DNA of 64,000 nucleotides from Providencia hangzhouensis (GTDB taxonomy: Bacteria; Pseudomonadota; Gammaproteobacteria; Enterobacterales; Enterobacteriaceae). Positions 1 through 64,000 of this stretch are shown here, in pieces. How positions within the stretch are numbered: the first letter of the stretch is position 1; each line of letters opens with the position of its first letter. A model generated the notes under the pieces. The model made no database searches. It saw only the letters and a program-made list of their open reading frames with translations, and was not told the DNA's origin. The DNA lies in NCBI RefSeq assembly GCF_029193595.2, contig NZ_CP135052.1, positions 3,782,001-3,846,000 on the forward strand, in the 5' to 3' direction. The translations under genes were made by a program, and so were the position numbers.

Positions 1-260
1 TAAACAGTGAGTTGTGGTGTTGGGTACCATTGCTCCGCAGCTTGCGAAACATTTTTCCACACAATATAGCAAAGACTCGGTAACGTGAGTGAAATGGCAA
101 TAACCATGATAGTCAAAAAGGTGGCTAAAGGCTGTCTAAGCATATCAGCGAGCGCATTCAACCACGAATAACGCCACTGCTCTTTCCAACCGCCTTTTAA
201 TGCTTTACTTTTCGATTGCTTGGCTCGTTCCGGCTTACTTTTTCGGACATTCTTAGCCAT
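1..260 (-). CDS. ftsX: Cell division protein FtsX, N-terminal part (runs off the window)
   Basis: Membrane partner of the ATPase FtsE; the FtsEX complex couples divisome assembly to activation of cell-wall hydrolases. Only the first 86 codons are present. The start ATG (258-260) overlaps the end of ftsE by 8 bp, the usual translational coupling of this operon. The visible protein starts MAKNVRKSKPERAKQ, a basic cytoplasmic segment of about 50 residues, followed by the first membrane helix (TFLTIMVIAISLTLPSLCYI, about residues 52-71) and the start of the periplasmic loop. Gene order ftsY-ftsE-ftsX supports the call. The rest lies beyond base 1. Confidence 0.93.
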   Translation of the reverse strand, partial: MAKNVRKSKPERAKQSKSKALKGGWKEQWRYSWLNALADMLRQPLATFLTIMVIAISLTLPSLCYIVWKNVSQAAEQWYPTPQLTV

Positions 261-918
261 GTTGACCTCCAAGCATACGGCCTTCACTTAATGTAAGAAC
301 ACGGTAGTTACGGCGCTCAATCAATGCAATATCATGGGTTGCCATTAAAACGGTCACCCCTACACGGTTGAACTCTTCGAATAAACGCATTATCCCTTCT
401 GACAATTCACCATCAAGGTTACCTGTTGGTTCATCCGCTAATAACATCGTTGGCTTATTCACTACCGCTCGGGCAATACCGACACGCTGTTGCTCCCCAC
501 CAGATAACTGAATTGGAAAGTTTTTAGCTTTGTCCAATAACCCGACTTTATCTAATGCCGCAGAAACTCGGCGACGAATATCTTCGGTACTGGCACCAGA
601 AATGATTAGCGGCATTGCGACATTGTCATATACCGTTCGATCAAAAAGCAGGTGGTGATCCTGAAAAATCATCCCGATCTGCCGACGCAGAAACGGGATC
701 TCTCGATTTTTCAAGCGGCTGATATCATGACCATTGAATAAAATATGACCCGCACTTGGGCGTTCAATACCACAAATCAGTTTAAGTAATGTACTTTTAC
801 CTGCGCCTGAATGGCCTGTTAGAAATGCCATTTCTCCAGGTTGAAGATGAAAATCAACCCCTTGGAGTGCTTGGCGGCCACCGCGATAAGCTTTACTAAC
901 GTGTTCAAAGCGAATCAT
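253..918 (-). CDS. ftsE: Cell division ATP-binding protein FtsE
   Basis: ABC-type ATPase of the FtsEX complex, acting on the cytoplasmic face of the division site. The 221-residue protein has a Walker A motif (GHSGAGKST, about residues 36-44), the ABC signature LSGGEQQR (about 138-145), Walker B with MLLADEPTGNLDGE just after it, and the switch histidine in ATHD. Length is normal for the family. It lies 6 bp downstream of ftsY and overlaps ftsX, so the three are one transcription unit. Nothing is unusual. Confidence 0.97.
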   Translation of the reverse strand: MIRFEHVSKAYRGGRQALQGVDFHLQPGEMAFLTGHSGAGKSTLLKLICGIERPSAGHILFNGHDISRLKNREIPFLRRQIGMIFQDHHLLFDRTVYDNVAMPLIISGASTEDIRRRVSAALDKVGLLDKAKNFPIQLSGGEQQRVGIARAVVNKPTMLLADEPTGNLDGELSEGIMRLFEEFNRVGVTVLMATHDIALIERRNYRVLTLSEGRMLGGQHG

Positions 919-924
919 CGAAAA

Positions 925-2859
925 TTATTCCTCTCGGGCAAATAGAGCCTCGATAAAGTCATCTGCTTTAAATGGACGTAAATCTTCAATACCCTCACCA
1001 ATACCAATATAACGAATTGGAATACCAAATTGGTCGGCAATAGAGAAAATTACGCCACCTTTTGCTGTGCCATCGAGTTTAGTCAATGTGATACCTGTTA
1101 GACCGACCGCATCATCAAAAAGTTTTGCCTGACTTACCGCATTTTGTCCAGTACTTGCATCTAGCGTTAACATAATTTCATGGGGAGCATTTTCATCGAG
1201 TTTTTTCATTACCCGAACAATTTTTTTCAACTCTTCCATCAAGTGCGATTTATTTTGTAAACGTCCAGCGGTATCTGCAATTAAAACATCAACCCCTTTC
1301 GCTTGTGCTGATTGAATTGCATCAAAAATAACAGATGCAGGGTCTGCACCAGTATGTTGGGCTACCACAGGGATCTTATTACGCTCACCCCATACTTGAA
1401 GTTGCTCAACGGCTGCTGCACGGAAAGTGTCCCCCGCGGCTAACATGACGCTTTTTCCTTCCGACTGATATTGACGTGCTAATTTACCAATTGTAGTCGT
1501 TTTCCCGACCCCATTAACACCAACCATAAGAATAACATAGGGTTTTTTATCTTCAATCACGAGTGGTTTATCCACTTTCGCTAAAATATCAGACATTTCC
1601 TCACGCAATTTGCCATATAACGCTTCTGCATCCTTGAGTTCTTTACGGCTTGCATGTGCCGTTAAGTTATCAATGATTTTACGAGTGGTATCAACCCCGA
1701 CATCGGCAATCAATAGCTGTTCTTCTAGCTCTTCAAATAAGTCATCATCAATTTTTTTACCTGAAAACAGCCCAAAAAAACCTGAACCTAAATTCTGGCG
1801 AGTTTTTAATAACCCTTTCTTTAGCCTAGCAAAGAAACCTTCTTTTTTAGGTTTTTCTTGCTCTGTTGGTGAATTATTTTTTTCTTCTTCTAAACGTAAG
1901 CGCTCAGCTTCAGCTTCTTCCTCTGCAATTCTCGCTTCTTCTGCTGCTTGGTGCTCACGTTCCGCTTGTTCTTCGGCTAAACGGGCTTCTTCGGCTGCTT
2001 GACGTTCGCGTTCGGCTTGTTCTTCCGCTAAACGTGCTGCTTCTGCTGCTTGGCGCTCGCGTTCGGCTTGTTCTTCCGCTAAACGTGCCGCTTCTGCTGC
2101 TTGGCGCTCGCGTTCAGCCTGTTCTTCGGCTAAGCGTGCCGCTTCTGCTGCTTGGCGCTCGCGTTCAGCCTGTTCTTCGGCTAAGCGTGCCGCTTCTGCT
2201 GCTTGGCGTTCGCGTTCTGCTTGTTCTTCGGCTAAACGTGCCGCTTCTGCTGCTTGGCGTTCACGTTCCGCTTGTTCTTCGGCTAAACGTGCGACTTCTG
2301 CTGCTTGGCGCTCACGTTCCGCGTGTTCTTCGGCTGCTTGAATGACAGCTAACTCCGCCTGACGGCGTTGCTCTTCGGCCTCCTCTGCCGCTTGAATCGC
2401 AGCTAGCTCAAGCTGACGCTGACGTTCCATTTCTTCTTCAGCAATACGCATTGCTTCAGCTTCTTGACGCTCACGCTCAGCTTTTTCTTCCGCTAGTTTT
2501 TTCTCTTGGGCTTCCTGACGCGCTTGTTCTGCTTGCTCTTGGGCGGCTTGGAGTTCTGCTAGTTTCGCTTCTCGCTCACGTTCTGCTTGCTCTGTTGCTG
2601 CCTCAATCTCAGCTTGCTGTGCTTCATACTGACGTTCAGCTTCGTCTTCAGCGGCTTTAATCGCGGCTTGCTCTGCTTGATGTTGGCGTTCTACTTCGGC
2701 TGTTGCGGCATCTACCGCAGCTTCATGGGTTGATTGTTTTTCAACGTCCTTGATTATATCATTATCATTCTGTTGAGCTTCTTGTTGCTGGGTTTCTTCT
2801 TCATTTTTACGCCCAAACCCCAACCATGAGAAAAAACCTTTTTTCTTGTCTTTAGCCAT
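925..2859 (-). CDS. ftsY: Signal recognition particle receptor FtsY with expanded A domain
   Basis: SRP receptor GTPase that docks ribosome-nascent chain complexes at the inner membrane through Ffh. The 644-residue protein is about 150 residues longer than E. coli FtsY (497). It starts with a short amphipathic basic segment (MAKDKKKGFFSWLGFG), followed by a highly charged Glu/Ala/Arg coiled-coil A domain to about residue 335, and then the NG GTPase: second membrane-binding helix FFARLKKGL, G1 GVNGVGKTTT, DTFRAAAVEQL, G3 DTAGRLQNKSHLM, and G4 TKLDGTAKGG. The extra length comes from about eight 17-residue repeats in the A domain. First gene of ftsYEX, divergent from rsmD with a 276-bp gap. Confidence 0.97.
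   Translation of the reverse strand: MAKDKKKGFFSWLGFGRKNEEETQQQEAQQNDNDIIKDVEKQSTHEAAVDAATAEVERQHQAEQAAIKAAEDEAERQYEAQQAEIEAATEQAEREREAKLAELQAAQEQAEQARQEAQEKKLAEEKAERERQEAEAMRIAEEEMERQRQLELAAIQAAEEAEEQRRQAELAVIQAAEEHAERERQAAEVARLAEEQAERERQAAEAARLAEEQAERERQAAEAARLAEEQAERERQAAEAARLAEEQAERERQAAEAARLAEEQAERERQAAEAARLAEEQAERERQAAEEARLAEEQAEREHQAAEEARIAEEEAEAERLRLEEEKNNSPTEQEKPKKEGFFARLKKGLLKTRQNLGSGFFGLFSGKKIDDDLFEELEEQLLIADVGVDTTRKIIDNLTAHASRKELKDAEALYGKLREEMSDILAKVDKPLVIEDKKPYVILMVGVNGVGKTTTIGKLARQYQSEGKSVMLAAGDTFRAAAVEQLQVWGERNKIPVVAQHTGADPASVIFDAIQSAQAKGVDVLIADTAGRLQNKSHLMEELKKIVRVMKKLDENAPHEIMLTLDASTGQNAVSQAKLFDDAVGLTGITLTKLDGTAKGGVIFSIADQFGIPIRYIGIGEGIEDLRPFKADDFIEALFAREE
1936..2343 (-). repeat. 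51-bp tandem repeat array inside ftsY (about 8 copies)
   Basis: Eight contiguous 51-bp units, each coding for a variant of RQAAEAARLAEEQAERE, start at 1936, 1987, 2038, 2089, 2140, 2191, 2242 and 2293. Inner units are almost identical while the outer two diverge, the pattern expected of unequal exchange. The unit is a multiple of three, so changes in copy number keep the frame. The stop-free antisense frames across the array come from the repeat and are not genes. Confidence 0.9.
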
Positions 2860-3135
2860 TTGCCACTACACTCCTCGCGGTAAAAATATGGCACTCGATA
2901 ATCAAATCGCAATAAAATTATATGCAGTCTACCATTTCATCGCTCAGCAACACATATCTGAAAGAAAAATCCTGCCAATTTAATCTGAATTTTCGTGTTA
3001 AAACTGTGAAAATGAAGCACTATAATTGAAATACAGCCAATCAGAGATAACAACACTGCAACTTATCGCCTGACAGGTATACAATAGTAACAATCAAATT
3101 TAAGTACATAAACCCGTTAAGCAACAATAAACATT

Positions 3136-3717
3136 ATGGCAAAAAAACCACAATCTCCCTCTTTAGGGCAAATTCGTATTATCGGTGGGAAATGGCGCGG
3201 AAGAAAGCTGCCAGTTCGTGATAGTGAGGGCTTGCGCCCAACCACAGACAGAATTAAAGAAACATTATTTAACTGGTTGATGCCAATTATTCGGGATGCG
3301 CGTTGCTTAGATTGCTTCGCAGGCAGTGGTTCTCTGGGCTTTGAAGCACTTTCTCGTTTTGCAGAAACGGTCACCTTTATTGAGCTCGATAAACAAAACG
3401 CACAATTACTGGCTGAAAATAAAGCTCGCTTACAAGCCGATAACGCAACCGTAGTGAATCACAATAGCCTAAATTTTTTAAGCCAAGCAGGTATACCTTT
3501 TGACGTCGTTTTCATTGACCCACCATTTCGCAAAGGGCTGCTCAATGAAACCATTCAATTGTTAGAAAAAAACCAATGGTTAGCTGAAGAAAGCTGGATA
3601 TACGTTGAGTCAGAAGCGGAGTCACCACTTACTGACATCCCAGCTAATTGGCAACTTCATCGCGAAAAAATAGCAGGGCAAGTCGCATATCGCCTTTTTA
3701 TTCGAACTTCACTTTAG
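3136..3717 (+). CDS. rsmD: 16S rRNA (guanine-966-N2)-methyltransferase RsmD
   Basis: Methylates G966 of 16S rRNA in the 30S subunit using S-adenosylmethionine. The 193-residue protein has the N-terminal substrate segment (GKWRGRKLPV, GLRPTTDRIKETLFNWL), the SAM-binding motif LDCFAGSGSLGFEALSR (about residues 57-73), an acidic ribose-binding residue in FIELDKQN, and the catalytic IDPPF motif (about 126-130). Length matches the family. Divergent from ftsY and followed 10 bp later by the yhhL-like gene, as in E. coli. Confidence 0.96.
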   Translation: MAKKPQSPSLGQIRIIGGKWRGRKLPVRDSEGLRPTTDRIKETLFNWLMPIIRDARCLDCFAGSGSLGFEALSRFAETVTFIELDKQNAQLLAENKARLQADNATVVNHNSLNFLSQAGIPFDVVFIDPPFRKGLLNETIQLLEKNQWLAEESWIYVESEAESPLTDIPANWQLHREKIAGQVAYRLFIRTSL

Positions 3718-3727
3718 GGACAAAAAC

Positions 3728-4024
3728 ATGTTTATCAATATTGGACGCCTGCTCATGATTTGCGTTTGGGGCTTTATGGTCTTTAATCTCGTCCACCCAT
3801 TCCCTAAACCATTGAAATATTTTATGGATATTGCAATGGTTTTTATGATTTTCATGCACGCACTACAAACTATTTTCCTAAAAGCAACGCTGCCAAAAGG
3901 AGAGAAAATCTCTGGTTTAGTTCAATTACGCATTTTCTTTTTTGGCGTATTCGAAATGCTAGCCATGCAGAAAAAAAATAAAGCCGATTTAGAAGAAGCA
4001 AAGAAAAAACAATCAGGTGAATAA
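3728..4024 (+). CDS. yhhL: DUF1145 family small inner-membrane protein (YhhL-like)
   Basis: A 98-residue protein of unknown function with two to three predicted membrane helices (LLMICVWGFMVFNLV near the N-terminus, YFMDIAMVFMIFMHALQTIF in the middle, then LRIFFFGVFEMLAM) and a charged Lys/Glu-rich tail. The position directly after rsmD and before yhhM/yhhN is that of E. coli yhhL. A ribosome binding site (aggga) precedes the ATG, and it is probably co-transcribed with rsmD. It converges on yhhM with only 6 bp between stops. Confidence 0.85.
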   Translation: MFINIGRLLMICVWGFMVFNLVHPFPKPLKYFMDIAMVFMIFMHALQTIFLKATLPKGEKISGLVQLRIFFFGVFEMLAMQKKNKADLEEAKKKQSGE

Positions 4025-4030
4025 CTTATT

Positions 4031-4381
4031 CTACGCTGGCTCAAAACGAATAAACCGAGTACCTTGCATAATGAGCTTGCCTTCATGGCCAAGCTCAACG
4101 CCTTGATACTGTTCTTCCGTTACAATAGTTTTAATAATTTCGCCGCTTGATAGCGTTTTAAAGTGAATCTCATAGCGAAAAGTTTCAGGTGAAACAACAT
4201 CCCGCTCTCGAGAACGCATGTTAGGATAAGGGTAGTCTTTTTTGCTATCAACCTTTACTAAGTAGCTTACAGGCAAAGCGTTATCATTAAGTTCATTTTG
4301 CTTGCGTTGGTCAAAAAAACGCTTAGTGGCGAGCACCGCAATAATCGCTAAAACGATAATCAGTAATATTGGCTTATTCAT
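4031..4381 (-). CDS. yhhM: DUF2500 family protein (YhhM-like)
   Basis: A 116-residue protein with one N-terminal membrane anchor (ILLIIVLAIIAVLATKRFF) and a small soluble domain that probably faces the periplasm. No catalytic motif is visible. The position between yhhL and yhhN, on the opposite strand, matches E. coli yhhM, and the product has the family's length. Function is unknown. Confidence 0.85.
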   Translation of the reverse strand: MNKPILLIIVLAIIAVLATKRFFDQRKQNELNDNALPVSYLVKVDSKKDYPYPNMRSRERDVVSPETFRYEIHFKTLSSGEIIKTIVTEEQYQGVELGHEGKLIMQGTRFIRFEPA

Positions 4382-4502
4382 AATGTGTGCATTTTGCTTA
4401 AAAAGTCCGTCATGATAGTTTATCTTATTTAACTAAACAGGACACGTTTCTAAGTTACCGGATCCCTGCCGTGTCATTCATTGAACATATAAGGATGTGT
4501 AT

Positions 4503-5132
4503 ATGATTAGTTGGCCATTCCTCGCTGTACTCTTTTCCGGTTGGTTATATGTCGATGCCGCCTATCGAGGACCCGGGTGGCAACGTTGGTTATTTCGCCC
4601 AATCACACTGCTACTTTTATTACTTTGGGGTTGGAGCTCCGACGACCTTAACCTGCAAAATTATCTTATTCTTGCGGGGCTGCTAGTTTCTCTCGTTGCA
4701 GATCTTTCTCGCATGCTTTCAAGTGAGCACTTACTAGCTTCCGTCGCGTTGATGTTCTTGAGTTATTTGATTTATACCATCAGCTTCGGAATGCAATTTA
4801 ATTTCGGGCTCTATCTACCTTGGCTTGCCGCACCTCTGATTGTCGCTGCCGTTACTTTAGTTTTCATTTGGGGCAAGCTTGAAGGCCTACAAGCTATTGT
4901 TTTTGCATCATTAATAATGTGCATGATTATGGCATGGGTTGCTGGTGACCAATATTTTGGTCTCGGTCGTGAATACAACTTCTCAATCATGATTGGCGCA
5001 TCACTGCTATTTCTTTCTAACTGTATTTGGCTAATTGCTCGATTCCGTATTCCCTTTAAAGCCTCAAAAGCCGTTGTTGCAGCACTATACTTCCTTGGAC
5101 AGTTTTTCATTGTGCGAGCGATTTACTTATAA
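4503..5132 (+). CDS. yhhN: YhhN family lysoplasmalogenase-like membrane protein
   Basis: A polytopic protein of about 209 residues with seven to eight hydrophobic helices, in the YhhN/TMEM86 family; some members hydrolyse lysoplasmalogens, though the bacterial substrate is not settled. The ATG at 4503 is chosen over the in-frame GTG at 4497 because aagg at 4491-4494 is well spaced from it. Located between yhhM and zntA as in E. coli. It is followed by a 13-bp inverted repeat. Confidence 0.85.
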   Translation: MISWPFLAVLFSGWLYVDAAYRGPGWQRWLFRPITLLLLLLWGWSSDDLNLQNYLILAGLLVSLVADLSRMLSSEHLLASVALMFLSYLIYTISFGMQFNFGLYLPWLAAPLIVAAVTLVFIWGKLEGLQAIVFASLIMCMIMAWVAGDQYFGLGREYNFSIMIGASLLFLSNCIWLIARFRIPFKASKAVVAALYFLGQFFIVRAIYL

Positions 5133-5155
5133 TCACACCTTTTAGTCATACCATG

Positions 5156-5196
5156 CCAATTGATAAAAAGTGCTATTTGAGAATTTTATCAATTGG
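5156..5196. repeat. 13-bp perfect inverted repeat between yhhN and zntA
   Basis: The arms CCAATTGATAAAA (5156-5168) and TTTTATCAATTGG (5184-5196) are perfect complements around a 15-nt loop. No U-tract follows on either strand, so it may be a rho-independent-like hairpin of low strength or a 3'-end stabiliser for yhhN mRNA. It lies just upstream of the zntA promoter. Confidence 0.6.
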
Positions 5197-5211
5197 CCGC
5201 CCTATTTTTGT

Positions 5212-5243
5212 TTGACTCTGGAGTAGACTCCAGAGTGTAAACT
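5212..5243 (+). promoter_or_regulatory. zntA promoter with ZntR operator
   Basis: A -35 element TTGACT (5212-5217) and a -10 element TAAACT (5238-5243) are separated by 20 bp, the long spacer typical of MerR-family targets. The spacer holds the dyad CTGGAGT-a-GACTCCAG. This is nearly the same as my recollection of the E. coli zntA promoter bound by the zinc sensor ZntR. It predicts induction by excess Zn, Cd or Pb. zntR itself is not in the window. Confidence 0.9.
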
Positions 5244-5285
5244 TATCCGCAATGATAGAACACATTGTTTGATAAGGGGGCGCTT

Positions 5286-7688
5286 ATGCACTCACATTCC
5301 CATAAAGAAACACATAATCACACAAGTAGCTGCTGCTCTAGCAACAGTTGCTGTTCATCTACTGTAGCGGGCAATAGCCAAAAAGTTAGTGATGACTCAC
5401 ATACTCATGAACATGGCAGTGTGAAGAAACATCCTGACGACGATGAAGGCACTCACCGGCACAGTGGTGAATGTCATTCAACTCATGATCACGCCGCCAA
5501 TGACCATTCTGGTCATGATCACAAACATGGCAATAGCTGCGGGTTAACTGCGGATATCAGCAATGAAGTTGAGCCTACCCAAGCGGCAGGCCAGCGCTTT
5601 AGCTGGATCATCCGTGGTATGGATTGCCCAAGCTGTGCAAACAAAATTGAAACTGCAGTTAGGCAAATAAGTGAAGTAAAACAAGCCAAAGTGTTATTTG
5701 CTACGGAAAAACTGGTGGTTGATGCTAACACCGATATTAGTGTAGCGGTGCGTTCTACCGTTGAAACTGCGGGTTATGAATTACTTGAAGTCGGTGGCAA
5801 CAGTGCGGCAACTATCGCGCCACCACAAAGCTTACTCAATGAAGCTAAGCCCGTTATTATATTAGCGATTTTAATGGCGATTAGTTGGGGAATTGAGTTT
5901 ATCAATCCACAGTTGGGTAATATCGCCTTTATTTTAACCACTCTATTTGGGTTATACCCGATCGCACGTAAATCATTGCGCTTAATGAGAACGGGTTCCC
6001 CTTTTGCTATCGAAACTTTGATGTCCGTTGCCGCAATAGGCGCAATCTTTATTCAAGCAACAGAAGAAGCCGCAATGGTTATCTTACTGTTTATGTTAGG
6101 CGAAATGTTGGAATCCTATTCTGCCGGAAGGGCCCGACGAGGGGTTAGCGCCTTAATGGCACTGGTACCAGAAGACGCCGTTTTAATCAAAGATGGGCAA
6201 AAAACAACGATTCCTGTTGCGCAATTACGACCAGGAGACATTATTGAGATTGCACCGGGTGGGCGTTTACCTACCGATGCGGTGTTAGTGTCAGGTTTTG
6301 CCAGCTTTGATGAAAGTGCGTTAACAGGTGAGTCCGTTCCTGTAGAGCGTAATGTCGGTGAAAAGGTGGCTGCAGGCTGCTTATCTATTGATAGAGCCGT
6401 TCAAATGCAGGTGGTATCAGAGCAAGGTCAAAATGCGATTGACCGCATTTTACAGCTAATTGAGGAAGCTGAAGAACGCCGTGCGCCGATAGAACGCTTT
6501 ATTGACAGCTTTAGTCGAGTTTATACCCCAATCATTATGCTTATTTCAGCACTAGTGATTATTATTCCACCAATATTCTTCAGTGCACCATGGGAGACTT
6601 GGATTTACCGAGGTTTAACACTGTTATTAATCGGTTGTCCTTGTGCATTAGTGATTTCAACCCCTGCGGCGATAACGTCTGCACTGGCAACAGCAACACG
6701 CCGAGGTGCATTAATTAAAGGCGGTGCGGCACTTGAACAACTGGGCACTATCACGACAATTGCTTTAGATAAAACAGGCACACTCACGGAAGGTAAACCT
6801 CATGTCACTGACCTTATTCCTGTAGAAGGCATGACCGAAATTGAATTAGTCCAAATTACCGCCTCCGTTGAAGTGGGTTCACATCATCCTCTGGCAAAAG
6901 CGGTGGTGAATAAAGCAGAGGCGTTATCGTTAGGCATTGTTGAAGCACAAGTTCGTAAAGCATTGGCTGGAAAAGGAGTGGAGGGTGTACTTGATGGTAA
7001 GCGTATACTAGTGAGTGCGCCAAACCGCCTTGATATTCCACTCGATAGTGAATGGCAAAATAAGGTCGAAACATTAGAAGCTGAAGGAAAAACGGTTGTT
7101 GTCACACTCGAAAATGACCGCGTAATTGGTTTAACCGCACTGCAAGATACATTGCGCAGCGATGCAGTAGATACGATGAGCATGCTGAAAGCGCTCAATG
7201 TGAATGCTGTAATGCTAACAGGCGATAACCCTCGTGCTGCAAGCGCTATCGCGGGCCAATTAGGCATGGAATACCGCGCAGGGTTATTACCAGAAGATAA
7301 AGTGACGGCAGTTATGGCCCTTAATCGTAACCACAGCACAATGATGGTCGGTGATGGTATTAACGATGCCCCTGCAATGAAAGCGTCTAGTATCGGTGTT
7401 GCCATGGGTAGTGGTACTGATGTGGCATTAGAGACCGCCGATGCTGCATTAACCCATAACCGTTTGACTGGACTTGCAGAGATTATTGCATTATCTCGTG
7501 CGACTCGGAAAATTATTCGTGAAAATATAGCGATTGCCTTGGGGCTAAAAGCAATATTTCTGGTGACCAGTTTATTGGGAATTACCGGGCTTTGGGTCGC
7601 CGTACTTGCTGATTCAGGTGCAACAGCACTCGTCACTGCGAACGCTGTACGTTTACTGCGAGTCAAGTTACCTCAAGTGAAAAAATAA
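5286..7688 (+). CDS. zntA: Zn(II)/Cd(II)/Pb(II)-exporting P1B-type ATPase ZntA
   Basis: Pumps divalent soft metals from cytoplasm to periplasm. The start at 5286 is preferred over an in-frame TTG at 5265 because aaggggg (5274-5280) sits 5 bp before it; the product has 800 residues. The first ~90 residues are a His/Cys-rich tail with CC pairs (SSCCSSNSCCSS) and many HxH motifs. A heavy-metal domain with GMDCPSCANK follows. Catalytic signatures are TGES, CPC in GCPCALVIS (Cys about 451), phosphorylated Asp in DKTGT (about 495), SHHPLAKAV, and GDGINDAPAMK. E. coli ZntA has 732 residues; the surplus is mainly the N-terminal tail. Regulated by the ZntR promoter upstream. Confidence 0.97.
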   Translation: MHSHSHKETHNHTSSCCSSNSCCSSTVAGNSQKVSDDSHTHEHGSVKKHPDDDEGTHRHSGECHSTHDHAANDHSGHDHKHGNSCGLTADISNEVEPTQAAGQRFSWIIRGMDCPSCANKIETAVRQISEVKQAKVLFATEKLVVDANTDISVAVRSTVETAGYELLEVGGNSAATIAPPQSLLNEAKPVIILAILMAISWGIEFINPQLGNIAFILTTLFGLYPIARKSLRLMRTGSPFAIETLMSVAAIGAIFIQATEEAAMVILLFMLGEMLESYSAGRARRGVSALMALVPEDAVLIKDGQKTTIPVAQLRPGDIIEIAPGGRLPTDAVLVSGFASFDESALTGESVPVERNVGEKVAAGCLSIDRAVQMQVVSEQGQNAIDRILQLIEEAEERRAPIERFIDSFSRVYTPIIMLISALVIIIPPIFFSAPWETWIYRGLTLLLIGCPCALVISTPAAITSALATATRRGALIKGGAALEQLGTITTIALDKTGTLTEGKPHVTDLIPVEGMTEIELVQITASVEVGSHHPLAKAVVNKAEALSLGIVEAQVRKALAGKGVEGVLDGKRILVSAPNRLDIPLDSEWQNKVETLEAEGKTVVVTLENDRVIGLTALQDTLRSDAVDTMSMLKALNVNAVMLTGDNPRAASAIAGQLGMEYRAGLLPEDKVTAVMALNRNHSTMMVGDGINDAPAMKASSIGVAMGSGTDVALETADAALTHNRLTGLAEIIALSRATRKIIRENIAIALGLKAIFLVTSLLGITGLWVAVLADSGATALVTANAVRLLRVKLPQVKK

Positions 7689-7705
7689 TTTATACCAATT
7701 GATTT

Positions 7706-7731
7706 AAACGCCACACTAAGTGGCGTTTTTA
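7706..7731 (+). terminator. zntA rho-independent terminator
   Basis: The stem AAACGCCAC / GTGGCGTTT (9 bp) has a 5-nt loop and runs into TTTTT. It starts 17 bp after the zntA stop. Confidence 0.85.
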
Positions 7732-7886
7732 TTTACAACTATTCCAATATTTTGTTGTATTACAATATGTTAAATACAACCTTAATTAGAGAATTAGGAC
7801 TAACTTTTTCTCCATCAGTCTCAATCTTCGCTAAAATACGTTTTGTAAATAGATTATTTCGGCATGACGTTTAGCAGGTACTTGGC

Positions 7887-8861
7887 ATGGTAAAAAATCA
7901 CAGTTCAACACCACATGATGCTGCATTTAAAGGGTTTATGTCTAAAATTGATAATGCACGTGATTTTTTTGATATCCATTTACCCGGCCATATTAAGCAA
8001 TTATGTGATTTCAAAACATTAGCGATAACAAACTCTTCTTTCATTGATAACCAGCTACGCACTCGTCTTTCAGATGTTCTCTACACTGTCGAGACACAGC
8101 AAGGTGAAGGGTATATTTATATGTTAGTTGAGCACCAATCAACACCAGATAAACTAATGGGTTGGAGAATGATGCATTATGCATTCCTTGCCATGAACCA
8201 ACATTTACAACAAGGTCATCGTGATCTACCGCTGGTTGTGCCTGTTTTATTTTATCATGGGAAGATAACGCCTTATCCATATGCTAAACCATGGACACAC
8301 TGTTTCCCATGGCCAGAAATTGCATCAAACTTATATAGTCAGCCATTTCCGCTCGTTGATATTACTGTTATTGATGATAACGAACTCGTAAATCATCGCA
8401 AAGTTGCCGTCATGGAACTCGCAATGAAGCACAGAGACTTAAGAGATAACATAGAAAAAGTCACGCAGTTACTAGCTGAAGCGATGAATCAAAATTATCA
8501 TCATAGTGATGACATCATCACTATTTTCAACTATTTATTTATTACTATGGATTCACCTCATTTTGAGACAGTGGTTAATCAACTTATATACCAATTAGAA
8601 AATAACCAAGAGGCTATTATGAACATCGCGCAACGATTAAAAAATCAAGGGTTACAAGAGGGAATTGATATTGGTGTAAATAGAGGCATTGATATTGGCG
8701 TAAATAGAGGCATTGATATTGGTGTAAATAGAGGCATTGATATTGGAGCAAACAAAAAACAACATGAAGTTGCACTTAAAGGTTTGCAACTTGGTACAAG
8801 TATTGAACTTATCTGCCAACTTACTGGGTTAAGCTATCAGGAAGTATTAAGCCTACAATAA
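7887..8861 (+). CDS. Rpn family recombination-promoting nuclease / putative transposase (PF04754 type)
   Basis: A 324-residue protein of the YhgA/Rpn family of PD-(D/E)XK-like DNases related to transposases. E. coli Rpn proteins increase RecA-independent recombination, and some act in phage defence. Visible hallmarks are the N-terminal HDAAFKGFMSKIDNARDFF, the nuclease core SDVLYTVETQQGEGYIYML followed by VEHQST, and a Gly-rich C-terminal repeat (GIDIGVNR x4) before a small helical end. No terminal inverted repeats or second transposase gene were seen. An in-frame ATG at 8619 with aagagg 6 bp upstream could produce an 80-residue C-terminal form, as in described intragenic RpnS antitoxins. Inserted between zntA and tusA, which are adjacent in E. 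coli. Confidence 0.85.
   Translation: MVKNHSSTPHDAAFKGFMSKIDNARDFFDIHLPGHIKQLCDFKTLAITNSSFIDNQLRTRLSDVLYTVETQQGEGYIYMLVEHQSTPDKLMGWRMMHYAFLAMNQHLQQGHRDLPLVVPVLFYHGKITPYPYAKPWTHCFPWPEIASNLYSQPFPLVDITVIDDNELVNHRKVAVMELAMKHRDLRDNIEKVTQLLAEAMNQNYHHSDDIITIFNYLFITMDSPHFETVVNQLIYQLENNQEAIMNIAQRLKNQGLQEGIDIGVNRGIDIGVNRGIDIGVNRGIDIGANKKQHEVALKGLQLGTSIELICQLTGLSYQEVLSLQ
8661..8756 (+). repeat. 24-bp tandem repeats in the rpn gene (4 copies)
   Basis: Four units of about ggcattgatattggtgtaaa plus taga encode GIDIGVNR three times and then GIDIGANK. The unit is in frame and nearly identical between copies, so copy number could vary between strains without breaking the reading frame. Confidence 0.9.
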
Positions 8862-8892
8862 TATCCCTACCTCTTGGCAGGGATTAACATAC

Positions 8893-8921
8893 AAAAAGAA
8901 ATTAGCTAGTAACAACTAGCT
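8893..8921 (-). terminator. tusA terminator overlapping the stop codon
   Basis: Read on the minus strand: AGCTAGT-tgtt-ACTAGCT, then aatttcttttt. The 7-bp stem includes the tusA stop codon (8916-8918). The U-rich tail is interrupted by one C, so strength is uncertain. Confidence 0.6.
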
Positions 8922-9164
8922 CGATTTTTTACGCAACAAATAACGATATGGTGCGTTGTCAGCCTCTACTGCTAATAAATCATGCTCCATAAAGCGGCAA
9001 AAACCTGGGATATCACGTGTGGTTGCTGGGTCATCAGCAATAATTAACAACGTTTCACCATCGGCCATGTTACGAACCGTTTTACGCACTAACATCACAG
9101 GCTCAGGGCAACGCAGCCCTAGTGTATCAAGGGTTTTCGTTGGGTTAGCAAATAAATCAGACAT
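8916..9164 (-). CDS. tusA: Sulfurtransferase TusA
   Basis: Carries sulfur from IscS to TusBCD for 2-thiolation of the tRNA wobble uridine (mnm5s2U). The 82-residue protein has the family motif [10 protein letters not shown], whose cysteine (about residue 19) holds the persulfide, and the conserved [13 protein letters not shown] segment. Length matches E. coli TusA (81). It is divergent from yhhQ, as in E. coli. Confidence 0.95.
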
Positions 9165-9293
9165 TAAAAAACACTTCTAAAAGGGATCAATAGACTGATT
9201 ATATAATAAAATATCCATTGATAAATGAACAGTTTTGCATTTGTTGCGCAACAAGAGTATGATGCGCTGCTCCCAAGTGTTGGGATGTATTTC

Positions 9294-9326
9294 ATGGGTT
9301 CCCTCACCCCATTGTGACTAAAAAGG
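9294..9326 (+). ncRNA. preQ1-I type III-like riboswitch upstream of yhhQ
   Basis: Stem P1 is ATGGG (9294-9298) with CCCAT (9308-9312). The loop holds UUCCCUCAC, and the A-rich tail ends in AAAAAGG. Loop CCU (9302-9304) can pair with AGG of the Shine-Dalgarno sequence (9324-9326) to make the H-type pseudoknot of class I preQ1 switches. The Shine-Dalgarno lies 6 bp before the yhhQ ATG, so ligand binding would block translation. This layout fits the type III preQ1-I switch reported before E. coli yhhQ. A second hairpin, CCCAA-gtg-TTGGG, precedes it (9272-9284). Confidence 0.75.
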
Positions 9327-9332
9327 TACAAT

Positions 9333-10001
9333 ATGTTTGATTTTACTGCGCAGCAAAAAGCCACTGCGTTAATTTGGCTTTCGTTATTTCATATTTTAAT
9401 CATTACTTCTAGTAACTACCTCGTGCAGTTGCCAATTAATATTTTTGGCTTCCATACCACTTGGGGTGCGTTTACTTTTCCATTTATTTTCTTAGCTACT
9501 GATTTAACCGTTCGTATTTATGGCGCGCCGCTTGCACGCAGAATTATCACTGCAGTTATGCTGCCCGCATTACTGATTTCATACGTTATTTCAGCTTTAT
9601 ATTTCCAAGGTGAATGGCAAGGTTTTACCGCATTATCTGAATTTAACTTATTTGTAGCACGTATTGCCGCAGCGAGTTTTATGGCTTATGTACTGGGTCA
9701 AATATTAGATGTCAGTGTTTTCAATCGATTACGCCAAAATGCACGTTGGTATGTAGCACCTGCCTGTGCAATGTTCTTTGGTAACTTGATTGACACTATC
9801 GCCTTTTTCTTTATTGCTTTTTTCCGCAGTAGCGATCCATTTATGGCTGCAAATTGGGTAGAGATTGCTTTAGTTGACTATGTCTTTAAGCTACTTATTT
9901 GCATGCTATTTTTCTTGCCTGCTTATGGTGTGCTTTTGAACTTTATCTTGAAGTCTTTCTTTGCAAACTCAGATAAAAAACAGTTAGCCAATCAACACTA
10001 A
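9333..10001 (+). CDS. yhhQ: Queuosine precursor transporter YhhQ
   Basis: Inner-membrane importer of the queuosine precursors preQ0 and preQ1, of the COG1738 family. The 222-residue protein has about six membrane helices. Family features include LPINIFGFHTTWGAFTFPFI, TDLTVRIYG, and FFGNLIDTIAFFFIAFF. The start is fixed by aaaagg (9321-9326), which is also the expression platform of the riboswitch upstream. It is divergent from tusA, and the 3' end shares a hairpin with glpC. Confidence 0.95.
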   Translation: MFDFTAQQKATALIWLSLFHILIITSSNYLVQLPINIFGFHTTWGAFTFPFIFLATDLTVRIYGAPLARRIITAVMLPALLISYVISALYFQGEWQGFTALSEFNLFVARIAAASFMAYVLGQILDVSVFNRLRQNARWYVAPACAMFFGNLIDTIAFFFIAFFRSSDPFMAANWVEIALVDYVFKLLICMLFFLPAYGVLLNFILKSFFANSDKKQLANQH

Positions 10002-10012
10002 AAACAAAAAAA

Positions 10013-10035
10013 GGAGATAGTTAAATGCTATCTCC
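10013..10035 (-). terminator. Terminator at the end of glpABC, shared with yhhQ
   Basis: The stem GGAGATAG / CTATCTCC has a 7-nt loop. On the minus strand it is followed by ttttttgttttt, a good U-tract ending the glpABC message. On the plus strand it lies 12 bp after the yhhQ stop, but the tail is weaker. Confidence 0.8.
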
Positions 10036-10095
10036 AAATAAGTTTAACTGAGCTAAAACAAAAAATAACAACCCTACAATTCGATAAGTAACAGA

Positions 10096-11289
10096 TCACA
10101 AAGCTTTTGCTAGAAGTGAAATCGGGTGCTCACACTTCTTACTCGTCGACATCTCAATCTGCCACTTACAAGTTTCGCAGTCTGTGATCACCATATCCGC
10201 GCCACTTTCTTCAATTTGGCGGAATAATCCTGCTCCTATTCCTTGAGAAACCTCATAGTTTTCTTTTTTGAAACCATAGGTTCCTGCGATACCACAGCAT
10301 TGTGAATCCAACACAATTAGCTCAACCCCTGGTACACGTTTAATTAACTCTAACGTATAGGAAGTCCAACCCATTTTTTCCATATGGCATGGCGTGTGAT
10401 AAGCCACTTTTAAAGGCGTATGTTTCAGTTTGAGTTCACGCCCCTCTTCAAGTAAACGATAAATATAACGCGTTGCGAGCTCGATGTTATCCCTCATTGC
10501 AGAAGTATCAACATCAAGTACATGCGTATATTCATCACGGATGGTAAACGTACAGGTTGATGAAGTTGCAACAACAGGTACATGTTTTTCAAGGATAGTT
10601 TCTTGCAATGACTCTAAATTAACATTGGCTTGGCGCTTCGCCTGTTTCATAAAGCCATTCGCTATTAATGCCACACCACAACATTTTTCACGTTTAAGTA
10701 GCTGAACACCAATATTCATGCCGTTAAAGACTTTAATTAAGTCTTTACCTAATTGAGGATGGTTATAATTCACATAACAACCATGGAAGAACGCAACTTG
10801 CTCTTCAAATTTAGCTTGTTCAGCGGCTTGTTTTGCATACCAACGGCGGAAAGTCCCAAACGAATATTTAGGTAATTCACGGCGGTGATCTATTTTCAAT
10901 GCTTTATCAAGGAGTTGACGTACAGGTTTTAACCCTGTAATAGTATTGACAACTGGTGCAAATGGCGTCGATAACGACCCCATTAAATCCGTATGGCTGA
11001 GAATAGCATCACGAATTTTAGGTTTCTGTTGGCTGTAAGTATTACGCGCACGAGCAATAATATCGCCAATCTTCACATCCGATGGACAAGCGACTTCACA
11101 ACGCTTGCAGTTAGTACAATATTTCAATGCCTCGTCATACAGCATCGGATCTTTTAAGCGTAAACGCTCACCGTCTGGCCCTGCTTGCTTAGGACCAGGG
11201 TACAGAGGGTTAACCTTTGCAACAGGGCAATAAGTGGTACACACAGTGCATTTAATACAGCTTTCAAAGCTTGCATCTTGAATACTCAT
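10096..11289 (-). CDS. glpC: Anaerobic glycerol-3-phosphate dehydrogenase subunit C
   Basis: Membrane-associated iron-sulfur subunit that passes electrons from GlpAB to menaquinone. The 397-residue protein has two N-terminal ferredoxin clusters (CIKCTVCTTYCP and CTNCKRCEVACP) and two CCG domains: FHGCYVNYNHP with KCCGVALIANG, and HTPCHMEKMG with SQCCGIAGTYG. Length matches E. coli GlpC (396). The start overlaps the glpB stop by 4 bp (ATGA), indicating translational coupling. Confidence 0.97.
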   Translation of the reverse strand: MSIQDASFESCIKCTVCTTYCPVAKVNPLYPGPKQAGPDGERLRLKDPMLYDEALKYCTNCKRCEVACPSDVKIGDIIARARNTYSQQKPKIRDAILSHTDLMGSLSTPFAPVVNTITGLKPVRQLLDKALKIDHRRELPKYSFGTFRRWYAKQAAEQAKFEEQVAFFHGCYVNYNHPQLGKDLIKVFNGMNIGVQLLKREKCCGVALIANGFMKQAKRQANVNLESLQETILEKHVPVVATSSTCTFTIRDEYTHVLDVDTSAMRDNIELATRYIYRLLEEGRELKLKHTPLKVAYHTPCHMEKMGWTSYTLELIKRVPGVELIVLDSQCCGIAGTYGFKKENYEVSQGIGAGLFRQIEESGADMVITDCETCKWQIEMSTSKKCEHPISLLAKAL

Positions 11290-12581
11290 TGTGCCACCTC
11301 CACCTGCATAGTTTTATTCTTACTCAGTTCATTAATAATTTCATTAGCGGCATATAATGCGCTAATTATCGATACGCCCGCACCACAACCTTGAGTGAGA
11401 GGGTCAAAACCGCCTAAAACGGCGCCGGCCACATAAAGATTAGAAATGGCTTTCCCCTCTTTTTGTGCGCGTAGCTTTTCATCGGTTTTCACACCAAAAG
11501 CCATATAGGGCTGGGAAGCGAAAAACTCTTTGTTAGTCCATTTTGCACGTTCTGAAATTTCACACAGGTCCAATTGCATCAAAGGCTCATAGACACGGTC
11601 AAACTCAGCCACCAATCCATTATTAAAAAAGCTCCCCGTCGCCAGAACAAAATGCTTAGCTTTTAAAGAGATATCGCCATGATTACGAGTCTGGACAGAT
11701 TCAATTCGGCCATTAACACAATTCACCGCGGTAACTTTATCACCAGGCATCACAATTCCACCTTGGCGACGGAACTGACGCAGTAACATTTCATGCAAAC
11801 GAATCCCCAATAGCGAAGGAGGAAGAGTCGGTAGTAAAAATAATGGCTTACCTAAGCTCATTTGTAATTCATGTAAAGGTTCATCACTATCGAGTCCGAT
11901 ACAGGCTGGCATAAAAATCGCCTCTGCATCTGTGACCAACGGAGAAATTTCAGCGACCATTTGTGCCATATTTTCTGGTCTATCAAGCCAACGAGCAACA
12001 TTAACCGCTCTAAACTCACTCGGGTTTTCTCTTAATCGGTCTAATAATGGTAAATGCACATAATGCGATGTTGCTTGTAACCCCTCACGTTGTAGCTCAT
12101 CAGCCACCATCTGAGGTTGAAAATCCAAGAAACCTTCGATACCAACCACAGCAATCTTGCTAACATCCATTTTATGGTGCAAACCGACAGTCGGAACAGA
12201 CTCAGGACTAAGCCAAGTCATCCGTTTATGGCCCAGAGGTGTAATACGATAATGGTTTTCTTCACAAGAGCCTTTTAAATGAACTCCTGCTTGCTGCAAT
12301 ATTGACTGAGCCATATGCGCTAGCTCAGTAACTTGTGTTTTTCCGATTAAACTATAAGGGTGTGCTGGCGCCTGTTCCTTTAGCGCATCAAGCATTTCTA
12401 GTGGTTTTTCAGCCACTTGTCCATTTGGTAAATGGGTTAATAAATCCAAGGAGCCTGATGAAAAATGTAATGCATTTTGCCCTGCACTAACAATTGCACA
12501 AGATAGACCAGACTGGGTCAAACGGATACCGCTCATTAATCCAGCTAAACCGCCGCCCATTACCACTACATCATATTTCAT
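11286..12581 (-). CDS. glpB: Anaerobic glycerol-3-phosphate dehydrogenase subunit B
   Basis: FMN/FAD flavoprotein subunit of the GlpABC dehydrogenase. The start is placed at 12581 (MKYDVVVMGGGLAG) because aaggagg lies just upstream on the minus strand; an upstream in-frame start at 12623 lies inside glpA and gives an unlikely basic extension. The product is then 431 residues (E. coli 419). It has an N-terminal dinucleotide-binding GGGLAGLMSG motif and the C-terminal GGFDPLTQGCGAGVS flavin-contacting motif. It overlaps glpA by 11 bp and glpC by 4 bp. Confidence 0.95.
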   Translation of the reverse strand: MKYDVVVMGGGLAGLMSGIRLTQSGLSCAIVSAGQNALHFSSGSLDLLTHLPNGQVAEKPLEMLDALKEQAPAHPYSLIGKTQVTELAHMAQSILQQAGVHLKGSCEENHYRITPLGHKRMTWLSPESVPTVGLHHKMDVSKIAVVGIEGFLDFQPQMVADELQREGLQATSHYVHLPLLDRLRENPSEFRAVNVARWLDRPENMAQMVAEISPLVTDAEAIFMPACIGLDSDEPLHELQMSLGKPLFLLPTLPPSLLGIRLHEMLLRQFRRQGGIVMPGDKVTAVNCVNGRIESVQTRNHGDISLKAKHFVLATGSFFNNGLVAEFDRVYEPLMQLDLCEISERAKWTNKEFFASQPYMAFGVKTDEKLRAQKEGKAISNLYVAGAVLGGFDPLTQGCGAGVSIISALYAANEIINELSKNKTMQVEVAQ

Positions 12582-14226
12582 TGTCCGCCTCCTTCTGTGC
12601 ATCCTTGCCAAGTGTCGCTTCATTCATGCCACATAACCCGTGATATACCCAGCTGGTAAATTCACTTTCACGCAATGCGTCACCCCAAGCAATTGGACGT
12701 ACACCTTTCCAACGTTCATTAAGGAAGTGACTCAGTTGTTGCTCTGTTTCATGAGGCGTTGTGACATTAAAACGATTGAGTAACCCCGCAGCACGGCAAG
12801 CACATAATTCACCTTGGCAAGTTCCCATCCCCACACGAGTGCGACGCCTTAAATCAAGTAAATTATTCACCGTTAATGAATTAACGGCATAGCGCACTTC
12901 ACCAGCAGTAACGGCTTCACACTCACAAACTAAACTTTTATCGAGCCTATCCGTACTGAGAATTGCAGAAGCCCTGTCACCATGACGGTAAACCGCTGAG
13001 CCACGAATAGGGGCTGGGATAGAAACAACATTGCGTAAGGCTTCTTCTGCACTATGTTGCGAGCCCGGTAGTGGCGCTTCTGCTGTTGTACATTTAGCAC
13101 TGTGGCCTAATTTTTCACAAACTTTATCAGTAGCCCACTCAGCCATCAGACGATATGTCATTAACTTACCACCAGTGATAGTGATAAACCCTTCTAAGCC
13201 ATCGCGCTTAGCATGGTCTAACAGCACAATACCGCGGCTGACATTACGCCCTGATGGGTCATCATCACTGGCAACTAATGGCCGAACACCTGCATATGCA
13301 CGTAAAATGCGTGTTGTAGCAAGTGCTGGCGATAGCATTGAACCTTCACGAATAAGAATATCCACCTCTTCAGGGGTGACATACATATTATCAATTTGGT
13401 CATATTCAATATGAGTCGACGTGGTCCCAATCAGGGAAATCGTATCGCCGGGAACTAAAATATCGGCATCTGCAGGTTTGCGGCAACGGTTTATCACCAT
13501 GTTGTTCAAGCGATGGCCTAAAATTAATAGCGCCCCTTTCGCAGGGAACATTTTAATTTTTAATTCACCATACTCTGCGATTTTTTGCCCCCAGATCCCG
13601 CCAGCATTAACGACAATTTCCGCGTAAATATCATATTGCTTCTTGGCGTGGTGATCATAAACCGTAACGCCACGTACGGTGTCGCCATCACGAATCAAAC
13701 CAATAACTTCATGATAAGTTAACACTTTCGCGCCATGCTCTCTGGCATCTAACATATTTGCCGCAGTCAAACGGAATGGGTCAACCGTGCCATCAGGAAC
13801 ACGAACCGCACCTATTAGATGTGGGTTAACAGAAGGTTCAAGGCGAATAGCCTCTTTGGGGTCAATTGCAGTCGCATCAATACCCGCAGCTTGGCAAGCC
13901 GTAATGAATTGTTGCTGATACTCTAAGCTGTCTTCAGGTAAAGTAATAAACAAACCATCAGTTCGCTCTATACAGTGATGCGCGATACGTTTTAAAATCT
14001 TGTTCTCTTCTATACATTCTCTGGCGGATTCACCATCTGTGACTGCATAACGCGCGCCACTATGAAGTAACCCATGGTTACGCCCTGTCGCGCCAGTCGC
14101 AATATCATGCCTTTCGAGTAAAACAGTTCTTAGACCTCGGCGAGCGCAGTCACGAGCGACTCCTGCACCTGTTGCGCCACCACCAATAATGATGACATCC
14201 GTCTCAGTCACAGATGAGCCATTCAT
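12571..14226 (-). CDS. glpA: Anaerobic glycerol-3-phosphate dehydrogenase subunit A
   Basis: Catalytic FAD subunit oxidising sn-glycerol 3-phosphate to dihydroxyacetone phosphate under anaerobic conditions. The 551-residue protein has the FAD-binding motif VIIIGGGATGAGVARD and GATGRNHGLLHSGARY near the N-terminus, and a C-terminal BFD-like cysteine cluster (CECEAVTAGE and TCQGELCACR). E. coli GlpA has 542 residues. First gene of glpABC, divergent from glpT across a 436-bp control region with GlpR- and CRP-like sites. Confidence 0.97.
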   Translation of the reverse strand: MNGSSVTETDVIIIGGGATGAGVARDCARRGLRTVLLERHDIATGATGRNHGLLHSGARYAVTDGESARECIEENKILKRIAHHCIERTDGLFITLPEDSLEYQQQFITACQAAGIDATAIDPKEAIRLEPSVNPHLIGAVRVPDGTVDPFRLTAANMLDAREHGAKVLTYHEVIGLIRDGDTVRGVTVYDHHAKKQYDIYAEIVVNAGGIWGQKIAEYGELKIKMFPAKGALLILGHRLNNMVINRCRKPADADILVPGDTISLIGTTSTHIEYDQIDNMYVTPEEVDILIREGSMLSPALATTRILRAYAGVRPLVASDDDPSGRNVSRGIVLLDHAKRDGLEGFITITGGKLMTYRLMAEWATDKVCEKLGHSAKCTTAEAPLPGSQHSAEEALRNVVSIPAPIRGSAVYRHGDRASAILSTDRLDKSLVCECEAVTAGEVRYAVNSLTVNNLLDLRRRTRVGMGTCQGELCACRAAGLLNRFNVTTPHETEQQLSHFLNERWKGVRPIAWGDALRESEFTSWVYHGLCGMNEATLGKDAQKEADNEI

Positions 14227-14320
14227 GTCGCATTCCTCACATTAATAAACATTTCTATAATCGATAAGTATAGATTCTATTTTTATAATCTATTATTAAA
14301 TATAGCCCAGAAACGCGATC

Positions 14321-14340
14321 AATGTTTGATAAGGAACAAA
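14321..14340. promoter_or_regulatory. GlpR-like operator, site 1
   Basis: AATGTTTGATAAGGAACAAA matches the dyad TATGTTCGATAACGAACATA, recalled as the GlpR consensus, at 15 of 20 positions. It lies about 100 bp upstream of glpA in the glpA-glpT gap, where the glycerol-3-phosphate repressor would be expected to act on both promoters. Confidence 0.65.
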
Positions 14341-14363
14341 AACGAAAGCAATTGATGCATATT

Positions 14364-14383
14364 CAGTGTTCAAAAGAACAAAA
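14364..14383. promoter_or_regulatory. GlpR-like operator, site 2
   Basis: The core TGTTC-aaaa-GAACA (14367-14380) is a perfect dyad with the half-site spacing of GlpR operators. It is located 23 bp from site 1 and abuts the CRP site, consistent with a multi-operator glp control region. Confidence 0.6.
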
Positions 14384-14384
14384 T

Positions 14385-14400
14385 CGTGATGAGAATCACA
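14385..14400. promoter_or_regulatory. CRP site between glpA and glpT
   Basis: CGTGA-tgagaa-TCACA matches the CRP consensus TGTGA-N6-TCACA at 9 of 10 core positions. It is 263 bp before glpT and 159 bp before glpA. Catabolite control of glp genes is established in E. coli. Confidence 0.7.
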
Positions 14401-14662
14401 AAATAATTAACATTTCTAGTTCCATTCTATTCACAAATGTCATTTACTATGCAACTTCATAAACAAAATCAATAATTGTGCGTTGGATTACAGATAAATT
14501 GTTTTTTAACGACTACAATTTAGAGCAATTAAGAAAATAAAGACTCTTAAATTACTCGATTACTTTCGTTTTTGTTACTTCACCAATAATAAACACTCAA
14601 TATTTCTCTGAAATAGAGAAATGGAAGTGTAAATAAAAATTAGCATGCCATCGGAGGCGTAT

Positions 14663-16012
14663 ATGTTAAGCATTTTTAAACCAGCACCTCATATAGAGAG
14701 GCTGCCAGCGGATAAGATAGATCCTGTCTATCGTAAGCTTCGCTGGCAGATCTTCATGGGTATTTTCTTTGGTTACGCAGCGTATTATCTAGTCCGAAAG
14801 AACTTTGCGTTAGCGATGCCATATCTTGTTGAACAAGGTTTCTCTAAAGGTGACCTTGGTTTTGCATTATCAGGGATCTCAATTGCTTACGGATTTTCTA
14901 AATTTATCATGGGGTCGTTTTCCGACCGTGCAAACCCGCGTTATTTCTTACCAGCAGGTTTGATTCTCGCCTCCGCAGTGATGTTAATTATGGGCTTCGT
15001 ACCATGGGCAACATCAAGCATCATGGTAATGTTCGTATTACTGTTCCTTTGTGGTTGGTTCCAAGGTATGGGTTGGCCTCCTTGTGGGCGTACCATGGTT
15101 CACTGGTGGTCACAAAAAGAACGTGGCGGTATCGTTTCGGTTTGGAACTGTGCACACAACGTCGGTGGTGGTATCCCTCCATTACTGTTCATGTTAGGTA
15201 TGGCATGGTTTAACGACTGGAAAGCTGCGCTGTATATGCCTGCATTGGCTGCTATCCTTGTTGCAATCATTGCATTTGCGTTAATGCGCGACACCCCGCA
15301 ATCTTGTGGTCTTCCTCCAATTGAAGAATACAAAAACGACTATCCAACAGACTATAAAGCGTCTGATGAAGAAGAGTTAACTGCAAAAGAAATCTTCATG
15401 AAGTATGTTTTCCCTAACAAACTGTTATGGATGATTGCGATTGCGAACGTGTTCGTTTACTTACTGCGTTATGGTGTTTTGGACTGGTCTCCAACTTACC
15501 TGCGTGAAGTTAAACACTTCGCAATGGACAAATCTTCATGGGCTTACTTCTTATATGAATACGCAGGTATCCCAGGTACGTTACTGTGTGGTTGGATGTC
15601 GGATAAAGTCTTCCGTGGTAACCGTGGAGCCACTGGTGTGTTCTTCATGGTTCTGGTAACCATTGCAACTATCGTGTTCTGGATGAACCCAGCTGGTAAC
15701 CCAAATGTTGATATGGCATGTATGTTGATCATCGGTTTCCTAATCTATGGTCCTGTTATGTTGATTGGTTTGCACGCCCTTGAACTTGCACCGAAAAAAG
15801 CAGCAGGTACAGCCGCAGGATTCACAGGCTTGTTCGGCTACCTCGGTGGTTCTGTAGCAGCAAGTGCTATCGTTGGTTATACCGTAGACTACTTCGGTTG
15901 GGACGGTGGCTTCGCAGTCATGATCGGTGGTTCAGCACTGGCCGTTGTTCTACTGTTTATCGTGATGTTGAGCGAAAGCAAACATAAACGCGAATTAGCA
16001 AACTCACAATAA
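14663..16012 (+). CDS. glpT: Glycerol-3-phosphate:phosphate antiporter GlpT
   Basis: Inner-membrane MFS antiporter of the organophosphate:Pi family that imports glycerol 3-phosphate, and also fosfomycin. The start at 14663 ([16 protein letters not shown]) has cggagg 5-10 bp upstream; an in-frame ATG at 14645 lacks one. The 449-residue protein has 12 helices and family motifs such as [15 protein letters not shown], the OPA signature region [15 protein letters not shown], and [12 protein letters not shown]. It is divergent from glpABC and followed by glpQ. Confidence 0.97.
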
Positions 16013-16049
16013 ACATTCATCAAATGTTCATTGTTAATCGCTAGACTCG

Positions 16050-16085
16050 TGGGCTATATCAAAAAATGATGTAGCCCATTTTTTT
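16050..16085 (+). terminator. Hairpin with U-tract between glpT and glpQ
   Basis: GGGCTATATC pairs with GATGTAGCCC (10 bp with one G-U) around a 7-nt loop, followed by ATTTTTTT. It lies between genes that form an operon in E. coli, so it may be a partial terminator that lowers glpQ relative to glpT. Confidence 0.8.
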
Positions 16086-16115
16086 ACCCAAATAAAGTGC
16101 CAAGGAGATATAATC

Positions 16116-17189
16116 ATGAGCTTTCCATTAAAAACATTGGTGGCTAGTATGGTTTTAGTGATGTCAGTGTCTGCTGTAGCTCAAGCTTCAAGTAAAGTTG
16201 TCATTGCACATCGTGGTGCAAGTGGTTACTTACCGGAACATACCCTACCTGCAAAAGCAATGGCTTACGCACAAGGTGCTGATTTTCTTGAGCAAGATTT
16301 AGTTATGACGAAAGATAACGAGCTCGTGGTCTTACATGACCATTATCTCGATCGCGTGACAGATGTTGCTGAACGTTTCCCTGACCGCGCTCGTAAAGAT
16401 GGCCGTTACTATGCGATTGACTTTACCCTTGATGAAATCAAATCACTCAATTTTACAGAAGGATTTGATATTGTTGATGGTAAAAAAGTGCAAAGCTATC
16501 CGAACCGCTTCCCAATGGGCAAATCAGACTTCCGCGTTCATACTTTCCAAGAAGAGATTGAATTTGTTCAGGGATTAAACAAGTCAACGGGTAAGAATAT
16601 TGGTATCTACCCAGAAATTAAAGCCCCTTGGTTCCACTTACAAGAAGGCAAAGATATCACCAAAAAAACACTCGAAGTCCTTAAAGAGTATGGCTATACC
16701 ACCAAGGATTCCAACGTTTATCTACAGTCATTTGACCCTAATGACCTAAAACGTATCAAAAATACCTTGATGCCAGAAATGGGAATGGATCTTAAATTAA
16801 TTCAATTGATTGCTTACACCGATTGGAATGAAACTCAAGAGCAAAAACCTGACGGAACTTGGGTTAATTACAATTATGATTGGATGATGAAACCCGGTGC
16901 CATGAAAGAAATTGCGACCTATGCAGATGGTATTGGCCCTGATTATCATATGCTAATTAGTGAAGAATCCACGCCAACTAATATCAAAGTGAATGGCATG
17001 GTTAAAGAAGCTCATGATAACAAAATGGCAGTTCATCCGTTCACTATCCGTGTTGATAAGCTGCCAAAATACGCCAAAGATGGGCAACAGCTTTATGACA
17101 TTATTTATAACCAAGCCGATGTCGATGGCGCCTTCACAGACTTCCCTGACTTAGGGGTTAAGTTCTTGGAACAGCAGAAGCAAAAATAG
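16116..17189 (+). CDS. glpQ: Periplasmic glycerophosphodiester phosphodiesterase GlpQ
   Basis: Hydrolyses glycerophosphodiesters from phospholipid head groups to glycerol 3-phosphate, which GlpT then imports. The 357-residue precursor has a Sec signal peptide (MSFPLKTLVASMVLVMSVSA, cleavage after VAQA). The mature enzyme starts SSKVVIAHRGASGYLPEHT, with the catalytic/metal-binding HRGxxGxxPEHT motif, and continues with LEQDLVMTKDNELVVLHDH, the Ca-binding and second catalytic segment. aaggaga precedes the ATG. Length equals the E. coli enzyme to within a residue. Confidence 0.96.
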   Translation: MSFPLKTLVASMVLVMSVSAVAQASSKVVIAHRGASGYLPEHTLPAKAMAYAQGADFLEQDLVMTKDNELVVLHDHYLDRVTDVAERFPDRARKDGRYYAIDFTLDEIKSLNFTEGFDIVDGKKVQSYPNRFPMGKSDFRVHTFQEEIEFVQGLNKSTGKNIGIYPEIKAPWFHLQEGKDITKKTLEVLKEYGYTTKDSNVYLQSFDPNDLKRIKNTLMPEMGMDLKLIQLIAYTDWNETQEQKPDGTWVNYNYDWMMKPGAMKEIATYADGIGPDYHMLISEESTPTNIKVNGMVKEAHDNKMAVHPFTIRVDKLPKYAKDGQQLYDIIYNQADVDGAFTDFPDLGVKFLEQQKQK

Positions 17190-17209
17190 TTTTCTGAACC
17201 AAAAACAAG

Positions 17210-17238
17210 AATGCAGCCATTTCATTTGGCTGCATTCT
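17210..17238 (+). terminator. glpQ terminator, possibly bidirectional with epmA
   Basis: The stem AATGCAGCCA / TGGCTGCATT has a short loop and is followed by ctcttc on the plus strand. It lies between the convergent glpQ and epmA genes. The U-tract is weak on both sides. Confidence 0.65.
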
Positions 17239-17258
17239 CTTCAAGTTAACCGTCTTAG

Positions 17259-18236
17259 TTAAGCAATAGTGACAGGGAATGCGATCACATCACTGATTTT
17301 GTCTGCATTTAATGCAATCATTATCAGCCTATCAACCCCAACTGCTACACCAGAACAATCGGGTAAACCATGCTCTAAAGCCGCCAATAAGTGCTCATCA
17401 ATAGGCGCAGTAGGGAGCCCCATTGCCGCACGCTTACGGTTGTCTTGTTCAAATCGCTGGCGTTGTTCGCTTGCATCGGTGAGTTCATGGAAACCATTCG
17501 CCAGTTCCATCCCTTTATAATACACCTCAAAACGCTCAGCTACGCGGTGGTCTTCCGTGCTAATCACCGCAAGAGAAGCTTGAGTCGCAGGGAAATGATA
17601 CACGACTGCAGGCTTTTCTTTACCAATATGAGGCTCAACGCCCATGGTAAATAGCAGTTGAAGTAAGGTATCTTTATCTTCTTCCTGATCCGCAATATTG
17701 CTCAAATCTAAACGGGCTGCAACCTCACGTAATTCGCTTTTTTCAGCGGACAGCGGGTCAATATCCAAATAACGTAAAAACGCTTGTTGGTAAGAAAGTA
17801 GCTCTGCACTCTCACATTCTAAAACTTGTTGCAGTAAATCATCCACTTCATTAATCAAACGATACATATCAAAATGCGGACGATACCACTCTAACATGGT
17901 AAATTCAGGGTTATGATGTCGCCCTGCTTCTTCATTTCTAAAGCTACGACCTAACTGATAGATAGGGCCACTACCTGCCGCTAATAAGCGTTTCATGTGG
18001 TATTCAGGGCTAGTCATTAAATATAAATTAATGCCTTGTGCCGCACCAGGACCCACAAAACGCGTTTCAAATGGAACAAGATGAATGTCAGTGACTGTTG
18101 CCTGACTCATTGCGGGGGTTTCGACTTCAAGTACACAGCGATCAGTAAAAAAACGTCTGACTTCCGCAATTATTTTTGCGCGCTGTAACAGGTTAGCGAT
18201 GGGGGCGGTTGGCTGCCAATTCGCTATATCACTCAT
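17259..18236 (-). CDS. epmA: EF-P--(R)-beta-lysine ligase EpmA
   Basis: A class II lysyl-tRNA synthetase paralog without the anticodon domain; it attaches (R)-beta-lysine to Lys34 of elongation factor P. The 325-residue protein equals the E. coli length. Class II motifs are visible: [14 protein letters not shown], motif 2 region [19 protein letters not shown], and the C-terminal [11 protein letters not shown] (motif 3). Its partners efp and epmB are in this same window at 32.6-34.3 kb. It is divergent from the frd operon across 800 bp, as in E. coli. Confidence 0.96.
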
Positions 18237-19036
18237 TAAGATGACTCCAAAATAAACTTAGTCGTGCAGTGTACCCACCTCACTTGCAACACACAATGCA
18301 TTTACACTGATAATGCACATTTATCTGGGCGTAAGTACTTGTAACTGTCGACATGATGAGTAAGTAGAGATAACCAGATTATCTCTTGCTTTATACGATT
18401 AGGCAAAGCCTTTACTTTGAGCTATACATCGAGTTAATGAGGAAAGATAAAGAAAATAGTCAGAAACATGATTATTTCTTATGTTATGTGACATAACTGT
18501 TACTAAAAAAGCGAAACGATTCGCTTTCTCAATCTATTTTAAAATTTTCTCTTCGAAATTGAGCTTCTTCTAAAAATAAATAGTGAGACTCCTCGCAAAT
18601 TAGCATTCAATATGAATGAAACTCTTCAGCTATAATAATAGTATTATTCACTTATTATTGGTAAAACCTGACTAATTCCCTTGGTTTTATACACTAAAAT
18701 TTTATGTAAATTTAATGATAATTATTTGAAATTCCTTTTTATTCGATGTTAACAGCCTAGAAAATCGAGCAATGTAAAAACAATTTATAAAAAGAAGATC
18801 TACCTCACACTTTATCGCTAAATTTGGCCAAAACCCCCCTCTATATCAAATTTATCTTGAGTACTATTCGCTATAATTCACAGCATGATAAGTCATTATT
18901 AGCTATTATATTATTTACTATTAAAAAACAGATATTTCGTAGTTTAGCTTTAAGTTGAACTGAAAATGACGTAGCTAATTATCAAAAGTATTTAAAAGAA
19001 TTTATCAATTTTACACTTGAACAATGGAGAAGCGCA
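18237..19036. other. 800-bp AT-rich gap between epmA and frdA
   Basis: No convincing gene is present. The stretch is AT-rich with many short A/T runs and should hold the frd promoter and the epmA promoter. I looked for an FNR box (TTGAT-N4-ATCAA) and found none good enough to call. Confidence 0.6.
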
Positions 19037-20833
19037 GTGCAAACCTTCAATGCCGATTTAGCGATTATCGGGGCCGGGGGCGCAGGCTTACGTGCAGCAA
19101 TTGCTGCCGCTGAAGCAAATCCCAATATCAAGATTGCTCTGGTCTCAAAAGTATACCCAATGCGTAGTCACACTGTGGCCGCAGAGGGGGGATCAGCAGC
19201 AGTTACTCAGGCTCATGACTCCTATGACTATCATTTTAATGATACTGTAGCTGGTGGGGACTGGCTGTGTGAGCAAGATGTTGTCGACTATTTTGTCGAA
19301 CACTGCCCAATAGAAATGACCCAACTAGAGCTATGGGGCTGCCCGTGGAGCCGTAAACCAGATGGTTCAGTTAACGTTCGCCGTTTCGGTGGAATGAAAA
19401 TTGAGCGTACGTGGTTTGCTGCTGATAAAACTGGCTTCCACATGCTCCATACCCTGTTCCAAACTTCATTAAAATATCCACAAATTCAACGTTTTGACGA
19501 ACATTTTGTTCTCGATATCATTGTTGATGAAGGCCAAGTCCGTGGTCTTGTCGCGTTAAATATGATGGAAGGAACAAAAGTCCAGATCCGTGCGAATGCC
19601 ATCGTGATGGCAACTGGCGGTGCTGGACGCGTTTATCGCTACAATACCAATGGCGGTATTGTAACCGGTGATGGTATGGGTATCGCATTCCGCCATGGCG
19701 TGCCGCTGCGTGATATGGAATTTGTTCAATATCACCCAACTGGGTTACCGGGTTCTGGTATCTTAATGACCGAAGGTTGTCGTGGTGAGGGCGGGATCCT
19801 TGTCAATAAAGACGGCTATCGCTATCTGCAAGACTACGGAATGGGGCCTGAAACTCCACTGGGTAAACCTGAAAATAAATATATGGAACTGGGTCCACGT
19901 GACAAAGTTTCCCAAGCGTTCTGGCACGAATGGCGTGCAGGTCGCACCATCAGTACCCACCGCGGTGATGTTGTTTACTTAGATCTTCGCCACCTTGGCG
20001 CAGAAAAACTGCATGAGCGTTTACCATTTATTTGTGAATTGGCGAAAGCCTACGTGGGTGTTGACCCAGTAACAGACCCAATTCCTGTTCGCCCAACCGC
20101 TCACTACACCATGGGTGGTATCGAAACGGATCAACGCACAGAAACACGCATCAAAGGCCTATTTGCTGTCGGTGAGTGTTCTTCTGTTGGCTTGCACGGT
20201 GCAAACCGTTTAGGTTCTAACTCATTAGCTGAATTAGTTGTATTTGGTCGTCTGGCAGGTGAAGAAGCCGCTCGCCATGCTGCTGAAGCAACACCAGCCA
20301 ATGCAAATGCTATCGAAGCCCGTACTCGTGATATCGAAGCTGACCTCAGCAAGCTCATGAACCAAAAAGGGAAAGAGAGCTGGTCGAAAATTCGTGACGA
20401 AATGGGTATTTCAATGGAAGAAGGCTGCGGTATCTACCGTACCCCTGAATTAATGCAAAAAACCGTCGATAAAATTGCTGAGCTGAAAGAACGCTTCAAG
20501 CATGTCGAAATTACCGACCATAGCAGCGTATTTAATACTGACCTACTGTACACCATTGAATTAGGCTTTGGCCTTGATGTGGCGGAATGTATGGCTCACT
20601 CTGCAATCAACCGTAAAGAATCACGTGGTGCACACCAACGTCTCGATGAAGGCTGTACTGAGCGTGATGATGTTAATTTCCTTAAACATACTTTGGCATT
20701 CTATAACCCAGAGGGCTCCCCTCGTTTAGAATACAGTGACGTGAAAATCACGAAATCTCAGCCAGCTAAACGTGTTTACGGTGCCGAAGCTGAAGCTCAA
20801 GATAAGGCGAAGAAGGAGCAAGCTAATGGATGA
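19037..20833 (+). CDS. frdA: Fumarate reductase flavoprotein subunit FrdA
   Basis: Catalytic subunit reducing fumarate to succinate in anaerobic respiration, on the cytoplasmic face of the membrane. The 598-residue protein has the FAD-binding [17 protein letters not shown], the histidine for covalent FAD attachment in [13 protein letters not shown], the active-site region [20 protein letters not shown], and the [10 protein letters not shown] and [13 protein letters not shown] motifs. E. coli FrdA has 602 residues. First gene of frdABCD; overlaps frdB by 8 bp. Confidence 0.97.
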
Positions 20834-21560
20834 TATGAAACACCTAAAAATGGAGATCATGCGTTACAATCCGGAAACGGATAGTGAGCCCCATTTGGTG
20901 ACGTATGATGTCCCTTACGACGAGCAAACTTCTTTGTTAGATGCGTTAGGCTATATCAAAGATAATCTCGCTCCAGACCTGTCTTACCGCTGGTCCTGTC
21001 GTATGGCGATTTGTGGTTCTTGTGGCATGATGGTGGACAAAGTGCCTAAACTGGCTTGTAAAACATTCCTGCGTGAATACCCGCAAGGCATGAAAGTTGA
21101 GCCATTAGGTAACTTCCCAATCGAGCGCGACCTTGTTGTTGATATGACTCACTTTATTGAGCGTTTAGAGGCGATCAAACCGTACATTATCGGTAATGAC
21201 CGTAAACCTTCTGAAGGCCCAAATAAGCAGACGCCTGCCCAGATGGCGAAATACCATCAATTCTCAGGCTGTATCAACTGTGGTCTGTGCTATGCAGCTT
21301 GCCCACAATTTGGACTGAACCCAGAGTTCATCGGTCCAGCCGCGATTACATTGGCAGAGCGCTACAATTTAGATAACCGAGACCATGGTGCGAAAGAACG
21401 CATGACCTTGTTAAACGGTGACAATGGTGTCTGGAGTTGTACGTTTGTAGGCTACTGCTCTGAAGTCTGTCCTAAGCATGTCGACCCTGCGGGTGCGATC
21501 CAACAAGGTAAAGTTGCCAGTGCGCAAGACTTTGTTATCGCCATGCTGAAGCCACGATAA
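20826..21560 (+). CDS. frdB: Fumarate reductase iron-sulfur subunit FrdB
   Basis: Electron-transfer subunit with three clusters. The start at 20826 ([16 protein letters not shown]) has aaggag 6 bp upstream inside the end of frdA; longer upstream frames are inside frdA. The 244-residue protein carries the [2Fe-2S] ligands ([13 protein letters not shown] with a distal Cys), and two further sets, [12 protein letters not shown] and [17 protein letters not shown], for the [3Fe-4S] and [4Fe-4S] centres. Length matches E. coli FrdB. Confidence 0.97.
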
Positions 21561-21574
21561 GGAGAATTGAAGTC

Positions 21575-21970
21575 ATGACAACAAAACGTAAACCCTATGT
21601 AAGGGAAATGAAGGGCGATTGGTGGCAAAAGCTAGGTTTTTACCGCTTTTATATCATGCGTGAAAGTACTTCAGTCCTTCAAGTCTGGTTTAGTATCTTA
21701 GTCCTATATGGAGTATTTGCACTCAAGAGTGGCCCTGAATCATGGGCTGGCTTTGTTGGGTTCTTAAGTAACCCAATCATTCTTATCATTAACATTATTA
21801 CTTTGGCAGCAACATTATTGCACACCACCACGTGGTTCAATCTTGCACCAAAAGCCGTCAGTATTATTGTGAAAGATAAGAAAATGTCTGATGAGCCTAT
21901 CGTTAAAGGCTTCTGGGCTCTCACGATTGTTGTTACGGCAGCAATCTTAGCTATCGCATTGTTATTTTAA
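21575..21970 (+). CDS. frdC: Fumarate reductase membrane anchor FrdC
   Basis: Membrane anchor that, with FrdD, binds menaquinol and holds FrdAB to the inner membrane. The 131-residue protein has three helices and the conserved N-terminus [23 protein letters not shown] is preceded by aaggag, 14 bp after frdB. Length equals E. coli FrdC. Confidence 0.96.
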
Positions 21971-21985
21971 TCTAAGGAGAATCTG

Positions 21986-22339
21986 ATGAATCTAACGCCT
22001 AAACGTTCCGATGAGCCGATTTTCTGGGGATTATTTGGTGCCGGTGGTATGTGGAGCGCCGTAATTGGCCCTGCAATTATTATTCTGTTAGGGATTTTAA
22101 TTCCTCTCGGTGTTGCACCAGAAATGCTTAGCTATGAGCGTATTATGGCATTTAGCCAAAGCTTTATCGGCCGCGTATTCTTATTACTGATGATTATTTT
22201 ACCAGTATGGTGTGGTATGCACCGTATTCACCATACGCTGCACGACTTTAAAATCCATGTCCCTGCGACAAAATGGGTTTTCTACGGCGGCTCAGCAATC
22301 ATTAGCGTTATTGCAATTATTGGTGTATTTACTCTGTAA
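21986..22339 (+). CDS. frdD: Fumarate reductase membrane anchor FrdD
   Basis: Second membrane anchor of fumarate reductase, three helices, 117 residues (E. coli 119). Family features are [18 protein letters not shown] at the N-terminus and the helix around [17 protein letters not shown], close to the quinone site. aaggag precedes the ATG. Last gene of the operon, followed by a strong terminator. Confidence 0.96.
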
Positions 22340-22365
22340 ATAATTCAATCACACATTATTTTAAT

Positions 22366-22403
22366 AAAAGGTATGACAGCACATTGTCATACCTTTTCTT
22401 TTT
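22366..22403 (+). terminator. frdABCD terminator
   Basis: The stem AAAAGGTATGACA / TGTCATACCTTTT is a perfect 13-bp pairing around gcacat, then CTTTTTT. It lies 27 bp after the frdD stop. The tail runs directly into the tetR-like remnant. Confidence 0.92.
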
Positions 22404-22567
22404 TAGGGCTTAAAGCCTCGAATAAGTGATTCTAAACCAAACAAAAATGCTTCTGTTCCATCATCATTATCCATGATTTGAACAGCTTCCTTTAATAACA
22501 ATGACATCGCCTCGTCTTGTTCAACATCTCTCTCACCCATTGCCGCTAAATGCTCTTGCTGCTCAAG
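22403..22567 (-). pseudogene. TetR-type tetracycline repressor, C-terminal remnant
   Basis: The minus-strand frame reads about 54 residues from [15 protein letters not shown] to [15 protein letters not shown] and a stop. From memory this aligns with the end of TetR(B), which has LEDQEH and AFLFGLELIICGLE at the same spacing. No start codon, DNA-binding domain or upstream sequence remains; a stop lies just before the fragment. It abuts a TetA-like fragment on the other strand. Confidence 0.7.
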
Positions 22568-22659
22568 TTAATCAAGCTAACCAAGGTAAATTACAAGGAA
22601 TTTTAGTCAGTTTAGCCAATGCCCCTGGAGTAATTGGCCCATTAGCTTTAATGTATTGA
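22549..22659 (+). pseudogene. TetA-like MFS efflux protein, C-terminal-half remnant
   Basis: The plus-strand frame reads [18 protein letters not shown] followed by ILVSLANAPGVIGPLALMY and a stop. The NQGKLQG(x)LVSL(x)N(x)xGVIGPL pattern is characteristic of the tenth-helix region of TetA-family tetracycline/H+ antiporters. It is about 37 codons with no start. It overlaps the TetR-like fragment at 22549-22567, so an internal deletion seems to have joined the far ends of a divergent tetR-tetA pair. Confidence 0.6.
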
Positions 22660-22699
22660 TATTTAACCCCCCTTAAGGGGGATCAAATCATAACTAACA

Positions 22700-23884
22700 C
22701 TAAACAGGATTTGGTTTTGGCAACCAAGTAGATATAAAGTAGGAAAGCCCACAAACCGCAACAAATAGCCCAACATAACCTAAGTTAAAGTGACCTAAAT
22801 AACCGACGACTAAAGGCGTTATCCCCCCGATAGAGGCAGAGGCGCCATTGTACCCTACGCCTAGTATTGTTGCCTGCCCATTAGATTTATCCATCAGTAC
22901 GGCCGATAAATTACACAATATCATCGCTGAATATACGGACATAACGACTTGAGCGAAAAAGACGAGAAGTAAATTATCTAGCTGCAATGAAAAATAGAGT
23001 GGTACTGAAAGCAATACCATCCCAATGACTCCCATATTAAAAACAGATTTAACTGAGCTATATTTATCGGTTAACCAACCACATATCAGCATAAAAATTA
23101 ACAATAGACCGGACGAAAATATTTCATAAAAACTCTTTATCTCGTCTATCATTAATTTTTCAATAATTAATGAAGTTGATAAATTTTGAGAGTAGAAAGT
23201 GACAGTACCAGGAATGGTAAATAAGAAAACCCAAAATACATGGAGCCAACTGAATATTGGTTTTTCATCTAATTCACTTTTATAATCCGGTAATTTTGCT
23301 CTAAACCAAAAACTAATTAAAATATTAATTAAACCAATTAATAGTGGGAGCCTCCAGCCAATTGACTGCATCGCTTCTTCAGAAAATGTGTTCTTTAACA
23401 TGAAAACGACAGCTAATGATGCGATTACTCCACATAAAGAACTACCAACAATAATTGATGAAACTCTAGATTGAATATTCCCATCTAAATCCTTAAATAA
23501 ATAAGTGATTAAAGAAGGAAATTCCCCAGCAAAACTAAAAGAAAGTGCTAATTGCAAAATTAATATCACAAATGGCGTATAGTTTCCTAAAAACTCAATA
23601 GGTAACAGTGCCATCATTAATGTTGCCGTACCCGTTATCAGGCTTGTTAATACTAAAGCGGATTTTTTTCCTACCGTATCTGCATACCAACCAATAACAT
23701 ATCCGCCTAATGGGCGGATTAAAAAACGCAACGCAAAGATACCCCATACCATTTCTGTCGCTTGGGCATAACCCAGTTTAGTTAACTCCATACTTAAATA
23801 AGTAGATATTGCCGCAAAAACTGCAATATCATAGTATTCCAAAGCATTACCAACAACCGCACCAAACCTGAATTTCCATTTCAT
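22700..23884 (-). CDS. MFS transporter of the metabolite:H+ symporter (MHS) type, paralog 1
   Basis: A 394-residue inner-membrane protein with about 12 helices. The MHS signature is visible as RFLIRPLGGYVIGWYAD followed by TVGKKSAL (about residues 53-78), as in ProP, KgtP and ShiA, but the overall protein is not one of those I can name. The N-terminus MKWKFRFGAVVGNALEYYD is shared with paralog 2 at 25658. The substrate is unknown. It sits 51 bp downstream of the LuxR-type regulator at 23936 and is probably co-transcribed with it. Codon use is AT-rich relative to the frd operon. Confidence 0.85.
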   Translation of the reverse strand: MKWKFRFGAVVGNALEYYDIAVFAAISTYLSMELTKLGYAQATEMVWGIFALRFLIRPLGGYVIGWYADTVGKKSALVLTSLITGTATLMMALLPIEFLGNYTPFVILILQLALSFSFAGEFPSLITYLFKDLDGNIQSRVSSIIVGSSLCGVIASLAVVFMLKNTFSEEAMQSIGWRLPLLIGLINILISFWFRAKLPDYKSELDEKPIFSWLHVFWVFLFTIPGTVTFYSQNLSTSLIIEKLMIDEIKSFYEIFSSGLLLIFMLICGWLTDKYSSVKSVFNMGVIGMVLLSVPLYFSLQLDNLLLVFFAQVVMSVYSAMILCNLSAVLMDKSNGQATILGVGYNGASASIGGITPLVVGYLGHFNLGYVGLFVAVCGLSYFISTWLPKPNPV

Positions 23885-23935
23885 TTTTATCCCTTTTCTA
23901 TTAATGAATTTCCTTGTCGTAAAATATTCTGACCA

Positions 23936-24718
23936 TTAAGGATAACTCACCAGAGACTCCAAACAAGCAAGGGTAATACCATTTTCTTTTAATGCCTGAA
24001 ATAAACCACTAGGTGAAGTGTAAGAGCAACCTAATTTTTCTTTAATACGTTGAATACGCTTATTCTCTGTCGCTTCTGAACAACCTTGCATATAACTAAT
24101 CTCCTTTACACGGCAATGTGATAATAATAATCGGATAGTTATTATTTCTTTACGAGTAAAACGTATATTACCAAAGCGCATATAAGGGTGAATATCTAAA
24201 GGTTCAAATTCTTGTTCACTACGTTTATTAACTATATTCACTGGGAATTTAATTTCCTCACGCAATGGTAAAATAGTATAATTATCTTTATCTTTTTTCC
24301 ATGATTCATATGCAAAATCTATAATCGTTGGCCTACATTTATAAAGTAATATCATATCATTTAGTGAAATTTTCTTTCTAGAATTAATGGATGTGATTTC
24401 ATATACATTTCCATACTTAGCACAAAAATCAACTTTCAATTCTCTTTTCTTTGTTTTTGCCAATGTGTTTATAAAGATTTCTGAGTAATTGCTCCAATAT
24501 TGAATTCCTGGAGATAACCTTTCACTTAAACGTAAATCTAAATCAGCCCCCCAATAAATAAGTAGCCATTCATAATTGTTTGACATAATACTTACTTGCT
24601 TATTACTAAGATCAACCCTAGTTATGGATAAATCTACATCATTCCAATCAAAATAATTCGAAAAAATACTTTTTAAATTATAACAAGATTTTTCTAATAA
24701 ATTGTTTTCTATATCCAT
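23936..24718 (-). CDS. LuxR-type HTH regulator with unidentified N-terminal sensor domain, paralog 1
   Basis: A 260-residue protein. The C-terminal ~80 residues form a LuxR/GerE-like helix-turn-helix (RFTRKEIITIRLLLSHCRVK, then EISYMQGCSEATENKRIQRI and KEKLGC). The N-terminal ~175 residues include YEWLLIYWGADLDLRLSERL followed by SPGIQYWSNYSE; I cannot assign this to the autoinducer-binding or a named PAS family. Its HTH half is nearly identical to that of the gene at 24878, while the N-terminal halves share roughly half their residues. Its gene precedes transporter paralog 1, suggesting ligand-responsive control of uptake. Confidence 0.8.
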   Translation of the reverse strand: MDIENNLLEKSCYNLKSIFSNYFDWNDVDLSITRVDLSNKQVSIMSNNYEWLLIYWGADLDLRLSERLSPGIQYWSNYSEIFINTLAKTKKRELKVDFCAKYGNVYEITSINSRKKISLNDMILLYKCRPTIIDFAYESWKKDKDNYTILPLREEIKFPVNIVNKRSEQEFEPLDIHPYMRFGNIRFTRKEIITIRLLLSHCRVKEISYMQGCSEATENKRIQRIKEKLGCSYTSPSGLFQALKENGITLACLESLVSYP

Positions 24719-24877
24719 ACACTATCCTTAATTTATGTTATGTTTACAATGATTAAATTTAATACTTTCAAAAAAAACAACATTTCCACTAGTATTTAGA
24801 GACTTATTAATTAAAGCCACCACATTTCCACTCTAAATCACGTTAATAATCCAGCATTTTAACATGTATATTGTAAT

Positions 24878-25642
24878 TTAAGGATAACTCACCAAAGATT
24901 CCAAACACGCAAGAGTAATGCCATTTTCTTTTAAAGCCTGAAATAAACCACTAGGTGAAGTATAAGAGCAACCTAGTTTTTCTTTAATGCGTAGAATACG
25001 TTTATTTTCTGTCGCTTCCGAACAACCTTGAATATAACTAATTTCCTTTACTCGGCAATGTGATAATAATAAACGAATAGTTATCATTTCTTTACGGGTA
25101 AAACGAATGTTACCAAAACGCATATAATGATGAAAATCTAAAATATCTCGGTTATTATCTTCAATTTGTTGAGATAAGCTTATGTCCGCCCTAAGTGGTA
25201 AAATAATATTTTCATTATCTTTCCAGACATGCTGGGAGTAATCAGAAATAACAGCCCTTAATTTATAGAGCTCTAATAACTCATTAGATGAGAATTTCTT
25301 TCTTGAATTTATTGATGTAATTTCATATACACCGCCATATTGAGTACAAAAATCCACTTTCATTTCTTTCTTATCTGTTTTAGATAATGTTTTTTGAAAT
25401 TCGGCAGAGTAATTATTCCAATATTGAATACCAGGGATTAATCGCTCCTTTACTTTCTTATCTAAATCATCATCCCAAACCATAAGAACCCAATTATAAT
25501 TACTAGAAATAGTCCTTACAGAATGATTAATCAAATCTACTCTACTATAAGTAACATCTATATCATTCCAATCGAAATACTTTAAAAACTTATCACCAAA
25601 ACCAGAACAAGAAAGTTCTAGGTGTTTATTTTCTATATTCAT
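24878..25642 (-). CDS. LuxR-type HTH regulator, paralog 2
   Basis: A 254-residue protein with the same layout as paralog 1: N-terminal sensor-like region (FDWNDIDVTYSRVDL, YNWVLMVWDDDLDKKVKERL) and a C-terminal LuxR-type HTH starting at about MRFGNIRFTRKEMIT. The HTH differs from paralog 1 at only about three residues over 80 and by about 10% at nucleotide level. It follows transporter paralog 2 by 15 bp, so it may be the last gene of the upstream unit, and is separated from paralog 1 by a 159-bp AT-rich gap that could hold a promoter. Confidence 0.8.
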   Translation of the reverse strand: MNIENKHLELSCSGFGDKFLKYFDWNDIDVTYSRVDLINHSVRTISSNYNWVLMVWDDDLDKKVKERLIPGIQYWNNYSAEFQKTLSKTDKKEMKVDFCTQYGGVYEITSINSRKKFSSNELLELYKLRAVISDYSQHVWKDNENIILPLRADISLSQQIEDNNRDILDFHHYMRFGNIRFTRKEMITIRLLLSHCRVKEISYIQGCSEATENKRILRIKEKLGCSYTSPSGLFQALKENGITLACLESLVSYP

Positions 25643-25657
25643 ATGTCACCCTTACAT

Positions 25658-26851
25658 TTAAATAGTTAATAACCTTTGTTTTTTACTCAATAACAATGAA
25701 ACAAATAGAGTTAACGAACTCAATGAAACAAAAACACCAACCAAGGAAACATCAATGATGACTAAATAGTTGATAATTAAAGGCGTTAACCCGCCTATAA
25801 TCGTCGATGCAAGATTGTATCCCATACTTAAAGTCGTAACTTGTCCATTGGCTGGTTTTGCCATGGCATAATTCCAATTACATAAAACCATTGCTGAAAT
25901 AATAATAATTGACGATTGGGAGATAAGTACTAATGATAAAACCTTAGTCGACATTAGGTAATAAATAGGAATTGATAGTATGGCAGCTAACTTTACCCCT
26001 AAGTTAAACACCCGTTCAGAGTAACTGTATTTATCTGTTAACCAGCCAACTATTGCCATTAAAATCAATAATAAAGTTGATGATATCATTGAATATATAC
26101 TTTTAAATTCTTCTAGCTCTAACTCCTTAAGTAAAAACGAAGATGAAAAATTTAAGGTATAAAAAATAACCGAACCAGGAATAACAACCAGTAAAATATT
26201 AAATGCCTTAAGCCAATCTATTTTTTGGCACCCATCATACTCAATGGGTTGGTCTGGTAAGCGATAGCGAAACCAAAAACAGATCAGTATATTACCTAGA
26301 CCTAATAGTAGTGGTATCCTCCACCCCACCCTTTGCATGGTTTCAGGGTCTAATATATTTTCGAGAATTAACACGATTCCTAACGAGCCAATAACACCAA
26401 CAACCGCACTTCCAGTTAACAACGCCGAAATTCTACCTCGTTCTTGGGGCTTAGAGTCTTTATATAAATAGGTAGACAGTGATGGGCTTTCACCCGCAAA
26501 ACTAAAAGATAGCAACATTTGAAGAAATAATATGGCTAAAGGCGTATATACCCCTAAGAGTTCAATTGGCAGAAATGCCATACATAATGTTGCACTACCG
26601 GTGAGAATACTTACCAAAATCATTGCTGGTTTTTTACCAACTTTATCTGCATAACGGCCAATCACATACCCACCTAGTGGCCGTATAAGAAAGCGTAAAG
26701 CAAAAATCCCCCACACAAGTTCCGTTGCTTGCTGATAACCTAGCCGAGTTAATTCTGCACTTAAATATGATGAAATCGCTGCAAAAATTGCAACATCATA
26801 AAATTCTAAGGTATGCCCTGCTACAGCGCCAAAACGTAATTTCCATTTCAT
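25658..26851 (-). CDS. MFS transporter of the MHS type, paralog 2
   Basis: A 397-residue, 12-helix transporter. The start at 26851 (MKWKLRFGAVAGHTLEFYD) is preferred over an in-frame ATG at 26881 because it aligns with paralog 1 and has gggatc upstream. It has the MHS motif RFLIRPLGGYVIGRYAD followed by KVGKKPAM. It resembles paralog 1 over its full length, about half identical, so the pair comes from duplication. It lies 39 bp after the regulator at 26891 and 15 bp before the regulator at 24878. Substrate unknown. Confidence 0.85.
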   Translation of the reverse strand: MKWKLRFGAVAGHTLEFYDVAIFAAISSYLSAELTRLGYQQATELVWGIFALRFLIRPLGGYVIGRYADKVGKKPAMILVSILTGSATLCMAFLPIELLGVYTPLAILFLQMLLSFSFAGESPSLSTYLYKDSKPQERGRISALLTGSAVVGVIGSLGIVLILENILDPETMQRVGWRIPLLLGLGNILICFWFRYRLPDQPIEYDGCQKIDWLKAFNILLVVIPGSVIFYTLNFSSSFLLKELELEEFKSIYSMISSTLLLILMAIVGWLTDKYSYSERVFNLGVKLAAILSIPIYYLMSTKVLSLVLISQSSIIIISAMVLCNWNYAMAKPANGQVTTLSMGYNLASTIIGGLTPLIINYLVIIDVSLVGVFVSLSSLTLFVSLLLSKKQRLLTI

Positions 26852-26890
26852 AAAATGATCCCATATCCCTATATGAAACAAATAGTTAAA

Positions 26891-27652
26891 TTAATTAATA
26901 GGCATTAATTTTTCTAAGCTTGCTAATGTAATCCCGTGATCTTTCATTACCGAAAAACATTCCTTTTGAGATACCATTTCACAGTTTAATTTTTTCTTGA
27001 TATTGTTAACCCTTATATATTCGTCCTCCTCCGAACAGCCTTGAATACGGCTAATTTCATTTATATTTCGGTGGGAAAGCAACAAACGGATGGTTAATAC
27101 TTCTTTATTTGAAAATGACAACTGCCCAAAACGTATATAATTAGAGATTTCATTACCCCTGCAAATAATAGGTGCGGTTTCGTCTAATTCAATTTTTTGG
27201 CGTAACGGTAATGCAACCGTTTTATTTTCAGACCATTTTTCATATGCATATTCAGAAACTATTGAACGCCATCGATACAATGAAAGTAAATGATCATATG
27301 GGACTTTATGATTCGCATTGAGTGAAAATATCTCAAATAAATTATTGTATCTATTACAAAAATCAATTTTTTTATTTCCTTTATCTAATTTGGTTAAAAT
27401 TTTCTGGTATGCTTCCGAATAATTACTCCAATATTGAACACCCGCAAATAACCGTTCTTTTAATGATAAATCCATATCATGATGCCAATAAATTAATTGC
27501 CATTCATAGTCGCTTGACAATGCATATATCTTTTTTTCGTCAATATCAATAATATTATAATTAACATCAATATCATTCCAATTAAAATAATTACATAGGT
27601 CTAATTTCACACTAGCACTTATTTTTTCCATCCTATTGCTTTCTATATCCAT
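26891..27652 (-). CDS. LuxR-type HTH regulator, paralog 3 (more divergent)
   Basis: The ATG at 27652 (MDIESNRMEKISAS) matches the paralog starts and has aagg upstream; a GTG at 27661 is also in frame. About 253 residues: the N-terminal region keeps FNWNDIDVNYNIIDID and YEWQLIYWHHDMDLSLKERL, and the C-terminal HTH (RFGQLSFSNKEVLTIRLLL, EISRIQGCSEEDEYIRVNNI) is recognisably the same but far less similar than between paralogs 1 and 2. First gene of the apparent unit regulator 3, transporter 2, regulator 2. Confidence 0.8.
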   Translation of the reverse strand: MDIESNRMEKISASVKLDLCNYFNWNDIDVNYNIIDIDEKKIYALSSDYEWQLIYWHHDMDLSLKERLFAGVQYWSNYSEAYQKILTKLDKGNKKIDFCNRYNNLFEIFSLNANHKVPYDHLLSLYRWRSIVSEYAYEKWSENKTVALPLRQKIELDETAPIICRGNEISNYIRFGQLSFSNKEVLTIRLLLSHRNINEISRIQGCSEEDEYIRVNNIKKKLNCEMVSQKECFSVMKDHGITLASLEKLMPIN

Positions 27653-27858
27653 AAAAATCACCTTTTAGTTATTTAAATAAAAATAAAGATAATAAAAACG
27701 TTGAATCTATATCTTTAACACATAAAAATAAATATTCAAAGGCCAAAATTTAAAGGTATTCAAAATTAAGAATTATTTTTTTATCTTTATATCTCAATTG
27801 AATTACAGTTCATTAAAATAATTTAAATTATATTTATATATTAACTATTGGAGATCAT

Positions 27859-28068
27859 ATGAAACAAGACTGGCACTCGGCTGATATTATTGCAGCAATA
27901 AAGAAAAAAGGTTCTTCTCTTTCAGAAATATCACGTTCAGCAGGGTTAAACTCATCAACATTAAATAACGCCCTATCAAGACGCTGGCCAAAAGGAGAGC
28001 GTATTATTGCCGAGTTTTTGGGTGTTGCACCATCTGAAATTTGGCCATCGCGTTATAACGAAAAATAA
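27859..28068 (+). CDS. Nlp/Ner-like small winged-helix DNA-binding protein
   Basis: A 69-residue protein like E. coli Nlp (SfsB) and phage Mu Ner: DWHSADIIAAIKKKGSSLSE, ISRSAGLNSSTLNNALSRRW, PKGERIIAEFLGVAPSEIWP. These small regulators bind DNA through a single HTH domain. ggag precedes the ATG. It faces away from the regulator/transporter cluster across about 200 bp of AT-rich DNA, and converges on sugE. It may be a phage-derived regulator now serving the cluster, but no direct link can be seen. Confidence 0.85.
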   Translation: MKQDWHSADIIAAIKKKGSSLSEISRSAGLNSSTLNNALSRRWPKGERIIAEFLGVAPSEIWPSRYNEK

Positions 28069-28109
28069 CATAAGAATTGTTTTCTCTATGTCCCCAAAAA
28101 TATCAAAAA

Positions 28110-28138
28110 AAGCGGGTAACTTTCTCTGTCACCCGCTT
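28110..28138 (-). terminator. Terminator shared by sugE and the nlp-like gene
   Basis: The stem AAGCGGGTaAC / GTcACCCGCTT is 11 bp with one mismatch. On the minus strand it is followed by TTTTTTT, a strong sugE terminator; on the plus strand the tail is tattattcattttt. Confidence 0.85.
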
Positions 28139-28176
28139 ATTATTCATTTTTAATTAAAAAATGCTTAATTTGAAAG

Positions 28177-28491
28177 CTAACTTGATACTTTTAAACCAAT
28201 TAGCCCTGTAATAATCAAGGCAAGGCTTAATAAGCGAAACATATTCGCTGATTCCCCAAGAAAAATAATCCCAACAATTGCCGTACCTACTGCACCAATA
28301 CCGGTCCAAATTGCATAAGCCGTGCCGACAGGTAAGTCACGCATTGCGTAAGCTAACAGACCCATACTCGCAATAATCGCAATAATGGTAATGATACTCG
28401 GTGTTAAACGTGTAAAACCATGGGTATATTTCAAACCGACAGCCCATACAACTTCTAATAAACCCGCAAATAAAAGGACGATCCAAGCCAT
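28177..28491 (-). CDS. gdx: Guanidinium exporter Gdx/SugE (SMR family)
   Basis: A small multidrug-resistance-family dimeric exporter that swaps guanidinium for protons. The 104-residue, four-helix protein has the essential glutamate in [16 protein letters not shown] (Glu13) and the family's [17 protein letters not shown] guanidine-II riboswitch lies directly upstream on the same strand, which supports assignment to the Gdx subgroup rather than to drug exporters. In E. coli sugE lies between blc and ecnB on this segment. Confidence 0.95.
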
Positions 28492-28516
28492 AGCTGGTTG
28501 CTCCCGTTAAATACTC

Positions 28517-28562
28517 GGGGTCGTCCCCATATTTAAATGACGTTAATTCAGGTCGTCCTGAA
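28517..28562 (-). ncRNA. Guanidine-II (mini-ykkC) riboswitch
   Basis: On the minus strand two hairpins with identical ACGA loops occur in tandem: TTCAGG-ACGA-CCTGAA (28562-28547) and GGGG-ACGA-CCCC (28528-28517). Paired hairpins with ACGR loops are the defining feature of mini-ykkC. The second hairpin is followed within 15 nt by the gggag ribosome binding site of gdx, so guanidine binding would free translation. Confidence 0.93.
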
Positions 28563-28760
28563 TACGTATGAAGTGAAAATCCATTATAAACATTCATGTA
28601 ACAAGACTCAAGCAACGAAAAATAACAAATAAGCGCAAATCAGTAATAATATTTAACCTTTTTATACTGTTTTTTATGATTAAGCATCATAACCATCGCA
28701 CTCAAAATTATACACAGGTAAAGTAGGTGTCTTATCTGGCAAGTTCATCGAGAAAACAGC

Positions 28761-29669
28761 ATGAGTCTCAGAGACATCTTACTCGCCCTTTGTGTAGTGA
28801 TTATTTGGGGGGTTAACTTCGTTATCATTAAGCTCGGGGTAACTGCACTTCCGCCGTTATTATTAGGTGCCTTACGCTTCATGTTTGTGGCCTTTCCCGC
28901 TATTTTTATTTTTAAACGCCCTAAAATTCCATTCAAATTATTGCTTCTCTATGGGCTAACGATTAGCTTTGGTCAATTCGCCTTCTTATTTTGTGCTATT
29001 CGAGTTGGAATGCCTGCGGGTATAACCTCTGTCATATTGCAATCCCAAGCTTTCTTTACCCTATTACTTGGCGCAATGATTTTAAAGGAATCATTACAGC
29101 CAACCCACTTTATTGGTATGTTTATCGCGATTGCAGGGCTGACGGTGTTAGCCAATGGCGCCACTGCCGGTGGGCTAGATGATATCCCATTGCTCGGATT
29201 AGCATTTACTTTAATTGCAGGATTATCATGGGCTTGTGGTAATATCACCAATAGAATTATTATGAAACAGGAAGGCGCAGAGAAATGTAGTGCCCTATCT
29301 TTAGTCAGTTGGAGTGCTCTGATCCCAATTATCCCTTTTTTAATTAGTTCATGGATTTTAGAAGGCGAAGAAGCAATTATTGAAGGGCTATCTGGTTTTA
29401 ATTGGTCGGTCTTTGGTGTCATTATCTATTTAGCTTATTTATCAACATTTGTTGGCTATGGGATCTGGGGTGTCTTACTTGGTCGCTATGAAGCGTGGCG
29501 TGTTGCTCCTTTTTCATTGTTAGTTCCCGTCTTCGGTTTAAGCAGTAGTGCATTATTTCTTGATGAGCACATTAATGGCGTACAAGTTGCTGGCCTTGTT
29601 TTAATCATGTTTGGCCTAATTACTACACTTTTTGGCAAAAAAATAATTCAAAAATTAAGACATACCTAG
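28761..29669 (+). CDS. eamA: EamA family amino-acid metabolite exporter (EamA-like)
   Basis: A 302-residue transporter of the DMT superfamily with two EamA repeats and about ten helices. It matches my recollection of E. coli EamA (O-acetylserine/cysteine exporter) through most of its length, for example WGVNFVVIKLG, LRFMFVAFPAIF, YGLTISFGQFAFLFCAI, GLSWACGNITNRIIM, and GYGIWGVLLGRYEAWRVAPF. The real substrate here is not shown by sequence. Divergent from gdx; single gene, followed by a hairpin. Confidence 0.85.
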   Translation: MSLRDILLALCVVIIWGVNFVIIKLGVTALPPLLLGALRFMFVAFPAIFIFKRPKIPFKLLLLYGLTISFGQFAFLFCAIRVGMPAGITSVILQSQAFFTLLLGAMILKESLQPTHFIGMFIAIAGLTVLANGATAGGLDDIPLLGLAFTLIAGLSWACGNITNRIIMKQEGAEKCSALSLVSWSALIPIIPFLISSWILEGEEAIIEGLSGFNWSVFGVIIYLAYLSTFVGYGIWGVLLGRYEAWRVAPFSLLVPVFGLSSSALFLDEHINGVQVAGLVLIMFGLITTLFGKKIIQKLRHT

Positions 29670-29680
29670 TTAACCAATTA

Positions 29681-29712
29681 ATAATCGGAGGTTTTTTAAC
29701 TTCCGATTATTT
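29681..29712 (+). terminator. Hairpin after eamA
   Basis: The stem ATAATCGGAgGT / ACtTCCGATTAT encloses TTTTTTA; the loop, not the tail, is U-rich, so termination would be weak. It lies 11 bp after the eamA stop. The remaining 29713-29998 is AT-rich with no gene and should hold the btsT promoter. Confidence 0.5.
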
Positions 29713-29998
29713 GCCCTACCTTTACCCATCCCCTCATCGGCAAAAACACATCAACAGTCATTAATTTCAAAATAAATAATAAATCAAGATAAAAAACCAA
29801 ATCAATAGACAACCACTAGTTCAAAACCAAATAAAATCCAATAAATAATCCTAAATTAGTGATACTGGCTACAATTATGAAATTTATCTCAAATTTCAAT
29901 TGGGTGTATCGGTTTAGCTACTTTTTCTTTGACTTAAGTATGGTTATACCTTTCTCAGTTTTACTTAAACAAATAACAAAAAGTAATCAACTGAACAG

Positions 29999-32104
29999 AT
30001 GGGGATGGCTATGGGTAAACAATTAATATGGATTGTGCTCGCATTACTTGGTGCTTTTTCACTGGGTTACATCGCCTTAAATCGAGGTGAACAGATTAAT
30101 GCCCTGTGGATCGTTGTTGCAGCCGTGTGTATTTATCTGATTGCATACCGATATTATGGGCTTTTTATTGCTAAAAAAGTACTCCAAGTTGATGCAACTC
30201 GTATGACACCAGCAATTCGTCATAACGATGGCTTAGACTACGTACCGACAGATAAAAAAGTATTATTTGGCCACCACTTTGCCGCTATCGCAGGTGCTGG
30301 CCCACTTGTCGGCCCTGTACTTGCGGCACAGATGGGGTATTTACCAGGCATGCTTTGGCTACTTGCCGGGGTTGTGCTAGCAGGGGCCGTACAAGACTTT
30401 ATGGTGTTGTTTGTTTCAACACGTCGAGACGGCCGTTCACTGGGTGAATTAGTTAAAGAAGAAATGGGTAATACGGCAGGGGTTCTGGCTTTAATTGCTT
30501 GTTTTATGATTATGGTGATTATCTTAGCCGTACTCGCTATGATTGTCGTAAAAGCCCTCACTCATAGCCCATGGGGAACTTACACCGTTGCCTTTACTAT
30601 TCCATTGGCGATTTTTATGGGTATTTATACCCGTTATATACGGCCAGGACGCATTGGTGAAGTCTCTATTATAGGGTTAGTTTTCCTCGTATTTGCAATT
30701 ATCTCTGGGGGTTGGGTCGCTGAAAGCGAAACTTGGGCACCTTATTTTGACTATACTGGTGTTCAACTCACTTGGATGTTAGTGGGATATGGCTTTGTTG
30801 CCGCTGTACTTCCTGTTTGGCTGCTACTTGCCCCACGAGACTACCTATCAACCTTCTTAAAAATCGGTACTATTATTGGTTTGGCAATTGGTATTTTAAT
30901 CCTCAATCCAAATCTACAAATGCCATCGCTGACCAAATATATTGATGGTACAGGCCCGGTTTGGGCAGGTGACTTGTTTCCATTCTTATTTATTACCATT
31001 GCTTGCGGTGCCGTTTCTGGCTTCCACGCACTGATATCATCGGGCACCACACCCAAAATGTTGGCGAATGAAAACCAAGCTTGCTTTATCGGCTATGGTG
31101 GCATGTTGATGGAATCTTTTGTAGCTATCATGGCGTTAGTCGCCGCTTGTGTGATTGACCCAGGTGTTTATTTCGCCATGAATAGCCCCATGGCAATGTT
31201 AGCTCCCGCAGGTACACAAGATGTAGTCGTTTCTGCTGCCCAAGTCGTCAGTAGCTGGGGCTTCCAGATCACCCCTGAACAGCTTAACAGCATTGCTAAT
31301 GATGTGGGTGAAACCAGTATTATTTCACGTGCCGGAGGTGCTCCAACACTGGCTGTTGGGATGGCGTATATTCTCCACGGTGCCCTTGGCGGTCTAATGA
31401 ATGTCGCCTTCTGGTATCACTTTGCCATCCTATTTGAAGCGTTGTTCATTTTAACCGCGGTGGATGCAGGAACTCGAGCGGCACGCTTTATGCTGCAAGA
31501 TTTACTGGGTGTGGTTTCTCCATCCTTGAAACGTACCGATTCGTTACCCGCAAACTTGATAGCAACCGCGCTATGTGTGCTGGCTTGGGGTTATTTTCTT
31601 CACCAAGGTGTTGTCGACCCACTTGGCGGTATTAACACCTTATGGCCATTGTTTGGTATCGCGAACCAAATGTTAGCGGGTATGGCATTAATGCTGTGTG
31701 CTGTGGTACTGTTTAAAATGAAGCGCCAAAGATATGCATGGGTCGCTTTAGTCCCAACTGCATGGTTGTTAATCTGTACGATGACTGCAGGCTGGGAGAA
31801 AACTTTCAGTGAAGATGCCCGTGTTGGTTTCTTAGCTGTCGCAAATAAATTCCAAGCAATGATTGATAGCGGTAATATTCCAGTTCAATATACGGAATCT
31901 CAATTAACTCAGTTAATTTTCAATAACCGCTTAGATGCAGGATTAACTATTTTCTTTATGATTGTTGTGGTATTACTGGCTCTATTCTCCATCCGCACTG
32001 CGTTGAAGGCATTAAAATCCGACCAACCAACAGCGAATGAAGTACCATACGAAGCCATGCCAGCCAACTATGAAGAAATCGTGGCAAATACACGCCATCA
32101 TTGA
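29999..32104 (+). CDS. btsT: Pyruvate:H+ symporter of the CstA/BtsT family
   Basis: A 701-residue, many-helix inner-membrane carrier. It resembles E. coli BtsT (YjiY) throughout: ALWIVVAAVCIYLIAYRYY, FGHHFAAIAGAGPLVGPVLA, PRDYLSTFLKIGTIIGLAIG, GAVSGFHALISSGTTPKMLA, and DAGTRAARFMLQDLLG. BtsT imports pyruvate; the close paralog CstA is called a peptide transporter. In-frame ATGs at 29999, 30005 and 30011 make the start uncertain. A yjiX homolog follows after a 249-bp repeat-bearing gap, the usual partner. Confidence 0.92.
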   Translation: MGMAMGKQLIWIVLALLGAFSLGYIALNRGEQINALWIVVAAVCIYLIAYRYYGLFIAKKVLQVDATRMTPAIRHNDGLDYVPTDKKVLFGHHFAAIAGAGPLVGPVLAAQMGYLPGMLWLLAGVVLAGAVQDFMVLFVSTRRDGRSLGELVKEEMGNTAGVLALIACFMIMVIILAVLAMIVVKALTHSPWGTYTVAFTIPLAIFMGIYTRYIRPGRIGEVSIIGLVFLVFAIISGGWVAESETWAPYFDYTGVQLTWMLVGYGFVAAVLPVWLLLAPRDYLSTFLKIGTIIGLAIGILILNPNLQMPSLTKYIDGTGPVWAGDLFPFLFITIACGAVSGFHALISSGTTPKMLANENQACFIGYGGMLMESFVAIMALVAACVIDPGVYFAMNSPMAMLAPAGTQDVVVSAAQVVSSWGFQITPEQLNSIANDVGETSIISRAGGAPTLAVGMAYILHGALGGLMNVAFWYHFAILFEALFILTAVDAGTRAARFMLQDLLGVVSPSLKRTDSLPANLIATALCVLAWGYFLHQGVVDPLGGINTLWPLFGIANQMLAGMALMLCAVVLFKMKRQRYAWVALVPTAWLLICTMTAGWEKTFSEDARVGFLAVANKFQAMIDSGNIPVQYTESQLTQLIFNNRLDAGLTIFFMIVVVLLALFSIRTALKALKSDQPTANEVPYEAMPANYEEIVANTRHH

Positions 32105-32194
32105 TTTTCGCGGAAAAGCTTGTCACTGTTTAGGACATATACTCTTTCTCCAAAATAATTCACGTTGGAGCAAAGCGGCAAAGAAGATAATCCC

Positions 32195-32270
32195 TAGGAG
32201 CATACTCTAGTATGTGACTAGGGTTAGCGAATGAAGCCAACGCAGCAACAACGTGAAGTATGAAGGAGAA
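32195..32270 (+). repeat. Intergenic repeat, copy 1 (btsT-yjiX gap)
   Basis: A 76-bp unit starting taggagcatac, with tagtatgtgacta near base 20 and gcagcaacaacgtgaagtat near the end, finishing gaaggagaa. It is imperfectly repeated immediately downstream. Upstream, 32161-32194 contains a degenerate partial third copy (gcaaagcggcaaagaagata). It looks like a member of a dispersed enterobacterial intergenic repeat family. Confidence 0.7.
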
Positions 32271-32272
32271 AC

Positions 32273-32350
32273 TAGGAGCATACATAACAGTATGTGACTT
32301 GGGTGGCCGAGAGCAGTCAACAACGCTGTAGCGCGAGGTATGAAGGAGAA
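32273..32350 (+). repeat. Intergenic repeat, copy 2, supplying the yjiX ribosome binding site
   Basis: A 78-bp unit: taggagcatac, acagtatgtgactt, gggtggccgagagcagtcaa, caacgctgtagcgcgaggta, tgaaggagaa. It shares about three quarters of positions with copy 1. Its last bases, gaaggagaa, lie 3 bp before the yjiX start and include the best Shine-Dalgarno sequence. Confidence 0.7.
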
Positions 32351-32353
32351 AAA

Positions 32354-32551
32354 ATGTTTGGAGAACTGGGAAAAGCAGCCCGCTACCTAGGCCAAGCGGC
32401 AAAAATGATGGTCGGCGTCCCCGATTACGACAACTACGTCGCTCATATGCAAAAAACGCACCCTGACCAAACTCCCATGACCTATGAAGAGTTTTTTAAA
32501 GAGCGCCAAGATGCACGTTACGGTGGTAAAGGTGGGTTTAAGTGCTGTTAG
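32354..32551 (+). CDS. yjiX: YbdD/YjiX family small protein
   Basis: A 65-residue cytosolic protein of unknown function that accompanies CstA/BtsT transporters in enterobacteria. It starts [19 protein letters not shown] and ends in the family's [19 protein letters not shown] and a terminal CC. The start at 32354 follows aaggaga; an upstream in-frame start at 32294 would lie within the repeat and add 20 unrelated residues. It is close to E. coli YjiX. Confidence 0.92.
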
Positions 32552-32570
32552 GCCTTAAAAAATAGACAAA

Positions 32571-32605
32571 AAAAGCCGTGGCATTCGACCACGGCTTTTT
32601 ATTTT
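32571..32605. terminator. Bidirectional terminator between yjiX and efp
   Basis: A perfect 11-bp stem AAAAGCCGTGG / CCACGGCTTTT with a 7-nt loop. It has T-runs on both sides: TTTTTatttttaac on the plus strand and TTTTTTTgtc on the minus strand, so it serves the convergent yjiX and efp. Confidence 0.93.
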
Positions 32606-32630
32606 TAACGATTCAGTATAGGATCAACCG

Positions 32631-33197
32631 TTATTTTACGCGTGAAACATACTCGCCAGAACGAGTATCAACACGGATCACTTCACCGATCTGAACAAAC
32701 AGAGGAACCTTAACCACTGCGCCAGTGCTCAGTGTTGCAGGTTTACCACCTGTACCTGCGGTATCACCTTTCAGGCCAGGGTCAGTATCAGTAATTTCTA
32801 ACTCAACAAAGTTAGGTGGAGTAACCGCGATAGGACGGCCGTCCCACAGTGTTAAAATACATTCTGCTTGGTCAACTAACCATTTTGCGTTATCGCCAAC
32901 GGTTTTTTCGTCCGCTGCTAACTGTTCGAAAGTTTCGTTGTTCATGAAATGCCAGAACTCACCGTCGTTGTACAGGTAAGTTAAGTTCATATCCATGACA
33001 TCTGCACCTTCAACAGAGTCAGTAGACTTAAATGTTTTTTCCAACAGTTTGTTAGAAATCAGTTTACGGATACGCACACGTGCGAACGCTTGACCTTTAC
33101 CCGGTTTGACGAATTCACTTTCTAAAACGACACAAGGCTCGCCATCTAACATGATTTTAAGACCTGAGCGGAATTCATTGGTACTATAAGTAGCCAT
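32631..33197 (-). CDS. efp: Elongation factor P
   Basis: Rescues ribosomes stalled at polyproline. The 188-residue protein has the three-domain EF-P length. Lys34 in VKPGKGQAF is the site modified with (R)-beta-lysine by EpmA and EpmB, both encoded in this window. C-terminal signature includes [13 protein letters not shown] and the [19 protein letters not shown] end. Divergent from epmB with a 43-bp gap. Confidence 0.97.
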
Positions 33198-33240
33198 GGT
33201 GATCCTCTAATTTATAAACTAAAAATGGCATAGCCAAAAA

Positions 33241-34269
33241 ATGGTCGATATTGTAACTCAAAATACCTCATCCAGAGAAGTCTGGATACAACAACTTGCA
33301 GAAGCAATCACTAATCCAGATGAATTGCTGCAAATACTTAACCTAGAAAATCACCTTTTATCAAAAGAAGGCAGTGAGGCACGTAAACTATTTCCTTTAC
33401 GCGTTCCAGTGCCCTTTATTTCCCGTATGAAGAAAGGCGATCCACTAGATCCTCTGTTATTGCAGGTATTAACCGCAAAAGCAGAGTTTGATATACATCC
33501 AGGTTTTTCTACTGACCCACTAGAAGAGCAGGATAATGAAATTCCAAGTTTACTGCATAAATACCACAACCGCGCATTACTGCTGGTAAAAGGTGGCTGT
33601 GCAGTCAACTGTCGCTACTGTTTTCGCCGGCATTTTCCTTATGAAGACAACAAAGGAAATAAAAATAACTGGTTGATGGCTGTGGATTATATAAAAAACC
33701 ACACCGAACTCAATGAAATCATCTTCTCAGGTGGTGATCCATTGATGGCAAAAGACCATGAACTCGATTGGCTTATCAGCCAATTAGAGGCGATCCCACA
33801 TATAAAACGCCTTAGAATTCATACTCGCTTGCCTGTAGTGATACCTGAACGTATCACTGAAACTCTCTGTAAACGCCTTGCTAGCTCAAGGTTACAAGTA
33901 ATTATGGTGACACACGTTAACCACGCTAACGAAATCGACGAGTCATTCACCAATGCTATGCAAAAACTAAAGTTATCAGGTGTGACATTATTAAACCAAA
34001 GCGTATTACTGCGCCAAGTTAATGACAACGTGACAGCTCTGATGAATTTAAGTAATGCTCTGTTTGATGCGGGTATTTTACCTTATTACTTACATGTATT
34101 AGATAAAGTCCAAGGTGCCGCTCACTTTTTAGTGAGTGATACTGAAGCTAGACAATTAATACAGCAATTATTGAGTAAAGTCTCAGGGTACCTTGTACCT
34201 AAGCTCGCTCGGGAAATTGGGGGAGAGCCAAGTAAAACACTGCTTGACCTTAATTTAAGGCAGAACTAG
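33241..34269 (+). CDS. epmB: EF-P beta-lysylation protein EpmB (lysine 2,3-aminomutase)
   Basis: Radical SAM enzyme that makes (R)-beta-lysine for EF-P modification. The 342-residue protein has the cluster motif CAVNCRYCFRRHFPY (CxxxCxxC), GGDPLMAKD for SAM contacts, and the PLP lysine region near YYLHVLDKVQGAAHF. Length matches E. coli EpmB (342). The gap to the divergent efp is only 43 bp, so their promoters must overlap. With epmA at 17.3 kb, the window holds the whole beta-lysylation set. Confidence 0.96.
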   Translation: MVDIVTQNTSSREVWIQQLAEAITNPDELLQILNLENHLLSKEGSEARKLFPLRVPVPFISRMKKGDPLDPLLLQVLTAKAEFDIHPGFSTDPLEEQDNEIPSLLHKYHNRALLLVKGGCAVNCRYCFRRHFPYEDNKGNKNNWLMAVDYIKNHTELNEIIFSGGDPLMAKDHELDWLISQLEAIPHIKRLRIHTRLPVVIPERITETLCKRLASSRLQVIMVTHVNHANEIDESFTNAMQKLKLSGVTLLNQSVLLRQVNDNVTALMNLSNALFDAGILPYYLHVLDKVQGAAHFLVSDTEARQLIQQLLSKVSGYLVPKLAREIGGEPSKTLLDLNLRQN

Positions 34270-34272
34270 AAA

Positions 34273-34300
34273 GCAAAACGCCCAAATCATCATTTGGGCG
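34273..34300 (-). terminator. yjeI terminator (also hairpin at epmB end)
   Basis: A perfect 9-bp stem CGCCCAAAT / ATTTGGGCG with a 4-nt loop. Followed by TTTTgctttc on the minus strand, so it mainly ends yjeI; it lies 9 bp after the epmB stop. Confidence 0.8.
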
Positions 34301-34313
34301 CTATGAATTCATT

Positions 34314-34658
34314 TTAGGGGCACTTATAAACTTGGCCAACCATTTTGCTATCTAATGGAATGAAGCTAGATAACACAGTTTCACTTGGACTTGATGCACC
34401 AAAAATCACGTTACCGCCCATTGCCGCGGCTTTATTACGTAAATCATTTGCTGCGCTGCGCATTGAGCTAGATTCATTATTCACACCACTCAACCAGTTG
34501 CTTTGAGTCCCTGCAACCTGACCGAGAAGTTGGCAATCACTTCCTGGTTGATTCTCAACAAAACGAACTTGTGAGCCTGCCGCAGTCAAATTAGTTGTTG
34601 TTGAACAACCTGCTAAAAGCAATAATGCAGCAGCACCAAGCAAGACTTTAATTCGCAT
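34314..34658 (-). CDS. yjeI: DUF4156 family lipoprotein (YjeI)
   Basis: A small envelope lipoprotein. The start at 34658 gives MRIKVLLGAAALLLLAGCS, a lipoprotein signal peptide with the LAGC lipobox, preceded by gaggga; longer upstream frames put unlikely residues before the signal. The mature part SNWLSGVNNE, MRSAANDLRNKAAAMGGNVI and GQVYKCP match E. coli YjeI from memory. Function unknown. The position between epmB and groEL is as in E. coli. Confidence 0.9.
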   Translation of the reverse strand: MRIKVLLGAAALLLLAGCSTTTNLTAAGSQVRFVENQPGSDCQLLGQVAGTQSNWLSGVNNESSSMRSAANDLRNKAAAMGGNVIFGASSPSETVLSSFIPLDSKMVGQVYKCP

Positions 34659-34984
34659 GTTTTCCCTCATTTTTTCATTGTGTTTTTGCAGCTGGTTTGA
34701 AAATCGCTTTAGTTTCAATAATCTATTAATTGAAATATCTAGGAGGTGATTAACATACAGCGCCATAATTGCCGCACATCACCAGCCGAATAGAGTTTAC
34801 CACAAATTAACCAAGAACCTGCTCTATTCTTTACTAATTCAAACCATTTACCTTACGTTAAATATAACCTGTGAAGCAACATTGACGCAAAAATAAATCG
34901 TATAACGCATTAATTGTACATCGTTTCGAGGTATTACATTCATCAATAATTAATGGTTATATATTTATTAAAAACCAATAAAAA

Positions 34985-35021
34985 AACCGGCACCGCTAGG
35001 AACACTAACGATACCGGTTTT
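34985..35021 (-). terminator. groESL terminator
   Basis: On the minus strand AACCGGTATCGTTAG pairs with CTAGCGGTGCCGGTT, allowing G-U pairs, followed by TTTTTattgg. It lies about 60 bp after the groEL stop. The remaining 34659-34984 is AT-rich; I see no gene in it. Confidence 0.85.
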
Positions 35022-35078
35022 GTGGTGGGTAGCCCTAACTGAGTTAGTGACTACTTAAGCTTGATGTCGCCAGCTGGC

Positions 35079-36734
<1,656 letters not shown>

Positions 36735-36773
36735 TCAAATTCTTTTCGTTCGTTGAGAAGTTTTAAGTGAAAA

Positions 36774-37124
<351 letters not shown>

Positions 37125-37152
37125 TTAAATAAACTAGTACCATGTTTGAGCA

Positions 37153-37180
37153 GATTGGGGCGAAGAAGAGGGACTTCAAG
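37153..37180 (-). promoter_or_regulatory. Sigma-32 (heat-shock) promoter of groESL
   Basis: On the minus strand CCCTTGAA has its CTTGAA at 37180-37175, and 14 bp later CCCCAATC lies at 37160-37153. This fits the RpoH consensus CTTGAA-N13/14-CCCCATNT. It is about 85 bp upstream of groS and directly follows the fxsA terminator hairpin. Confidence 0.85.
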
Positions 37181-37181
37181 G

Positions 37182-37215
37182 GGGGAGATAAAAAATTTTT
37201 CATTTTTATCTCCCC
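37182..37215 (-). terminator. fxsA hairpin terminator
   Basis: A perfect 13-bp stem GGGGAGATAAAAA / TTTTTATCTCCCC with an 8-nt loop, 16 bp after the fxsA stop on the minus strand. The T-run is inside the stem rather than after it. It ends 2 bp before the groESL -35 element. Confidence 0.75.
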
Positions 37216-37230
37216 ATAAATAGGGTGGTT

Positions 37231-37746
37231 TTATGGTTTAGGGCGTTCGTCTTTATCCGATGAATCTGTTTTATCTGAATTATCGATTGTAAAAGAAGGA
37301 TCATCTTGCTTACGTTGGAATTCCCCCTCAAAAGTATCGCCACGTTGAAAGCCGCTATTTCCTGTTTGGTTAAAACCTGAACCCGGCTGGTAGAAACGAA
37401 TATGAGGAATTAAGCGCATTACAATAAGCTTTTGAATTGGCGGAAGTAACAATAGTAAGCCAATAAAATCTGTAAAGAACCCCGGCACAATCAACAAAAA
37501 GCCCGCTAAAACCAATGCAACGCTCTTGATCATTTCAGCTGCTGGGCTTTCACCCGATGCTAACTTTTGTTGGATTTGTAGTACATTTTTCATACCTTGA
37601 TTTTTAACGAGTGACACACCTAAACAGGATGTCAAAACGACCAAAATTAGCGTCATTAAAACACCAACTTCGGATGCAACCCGCACAAAAATCACGGATT
37701 CAATGTAAACGAGAATACATATCAGAATGAGTGGTAACCAGCGCAC
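37231..37746 (-). CDS. fxsA: FxsA family membrane protein
   Basis: An inner-membrane protein; in E. coli its overproduction relieves F-factor exclusion of phage T7. 171 residues, with two N-terminal helices (PLILICILVYIESVIFVRVA; MTLILVVLTSCLGVSLV) and two central ones (ALVLAGFLLIVPGFFTDFIG, then LLLLLPPIQKL), followed by a polar Gln/Asp/Lys tail. Position next to aspA and groSL is as in E. coli. Confidence 0.94.
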   Translation of the reverse strand: MRWLPLILICILVYIESVIFVRVASEVGVLMTLILVVLTSCLGVSLVKNQGMKNVLQIQQKLASGESPAAEMIKSVALVLAGFLLIVPGFFTDFIGLLLLLPPIQKLIVMRLIPHIRFYQPGSGFNQTGNSGFQRGDTFEGEFQRKQDDPSFTIDNSDKTDSSDKDERPKP

Positions 37747-37922
37747 AAGTTCTCCTTTATTTCAATAAGCTATCGATTATTTTACGCCCCTAGGGAAACC
37801 TTTGTGAACTGCATCTAAGAGACAACTATCAATATTCGCTTTTTTCTTTAGTATAGCCATAATAATTGGGGCAGAGATAACGCTTTTCAACTCACAGATT
37901 TTTTTCATTAATGATACTTATC

Positions 37923-37938
37923 TGTGATGAATGTCACA
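37923..37938 (+). promoter_or_regulatory. CRP site upstream of aspA
   Basis: TGTGA-tgaatg-TCACA matches the CRP consensus at all ten core positions. It lies about 245 bp upstream of aspA in the 436-bp gap between fxsA and aspA. CRP control of aspA is known in E. coli. Confidence 0.8.
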
Positions 37939-38182
37939 CAACGTGAAATCTGTTGCATAAATCAAACTATATAGTGATCTAGGTTCAAGGCAATAGATGA
38001 TTAAAAGCATATCATCTACCCATAAATCAGTAGATCATAATGCTGACAACGTAGTAGACGGTGTTAATTGCTTGTAAAGTTTTACTTTGCAATATTAATC
38101 ACCTGTGAATTTTGTTTTACGAAGTATAGATTTTTAAAGCGCATAAACGGACAGTAACTGTAATCTAATTAAGAAGGTTCTC

Positions 38183-39607
38183 ATGTCAAACAATACTCGT
38201 ATCGAAGAAGACCTGTTAGGTAAAAAAGAAGTTCCAGCTGATGCCTATTATGGTGTTCATACTCTGCGTGCGATTGAAAACTTTTATATCAGCGACCGCA
38301 CTATTAACGATGTCCCAGAATTTATCCGCGGCATGGTTATGGTAAAAAAAGCGGCAGCTTTAGCCAACAAAGAACTGAAAACTATTCCTCGTAATATCGC
38401 AGAGACTATTATCAAAGCCTGTGACGTTGTGTTGAATGAAGGCAAATGCATGGATCAGTTCCCTGTTGACGTATTCCAAGGTGGTGCGGGCACATCACTG
38501 AACATGAATACCAATGAAGTACTGGCGAATATCGGTTTAGAGCTGATGGGTCACAAAAAAGGGGAATATGAATTCCTCAACCCAAATGATCACCTGAACA
38601 AAAGTCAATCCACTAACGATGCTTACCCTACTGGGTTCCGTATCGCAGTGTATAACTCAGTACTGAAGTTAATTGAATCTGTTGAATACCTGAGAAAAGG
38701 CTTTGAAGCTAAAGCTGAAGAATACAAAGACATTCTGAAAATGGGCCGTACCCAGTTGCAGGATGCTGTTCCAATGACCGTCGGCCAAGAATTCCATGCT
38801 TTCGCTACTCTCTTAAAAGAAGAAGAGAAAAACTTAAAACGCAGCATCGAATTACTGCTCGAAGTTAACTTAGGCGCTACTGCTATCGGTACAGGCTTGA
38901 ATACTGCACCTGGTTACTCAGAGCTTGCCGTTAAAAAATTAGCTGAAGTGACTGGTTTACCATGCGTTCCTGCAGAAGACTTAATCGAAGCAACCTCTGA
39001 CTGCGGCGCTTACATCACAGTTCACGCGGGCTTAAAACGTCTGGCGATGAAACTGTCTAAAATTTGTAACGACTTACGTCTGTTATCTTCCGGTCCTCGT
39101 GCAGGTCTGAAAGAAATCAATTTACCTGAGTTACAAGCTGGTTCTTCTATCATGCCAGCAAAAGTTAACCCTGTAATTCCTGAAGTTGTTAACCAAGCTT
39201 GTTTCAAAGTTATTGGTAACGATATCTGCGTAACAATGGCTGCTGAAGCGGGTCAATTGCAATTAAACGTAATGGAACCAGCGATTGGCCAAGCGATGTT
39301 CGAATCCATCTCTTTAATGAGCAACGCATGTCGTAATCTGCAAGAAAAATGCATTAGCGGCATTACAGTAAACAAAGAAATCTGTGAAGCATTTGTATTT
39401 AACTCCATCGGTATCGTCACTTACTTAAACCCATTTATTGGCCACCATAATGGTGACATCGTGGGTAAAATTTGTGCTGAAACCGGTAAGAGCGTCCGCG
39501 AAGTTGTTTTAGAACGCGGTTTACTGACTGAAGCTGAACTGGATGATATTTTCTCTATTGAGAACTTAAAACACCCAGCTTATAAAGCAAAACGCTTTGA
39601 TGACTAA
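38183..39607 (+). CDS. aspA: Aspartate ammonia-lyase AspA
   Basis: Interconverts L-aspartate with fumarate and ammonia, feeding fumarate to the FrdABCD reductase encoded at 19-22 kb. The 474-residue protein has the fumarase/aspartase superfamily signature [15 protein letters not shown] with its catalytic serine loop, plus [17 protein letters not shown] and [14 protein letters not shown]. Preceded by aagaagg. dcuA, which exchanges aspartate or fumarate for succinate, follows, as in E. coli. Confidence 0.97.
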
Positions 39608-39641
39608 AAATTTATGTTTATCATAAATAACACTTAAAAAT

Positions 39642-39676
39642 AAAGGCACGCCTCTCAATAGAAAGCGTGCCTTTTT
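39642..39676 (+). terminator. aspA terminator
   Basis: The stem AAAGGCACGC / GCGTGCCTTT (10 bp) has a 13-nt loop followed by TTTTgat. It lies between aspA and dcuA, so part of the message may read through into dcuA. Confidence 0.88.
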
Positions 39677-39751
39677 TGATTGATACACACACAAATAATT
39701 AACATAACAGTTTCATAATTTTAATTTTCATTTTGTCGAGGAGTAAACACT

Positions 39752-41074
39752 ATGTTAGCCGTAGAATTTATTATTGTTCTGCTGGCCATCTTTTTGGGGG
39801 CCCGTTTAGGTGGGATAGGTATCGGCTTCGCCGGTGGCCTTGGGGTACTGGTACTCGCTGCTATTGGCGTAAAACCAGGAACCATTCCATTTGACGTTAT
39901 CTCAATCATCATGGCTGTTATTGCCGCTATCTCTGCAATGCAAATTGCTGGGGGTCTGGACTATTTAGTTGCCCAAACCGAAAAATTACTGCGCCGCAAT
40001 CCTAAATACATCACCATTCTTGCACCCATTGTTACCTACTTCCTGACACTTTTCGCAGGGACAGGTAATATCTCTTTAGCAACACTGCCTGTTATTGCAG
40101 AAGTTGCAAAAGAGCAAGGCGTAAAACCGTGCCGTCCATTATCAACTGCGGTTGTTGCTGCTCAGATAGGTATTACAGCATCACCAATTTCTGCTGCAGT
40201 GGTTTACATGGCATCCGTCATGGAAAACCCTGCAATGGTTGGTGCAGGTAACACAGTCAGTTACATCTCTCTCTTAAGTGTTCTATTACCTGCGACATTC
40301 CTTGCTATCATTTTGATGTCGTTCATCATCTCTTGGACTTTTAACTCTAAATTATCCGATGACCCTATCTACCAAAAACGTTTAGCTGAAGGTTTAGTTG
40401 AACTGCGTGGTAGCCAAGTAAAAGAAATCAAAGCCGGTGCTAAGTCTTCTGTACTGCTGTTCTTACTTGGGGTTGTTGGCGTTGTCTGTTATGCCATCAT
40501 TAACAGCCCAAGCTTAGGGATTGTCGAAACCCCATTAATGAACACCACAAATGCTATTTTGATTATCATGCTGACTGTAGCGACATTAATCACTATTTTC
40601 TGTCGTGTTAATACTGATGCAATCTTGAACTCAAGTACCTTTAAAGCAGGTATGAGCGCATGTATTTGTATTTTAGGTGTTGCTTGGTTAGGTGATACTT
40701 TCGTACAGCATAACATTGACTGGATCAAAGAAACTGCCGGTGATTTAATCCATGAGCACTCTTGGATGTTAGCGGTAATTTTCTTCTTCTGTTCTGCTTT
40801 ACTATACTCACAAGCTGCAACAGCAAAAGCATTGATGCCTATGGCATTAGCGCTGAATGTAAGCCCATTAACGGCTATCGCATCATTCTCTGCGGTTTCT
40901 GGTCTATTTATTCTGCCTACTTACCCAACACTGGTTGCAGCAGTACAAATGGATGATACAGGGACAACACGTATTGGCCGATTTGTCTTTAACCATCCAT
41001 TCTTTATTCCAGGTACCATCGCTGTCGCATTAGCTGTTTCATTCGGCTTCTTATTCGGCGGTATGATCCTATAG
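39752..41074 (+). CDS. dcuA: Anaerobic C4-dicarboxylate antiporter DcuA
   Basis: Inner-membrane exchanger of aspartate, fumarate, malate and succinate. 440 residues (E. coli 433) with 10 or more helices. Family features are the N-terminal EFIIVLLAIFLGARLGGIGI, the conserved LFAGTGNISLATLPVIAEVA, and YSQAATAKALMPMALAL. gtcgaggag precedes the ATG. Together with aspA and frd it supports fumarate respiration on aspartate. Confidence 0.96.
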   Translation: MLAVEFIIVLLAIFLGARLGGIGIGFAGGLGVLVLAAIGVKPGTIPFDVISIIMAVIAAISAMQIAGGLDYLVAQTEKLLRRNPKYITILAPIVTYFLTLFAGTGNISLATLPVIAEVAKEQGVKPCRPLSTAVVAAQIGITASPISAAVVYMASVMENPAMVGAGNTVSYISLLSVLLPATFLAIILMSFIISWTFNSKLSDDPIYQKRLAEGLVELRGSQVKEIKAGAKSSVLLFLLGVVGVVCYAIINSPSLGIVETPLMNTTNAILIIMLTVATLITIFCRVNTDAILNSSTFKAGMSACICILGVAWLGDTFVQHNIDWIKETAGDLIHEHSWMLAVIFFFCSALLYSQAATAKALMPMALALNVSPLTAIASFSAVSGLFILPTYPTLVAAVQMDDTGTTRIGRFVFNHPFFIPGTIAVALAVSFGFLFGGMIL

Positions 41075-41102
41075 TTTATATTAGTATCAATTAATATTAT
41101 AA

Positions 41103-41130
41103 AGACCCGTGCAAATCGCACGGGTTTTCT
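41103..41130 (+). terminator. dcuA terminator
   Basis: The stem ACCCGTGC / GCACGGGT has a 5-nt loop and is followed by TTTct. It lies 30 bp after the dcuA stop. Confidence 0.85.
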
Positions 41131-41721
41131 ATGCCTACATATAACATATTATTTTTGTTATTCTATACAAAGTCACGGAGGAAATTATAAAAATATAATA
41201 ATCATTCAGATAAAAAACTAAGCCATTTATTAAAAATATATTTAAAATATATTGAACTCGGTTGTTAATAATTAAATTAAAATCAGAAATAAGTATTTTT
41301 CTAACAATATATCTATATTAATACTCTACATATAAGTGTAACAAACAATGACTATAATCATATAATGACAAGCTGCTTCATTCATTTCTTCAAAATAACA
41401 AATAGAAATATAAATTCAAAAATAAAGTAAAAATAAATAACTATCAAAATAAATCACTAACAAAGCAAAAACAGACAAACAATAACACTAAAAAGCCTCT
41501 CATCACACACGAATTGAGAGTGCCAAAGATAGAAATCATCTATCAAAAATTTAAAATCAATCCGCCATAAATATTGGTAATAATTAACTGACCCTTGTTT
41601 AATAATATCCGAAAAGTCTGATAATTATCTTTTAATCACTCTGAGTGACACAAATTAAACATCACGAAACTTTAATAGAAAAATAACTTATTTGTTCAAT
41701 ATTTATATATTTGGAGGAGTA
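41131..41721. other. AT-rich gap between dcuA and the MrpJ-like gene
   Basis: About 590 bp, strongly A/T-rich, with no credible reading frame. In E. coli cutA and dsbD follow dcuA at this point; neither is present. The 3' part should hold the promoter of the regulator gene. Confidence 0.6.
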
Positions 41722-42015
41722 ATGCTAAATACTCAAAGAAATGAAAATACAAATGTAACCGTTTATATTGGAAGCTTTTTAAAACACCGTAGAAAAGTGG
41801 TGGGCTTAACTGGCTCACAATTAGCTTCTCGCTTAAAAATTAGCCAACAACAAGTTTCTCGTTATGAAAGAGGTAAAAATGCGATTACGATCCAAGGTCT
41901 TTTAGATATTTTACAAGCTCTCGAATTACGAACACATGATATTGATGATTTTATGAAAAAAGTCTTTCAGTTTTATTATATCGATGCTGCATTAGAAGCT
42001 AAGTTGATCAACTAA
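41722..42015 (+). CDS. MrpJ-like XRE-family regulator (orphan copy)
   Basis: A 97-residue protein with one Cro/C1-type HTH (FLKHRRKVVGLTGSQLASRL, KISQQQVSRYERGKNAITIQ). The SQQQVSRYERG helix is typical of MrpJ, which in Proteus mirabilis couples fimbrial expression to repression of motility. ATG at 41722 is chosen for ggagga at 41713-41718. There is no fimbrial operon beside it, so it is an orphan paralog of the copy at 54684. A G/C-rich hairpin follows (42046-42062). Confidence 0.82.
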   Translation: MLNTQRNENTNVTVYIGSFLKHRRKVVGLTGSQLASRLKISQQQVSRYERGKNAITIQGLLDILQALELRTHDIDDFMKKVFQFYYIDAALEAKLIN

Positions 42016-42215
42016 GACCGATATAAATCCATGAAGTTCGTTTCAGGGGGGTTCTTCCCCCTCCTGTTTGCTTTAAACTCCCCCTCTTAATTTCCTATTT
42101 GATTTCGTTCTCCTTCGAAAACGACGACTCATAATAGCACTGCAAACCGCTATAATTCACAATTGAACATTGTTATGATGGATAAAAATCAGACATTATT
42201 GTGATGGAGTTAACA

Positions 42216-42794
42216 ATGCCTATCCAACGCGAAATTATTTTGAGCCATGCGTTAAATCAATTGGAAATTCAAGGCTTATCCGCATCTACAGAGAATTTAC
42301 TCAGTGAAATTGAATCTGATTTCTCTACTATTCGCCAGTTCTGGCCAGACGATGAGGCGCTTATTTATGATTGCTTACGCTATCATAGCCAGCAAATCGA
42401 AGTATGGCAGCGACAGACTTTGCTAGATGAGTCCCTAAGCCCACAGCAAAAATTAATGGCTCGCTACCAACAATTATCAGAAAAAGTCAGCCAAGGGCGT
42501 TTCCCTGGCTGTTTATTTATTTCTGCATGTAATTATTACCCAGATGCAGAGCACCCTATCCACCAATTAAGTCGCTTGCAAAAAGACAATTCGTTTCACT
42601 TCACTAAAAACTTATTAGAAGAGCTAGATATTGAAGACTCTGTATTGGTTGCTAACCAAATGGAACTAGTACTTGAAGGCTGTTTAAACCGTTTATTAGT
42701 ACAAAGAGACATTCAAGATGTCGAGATTGCACAACACCTTTCTGAGGATATCCTAACAATCGCACTATGCCGTAAAAAAGGAGCGTTAAGTTAA
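42216..42794 (+). CDS. yjdC: TetR-family regulator-like protein YjdC
   Basis: A 192-residue protein resembling E. coli YjdC, a TetR-like protein of unknown targets: PIQREIILSHALNQLEIQG, a degenerate HTH region, FWPDDEALIYDCLRYHSQQI, GRFPGCLFISACNYYPDAEH, and MELVLEGCLNRLLV. The start at 42216 follows ggag with 6-bp spacing; in-frame GTG and ATG at 42201 and 42204 are alternatives. Located just before tRNA-Phe, as in E. coli. Confidence 0.9.
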   Translation: MPIQREIILSHALNQLEIQGLSASTENLLSEIESDFSTIRQFWPDDEALIYDCLRYHSQQIEVWQRQTLLDESLSPQQKLMARYQQLSEKVSQGRFPGCLFISACNYYPDAEHPIHQLSRLQKDNSFHFTKNLLEELDIEDSVLVANQMELVLEGCLNRLLVQRDIQDVEIAQHLSEDILTIALCRKKGALS

Positions 42795-42881
42795 AAAAAC
42801 AACTAACGCATACTAAACACACACATTTTGCTGAAAAAGAAAACACTCAGTAAAAAAAAGTGGTTTTTTATTAAAAATGCA

Positions 42882-42917
42882 TTGACGCAAACGGCTGAAT
42901 ACGGTTTAATGCGCCCC
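42882..42917 (+). promoter_or_regulatory. tRNA-Phe promoter
   Basis: The -35 TTGACG (42882-42887) and -10 TTTAAT (42905-42910) are 17 bp apart. The GC-rich discriminator gcgcccc follows, the mark of stringently controlled stable-RNA promoters. Confidence 0.85.
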
Positions 42918-42920
42918 GTT

Positions 42921-42996
42921 GCCCGGATAGCTCAGTCGGTAGAGCAGGGGATTGAAAATCCCCGTGTCCTTGGTTCGATTCCGAGTCCGGGCACCA
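42921..42996 (+). tRNA. pheU: tRNA-Phe (anticodon GAA)
   Basis: A 76-nt cloverleaf with acceptor stem GCCCGGA / TCCGGGC, D-loop AGCTCAGTCGGTAGAGC, anticodon stem GGGGA-ttGAAaa-TCCCC, T-loop GGTTCGATTCC, and encoded CCA. From memory identical to E. coli tRNA-Phe. Its 3' end is the left attachment site of the sialic acid island. Confidence 0.98.
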
Positions 42997-43037
42997 CTTA
43001 TTTAAAGAACCCGCCCAAAAGGCGGGTTTTTGCTTTT
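42981..43037 (+). repeat. attL: tRNA-Phe 3' end plus terminator
   Basis: The last 16 bases of tRNA-Phe and the 41 bases after it, including the terminator AACCCGCC-caaaa-GGCGGGTT plus TTT (43008-43031), reappear at 53868-53925 with two substitutions and two compensating one-base indels. This left copy belongs to the intact tRNA gene. Confidence 0.88.
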
Positions 43038-43594
43038 CTAGCTACGGTAGATTTCAGGTCGTTGCAACACGTTATTTATTTACTGGATTTCATGCCATTT
43101 TTGCAGATGTTCTTTGCTGTTAAAGACACCTATACCCCCTCATAAACCTATCTCTTATTTTCTTGTGTAAGTATTCCATAAAAACAAATCATTAACTTTA
43201 ACAGATATGTCAATTTCAGCTTTTCATTCACACTAGGCTATCAGATTGAATTGTGTTCTATCTACGAAACCTGTCAGCTTAAATCTGAGCTGATACAGTC
43301 ATGCTACGCTTTAATGTGTCTGGCAGATATACATAAAATAATATGTGTAGCAATATGCTGCGCTATTTAATGAGTTTTATCCGAAATATGGAAAGAAACC
43401 CGGAGCGGTATATTCAACTATGTCGGGATGTTTTATAACAGTGTTAGCATGGCTTGCGTGTTCTTATATCACCAACGTAATATAAATATCAATATTATCA
43501 ATTAGTAACACATGTTTACATAGCTCGTATTAATTCAAAATTAAATTAAGACTAACCTTCAGGTAAGGAAAAAATATAGAGTTTAAAAAGATAA
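43038..43594. other. Gap between attL and the nanM promoter region
   Basis: No gene found. I searched both strands for integrase or transposase remnants and saw none. The longest starter-preceded frame is 31 residues (43343-43438), with no recognised similarity. Confidence 0.55.
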
Positions 43595-43610
43595 CTTGAC
43601 CATCTTCACA
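43595..43610 (+). promoter_or_regulatory. CRP-like site upstream of nanM
   Basis: CTTGA-ccatct-TCACA: the right half is perfect and the left half has 3 of 5 matches to TGTGA. It lies 19 bp upstream of the palindrome at 43629. Confidence 0.4.
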
Positions 43611-43628
43611 TTTTATAAAACATTAATT

Positions 43629-43643
43629 TGAAGTTATACTTCA
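43629..43643 (+). promoter_or_regulatory. Putative RpiR-regulator operator before nanM
   Basis: TGAAGTTATACTTCA, a near-perfect palindrome preceded by aacattaatt. The same block occurs before nanE (45817-45831), and a looser version before nanA. A degenerate second copy, TGGAGTTTAATTCTA, follows at 43659-43673. Confidence 0.65.
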
Positions 43644-43714
43644 TTTGATGTTTTATATTGGAGTTTAATTCTAAATAGAAATCTCACTTATAACCACTAC
43701 AAGAGTGAACGCGT

Positions 43715-44875
43715 ATGAAAATAATAAAGAAAATATCTTATCTCTTTTTCACCATAATACTGTCTTCACCAATATTCTCATCGACCAGTTTTGCTGAGAA
43801 ACTCCCCGCCCTTCCTGTGACATTAAAAAATGGAACCGGAGTAATTAACCAAAATATTATTTACATAGGTTTAGGTAGTACAGGAAACTCATGGTATAAA
43901 CTTGATCTTAATGAAAATAAAAAAAAATGGGAAAAAATAGCTGATTTTCCGGGTACGCCAAGAGACCAAGCTATAGCAATTAAGTTAAATAATAATATTT
44001 ATATATTCGGCGGAGCGGGAAAAGAAAATATTGATAGTGAAACAATAAGCTCATTAACAGATGTTTATCGTTATTCACCAAGTGAAGACAAATGGGAAAA
44101 AATAGATACTAGTTCACCTTATGGCTTGGTTGGTCATGCAGGAGTTAGTATCAGCACCAATAAAGCTATCATTCTTGGAGGAGTAAACAAGCAAATATTT
44201 GATAAATATTTCATTAATTTAAATAATGCTAAAAACAATTCATCTATTAAAAATAAAGTTATTAATGATTACTTTAATAAACCCATAGAAGGCTATTTTT
44301 TTAATCGAGTCATACTAACTTATAATGCAGATAATAATCAATGGGGTTCATTAGGCACTATTCCTTTTAATGGAACTGCGGGTTCTTCATTAGTAGTAAA
44401 TGATAACAATTCAATAACCTTGATTAACGGTGAATTAAAACCTGGGTTACGTACTAGTGAAATACAAACGGCTATATTAGAAAATAATCAACTACAGTGG
44501 AATACTACTGTACAGAAACTTCCTCCACCATCACCTGAGCAGCAGCAAGATGGCTTGGCTGGTGCATTTGCAGGTTATAGTGCTCATACCTTACTTGTTG
44601 CTGGGGGTGCTAACTTCCCTGGGTCTCAGGCTAAGTATTCACAGAAACATTATTTTGCACATCAGGATTTAGACAAAAAATGGCATAAAGAAATTTATGG
44701 GTTGATTGATAATCAATGGAAAGTAATTGGTGAATTACCGATCCCTCTTGGTTATGGAATCACTATTGAGCATGGTAATTCACTATATTTAATCGGAGGT
44801 GAAACTACAAAAGGTGAGGCAGTTAATTCTGTAATCACTTTAACATTAAAAGATAAAGAGCTAATTATTAACTAA
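43715..44875 (+). CDS. nanM: N-acetylneuraminate epimerase (mutarotase) NanM
   Basis: Periplasmic Kelch-repeat enzyme that speeds conversion of alpha- to beta-sialic acid after release from glycans. 386 residues with a signal peptide (MKIIKKISYLFFTIILSSPI, cleavage near SFA). Kelch blades are visible as IYIFGGAGKENI, AIILGGVNKQIF, LLVAGGANFPGSQAK and LYLIGGETTKG. The GANFPGSQAKYSQKHYF and FAGYSAHTLLVAGG segments match E. coli NanM from memory. It is followed by nanC; both would be controlled by the palindrome upstream. Confidence 0.93.
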   Translation: MKIIKKISYLFFTIILSSPIFSSTSFAEKLPALPVTLKNGTGVINQNIIYIGLGSTGNSWYKLDLNENKKKWEKIADFPGTPRDQAIAIKLNNNIYIFGGAGKENIDSETISSLTDVYRYSPSEDKWEKIDTSSPYGLVGHAGVSISTNKAIILGGVNKQIFDKYFINLNNAKNNSSIKNKVINDYFNKPIEGYFFNRVILTYNADNNQWGSLGTIPFNGTAGSSLVVNDNNSITLINGELKPGLRTSEIQTAILENNQLQWNTTVQKLPPPSPEQQQDGLAGAFAGYSAHTLLVAGGANFPGSQAKYSQKHYFAHQDLDKKWHKEIYGLIDNQWKVIGELPIPLGYGITIEHGNSLYLIGGETTKGEAVNSVITLTLKDKELIIN

Positions 44876-44912
44876 ACCAGTTAAATTTATAAATTATAAT
44901 AACCAACCAAGA

Positions 44913-44935
44913 ACTCCATATTAAATTTATGGAGT
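44913..44935 (+). terminator. Hairpin between nanM and nanC
   Basis: A perfect 8-bp stem ACTCCATA / TATGGAGT with a 7-nt loop, followed by cttatcc. No U-tract, so it is more likely a processing or attenuation hairpin than a full terminator. Confidence 0.45.
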
Positions 44936-44957
44936 CTTATCCACTCAGGTAAAAACT

Positions 44958-45647
44958 ATGTTTAATAATAAAATTTTATTGGCATGTTGTACTTTTTTTA
45001 TGTCATTTCAATTAAATGCGACTACACTAGACTTTCGTCATGAATATTCAGATTCATCCAGAATAAATAAAGATCGCATTGCCTTTATTCATTCATTTTC
45101 AAATGGTATCGGATTTTATATTGATGCCAGTATAAAGTCAGGTGGTGTTGACGGCGAAAAAGATAAAGTATTTAGTGATGTTGTTAATAATGCTATCGAA
45201 ATGGGGCTAAGTTACAACCATAAGATAAATAAAAGTATAACGTTACAACCGGGATTAATTTTTGAAACAGTTACAGACACATCAATTTATAAACCTTATT
45301 TAAAGGCGCAATATAATTTTGATAACGGTTTATATATTGCAGGCCGTTATCGTTTTGATTATGCCAGAAAAACAAAAAAAGCTGTTGATGACGAAAAAAC
45401 AAATCGCTTTGATGCGTTTATTGGCTATAAATATAATAAATACAAAATTGAATATGACTACACACAAATGTATAGCGATGGCATAAAATATGATAATAAG
45501 AAACGTAATTATGAACATAATGTCTCTTTCTCTTACCAATTGAGTGACACATTCACTCCTTATATTGAAGTTGGAAATGTTGCGGTAAGCCCGACCAGTG
45601 ACGCCCGTCAAACTAGGTATCGTTTAGGATTACAATTCCACTTTTAA
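44958..45647 (+). CDS. nanC: KdgM-family outer-membrane channel NanC
   Basis: A monomeric 12-stranded beta-barrel for diffusion of sialic acid and acidic oligosaccharides. The 229-residue precursor has a signal peptide ending QLNA, mature start TTLDFRHEYSDSSRINKDR (typical KdgM N-terminus), alternating amphipathic strands, and a terminal phenylalanine in RYRLGLQFHF, needed for barrel assembly. It is adjacent to nanM, as in E. coli nanCMS. Confidence 0.9.
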   Translation: MFNNKILLACCTFFMSFQLNATTLDFRHEYSDSSRINKDRIAFIHSFSNGIGFYIDASIKSGGVDGEKDKVFSDVVNNAIEMGLSYNHKINKSITLQPGLIFETVTDTSIYKPYLKAQYNFDNGLYIAGRYRFDYARKTKKAVDDEKTNRFDAFIGYKYNKYKIEYDYTQMYSDGIKYDNKKRNYEHNVSFSYQLSDTFTPYIEVGNVAVSPTSDARQTRYRLGLQFHF

Positions 45648-45674
45648 ATCTTATGTAAAAAGATGCCAAAAATT

Positions 45675-45714
45675 ATAGTGAGTAATTACTCCATTACTCA
45701 CTATATTATTTTTT
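45675..45714 (+). terminator. nanC terminator
   Basis: A perfect 12-bp stem ATAGTGAGTAAT / ATTACTCACTAT with a 6-nt loop, followed by attattttttc. Confidence 0.88.
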
Positions 45715-45750
45715 CATATTTATCAATAAATTAAGAAAAATATTTTATTA

Positions 45751-45766
45751 TTTGATCTTCTTCACA
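45751..45766 (+). promoter_or_regulatory. CRP-like site upstream of nanE
   Basis: TTTGA-tcttct-TCACA matches the CRP consensus at 9 of 10 core positions, about 100 bp before nanE. Confidence 0.55.
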
Positions 45767-45816
45767 AATTACGACTTTCGTAATTGAGGAATTTAGCTTC
45801 ATAAAATAACATTAAT

Positions 45817-45831
45817 TGGAGTTATACTTCA
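45817..45831 (+). promoter_or_regulatory. Putative RpiR-regulator operator before nanE
   Basis: TGGAGTTATACTTCA, preceded by aacattaat, differs from the nanM copy at one position. It lies 22 bp before the nanE ATG, where a bound repressor would block the promoter or early elongation. Confidence 0.65.
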
Positions 45832-45852
45832 AAATAAAATGGTGAGTTCAAA

Positions 45853-46551
45853 ATGGCATTGATTGAAAAGATGACTACGGATATTCAACAAAAAGGAGGG
45901 CTGATCGTTTCTTGCCAGCCTGTCGATAATAGCCCTATGGATAAGCCAGAAATTGTTGCTGCAATGGCTCAAGCTGCAGTTAATGCAGGTGCAGTAGCAG
46001 TACGAATTGAGGGAATAGATAATTTAAAAGCAACTCGCCCTCTTATTGATGTGCCAATTATTGGTATTGTCAAACGCGATTTACTGGATAGTCCTGTCAG
46101 GATCACACCTTGGTTAAGTGATGTAGAAGCACTAGCAACAGAAGGTGCCGATATTATCGCTTTTGATGGTACGGATCGTGTACGCCCAGTTCCAGTCAAT
46201 GAGTTATTGGCTTGCATACACCACTTCAATAGGTTGGCAATGGCAGATTGTTCCACATTTAATGAGGGAATGTATTGCCAGGAATTAGGAACAGAATTTA
46301 TTGGTTCAACTATGTCTGGCTATACCGGTGGTGAAATACCAAAATTACCTGATTTACAATTAGTGGCAGCACTCGCTGAAAATGGATGCCGTGTAATAGC
46401 CGAAGGCCGCTATAACACACCTATGATTGCAGCAAGAGCTATACAAGCTGGAGCTTGGGCTGTCACAGTTGGTTCCGCATTAACCCGACTTGAACATGTC
46501 TGTGATTGGTTTACCCATGCCCTCAAGTTACAGCAGGAATTAGTTAAATGA
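45853..46551 (+). CDS. nanE: N-acetylmannosamine-6-phosphate 2-epimerase NanE
   Basis: Converts ManNAc-6-P to GlcNAc-6-P, cytosolic. The 232-residue TIM barrel has [19 protein letters not shown] at the N-terminus, [41 protein letters not shown], and AEGRYNTP with [15 protein letters not shown] at the phosphate end. It overlaps nanK by 4 bp (ATGA), indicating coupling. First gene of nanE-nanK-siaT-nanQ. Confidence 0.95.
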
Positions 46552-47417
46552 ATGTATTAGCAATTGATATTGGAGGAACAAAGATTTCGGCTGCATTAAT
46601 CAGTCGAGACAATCAACTTACGCACCATACTCAAATTACAACCCCTGCAAGTGCATCACCAACTCAACTCTATGAAGCTTTGGTGGCGATAACTACACCA
46701 CTAAAAGCGTATGCAGATGGTGTCGCCGTAGCCTCTACAGGGATTATCTGTGATGGCGTATTAACTGCATTAAATCCTAATAATTTGGGAGGATTAAAAA
46801 ATTTCCCGTTAAAAAAAACACTTTCTACAATAACCGGTTTGCCTTGCTGGTTACTCAATGATGCTCAAGCTGCTGCATGGGCTGAATATGATTACCGCCA
46901 TGAAAATATCTCTGATATGGCATTTATTACAGTATCGACAGGGGTTGGGGGCGGCCTAATTCAACAAGGACAATTACAGCTAGGAAAACGAGGTATTGCA
47001 GGCCATCTAGGCCACACTATAGCTGATCCTCATGGCCCTCTTTGCGGCTGTGGTCGTTATGGATGTGTCGAAGCTATCGCTTCCGGCCGAGCCATTGCTT
47101 CACAAGCTGTAAATGAACTTGCAGGTAAAGATGCTAAAGCTATTTTTACTGCCTATTACCAGGGAAGCCTTCAAGCGAAAACAATAATTGAAAACTCAGC
47201 AAGTACTATAGCTAATTTAGTTGCTGATATTAAAGCAATAATAGATGCCGACTGTGTTGTTATTGGTGGAAGTGTTGGATTAGCAAATGGATATATCGAG
47301 CTTGTTCAAGCAGCTATCAGACAACAGCCCGAGGCGTTACAAGTCCCTATTTTAGCTGCTCACTATCATCATAATGCTGGACTTTGGGGAGCCGTTCTTT
47401 GGGCTAGGAAACACTAA
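46548..47417 (+). CDS. nanK: N-acetylmannosamine kinase NanK (ROK family)
   Basis: Phosphorylates ManNAc released by NanA. The 289-residue protein has the N-terminal ATP phosphate motif [14 protein letters not shown], the ROK region [14 protein letters not shown] with its catalytic Asp, and the zinc motif [20 protein letters not shown] followed by GCVEAIASG. Length matches E. coli NanK (291). It overlaps nanE and precedes siaT by 51 bp. Confidence 0.94.
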
Positions 47418-47468
47418 AAAACTGTCGTACTTCTTACCTTTTACCTTACATATGGCAGGACTAAAAAA

Positions 47469-48962
47469 ATGCAATTACATGATTTTGGTTTCGTTAATTA
47501 TGCAGTGCTATTTGGATATTTAGCCGCAATGTTACTCGTTGGTGTTTATTTCTCTAAACGCCAAAAAACAGCGGATGATTATTTTCGTGCCGGGGGGCGG
47601 GTTCCCGGTTGGGCTGCCGGTGTTTCTGTCTTTGCAACAACATTAAGCTCAATTACCTTTATGTCAATTCCAGCGAAAGCTTATACTTCTGATTGGACTT
47701 TTATTATTGGCCAATATTTAGCGATCGCCATTTTGCCATTAGTATTTTATTTCTATATTCCTTTCTTTAGAAAATTAAAAATTACTTCAGCCTATGAGTA
47801 TTTAGAAGCCCGTTTTGATATACGAAGTCGTTTATTTGCCAGCCTGTCATTTATGTTATTTCATATTGGTCGTATTGCAATTATCACTTATTTGACCGTA
47901 CTCGCACTACGTCCTTTCATAGGGATAGACCCTATTATATTAGTTGTACTGATTAGTCTATTATGTATTATTTATACATGGATGGGAGGGATTGAAGGCG
48001 TTATTTGGACAGATGTTATTCAGGGATTGTTACTTTCAGGTGGTGCTGTTTTAATCTTTATCATGATTTGTTTTAAAGTTGATGGAGGTATTAGTGAGAT
48101 TTTTACCACAACAGCACAGGCTGATAAATTTTTCCCGGATGCACAGTTACGCTGGAGTTGGACTGACAGTACTATTCCTGTATTAATGATTGGTTTTTTA
48201 TTTGCCAATATTCAACAATTTACTGCAAGCCAAGATGTTGTCCAGCGCTACATTGTGACTGATTCTATCGAACAAACTAAACGTACTTTAATCACAAATG
48301 CTAAATTAGTTGCCATTATTCCTATTTTCTTTTTTGCCATTGGTTCAGCCCTATTTGTGTATTACAAACAAAATCCAAGTTTGTTACCTGAAGGTTTTAA
48401 TACCGGAGGTATCTTACCCTTATTTATTGTTACAGAAATGCCAGTGGGTATTTCTGGGCTGATCATTGCAGCTATCTTTGCCGCTGCTCAATCGAGCATA
48501 TCTAGTAGCTTAAATAGTATTTCTAGTTGCTTTAATTCTGATATCTATATTCGCTTAAGTAAAGTTGAACGGCGTTCAGAACAAAAAATGAAAGTCGCCA
48601 GATTAGTTATAATTATTGCTGGAGTATTCAGCAGTTTAGCAACAATTTGGCTAGTTTTATCTGACGAGTCTGAAATATGGGATGCTTTTAACAGTTTAAT
48701 CGGTTTAATGGGTGGCCCTATGACCGGACTATTTATGTTAGGTATTTTTGTTAAACGTGCTAATGCAGGTAGTGCGGTCGCAGGCATTATAGTAAGTATC
48801 ATTGCTGTATTAGCAGCCCGTTATGGCAGTGACCTTAACTTTTTCTTCTATGGTGTAATAGGTGCTATGTCAGTAGTCATTATTGGTACAATTACTGCGC
48901 CATTTTTCTCGGCAGCAAAACAAATTTCATTGGATGATAGTGAAATATCAAGGAACTCATAG
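47469..48962 (+). CDS. siaT: Sodium:sialic acid symporter SiaT (SSS family)
   Basis: Inner-membrane Na+-coupled importer of N-acetylneuraminate. The 497-residue protein is nearly colinear with Proteus mirabilis SiaT as I recall it. Ligand residues reported for that protein are all present at the same numbers: Thr58, Ser60, Thr63, Gln82 and Arg135 for sialic acid, and Asp182, Ser342, Ser343, Ser345 and Ser346 in the sodium sites. There are about 13 helices. This SSS type differs from the E. coli MFS-type NanT. A weak aggac lies upstream of the ATG. Confidence 0.95.
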   Translation: MQLHDFGFVNYAVLFGYLAAMLLVGVYFSKRQKTADDYFRAGGRVPGWAAGVSVFATTLSSITFMSIPAKAYTSDWTFIIGQYLAIAILPLVFYFYIPFFRKLKITSAYEYLEARFDIRSRLFASLSFMLFHIGRIAIITYLTVLALRPFIGIDPIILVVLISLLCIIYTWMGGIEGVIWTDVIQGLLLSGGAVLIFIMICFKVDGGISEIFTTTAQADKFFPDAQLRWSWTDSTIPVLMIGFLFANIQQFTASQDVVQRYIVTDSIEQTKRTLITNAKLVAIIPIFFFAIGSALFVYYKQNPSLLPEGFNTGGILPLFIVTEMPVGISGLIIAAIFAAAQSSISSSLNSISSCFNSDIYIRLSKVERRSEQKMKVARLVIIIAGVFSSLATIWLVLSDESEIWDAFNSLIGLMGGPMTGLFMLGIFVKRANAGSAVAGIIVSIIAVLAARYGSDLNFFFYGVIGAMSVVIIGTITAPFFSAAKQISLDDSEISRNS

Positions 48963-49445
<483 letters not shown>

Positions 49446-49463
49446 TTTTCATCAGTTCCAATT

Positions 49464-49526
49464 AAACGCTTTATTTCTAATGCATCAATAAATTGTATAT
49501 TGATGCAAATGGAATAAAGCGTTTTG
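49464..49526 (+). terminator. Nested hairpin terminator after nanQ
   Basis: The outer stem AAACGCTTTATT (49464-49475) / AATAAAGCGTTT (49513-49524) encloses a second perfect stem TGCATCAATA / TATTGATGCA (49481-49507). The tail is tgttattat. The two-tier stem is unusual. Confidence 0.75.
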
Positions 49527-49635
49527 TTATTATCACATAATTATAAGAGCAAGGCTTTTTTTAACCCGCCAGAATTGATACTCTTGTTAGCAGAATTCCA
49601 TTCCCTTTGAACTTCGGCAAACAAGGATAATTTTC

Positions 49636-50523
49636 ATGACAAAACAGTCAGTTACCAGACTGAAGCCAGGTAAAATACTCGATACACTAGGGGCAATGAA
49701 AAATAGCCTGACGCGAGTATCACAGCGTATTGCTGAATATATCCTGTTTCATCCTGTTGAAGTCACTCAGCTTTCCATCGCACAACTTTCCCAAGCGACT
49801 AAGGCGGGTGAGGCAACTGTAGTGCGTTTTTGCCGCACTTTAGGCTATAAGGGCTTTCAAGACTTTAAAATGGATTTAGCCATTGAAATGGCGACATCGG
49901 ATAGTGAAGAATCACCAATCCTTGATGCTGAAGTTAGCCATCAGGATGATATCCATACTATAGGTTTAAAATTACAAGCAACCATCAATAATGTGTTATC
50001 AGAAACATTAAATTTACTTGATATGACGCAAGTTCAAGATGCTGTAAATGCGTTGCTATCATCGAATTATGTTTTTATCTGCGGTGTGGGTTCCTCAGGG
50101 ATCACAGCAGAGGATCTAAAAAATAAACTGATGCGTATTGGATATCGAGTGGATGCTGTTACCAATAACCATTTTATGTATATGCAGGCTTCCTTATTGA
50201 AACCGGGTGATATCGCGATTGGTATCAGCCATTCCGGAAACTCACCGGAAACAGTTCATGCACTGAAACTTGCAAAAGAAGCAGGGGCTACCACAATTGC
50301 GCTAACGCATAATTTAGGTTCACACATTATGGAATATGCCAATTATTATCTGATTAATGGTAATCGACAGGGGAAATTACAAGGTGATTCTATTGGTACA
50401 AAAACAGCACAACTGTTCGTTTTAGACTTACTATATACCCTACTTGTCCAAGCTCAACCTGAAATGGTCAAAGAGCAAAAACTGCGTACACTAAATGCAT
50501 TAAAAAATACCAATTCAGCATGA
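49636..50523 (+). CDS. MurR/RpiR-family regulator, probable sialic acid regulator
   Basis: A 295-residue regulator: N-terminal HTH_6 domain (SLTRVSQRIAEYILFHPVEV, LSQATKAGEATVVRFCRTLG) and C-terminal SIS sugar-phosphate-binding domain (VFICGVGSSGITAEDLKNKL, IGISHSGNSPETVHALKLAK). RpiR-type NanR proteins in Vibrio and other bacteria sense ManNAc-6-P and repress nan genes; E. coli NanR is instead GntR-type. aagga precedes the ATG. Its position between nanQ and nanA and the shared palindromes make it the probable repressor of this island. Confidence 0.88.
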   Translation: MTKQSVTRLKPGKILDTLGAMKNSLTRVSQRIAEYILFHPVEVTQLSIAQLSQATKAGEATVVRFCRTLGYKGFQDFKMDLAIEMATSDSEESPILDAEVSHQDDIHTIGLKLQATINNVLSETLNLLDMTQVQDAVNALLSSNYVFICGVGSSGITAEDLKNKLMRIGYRVDAVTNNHFMYMQASLLKPGDIAIGISHSGNSPETVHALKLAKEAGATTIALTHNLGSHIMEYANYYLINGNRQGKLQGDSIGTKTAQLFVLDLLYTLLVQAQPEMVKEQKLRTLNALKNTNSA

Positions 50524-50639
50524 GTTTATAATCAGTGTTATGTGGTCTTGAACAAAAACCAGCTAAAGATCACACTTTCATTTTTCTCTTTCTTTAACGC
50601 TAATTTCATTATTGCGTTCTGAACGATTGAGCCTTAATA

Positions 50640-50654
50640 TAGAGTAAAACTCCA
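50640..50654 (+). promoter_or_regulatory. Putative RpiR-regulator operator before nanA
   Basis: TAGAGTAAAACTCCA matches the nanE operator at 11 of 15 positions, and its half-sites GAGT/ACTC are intact. It lies 43 bp before the nanA ATG. A right-half CRP motif (atcaca) lies about 70 bp upstream. Confidence 0.55.
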
Positions 50655-50697
50655 TATTATAATAAATAAAGAAATCAACCTCCAAAAAGGAATGATA

Positions 50698-51588
50698 ATG
50701 AAAAAACTCTCTGGATTAATCGCTGCACCTCATACACCTTTTGCTGCCGATGGCAGTATTAATTACCCTGTCATTGATAAAATTGCAGAACATCTTATTG
50801 CAAGTGGTGTCACTGGTGCTTACGTATTAGGAACAACAGGAGAAGGTATCCATTGTTCTGTCGAAGAACGCAAAAAAGTCGCTGAATGCTGGGCTGCTGC
50901 CAGTCAAGGACAACTAGATATCATTGTTCATACAGGTGCACTCAGTATTGCAGACACTATAGAGCTATCCCGTCATGCTGAAACGTTAGATATTCAAGCT
51001 ACATCAGTAATTGGTCCTTGTTTCTTTAAACCAAGCAATGTAGATGACTTAGTTGAATATTGTCGTTTAGCAGCGATGAATTCGCCTTCTAAAGGCTTTT
51101 ATTACTACCACTCTACTATGTCAGGTCTAAACATTGACATGGAAAAATTTTTACAAGCGGCAGGAAAAACAATTCCGAATTTATCCGGAATGAAATTTAA
51201 TTCTCCTGATATGTATGAATTTCAACGTTGTTTACGTGTTGATGGCGGTAAATACGACATTCCATTTGGTGTAGATGAATTTATACCGGCAGGGTTAGCT
51301 TGTGGGGCGTTAAGCGCTGTAGGAAGCACCTATAACTATGCGGCTCCTTTATATCTTGAAATAATTGAGAAATTTAACACTGGTGATTACGATGGTATCG
51401 CTGCATGTATGGATAAAGTAATTGCAATTATTCGTGTGCTGGTAGAATACGGTGGTGTTGCTGCAGGTAAAGTTGCAATGCAATTACATGGTATTGATGT
51501 TGGTGACCCCCGCCGTCCACTACGCCCATTAACTGCAGCACAAAAAACGGATGCATTAGCAAAATTTAAAGCGGCCGGTTTTCTATAA
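50698..51588 (+). CDS. nanA: N-acetylneuraminate lyase NanA
   Basis: Class I aldolase that splits Neu5Ac into ManNAc and pyruvate. The start at 50698 is preferred to 50692, as aaagg is then 7 bp upstream; 296 residues. The DHDPS-family motifs are LGTTGEGIHCSVEERKKVAE, the catalytic tyrosine in FYYYHSTMSG, and the Schiff-base lysine in LSGMKFNSPDMY. Features such as GPCFFKP, FGVDEF and GAVGSTYNY-like GALSAVGSTYNYAAP, place it nearer to the Vibrio/vertebrate NPL subgroup than to E. coli NanA, by my reading. Confidence 0.92.
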   Translation: MKKLSGLIAAPHTPFAADGSINYPVIDKIAEHLIASGVTGAYVLGTTGEGIHCSVEERKKVAECWAAASQGQLDIIVHTGALSIADTIELSRHAETLDIQATSVIGPCFFKPSNVDDLVEYCRLAAMNSPSKGFYYYHSTMSGLNIDMEKFLQAAGKTIPNLSGMKFNSPDMYEFQRCLRVDGGKYDIPFGVDEFIPAGLACGALSAVGSTYNYAAPLYLEIIEKFNTGDYDGIAACMDKVIAIIRVLVEYGGVAAGKVAMQLHGIDVGDPRRPLRPLTAAQKTDALAKFKAAGFL

Positions 51589-51658
51589 TTAACTTTACTC
51601 TTGCTGAGTATTAACAACACAAGCTTGTTTTTTTACATCTCCCCCATTTGATGATGAC

Positions 51659-51693
51659 AGTGGCCTTCGAAGTGAAAGCCACTCTTTATTTCT
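51659..51693 (+). terminator. Probable nanA terminator
   Basis: The stem AGTGGC / GCCACT has a 13-nt loop and is followed by ctttatttctt. It lies 70 bp after the nanA stop. Confidence 0.55.
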
Positions 51694-51804
51694 TAAAATA
51701 TTCCCCCAATCAGTTATCCGATTAAGCTGAATAACATCATGTGTAAAATCAAAAAAAGAATATATTGTCACCTATATAAGCAAATCATTTTTTATTACAG
51801 ATAA

Positions 51805-52482
51805 TTATATTTTACTACACTTGATTTTTTTATTTTTAGCAGTGAATAATGCAACCGCCCCCTGAATATTAACAGAAACATCTTCAAACAAAGAAGCAAG
51901 TGTCGTTTCAAGTGAATCCGCAGAGTCATAAACATTGCTAAAAATTCCTTTTTTATTATAGACTGACATTAGCTTACTTCCAAAACGATTATGCTTAACC
52001 CCCTTTCCAAGAATAGTCGCACCATATAAAGTGCCATCATCCTTAAGTGTTTCACTGATATTTATTATCGCTTGTTTCTTATCACTCATTTTCCCTGGCA
52101 AGCAATGTAATAAATAAAATATGGATACTGAATCAAATGCCCCTCTCAACTCACCAGTAAATCTGTTAAAAATATCATGACAGAAACAAGAGTTTAATTT
52201 CTCATCATAAATATATTTTTTAGCATATTCTAAACTGTGAATATTAAGATCGGAAAGTGATATTTTATTAATTTCATCTGCAGCTTTTTTTAAATAAAAA
52301 CCAGTCCCAACACCAATATCCATATGGTTGTTACCAAGATGAGATTTAAAGTGAGGAATTAAAAATTCATCAGTATTACAACGCCATGCATAGTTATTAG
52401 ATATATTTAGTACCCACCAGTCATATAGAGCCAAAGAGAGAGGTGTATATACTTTAGAACCATCATTTGTGTTCAATGACAT
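51805..52482 (-). CDS. Class I SAM-dependent methyltransferase of unknown substrate
   Basis: A 225-residue protein with the Rossmann SAM-binding motif MDIGVGTGFYLKKAADEI (about residues 54-71), a ribose-binding acidic residue in SLSDLNIHSLEYAKK, and SVSIFYLLHCLPGK near motif IV. It resembles small-molecule methyltransferases of the methyltransferase-12/25 group. It stands alone, convergent to nanA and AT-rich, inside the tRNA-Phe island. I cannot connect it with sialic acid. Substrate unknown. Confidence 0.8.
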   Translation of the reverse strand: MSLNTNDGSKVYTPLSLALYDWWVLNISNNYAWRCNTDEFLIPHFKSHLGNNHMDIGVGTGFYLKKAADEINKISLSDLNIHSLEYAKKYIYDEKLNSCFCHDIFNRFTGELRGAFDSVSIFYLLHCLPGKMSDKKQAIINISETLKDDGTLYGATILGKGVKHNRFGSKLMSVYNKKGIFSNVYDSADSLETTLASLFEDVSVNIQGAVALFTAKNKKIKCSKI

Positions 52483-52976
52483 AAAATCTCCATAATGGAA
52501 AAAATATATATTATTTTTTTATTATTTATTTTAATAGTCGAAAATAATGAGTGATAAGTCAGGTTATCATATGCTATAAGTGTAGGATTATATACTTGGT
52601 ATTATTCAGAGTTATTTATATCACATCCCATCTTTAATCGGAAAAAACTCTGACAATTTCACACATGCGCCATTAAAATCATCTAAAGATATATCTCCAT
52701 CTATTCACCCCATTCACACCATAGCCTAACAAAACAAATCAAAAAACTAATAAATATGCATATCATCTTTGGTATGCTTCATCTGTGATAACCATAAACC
52801 ATATGCCTTTCTAAATAATTTATCAGAAACCATTTACACAGATACTGGATAAAACCCACAAGGTCATGAAATACAAAATAACGAAATTTAATCATAACGA
52901 TTAAAGCGAACATAATTCACGCAAGTAAATTAACAAGTTATATTTTTATTGTCAGTTTACCTCTTTCGAGGTATTT
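52483..52976. other. AT-rich gap within the island
   Basis: About 490 bp with no credible gene or clear repeat on either strand. Confidence 0.6.
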
Positions 52977-53493
52977 TCATTGAGCTAATGCTGTGTGGAA
53001 AATCATCTGCATCTCCCTTTCCTGAAGAGCGGGTATAATAGTCACCCTGAAAGTTTTTTTGAAAAACCGCATTGCCCATCCATCCGGAATATCAAGCGAC
53101 ATGATCTTGTTATCAAAATTATATGTACTAAAATCATCAATACTTTCATTTACCAGCAAATACTGACCTGTTTGATCAAATCCATTAAATAATACAATGG
53201 CAGAGAACCTCTGGTGACAACTATCTCCATTACTCAGTGTCACAGTTGCTGTAATCTTTTGGTGTACAAAAATACTCTTACTGCCCTCTTTATTTTGACA
53301 AGATTGACTGGCATTGAATTGTGCTTGTATTTTTTACATCAACACTGGCATACATCTCGTTAAATGGGGTTAATACACGCCCGATTATCAGGGTAAGAGT
53401 ACATAGAGGAATTCACCGTCACGTGAATATTATCAGCTATTGCAACCAAAGGTAGTCCTATCAATAAAAACAAACCTATAACTCGTTTTTTCA
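52977..53493 (-). pseudogene. Secreted protein gene with two frameshifts
   Basis: Minus strand from 53493: signal peptide MKKRVIGLFLLIGLPLVAIA, then DNIHVTVNSSMYSYPDNRAC and INPI before a stop. One frame over it continues PFNEMYASVDVKNTSTIQ, then in the third frame SQSCQNKEGSKSIFVHQKIT, ATVTLSNGDSCHQRFSAIVL and on to HTALAQ. Joining the three gives a plausible secreted protein of about 170 residues with four cysteines. The family is not recognised. Two indels make it non-functional unless recoded. Confidence 0.7.
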
Positions 53494-53548
53494 TATTAAA
53501 TTCCAAATCTATTTTCACCTCTGCGGATCAAGGGGACCTGTATCTGGG

Positions 53549-53718
53549 CTATACCGAATCAGATGTCTTCCCCATATGCTTTACAGCTTTCAATTGATCA
53601 TCATTCTGAATTAATCTGCCCTTTTTCAGATAGTTAATTTTTCAGCCATCAATTGTGCTTCATCTTCGCTGTGAGTCACTAACAGTGCTGTTTGCCTGAG
53701 AGGGTAGATTTCATAGAC
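53549..53718 (-). pseudogene. ABC transporter ATPase, C-terminal remnant
   Basis: Minus-strand text VYEIYPLRQTALLVTHSEDE, AQLMAEKLTI, then after a one-base shift LKKGRLIQNDDQLKAVKHMG KTSDSV and stop. ALLVTHSEDEA is the switch-histidine region of ABC ATPases and KKGRLIQ the usual following strand. No Walker motifs remain. It is decayed DNA near the right island end. Confidence 0.5.
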
Positions 53719-53867
53719 CACCCCACCCGAGCTGAATTATTTACCGTGGTGGGGTGTCAGCTCAGAACATGGCAATCAATGTAGAAAAAAGGGGCATATT
53801 ATGGGTCTTGACAAAAAGATAAAATAGATTTACTTTGAAAATCAATTCATTAAATAGCTGAATGTTC

Positions 53868-53925
53868 CCGAGTCTGGGCACCACATATTTAAAGAACCCG
53901 CCCCAAAAGGCGGTTTTTTGCTTTT
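53868..53925 (+). repeat. attR: copy of the tRNA-Phe 3' end plus terminator
   Basis: ccgagtctgggcaccac followed by atatttaaagaacccgcc and an imperfect terminator stem. It matches 42981-43037 with two substitutions and two one-base indels. Upstream of 53866 the rest of the tRNA is absent, so this is a displaced att copy and not a second tRNA gene. Confidence 0.88.
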
Positions 53926-54683
53926 ATATTTCTAAGCTCAAGTTGAGTACTCGGCTAAAGAATCTGAAATCTATAATCTTTTTTTTATCTAACCTAAACA
54001 CTTATTTCTATACCCTTTCAGTCTACTAGACATGGTTAGTCCGCCACTATACAGAATATTGATATACAATCAGCTATAATATAAAGTCAATTAACTTGAC
54101 TTATACCAAATAACCAGGAATTACCTAAAAAAAACCAAACACTAAAGTTTATAATTAGATTATTATTCTCACCCTTTTCTCATTTCATCCATTAGACAGC
54201 CAAGCTTAACTCATATTACGTGTTTTTATTAGCCTATTGTCTTATCTAAGAACCTAAAAATAAGTTTTTATATTAATAGTTATGAAAATAAATCATTAAA
54301 AAACCACAATATCATTTTTTATTCCTAGCTATTGAGCTAAAAAAATAATCAAATACAATATTAATCAATAAGTGCTAATAATAATTTGTAATAAAAAGGT
54401 AACTAAGCCTTAATGTAATAAAACCTACTCAACCTTACCGAACAACTCACAATTTCTGCTTAACATGTTGTTAAGTAATAAAAATAACCCCATAAAACAA
54501 AGTGCAAATAACTATAATGTTTAGAATAAGACTCTGCATATGAACCTAAAATAAATGACTTAATCTTATTTAAAACTTTCAATTAAGGAATACCTTATAT
54601 TCTAAAATTTTCTTTTCGTCATAATTTACTCTTAGCTATAAAAATAGTTTTATGAATCAATGATACTAGGGTCAAGTTTCCTC
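53926..54683. other. AT-rich gap right of the island
   Basis: About 750 bp, very A/T-rich, with no gene on either strand. It should contain the promoter of the MrpJ-like gene at 54684. Long AT-rich stretches like this before fimbrial regulators commonly bind H-NS, but no site can be proved here. Confidence 0.55.
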
Positions 54684-55025
54684 ATGAAAAAGAAAAAAGA
54701 TACAACTTATTATATCAGCCAACTAGTTGGTAAATGCTTACAAGAATACCGGCAAGAATTAGGAATTAGTGGTGAGAACATTGCGAAAGAGTTAGGCATT
54801 AGCCAACAGCAATTATCGCGCTATGAACGAGGGGAGAATGCGTTAACCGTAGATGTATTGTTTAAATTTATTCTTATACTCGGTATTAATTTCCCAGATT
54901 TTTACCATAGGCTATTCTATGTCGTGAGTCATCATCCTAAACTTTCACACTATATCACTAATTTAAATGGTTTTGGCTGGGAATTAGATGATTTGAAAGA
55001 CTACTATAATTCAGCAATTGTATAA
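54684..55025 (+). CDS. MrpJ-like XRE-family fimbrial regulator
   Basis: A 113-residue protein with a Cro/C1-type HTH: VGKCLQEYRQELGISGENIA, KELGISQQQLSRYERGENAL. It is a paralog of the protein at 41722; the SQQQxSRYERG recognition helix is shared. MrpJ homologs repress flagellar genes when fimbriae are made. The start at 54684 is favoured by alignment; an in-frame ATG at 54660 has no better ribosome site. It lies directly before the hybrid kinase gene and 9 kb from a fimbrial operon. Confidence 0.82.
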   Translation: MKKKKDTTYYISQLVGKCLQEYRQELGISGENIAKELGISQQQLSRYERGENALTVDVLFKFILILGINFPDFYHRLFYVVSHHPKLSHYITNLNGFGWELDDLKDYYNSAIV

Positions 55026-55115
55026 CCTTTAGCGTAAAGAAATATTGTTTAATTTGTTTATTTTATATTATTATGAAAATCATGGAGTTTGCCTATAATC
55101 GATGAGAACAGCGCT

Positions 55116-58100
55116 ATGCCTACCCCTTCTCCGACTGCATTTTCAAGGATAACTCGCACATCAGGACGCACGAATAGCATACTTACCATTGCTTTTCCTT
55201 TGTTATTTATTCTAATAACAACATTGATTTGGAGTGCAGAGCGAATTGTTCAACAAGAAACTAAACGCCTAGAAGTCGATTTTAGGTCACTAATAGGCTA
55301 TATCAATGAACAAGAAAAGTTTTTACGATCTTTAAATAAGCAAAATCAAGATTTAATAGAGTTAGTTGAAAGCCGAACCTATGCAATACAAGAACAGTTC
55401 TTACCAACAAGGTCGCCATTATATCTACTCGAAGGTAAAGAATCTTTAGTTGCAATGCCATTTACCCTAGCTTGTGACAAGAGTTTAGAGTGTTCCAACG
55501 TTCCCAGTATATTATTTTCTTTAGGGGCCTATTTAGCTGATTACTATTCTACTTTTTGGGGAGGCTCATATTTTCCAGCTGCTGCAGTATTTTTTGTCAA
55601 CGAACACGACCAAATTAGTATCAGCGTTCCTTCCGTTGGAACAGTTTTAGGAAATGAATCTATTTCTCCAAATTTGTATTACTCCGTCATTGATAGTATT
55701 AGAAAAAATTTACCTACTATTCATGCTCAATTTTTAGAATCACAAGAAAGCGATTCAAAAGACATTATCTGGTTACGTCCTGAGCCATTTGATCATATTC
55801 TCATTGGGATCATCCCTGCTGGTTTTGATGAACATTTATGGCAGAATGCTCACATTTCTCCTAAAAATATTTATGCAGTTAGTATGTTAAGCCAAGCAAG
55901 GCTTAGCGTGCTGGAGCGAATGTTAAACCCCACACTCACACATCAATTTTGGCTGATTCATGCAAAATATGGTCAGCTACTTGGAACAACCCAAGCACCT
56001 GAAGAAGAAGCATTAGAAGGTATTTTCTATACCAGAGATGGCCTAGTTCTTAAACTTTCATCTAAAACTGATGAATGGACTGGATATTATAGAATTAGTT
56101 ATGCGGCTTTTTTTGAAGACAACCTGTGGCTTCCTATCAGTTTAGTTATTGCACTTTTCTTTAGTTTATTTTGTGGATGGGGATATCACCGCTGGTACCA
56201 ACGAAAAATATTACAACCCGCAATAGACTCCCAGCAAGCTATCTTAGAAAATGAATCTTTTAACCAAACACTTATTGCGACAACCCCTATCGGCTTATGT
56301 GTAATAGATAAAGAAACCCAGCAGTTACGCTTTGCGAATGAGTTAGCTCGTTATTGGCTAAAAATAACCAATATATCTACTCCCCACGACTCAAATGAAT
56401 ATAATGAATTACTTATCAAGGTTCTTTCTGACACAGAACAGGTTAAAACTAATTTAAAGTCTGGGGAACATGTTCTTTATGTCGTAAGCACAGCAACTTA
56501 TTACCAGCAGCGCCCTGTTATTTTATGCGCATTTACTGATATTACGATCCAAGCAGAAACTGAAAAACAACTTGATGATGCTAAGCGACTTGCAGAAGAA
56601 GCCAACCGAGCTAAATCCACATTTTTAGCAACAATGAGCCATGAAATACGAACCCCACTTTATGGTCTAATAGGTACATTAGAATTACTGGCAAATACCT
56701 CTCTTTCATCTCAACAAGCTCACTTTATTGATCGAATATCAACAACATCCCAATTACTTATGCAGTTAATTGGTGATATTTTAGATATTAGCAAAATAGA
56801 AGCTAATCAAATTCAAATTCATAATCAACCATTTGATTTATTAGAATTAGTGCAACAAACTGTTCAGTTATATCAAGGAATTGCTCAGCAAAAAGGGTTG
56901 CTCCTATTTGCTATTATTGACCCAAATGTACAAGCAAATAGAGTTGGTGACTCTGCCCGACTGCAACAAATTTTAGGTAATTTACTCAGTAATGCGATTA
57001 AATTTACCCACAGAGGTACTGTTACTATTGAACTTAAAAGAAGTAATAAAAATAATATATTACTACGTGTCAGTGATACAGGTGTTGGAATTAGCCCTGA
57101 ACAACAAATAAAATTATTTGAGCCATTTTATCAAGCTCATTCAGAAATTCATGCTTATGGTGGTACTGGCTTAGGTCTATTTATTTGCTCTAAGCTTATC
57201 AAATTGATGGATGGGCAAATAAGTTTACAAAGCGAAACTGGAGTTGGTAGCTCGTTTCTCGTGACACTACCTTTAGCACTCGATATACAGCAAACACACT
57301 GGCTATCACTCAAAAACACCAATATTTGGTTGCAAACCCCAAACCCATTATTGACTGAAAATATAACGCAATGGCTAAAACGTTGGGGGGCCAATGTATA
57401 TTTCACAGAAAATAGCCTCCCCATAGATACCTCATCCGTTATTGCCGTCGGCATCTTAATTCCATCGTTTCCTCTGCCAACTAATTGGGATGGGCAACTA
57501 TGGGTAAGCACTGAAATGAATTTCAGACTATCCGAGTTAAATCAGCAGTTATTCTTACTACAAAATAATAAAGAACCGATCCCCCTTATTTGTCCAACAT
57601 CTCGTATACAAACTCATATGCATAAATACCCGCTTCGCGTTTTAATTGCTGAAGATAACCCCATTAACCAAGTTGTTCTACAAGAGCAACTTGAACTACT
57701 TGGTTGTAAGGTATTTATTGCCAATGATGGTGAAGAAGCGTTGGTGATCTGGGATAACGAAATTGTTGATATCATCCTTACAGACGTTAATATGCCTTAT
57801 CGTAATGGTTATGAGCTTGCACAGCAGCTGCGCAGTGAAGGCGAAACATGCCCGATTGTTGGTGTTACTGCTAATGGATTAAAAGAAGAAGAAGAGCGAT
57901 GCCTAGAATCTGGAATGGATTCATGGCTTGTAAAACCTATAGAGCTAGAAACCTTAGTTCAATTGTTCAACCGTTTATTCCCGATTTACTCCTCCTCAGC
58001 TTCAGAAATGGGGCCAATAAAAGTGATTAACCCGCTAAATGGGGAAGATAGAGAAAAAATTATTCGTCATTTTGTGAGCGATATTACTCAATTTTGCCAA

Positions 58101-58322
58101 GCGGTTGAAAATAACAACACAGAAGAATTAAAACAGTTATCCCATCGTATCCGTGGTGCATTAATTAGTGTTGAACAACGTGAGTTAGCTAATCAGCTTC
58201 GTGAGTTTGAAACAGCATTAGATTCACGGACATCAACATACATTGATACCCAGATTAGTCAGAATATCTGCAACCAATTAGCTAATTGGATAAAAAAAAT
58301 TAGTCAAACAAATGATGTGTGA
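55116..58322 (+). CDS. Hybrid sensor histidine kinase (HisKA-HATPase-REC-HPt)
   Basis: A 1068-residue membrane phosphorelay kinase. Numbering from ATG 55116: helix 1 about residues 18-40, a large periplasmic region to about 335, helix 2 (LPISLVIALFFSLFCGWGYH), a PAS-like domain (about 380-480), HisKA with His509 in TMSHEIRTP, HATPase with NLLSNAIKF, DTGVGISPEQ and GGTGLGLFI, REC with Asp890 in ILTDVNMPY, and HPt with His1010 in SHRIRG. The layout is that of EvgS/BvgS/ArcB-type kinases. A TTG at 55089 is a possible alternative start. The signal is unknown; the convergent response regulator is the obvious partner. Confidence 0.9.
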   Translation: MPTPSPTAFSRITRTSGRTNSILTIAFPLLFILITTLIWSAERIVQQETKRLEVDFRSLIGYINEQEKFLRSLNKQNQDLIELVESRTYAIQEQFLPTRSPLYLLEGKESLVAMPFTLACDKSLECSNVPSILFSLGAYLADYYSTFWGGSYFPAAAVFFVNEHDQISISVPSVGTVLGNESISPNLYYSVIDSIRKNLPTIHAQFLESQESDSKDIIWLRPEPFDHILIGIIPAGFDEHLWQNAHISPKNIYAVSMLSQARLSVLERMLNPTLTHQFWLIHAKYGQLLGTTQAPEEEALEGIFYTRDGLVLKLSSKTDEWTGYYRISYAAFFEDNLWLPISLVIALFFSLFCGWGYHRWYQRKILQPAIDSQQAILENESFNQTLIATTPIGLCVIDKETQQLRFANELARYWLKITNISTPHDSNEYNELLIKVLSDTEQVKTNLKSGEHVLYVVSTATYYQQRPVILCAFTDITIQAETEKQLDDAKRLAEEANRAKSTFLATMSHEIRTPLYGLIGTLELLANTSLSSQQAHFIDRISTTSQLLMQLIGDILDISKIEANQIQIHNQPFDLLELVQQTVQLYQGIAQQKGLLLFAIIDPNVQANRVGDSARLQQILGNLLSNAIKFTHRGTVTIELKRSNKNNILLRVSDTGVGISPEQQIKLFEPFYQAHSEIHAYGGTGLGLFICSKLIKLMDGQISLQSETGVGSSFLVTLPLALDIQQTHWLSLKNTNIWLQTPNPLLTENITQWLKRWGANVYFTENSLPIDTSSVIAVGILIPSFPLPTNWDGQLWVSTEMNFRLSELNQQLFLLQNNKEPIPLICPTSRIQTHMHKYPLRVLIAEDNPINQVVLQEQLELLGCKVFIANDGEEALVIWDNEIVDIILTDVNMPYRNGYELAQQLRSEGETCPIVGVTANGLKEEEERCLESGMDSWLVKPIELETLVQLFNRLFPIYSSSASEMGPIKVINPLNGEDREKIIRHFVSDITQFCQAVENNNTEELKQLSHRIRGALISVEQRELANQLREFETALDSRTSTYIDTQISQNICNQLANWIKKISQTNDV

Positions 58323-58953
58323 GGCAATAACTGATTAACGCTTGATTATTATCAACACCCAATTTACGCATTGCAGCATTTTTCTGTAGGCTGATAGTTT
58401 TATCACTGCGGTTTAATTGCTTAGCAATATCAACAATAGGCTTACCTTGAACAAAAAGGCGCAGTACCTCAAGTTCACGAGGTGATAATGTCTTTACCCT
58501 ATCATTTAATGTTACTGCATTACGGCTTTTTAATGTCGTTGTCATATCTGCAACAGGAACACGATATTGGCGACCTTGCCCCGCTAATGTGATAGCTTTC
58601 ATCAGGTCACCTAATGGTGCCTCTTTTGACACCACCGCACTCACCCCAGAATCATATAACATTTGTACAATCATTGGGTTAGATACCATCGTTAATACAA
58701 TCACTGCAATATTTGGATATTGACGACGTAAAAATTGAATATAATTCTGTCCATCGCTAGATTGGGTATTATTAGGCATCATATAATCAGTTACGATCAC
58801 ATCAACCTCATTTTTTTTCAAAAAAGCAAATAGTTCAGCATCCTGAGTGTAAGCACCTAAAATGTCTAAATTCATTGATTGAGAAAGTGTATCTTTCAAA
58901 CCTGAAAGCACAATGGGATGATCATCAACTAATACTAATTTGAGTTTTTTCAT
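58300..58953 (-). CDS. LuxR/NarL-family response regulator, RcsB-like
   Basis: A 217-residue regulator: REC domain with acidic pocket VDDHP and phosphoacceptor Asp56 in VTDYMMP, Lys in VSKEAP, and a C-terminal LuxR-type HTH (LSPRELEVLRLFVQGKPIVD, IAKQLNRSDKTISLQKNAAM RKLGV). Its overall look, including NRSDKTISLQKNAAMRKLGV, is close to RcsB. It faces the hybrid kinase gene and its stop codon lies inside that gene's end, overlapping by 23 bp. Probable final acceptor of the kinase phosphorelay, and a likely regulator of the neighbouring fimbriae. Confidence 0.9.
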   Translation of the reverse strand: MKKLKLVLVDDHPIVLSGLKDTLSQSMNLDILGAYTQDAELFAFLKKNEVDVIVTDYMMPNNTQSSDGQNYIQFLRRQYPNIAVIVLTMVSNPMIVQMLYDSGVSAVVSKEAPLGDLMKAITLAGQGRQYRVPVADMTTTLKSRNAVTLNDRVKTLSPRELEVLRLFVQGKPIVDIAKQLNRSDKTISLQKNAAMRKLGVDNNQALISYCLTHHLFD

Positions 58954-59024
58954 TTAATAATACTCAGCATCAGAATATATATATATTCAATATAACACCA
59001 TAGAAAAAATGTCAATTAACACTC

Positions 59025-60008
59025 TTAATATGAAACAACAACTCGAACTGTTTTAGAAAACGAACCAGAAGCGATAGTACTGCCCGCTATCTTGCTTAAT
59101 GTCGCAGTAAAAGGGACATTAATCGGTGATTGTGGCATGATTTCACCAATACTGTAGCTTTCATTATAGTTAATATCAGTTGAATTACGGGTTAATAGTG
59201 TTTGTAACCCATTGCCCATATCAAGATATTTTCCACCTAGCACCGTATTATTATTGGGTTCAAAACGTACTGATATATTTAGCCCTGTTTCGCAGTCTTG
59301 TGGCACTGACATACCTAAATTAAAAGTTCGGCTAACCACTTCTCCCGCATTCATTTGTTTAGGTGAAATTGAGTCAAAGTTTACACTTCCCCCATTAGAA
59401 GCCGTGATATTCACCGCAGGTGCAGGGCAGAGCAAGGTTAAGCTACCTTTAATTCGCACATAAGTTGGCCCGCCTAAATCCTTACCTAAATAATCCACAT
59501 GGGTTCCTAATAAAAATAGCCCTGTATCAAAAGGTTTAAGAGCGTTTGCCCCCTTATAAACATAAAAGTTATACATGAAAGCAATATTGCGTGTAATTCC
59601 TGTTTCTGGTTGACTCCAATACCCCAAATAAATATTTGGAACAGTTGGGTTGGTTATCGTTACTGGACTAGGAGATGAAATTGCATTTTGTTGCGTCACA
59701 CTGACACCACTATTAATCAATAATGTTTTAATTGCAGTTGGCATTGTATTTTTAAAGTAAACGGCATTAGTTGTACTTGATGAGCCAGTAAACTCACATC
59801 TCACTGATATATATGAGCTCAATGCTGATGTCAATAAGGTACCATTTGGAATTGAAGTACTACTATTTGTAATATCAAAGGTTAATTCTTGTTCTATAGT
59901 TGTAGCTCCTGAACTCGGTATACAATTATTAACCGCAGCTACTGATTGAAAACTTAGCAAAAATAAAAATAATATAGCGAATGAATTTATTTTATTAAAA
60001 ATTAACAT
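59025..60008 (-). CDS. Fimbrial tip adhesin-like subunit
   Basis: A 327-residue secreted protein with a signal peptide (FAILFLFLLSFQSVAA) and two parts: an N-terminal receptor-binding-like half with a Cys pair, and a C-terminal pilin half beginning about LLCPAPAVNITASNGGSVNF and ending KTVRVVVSY, the donor-strand-compatible C-terminus of fimbrial adhesins. Last gene of the operon, 3 bp after the chaperone gene. Ligand unknown. Confidence 0.8.
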   Translation of the reverse strand: MLIFNKINSFAILFLFLLSFQSVAAVNNCIPSSGATTIEQELTFDITNSSTSIPNGTLLTSALSSYISVRCEFTGSSSTTNAVYFKNTMPTAIKTLLINSGVSVTQQNAISSPSPVTITNPTVPNIYLGYWSQPETGITRNIAFMYNFYVYKGANALKPFDTGLFLLGTHVDYLGKDLGGPTYVRIKGSLTLLCPAPAVNITASNGGSVNFDSISPKQMNAGEVVSRTFNLGMSVPQDCETGLNISVRFEPNNNTVLGGKYLDMGNGLQTLLTRNSTDINYNESYSIGEIMPQSPINVPFTATLSKIAGSTIASGSFSKTVRVVVSY

Positions 60009-60011
60009 AAT

Positions 60012-60737
60012 TTATCTCTTATCCTTTTCATTTGATAAGGAGCAAGTTGTATTACATGTATATTTCAATAAGTTTGGTGTTCCATAATCATCAATATAAG
60101 TAATAACCATTTTCGGCGATTTCACTTGTTTATCTGATAGAAAATATGTTGAATTGCTATTTGGCTTTATGACAATTTCTTTAAAATCAGGAACTTTAGA
60201 TTCATTATCATTAACATTAATCACAACAATGTGATAGGGTGTCGGGTTAGTTAATTTTAACGAGTTTCCCATTTTTTCCACTTTCAATTCTTTCTGCCAA
60301 TCATTGTTAGGGTATTTTTTCAATTCACTTGGACGATAAAATAATTTAAAGCGTGATTGAATAACAATTTCAACAGCATTTTCTAGTTTAGTTTTCGGTG
60401 GAATACCCAAGACATTAAAGTAAAATAAAGACTCTTGGTTGTTCGGTATTTTCACGTCATTTTTTGATAAACTAATTCTAACCTGTTTCTTTTGATTCGC
60501 TTCAACACGTTGCAGTAAAGGCAAAGCAATTAGTGGCTCTGAAATTTTTTCACCATTTTCATTCTCGACCCATGACTGAACTAAATAAGGGTCTTTTTTA
60601 TCAATATTCTCAATCACAACGCTAACACCTTTACTTGCTTCATCATAAATAACGCGAGTACGGTCAACAGAAATTGATGCATGTGTGTATGTGCTAATCA
60701 AGATTAAAGCACTTATTATTAATTTAAATTTTTTCAT
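60012..60737 (-). CDS. Periplasmic fimbrial chaperone (PapD family)
   Basis: A 241-residue precursor with signal peptide MKKFKLIISALILISTYTHA. The two Ig-like domains show SVDRTRVIYDEASKGVSVVI with the conserved arginine, the donor strand region ESLFYFNVLGIPPK, and IVIQSRFKLFYRP with the conserved lysine/arginine cleft. Short C-terminal extension with two cysteines (TCNTTCS). Lies 6 bp after the usher gene and just before the adhesin gene. Confidence 0.92.
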   Translation of the reverse strand: MKKFKLIISALILISTYTHASISVDRTRVIYDEASKGVSVVIENIDKKDPYLVQSWVENENGEKISEPLIALPLLQRVEANQKKQVRISLSKNDVKIPNNQESLFYFNVLGIPPKTKLENAVEIVIQSRFKLFYRPSELKKYPNNDWQKELKVEKMGNSLKLTNPTPYHIVVINVNDNESKVPDFKEIVIKPNSNSTYFLSDKQVKSPKMVITYIDDYGTPNLLKYTCNTTCSLSNEKDKR

Positions 60738-60743
60738 GATTTT

Positions 60744-63224
60744 CTATTCTTTATTACAGGTTATATTCTTACTGGCTAAATGGCTTTGTTTTCCTAACAT
60801 AATTCGACATGACTGGTCACCACTCCATTTAACCGTTAATTTTTGATCTGGTTGGAAGCCCGTTAAATAAACTTGCCCTTCCTCTGCAATCATTCCCAAT
60901 ACACTATTATTATCAGAGCCATAAACTAAAGCACCAAATGGAGGCGTATTTCCGTCAGGGAATTTAATTGTAACTAACGCTTTTTCCCCCACTAATGTAT
61001 TGAGTTTTGAATAACCAACCGCGCCATCAGTTAAATTTGATTCAATCACGCTGTCATCAATGCTGACATTGTCTGGTACATTATTAAGGTCTACATACTG
61101 GGTCGACCTATAATAGGTTGGAACATTACTAATTGCGGCTAAACCAAACCCATTCGTAACTGATTCATTTTTATTAATTGATACCCCTTTCGCTTTATCT
61201 GTATCAATAACCATACGAGCTTGGTTATCATAAACTCGTCGGTGTAAGACTGGGCCTTGGTTGGTAATCGTCAAGGAGCCATCTAGTGACCCACTTAATG
61301 TATGGTAATCTTCACCATACGATCCCGTTAGTTGTGCAGTACCATATTGCGTATCACGATAAACGGATGCATTCATTGCCGCATTTTCAAAAAGGTCTTT
61401 ACTTGATAAACCTAAGCTAACATTATTGTCATTAATTTTAGAATTGTAATTAATATTACTATTATATTTTTTATCAATATCATTATAAGAACTAAAGTAT
61501 TGAATCCGTGAGTTTCTTTCACCACCAAATGGTATACTTAACGAAAGATATGCTTGCTTAGAGCGTTTACCTTTTACGTAGCTACTTTCACCAATTGATA
61601 ATGATAAAATCGCATTATTTATAAAACTTGTATTTATGGTTTTATTAAACGATAAATTGAGAGTATTGTTATTTTTTGATTCTTTCCAATAACTTTCCCG
61701 TGAGTAACTTAAACTTATATCTGCCTGTAAATCAGGGAGTTGTTGTGTAAAAGAAGTCGTAAATACATTTTTCTGCCGATAATGTGGCGTTAACGGAGTT
61801 TCTTTTAAGCTAATATAATCATTCACTGACATAAAGCCTTCATTAGAAAACTGGTACCCTGTTAAATCCAGTCGACTCGAATTTGAAAAACGTTTTGCAT
61901 AATTAATACGGTAACTTTCACCAGTACGTAAAGCGATATCCTGTAGTTGATTCTTCGACTGTGTAATATCAAAAGATATTGCACCAAAACGTTCCATATT
62001 TACCCCAACACCTGCATTATAGGCATGATATTCATCATTAGAGGTTGCAAAAATACCACCAAAAATAGATAAATTGTTGAGGATCCCCCAAGAAGCTTCA
62101 GTTGATATAAAGTCATCATTGATGTTTTTATATCCCATTGGGTCTAACCGGCCTGCATTCAGTTTATATTGCACCATGCCTGGGCGTGTTAAAAAAGGAA
62201 TATTGGTCGAGGAAACTTGGTACTCACGTATAGAGCCATCTTCTTCTGTAATTTTAACATCAAGAGTCCCTGATAAAGAGGAACTCAAATTATCAATTGA
62301 AAAAGGCCCTGGTGCCACTTTCATTTGATTCAAGATACGTCCATTTTGTGAGATAGTGACTGTCGCATTACTTGTCGCGGTTCCTGTGACACTCGGTGCA
62401 TACCCCCTTAGAGAAGCCGGTAGCATGTTCTCATCCGTAAAGACACTAACGCCGTTAAAGCGTACAGAATCAAATACATTACTTACTGTATAATACTTAC
62501 CCGCAAAAAATTTTGCGGATAAACTAGGTAAATCTGTAAATAAATAAGTTTGCACCCATTTAAAATTATCATTTTTATTATCATTAAAATCTTTTTGATA
62601 TTGATAATTACTGCGAACACGCCAACGCCCTACATTCGCACCAATAGAACCGAATGAGCTAAAATTATTAATATCTCGAGCATTCTTATACTTAATATAG
62701 TTTTCAACAAAGTTGTAATCCAATACGAGTGCATTAACTCCAACTTCCCGTTGCATGGGCGGAACCCAATTGTCATCAGAATACTGAAAATAAGCTTGAG
62801 GTATTGAAAGCATTAACTCTTGCTTTTCATCATCGAATCTTGCCTGAATATTTTTATCCTGTGATGCAAGATCATAACACTGACCATTTTCCCATGTTGG
62901 TACTTCTTTAATAAATTCTTCTTTTAACCCAATAACTTCTACTAAGTTTCTAGAAATACAAGGTTGTATATTTTCGTCTTTATTTAAAAAGTTTATTTGA
63001 TCAAAATAATTGATTCTTCGACCATTTACCGATACATTAGAAAAATAAGAACCTTCACTAATTTTATTTTTCTCAAATGCACTTAAATCTATATGAGTAT
63101 TACCCAAAATAGATAATGCGTCTTCATTAAATTGAACAGAATCCGCATTAACATAGTAAGTGTAAAACAATAAACTAGATACTAAACTAGTCACTATGTT
63201 TTTATTAAAATTGTTCTTTTTCAT
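60744..63224 (-). CDS. Outer-membrane fimbrial usher (FimD/PapC family)
   Basis: Builds and anchors the pilus. The ATG at 63224 gives MKKNNFNKNIVTSLVSSLLF, a signal peptide; a TTG at 63233 is the longer alternative. About 826 residues: N-terminal chaperone-binding domain (VQFNEDALSILG onward), 24-strand barrel with plug (TATSNATVTISQNGRILNQM), and C-terminal domains with FPDGNTPPFGALVYGSDN and a terminal Cys pair (SCRIMLG ... NITCNKE). Length is typical of ushers. Confidence 0.93.
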   Translation of the reverse strand: MKKNNFNKNIVTSLVSSLLFYTYYVNADSVQFNEDALSILGNTHIDLSAFEKNKISEGSYFSNVSVNGRRINYFDQINFLNKDENIQPCISRNLVEVIGLKEEFIKEVPTWENGQCYDLASQDKNIQARFDDEKQELMLSIPQAYFQYSDDNWVPPMQREVGVNALVLDYNFVENYIKYKNARDINNFSSFGSIGANVGRWRVRSNYQYQKDFNDNKNDNFKWVQTYLFTDLPSLSAKFFAGKYYTVSNVFDSVRFNGVSVFTDENMLPASLRGYAPSVTGTATSNATVTISQNGRILNQMKVAPGPFSIDNLSSSLSGTLDVKITEEDGSIREYQVSSTNIPFLTRPGMVQYKLNAGRLDPMGYKNINDDFISTEASWGILNNLSIFGGIFATSNDEYHAYNAGVGVNMERFGAISFDITQSKNQLQDIALRTGESYRINYAKRFSNSSRLDLTGYQFSNEGFMSVNDYISLKETPLTPHYRQKNVFTTSFTQQLPDLQADISLSYSRESYWKESKNNNTLNLSFNKTINTSFINNAILSLSIGESSYVKGKRSKQAYLSLSIPFGGERNSRIQYFSSYNDIDKKYNSNINYNSKINDNNVSLGLSSKDLFENAAMNASVYRDTQYGTAQLTGSYGEDYHTLSGSLDGSLTITNQGPVLHRRVYDNQARMVIDTDKAKGVSINKNESVTNGFGLAAISNVPTYYRSTQYVDLNNVPDNVSIDDSVIESNLTDGAVGYSKLNTLVGEKALVTIKFPDGNTPPFGALVYGSDNNSVLGMIAEEGQVYLTGFQPDQKLTVKWSGDQSCRIMLGKQSHLASKNITCNKE

Positions 63225-63275
63225 TAGCCGCAATATTCTATAATGGATTTATTGAATGAACTCATATAACTGAAA

Positions 63276-63305
63276 ATGCTGTGAAGCAATTGCTATACAC
63301 AGCAT
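63276..63305 (-). terminator. Hairpin between pilin and usher genes, probable attenuator
   Basis: On the minus strand ATGCTGTG pairs with CACAGCAT around a loop holding the palindrome AGCAATTGCT, followed by TTTcag. It lies 50 bp after the pilin stop. Partial termination here would raise pilin over usher. Confidence 0.6.
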
Positions 63306-63355
63306 AATCAGCAAATATAAGATTTATTATTTTTTTAATGTTTTTATATTAATAC

Positions 63356-63889
63356 TTATTGGTAATCTAAAACGTAAGCGACTGTAGATTTAACAGAACC
63401 GGCTGTAGCTGCACCTAATGCCTGCATACGAGCAGATAAATTAATAACATTTGTCCCTGCGTTTAAGCTTTGCTCAACAGTATCATTTGTTTTTAAATTT
63501 GTTCCACTTGCATTTTGGAATAACACACCAACATTGGTAGCAGTACCAGTACTTGCCCATAAGGTGCCAGCTGCATCCATTTGGCCCGTAAATTTAACTG
63601 TTACTTTAGAATAATCAGTACCACTTGCGGTAGGGTCCAAAATACAATCCGTTAATTCTAATGTGAAATCAACATTTGGACCTTGTGAACCAGCTGTTTG
63701 TAATGATGCCGCTGGAACAGAACCTAATTGAACTTCTTTGTTAACAGAAGAAGGAGCAATGGTACAAGCACCAGTATTCACAGTACCATTGAATTCAATA
63801 GTACCGCTTCCTACATCCGCAGCAAATGAAGTTGATGCAGCAGTGAATGTTAATGCGATAATTGAAGATGCTAATAGCGTCTTTTTCAT
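63356..63889 (-). CDS. Major fimbrial subunit (type 1-like pilin)
   Basis: A 177-residue precursor with signal peptide MKKTLLASSIIALTFTAAST (cleavage after SFA). Mature features are GSGTIEFNGTVNTGACTIAP, the second cysteine in LTDCILDP forming the pilin disulfide, and the C-terminal TVAYVLDYQ with the penultimate tyrosine. First gene of the operon, with two inverted repeats upstream that may be regulatory. Confidence 0.92.
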   Translation of the reverse strand: MKKTLLASSIIALTFTAASTSFAADVGSGTIEFNGTVNTGACTIAPSSVNKEVQLGSVPAASLQTAGSQGPNVDFTLELTDCILDPTASGTDYSKVTVKFTGQMDAAGTLWASTGTATNVGVLFQNASGTNLKTNDTVEQSLNAGTNVINLSARMQALGAATAGSVKSTVAYVLDYQ

Positions 63890-63923
63890 TTTAAACCCTT
63901 ATTTCATGATATTATTAATATAT

Positions 63924-63976
63924 ACTAAGGCAATACCTTAGTTGGTACACAGCCATATCAATAGTTTTATTGATAT
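63924..63976. promoter_or_regulatory. Two inverted repeats upstream of the pilin gene
   Basis: ACTAAGG-caata-CCTTAGT (63924-63942) and ATATCAATA-gttt-TATTGATAT (63955-63976) are both perfect. They lie 35 and 66 bp before the pilin start and could be operators for a dimeric regulator, or one end of an invertible element whose other end is outside the window. Confidence 0.5.
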
Positions 63977-64000
63977 AACTAGAATTTAGTTAACTTTATT

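Follow-up and report, generated by a model that had tools for sequence, protein, structure and literature searches.

How did a complete set of sialic acid (nan) genes come to lie beside a tRNA-Phe gene in Providencia hangzhouensis, and did it arrive there as one discrete island? The window that we analyzed is a 64-kb stretch of the chromosome (contig NZ_CP135052.1, positions 3,782,001 to 3,846,000), and its genome is G000 in our comparison of 24 Providencia genomes.

A direct repeat of the tRNA-Phe 3' end bounds the segment

The only tRNA in the window is an intact tRNA-Phe (GAA) at 42921–42996 (+), which forms the left boundary of the segment. The original prediction that the 3' end of this tRNA and its terminator recur ~10.9 kb downstream was confirmed: the left copy (42981–43031, +; tRNA 3' end and native terminator) and the stretch at 53868–53918 form a 51-nt repeat with an ungapped identity of 88% and a spacing of 10,887 nt, and a gapped alignment of the same repeat covers 58 nt at 93% identity, reaching 53925. 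The tRNA contributes only its last 16 bases to the repeat, the remainder being terminator, and the right copy (53868–53925, +) is attR-like, with an eroded tRNA 3' end followed by the terminator. A tRNA boundary with a direct repeat at the opposite end, as sought in an island, is therefore present.

The terminator of the left copy is identical over 61–62 bases to those of genomes G010 and G015, and the 120 bases from 42916 to 43035 match the other tRNA-Phe locus of G000 at 100% identity. On the right side of the insert, homology to G011, a genome of a sister species, begins exactly at 53868, and the DNA to the left of this position is unrelated; the repeat copy is therefore not a chance match, and we rejected that explanation. 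From 53868 the homology continues to the end of the fetched sequence, covering an MrpJ-like gene and a hybrid kinase gene that in G011 is interrupted by a stop. Compared with the right copy of the window, those of G011 and G020 are one G shorter (GTCCGGCACC), and by eye the right copies of the window and G011 share no derived change. Given these differences, the two right copies may stem from separate insertions at one target.

Two small HTH regulator genes, at 41692–42015 and 54660–55025, frame the region, each with an AT-rich stretch upstream; both would be MrpJ-like, and a profile scan covered the second. At 55089–58953, a hybrid histidine kinase gene (55089–58322) and a LuxR-type response regulator gene lie beside MrpJ-like and fimbrial genes. 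This kinase/MrpJ block follows the same tRNA-Phe in G000, in G011 (90% DNA identity) and in G007 (~72%). Relatives of the kinase with 50% identity or more are likewise listed in G003, G014, G016 and G018, the last lying ~500 bp from the other tRNA-Phe copy of its genome, and none is listed for the remaining 17 of the 24 genomes.

The enclosed genes form a complete nan set

The eight nan genes between the repeat copies are real and all intact, and their families agree with the complete set that had been predicted. All are on the plus strand. The genes for the N-acetylneuraminate epimerase NanM (43715–44875), NanE (45853–46551), NanK (46548–47417) and the N-acetylneuraminate anomerase NanQ (48972–49445) score above their NCBIfam cut-offs, and Pfam profiles identify a nanC-type porin gene of the KdgM family (44958–45647), siaT (47469–48962) for a predicted Na+/sialic acid symporter (SSS), a gene for an RpiR-type regulator (49636–50523) and nanA (50692–51588) for a sialate lyase of the DHDPS family. 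Against the curated nanA models the lyase falls short of the cut-offs (147 vs 281 bits and 115 vs 382 bits), and it is 90% identical to the P. mirabilis lyase. The nearest solved structures are 5nv9 for the siaT product and 6h4e for the nanA product, both of which we take to be from P. mirabilis. In SiaT, all 16 ligand and Na+ positions checked are equal to those of P. mirabilis SiaT (PMI2976, PDB 5nv9), the five at 56, 60, 63, 135 and 339 included. The other 11 position numbers come from the paper that describes the solved structure of P. mirabilis SiaT and its rescue of an E. coli nanT mutant (PMC5931594). Between nanQ and the rpiR gene, at 49464–49524, there is a 27-nt inverted repeat that is partly conserved in Proteus and in P. 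rettgeri RB151 (genome G005, NZ_CP017671).

From these families, the porin would admit sialic acid, NanM and NanQ would set its anomer, SiaT would import it with Na+, NanA would cut it into ManNAc and pyruvate, and NanK and NanE would yield GlcNAc-6-P, which the genome's own NagA and NagB would finish. The nagB gene, followed by a frame that we named nagA-like from its sequence, is located elsewhere in the genome, so that on paper no step to fructose-6-phosphate is missing. No sialidase was found among the segment ORFs scanned.

Candidate operators lie upstream of nanM (43630–43642, +) and nanE (45818–45830, +), and these are the only two exact matches in 64 kb to the motif, GRAGTTNNAMYTC. Since the motif was read from an alignment and then searched, its two exact hits carry no independent weight; allowing one mismatch gives 12 hits, a number compatible with chance (7 of 100 shuffles give 12 or more). 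By eye, both sites are off by one base in Proteus species. A CRP-like site with one mismatch lies upstream of nanE (45751–45766, +), at the same place in RB151 and the aligned Proteus species, and the one at nanM is weak in the window, with three mismatches by eye, and is absent from the scan hits. A sigma-70 promoter scan gave no excess (43 hits vs a mean of 51 in shuffles). Control of the nanM and nanE promoters would fall to the RpiR-type protein, and CRP would act at least at nanE. Because the candidate operators are nearly conserved in Proteus and a CRP-like site precedes nanE, the promoter regions appear to have arrived together with the nan genes.

The cassette is of the Proteus type

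The nan genes lie within an 8.1-kb cassette (43570–51690, +) that is colinear with the Proteus nan locus at 78–79% DNA identity, including the intergenic regions. The same order, nanM-nanC-nanE-nanK-siaT-nanQ-rpiR-nanA, occurs in five of the eight Proteus species read; the other three loci (P. mirabilis, P. hauseri and P. faecis) lack nanM, as does RB151 at its nan locus, and P. faecis has kept a partial match over the nanC region. Both gene order and colinear DNA thus identify a Proteus-type nan/SiaT cluster. The original prediction had singled out an SSS-type SiaT in place of NanT: the transporter is indeed there, and it is no novelty, being the known Proteus arrangement. The Proteus stretches fetched, extending ~5.6–10 kb to either side of nan, contain no tRNA. 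For P. mirabilis NanA, a 2009 paper (PMC2693436) reports a placement within Vibrionaceae and deduces a transfer.

Among the 24 Providencia genomes, siaT orthologs are found in two, G000 (100%) and RB151 (96%), and the other listed matches have at most 30% identity. The gene is absent from G040, which belongs to the species of the window, so that its presence among close relatives is patchy, as in an island. The nan genes of RB151 are at a different locus from those of G000 and lack nanC in addition to nanM. A scan of GTDB r220, which may omit the window's own or very near records, returned 73 loci, with one in Providencia (RB151), eight in Proteus and further ones in Edwardsiella, Buttiauxella, Salmonella, Photobacterium and others. 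Among plasmid records, 65 matched the query; two P. mirabilis records of 4.1 Mb, which are chromosome-sized, covered 88% of it, and the others were partial. SiaT matches occurred in 35 phage records, one of them, an unannotated record of 2.2 kb, with 80% identity across 65% of the protein and 34 below 60%, and a search for NanM relatives in IMG/VR gave 16 stretches that matched a pattern, none of which encodes a relative.

The nan DNA of G000 is 81.5% identical to that of RB151 and 78–80% identical to that of Proteus. The corresponding core values are 89% (aspA-dcuA) and 85–89% (second segment) for RB151, and 79% and 75–77% for Proteus. Proteins of five nan genes are 90.6% identical between G000 and RB151 and 88.9–90.8% between G000 and Proteus, and AspA and DcuA together give 98.1% and 88.0–89.3%, respectively. 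Fourfold sites give 46.8% for RB151 vs 39.6–44.7% for Proteus in nan and 63.4% vs 50.9–52.5% in the core, a gap that is smaller and has the same direction. Within the second core segment, the stretch at 32145–32351 of the window (2147–2353 of the segment) matches dozens of sites in Providencia genomes and some in those of Proteus, and is a dispersed intergenic repeat.

Since the nan genes of G000 and RB151 have diverged more than the core genes, the two copies probably parted before their species did, and they probably represent two separate acquisitions, perhaps from a shared donor pool. Trees join the nan genes of G000 and RB151 (support 100/100 for DNA and 100/99 for protein) and reject a grouping of G000 with Proteus alone (p-AU 0.003 and 0.005). 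On this basis the likeliest donor would be an unsampled Morganellaceae lineage near Proteus, and direct transfer from a sampled Proteus is unsupported. As the trees join the two copies, it stays conceivable that nan entered the genus only once, long ago, and that losses and rearrangement came afterwards.

tRNA-Phe is an integrase hotspot in Providencia

Each of the 24 Providencia genomes has two tRNA-Phe loci. At 11 of these 48 loci, an Arm-DNA-bind integrase gene or fragment lies at most 310 bp from the matched stretch, with five at 195 bp, and three additional isolated copies of the tRNA-Phe 3' end also have an integrase gene or fragment. Judged from this sequence survey, tRNA-Phe is a genus-wide integrase hotspot; in G000, no integrase lies near either tRNA-Phe locus. 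At the yjdC locus, a second copy of the tRNA 3' end is found at 10.9 kb in G000, 32.7 kb in G011, 12.8 kb in G001 and 92.6 kb in G009, with a possible one on another contig in G020. In the remaining 19 of the 24 genomes no second copy was observed there, and in none is the MrpJ flank directly at the tRNA. The original prediction named two things that would speak against it, the same gene order with both repeats in all Morganellaceae and att-like repeats elsewhere without nan. The order proved not to be genus-wide in the 24 genomes, and the copies found elsewhere are copies of the tRNA-Phe 3' end, some of them beside an integrase, as expected of a hotspot.

In G011, a ~33-kb element with ArdA and a tyrosine integrase, which is split into two parts in different frames, lies between tRNA-Phe and the same right junction as in the window. 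In G040, 226 bp of the left end of an element of this integrase family are left at this tRNA-Phe, followed by a deletion into a backbone aldehyde dehydrogenase gene; because the deletion starts within the element, G040 was ruled out as an empty site. The elements with an integrase at 195 bp have their own sequence directly after CCA, and a native-like terminator is kept in some other elements, namely in G008, where a broken integrase follows immediately, and, by eye, in G007 and G018. An attP with a terminator is therefore possible for the window as well.

Soon after the same tRNA-Phe, genomes G010, G012, G006 and G005 have genes for an AbgT transporter, a pyruvate-formate-lyase-like glycyl radical enzyme and an aldehyde dehydrogenase (L062:1409–16184; families scanned in G010 only). 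This stretch, most of which is lost in G040, appears to resemble a microcompartment operon.

The flanks of the cassette are mosaic and carry no integrase

The DNA matching the Proteus nan locus is confined to 43570–51690, and the flanks at 43037–43570 and 51690–53867 are unrelated and contain relics. On the left, 43390–43501 (+) is a possible relic, with 71% identity over ~112 nt to G010 DNA overlapping the end of a frame that we named an IS3-type transposase. On the right, all on the minus strand, are a SAM methyltransferase gene (51805–52482) with a 72% DNA match in G016, a decayed gene (52977–53480) whose longest open piece has no Pfam match and whose start looks by eye like a signal peptide, and a relic that we named by eye as an ABC-transporter ATPase gene (53604–53697), with homologous open frames in G004 and G014.

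As the original prediction stated, no integrase is visible: the segment has no match to PF00589 or PF13356, the nearest being 196 kb away, no integrase remnant was found in it, and the nine segment ORFs scanned include no mobility gene. With no integrase, the segment could be an island only in a decayed state. A remnant of a G011-type element was sought in the segment by tblastn of neighbouring proteins and by blastn with word size 7, and none was found. The single blastn match, 76 nt at 43228–43302 with 75% identity, lies inside the second-locus element of G007; it also occurs in G040, G004 and G020, at positions where no such element is known, and we therefore took it for a dispersed repeat. 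Kinship of the window ends with those of the compared elements (four right ends and nine left stretches) was rejected; the lone low shuffle count, 4 of 300 for the right end of G020, came with a score of 25 vs 78 for the true kin G011 and G020.

Origin of the segment

With moderate confidence, we interpret the Proteus-order nan cassette as cargo of a one-time tRNA-Phe integrase island that no longer has its integrase and left end. In this scenario, insertion of the island by an integrase at the 3' end of the tRNA would have pushed the native 3' end rightward to 53868; the cassette, derived from a Proteus-like bacterium of the Morganellaceae, would have come with the island or joined it later; and the integrase and left end would then have been lost or remodelled. 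We regard the segment as a mosaic island that has decayed, given the native terminator on the left, the unlike ends, the relics outside the cassette and the missing uninserted junction. That the right flank of the 53868 copy also follows a different, integrase-bearing element in G011 favors an island, whereas the native terminator of the left copy, unlike the 195-bp integrase elements, argues against one. So does the absence of the exact tRNA-terminator-MrpJ junction without insert from all 24 genomes; the empty yjdC-tRNA-Phe-MrpJ site that was to prove insertion was not found, and the MrpJ/kinase flank is itself a variable block (G000, G011 and G007). The left terminator would also suit a history in two layers, in which nothing but the right att copy remains of an older tRNA-Phe island, and nan came later by homologous recombination or with insertion sequences rather than as integrase cargo. 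The mosaic flanks with relics beside the cassette, and cassette boundaries (43570 and 51690) that do not coincide with the repeat, point the same way, but on inspection and in the general repeat scan we noticed no clear trace of a later insertion (an intact IS, for example) at either boundary, and the relic matches are short, so that we consider this course of events possible but rather doubtful.

A discrete island devoted entirely to nan and inserted once between tRNA-Phe and the MrpJ gene would explain the direct repeat, the tRNA boundary and the patchy distribution. This version is unlikely in view of the unrelated DNA inside the repeat (2.2 kb containing relics at the right end and 0.5 kb at the left end) and of ends unlike those of the compared elements; with these features and the native terminator on the left, the original prediction of a gain in one step is not supported as stated. 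Its other elements are supported: a foreign origin, a tRNA-Phe boundary, a genuine second copy, the lack of an integrase and a patchy distribution. We think it very improbable that nan is ancestral to Proteus and Providencia, was lost in most Providencia and was moved by rearrangement, with the repeat as an unrelated relic. Although G000 and RB151 form a clade beside Proteus, and the divergence of nan from Proteus resembles that of the core, the difference between G000 and RB151 is much larger in nan than in the core, the two carry nan at different sites, and 22 of the 24 genomes have no siaT. Returning to the decayed island, we offer a tentative and rather speculative extension: the cassette could be a portable Morganellaceae unit with its own promoters, operators and regulator that entered Providencia at least twice at different sites, and at tRNA-Phe it would be integrase-less cargo, still movable in trans by the tRNA-Phe integrases of other elements.

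Comparison with known systems

Among the papers listed in literature searches on Providencia with sialic acid, nanA and tRNA-Phe or integrase islands and on the Proteus nan cluster (10 of 131 and 10 of 53 for the last two topics), no title concerned a Providencia sialic-acid island, and the words 'sialic', 'nanA' and 'tRNA' are absent from the main text of a Providencia comparative-genomics paper (PMC7652902). From the present comparison, sialic-acid genes emerge as a trait that varies within Providencia and tRNA-Phe as a landing site used across the genus, providing strain-level markers for a host-glycan niche.

tRNA-Phe is likewise an island site in E. coli, at the pheV tRNA (PMC11537424). 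The E. coli pheU gene adjoins yjdC. VPI-2, which sits at a tRNA-Ser site, likewise has nan genes on a chromosomal island. According to one paper (PMC2693436), VPI-2 encodes an integrase and the neuraminidase nanH, whereas the segment has no integrase and its ORFs scanned include no neuraminidase. The elements ICEPm1, ICEPm2 and ICEPm3 of Proteus mirabilis, a species of a sister genus, according to their description (PMC11278526), likewise use both tRNA-Phe genes and leave direct repeats. Those repeats are 52 bp long (for ICEPm2, 51 bp inside the tRNA), whereas the repeat of the window has 16 bp of tRNA and is otherwise terminator; and ICEPm2 is an 88-kb ICE with integrase, relaxase and T4SS, whereas no mobility gene occurs among the segment ORFs scanned. 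With a repeat that is mostly terminator and no integrase or other mobility gene among the ORFs scanned between its copies, the segment is not an ICEPm1-like ICE. The locus is likely a decayed tRNA-Phe island with a Proteus-type nan cassette; as such it joins known kinds and is a further case of a well-known pattern rather than a new mechanism.
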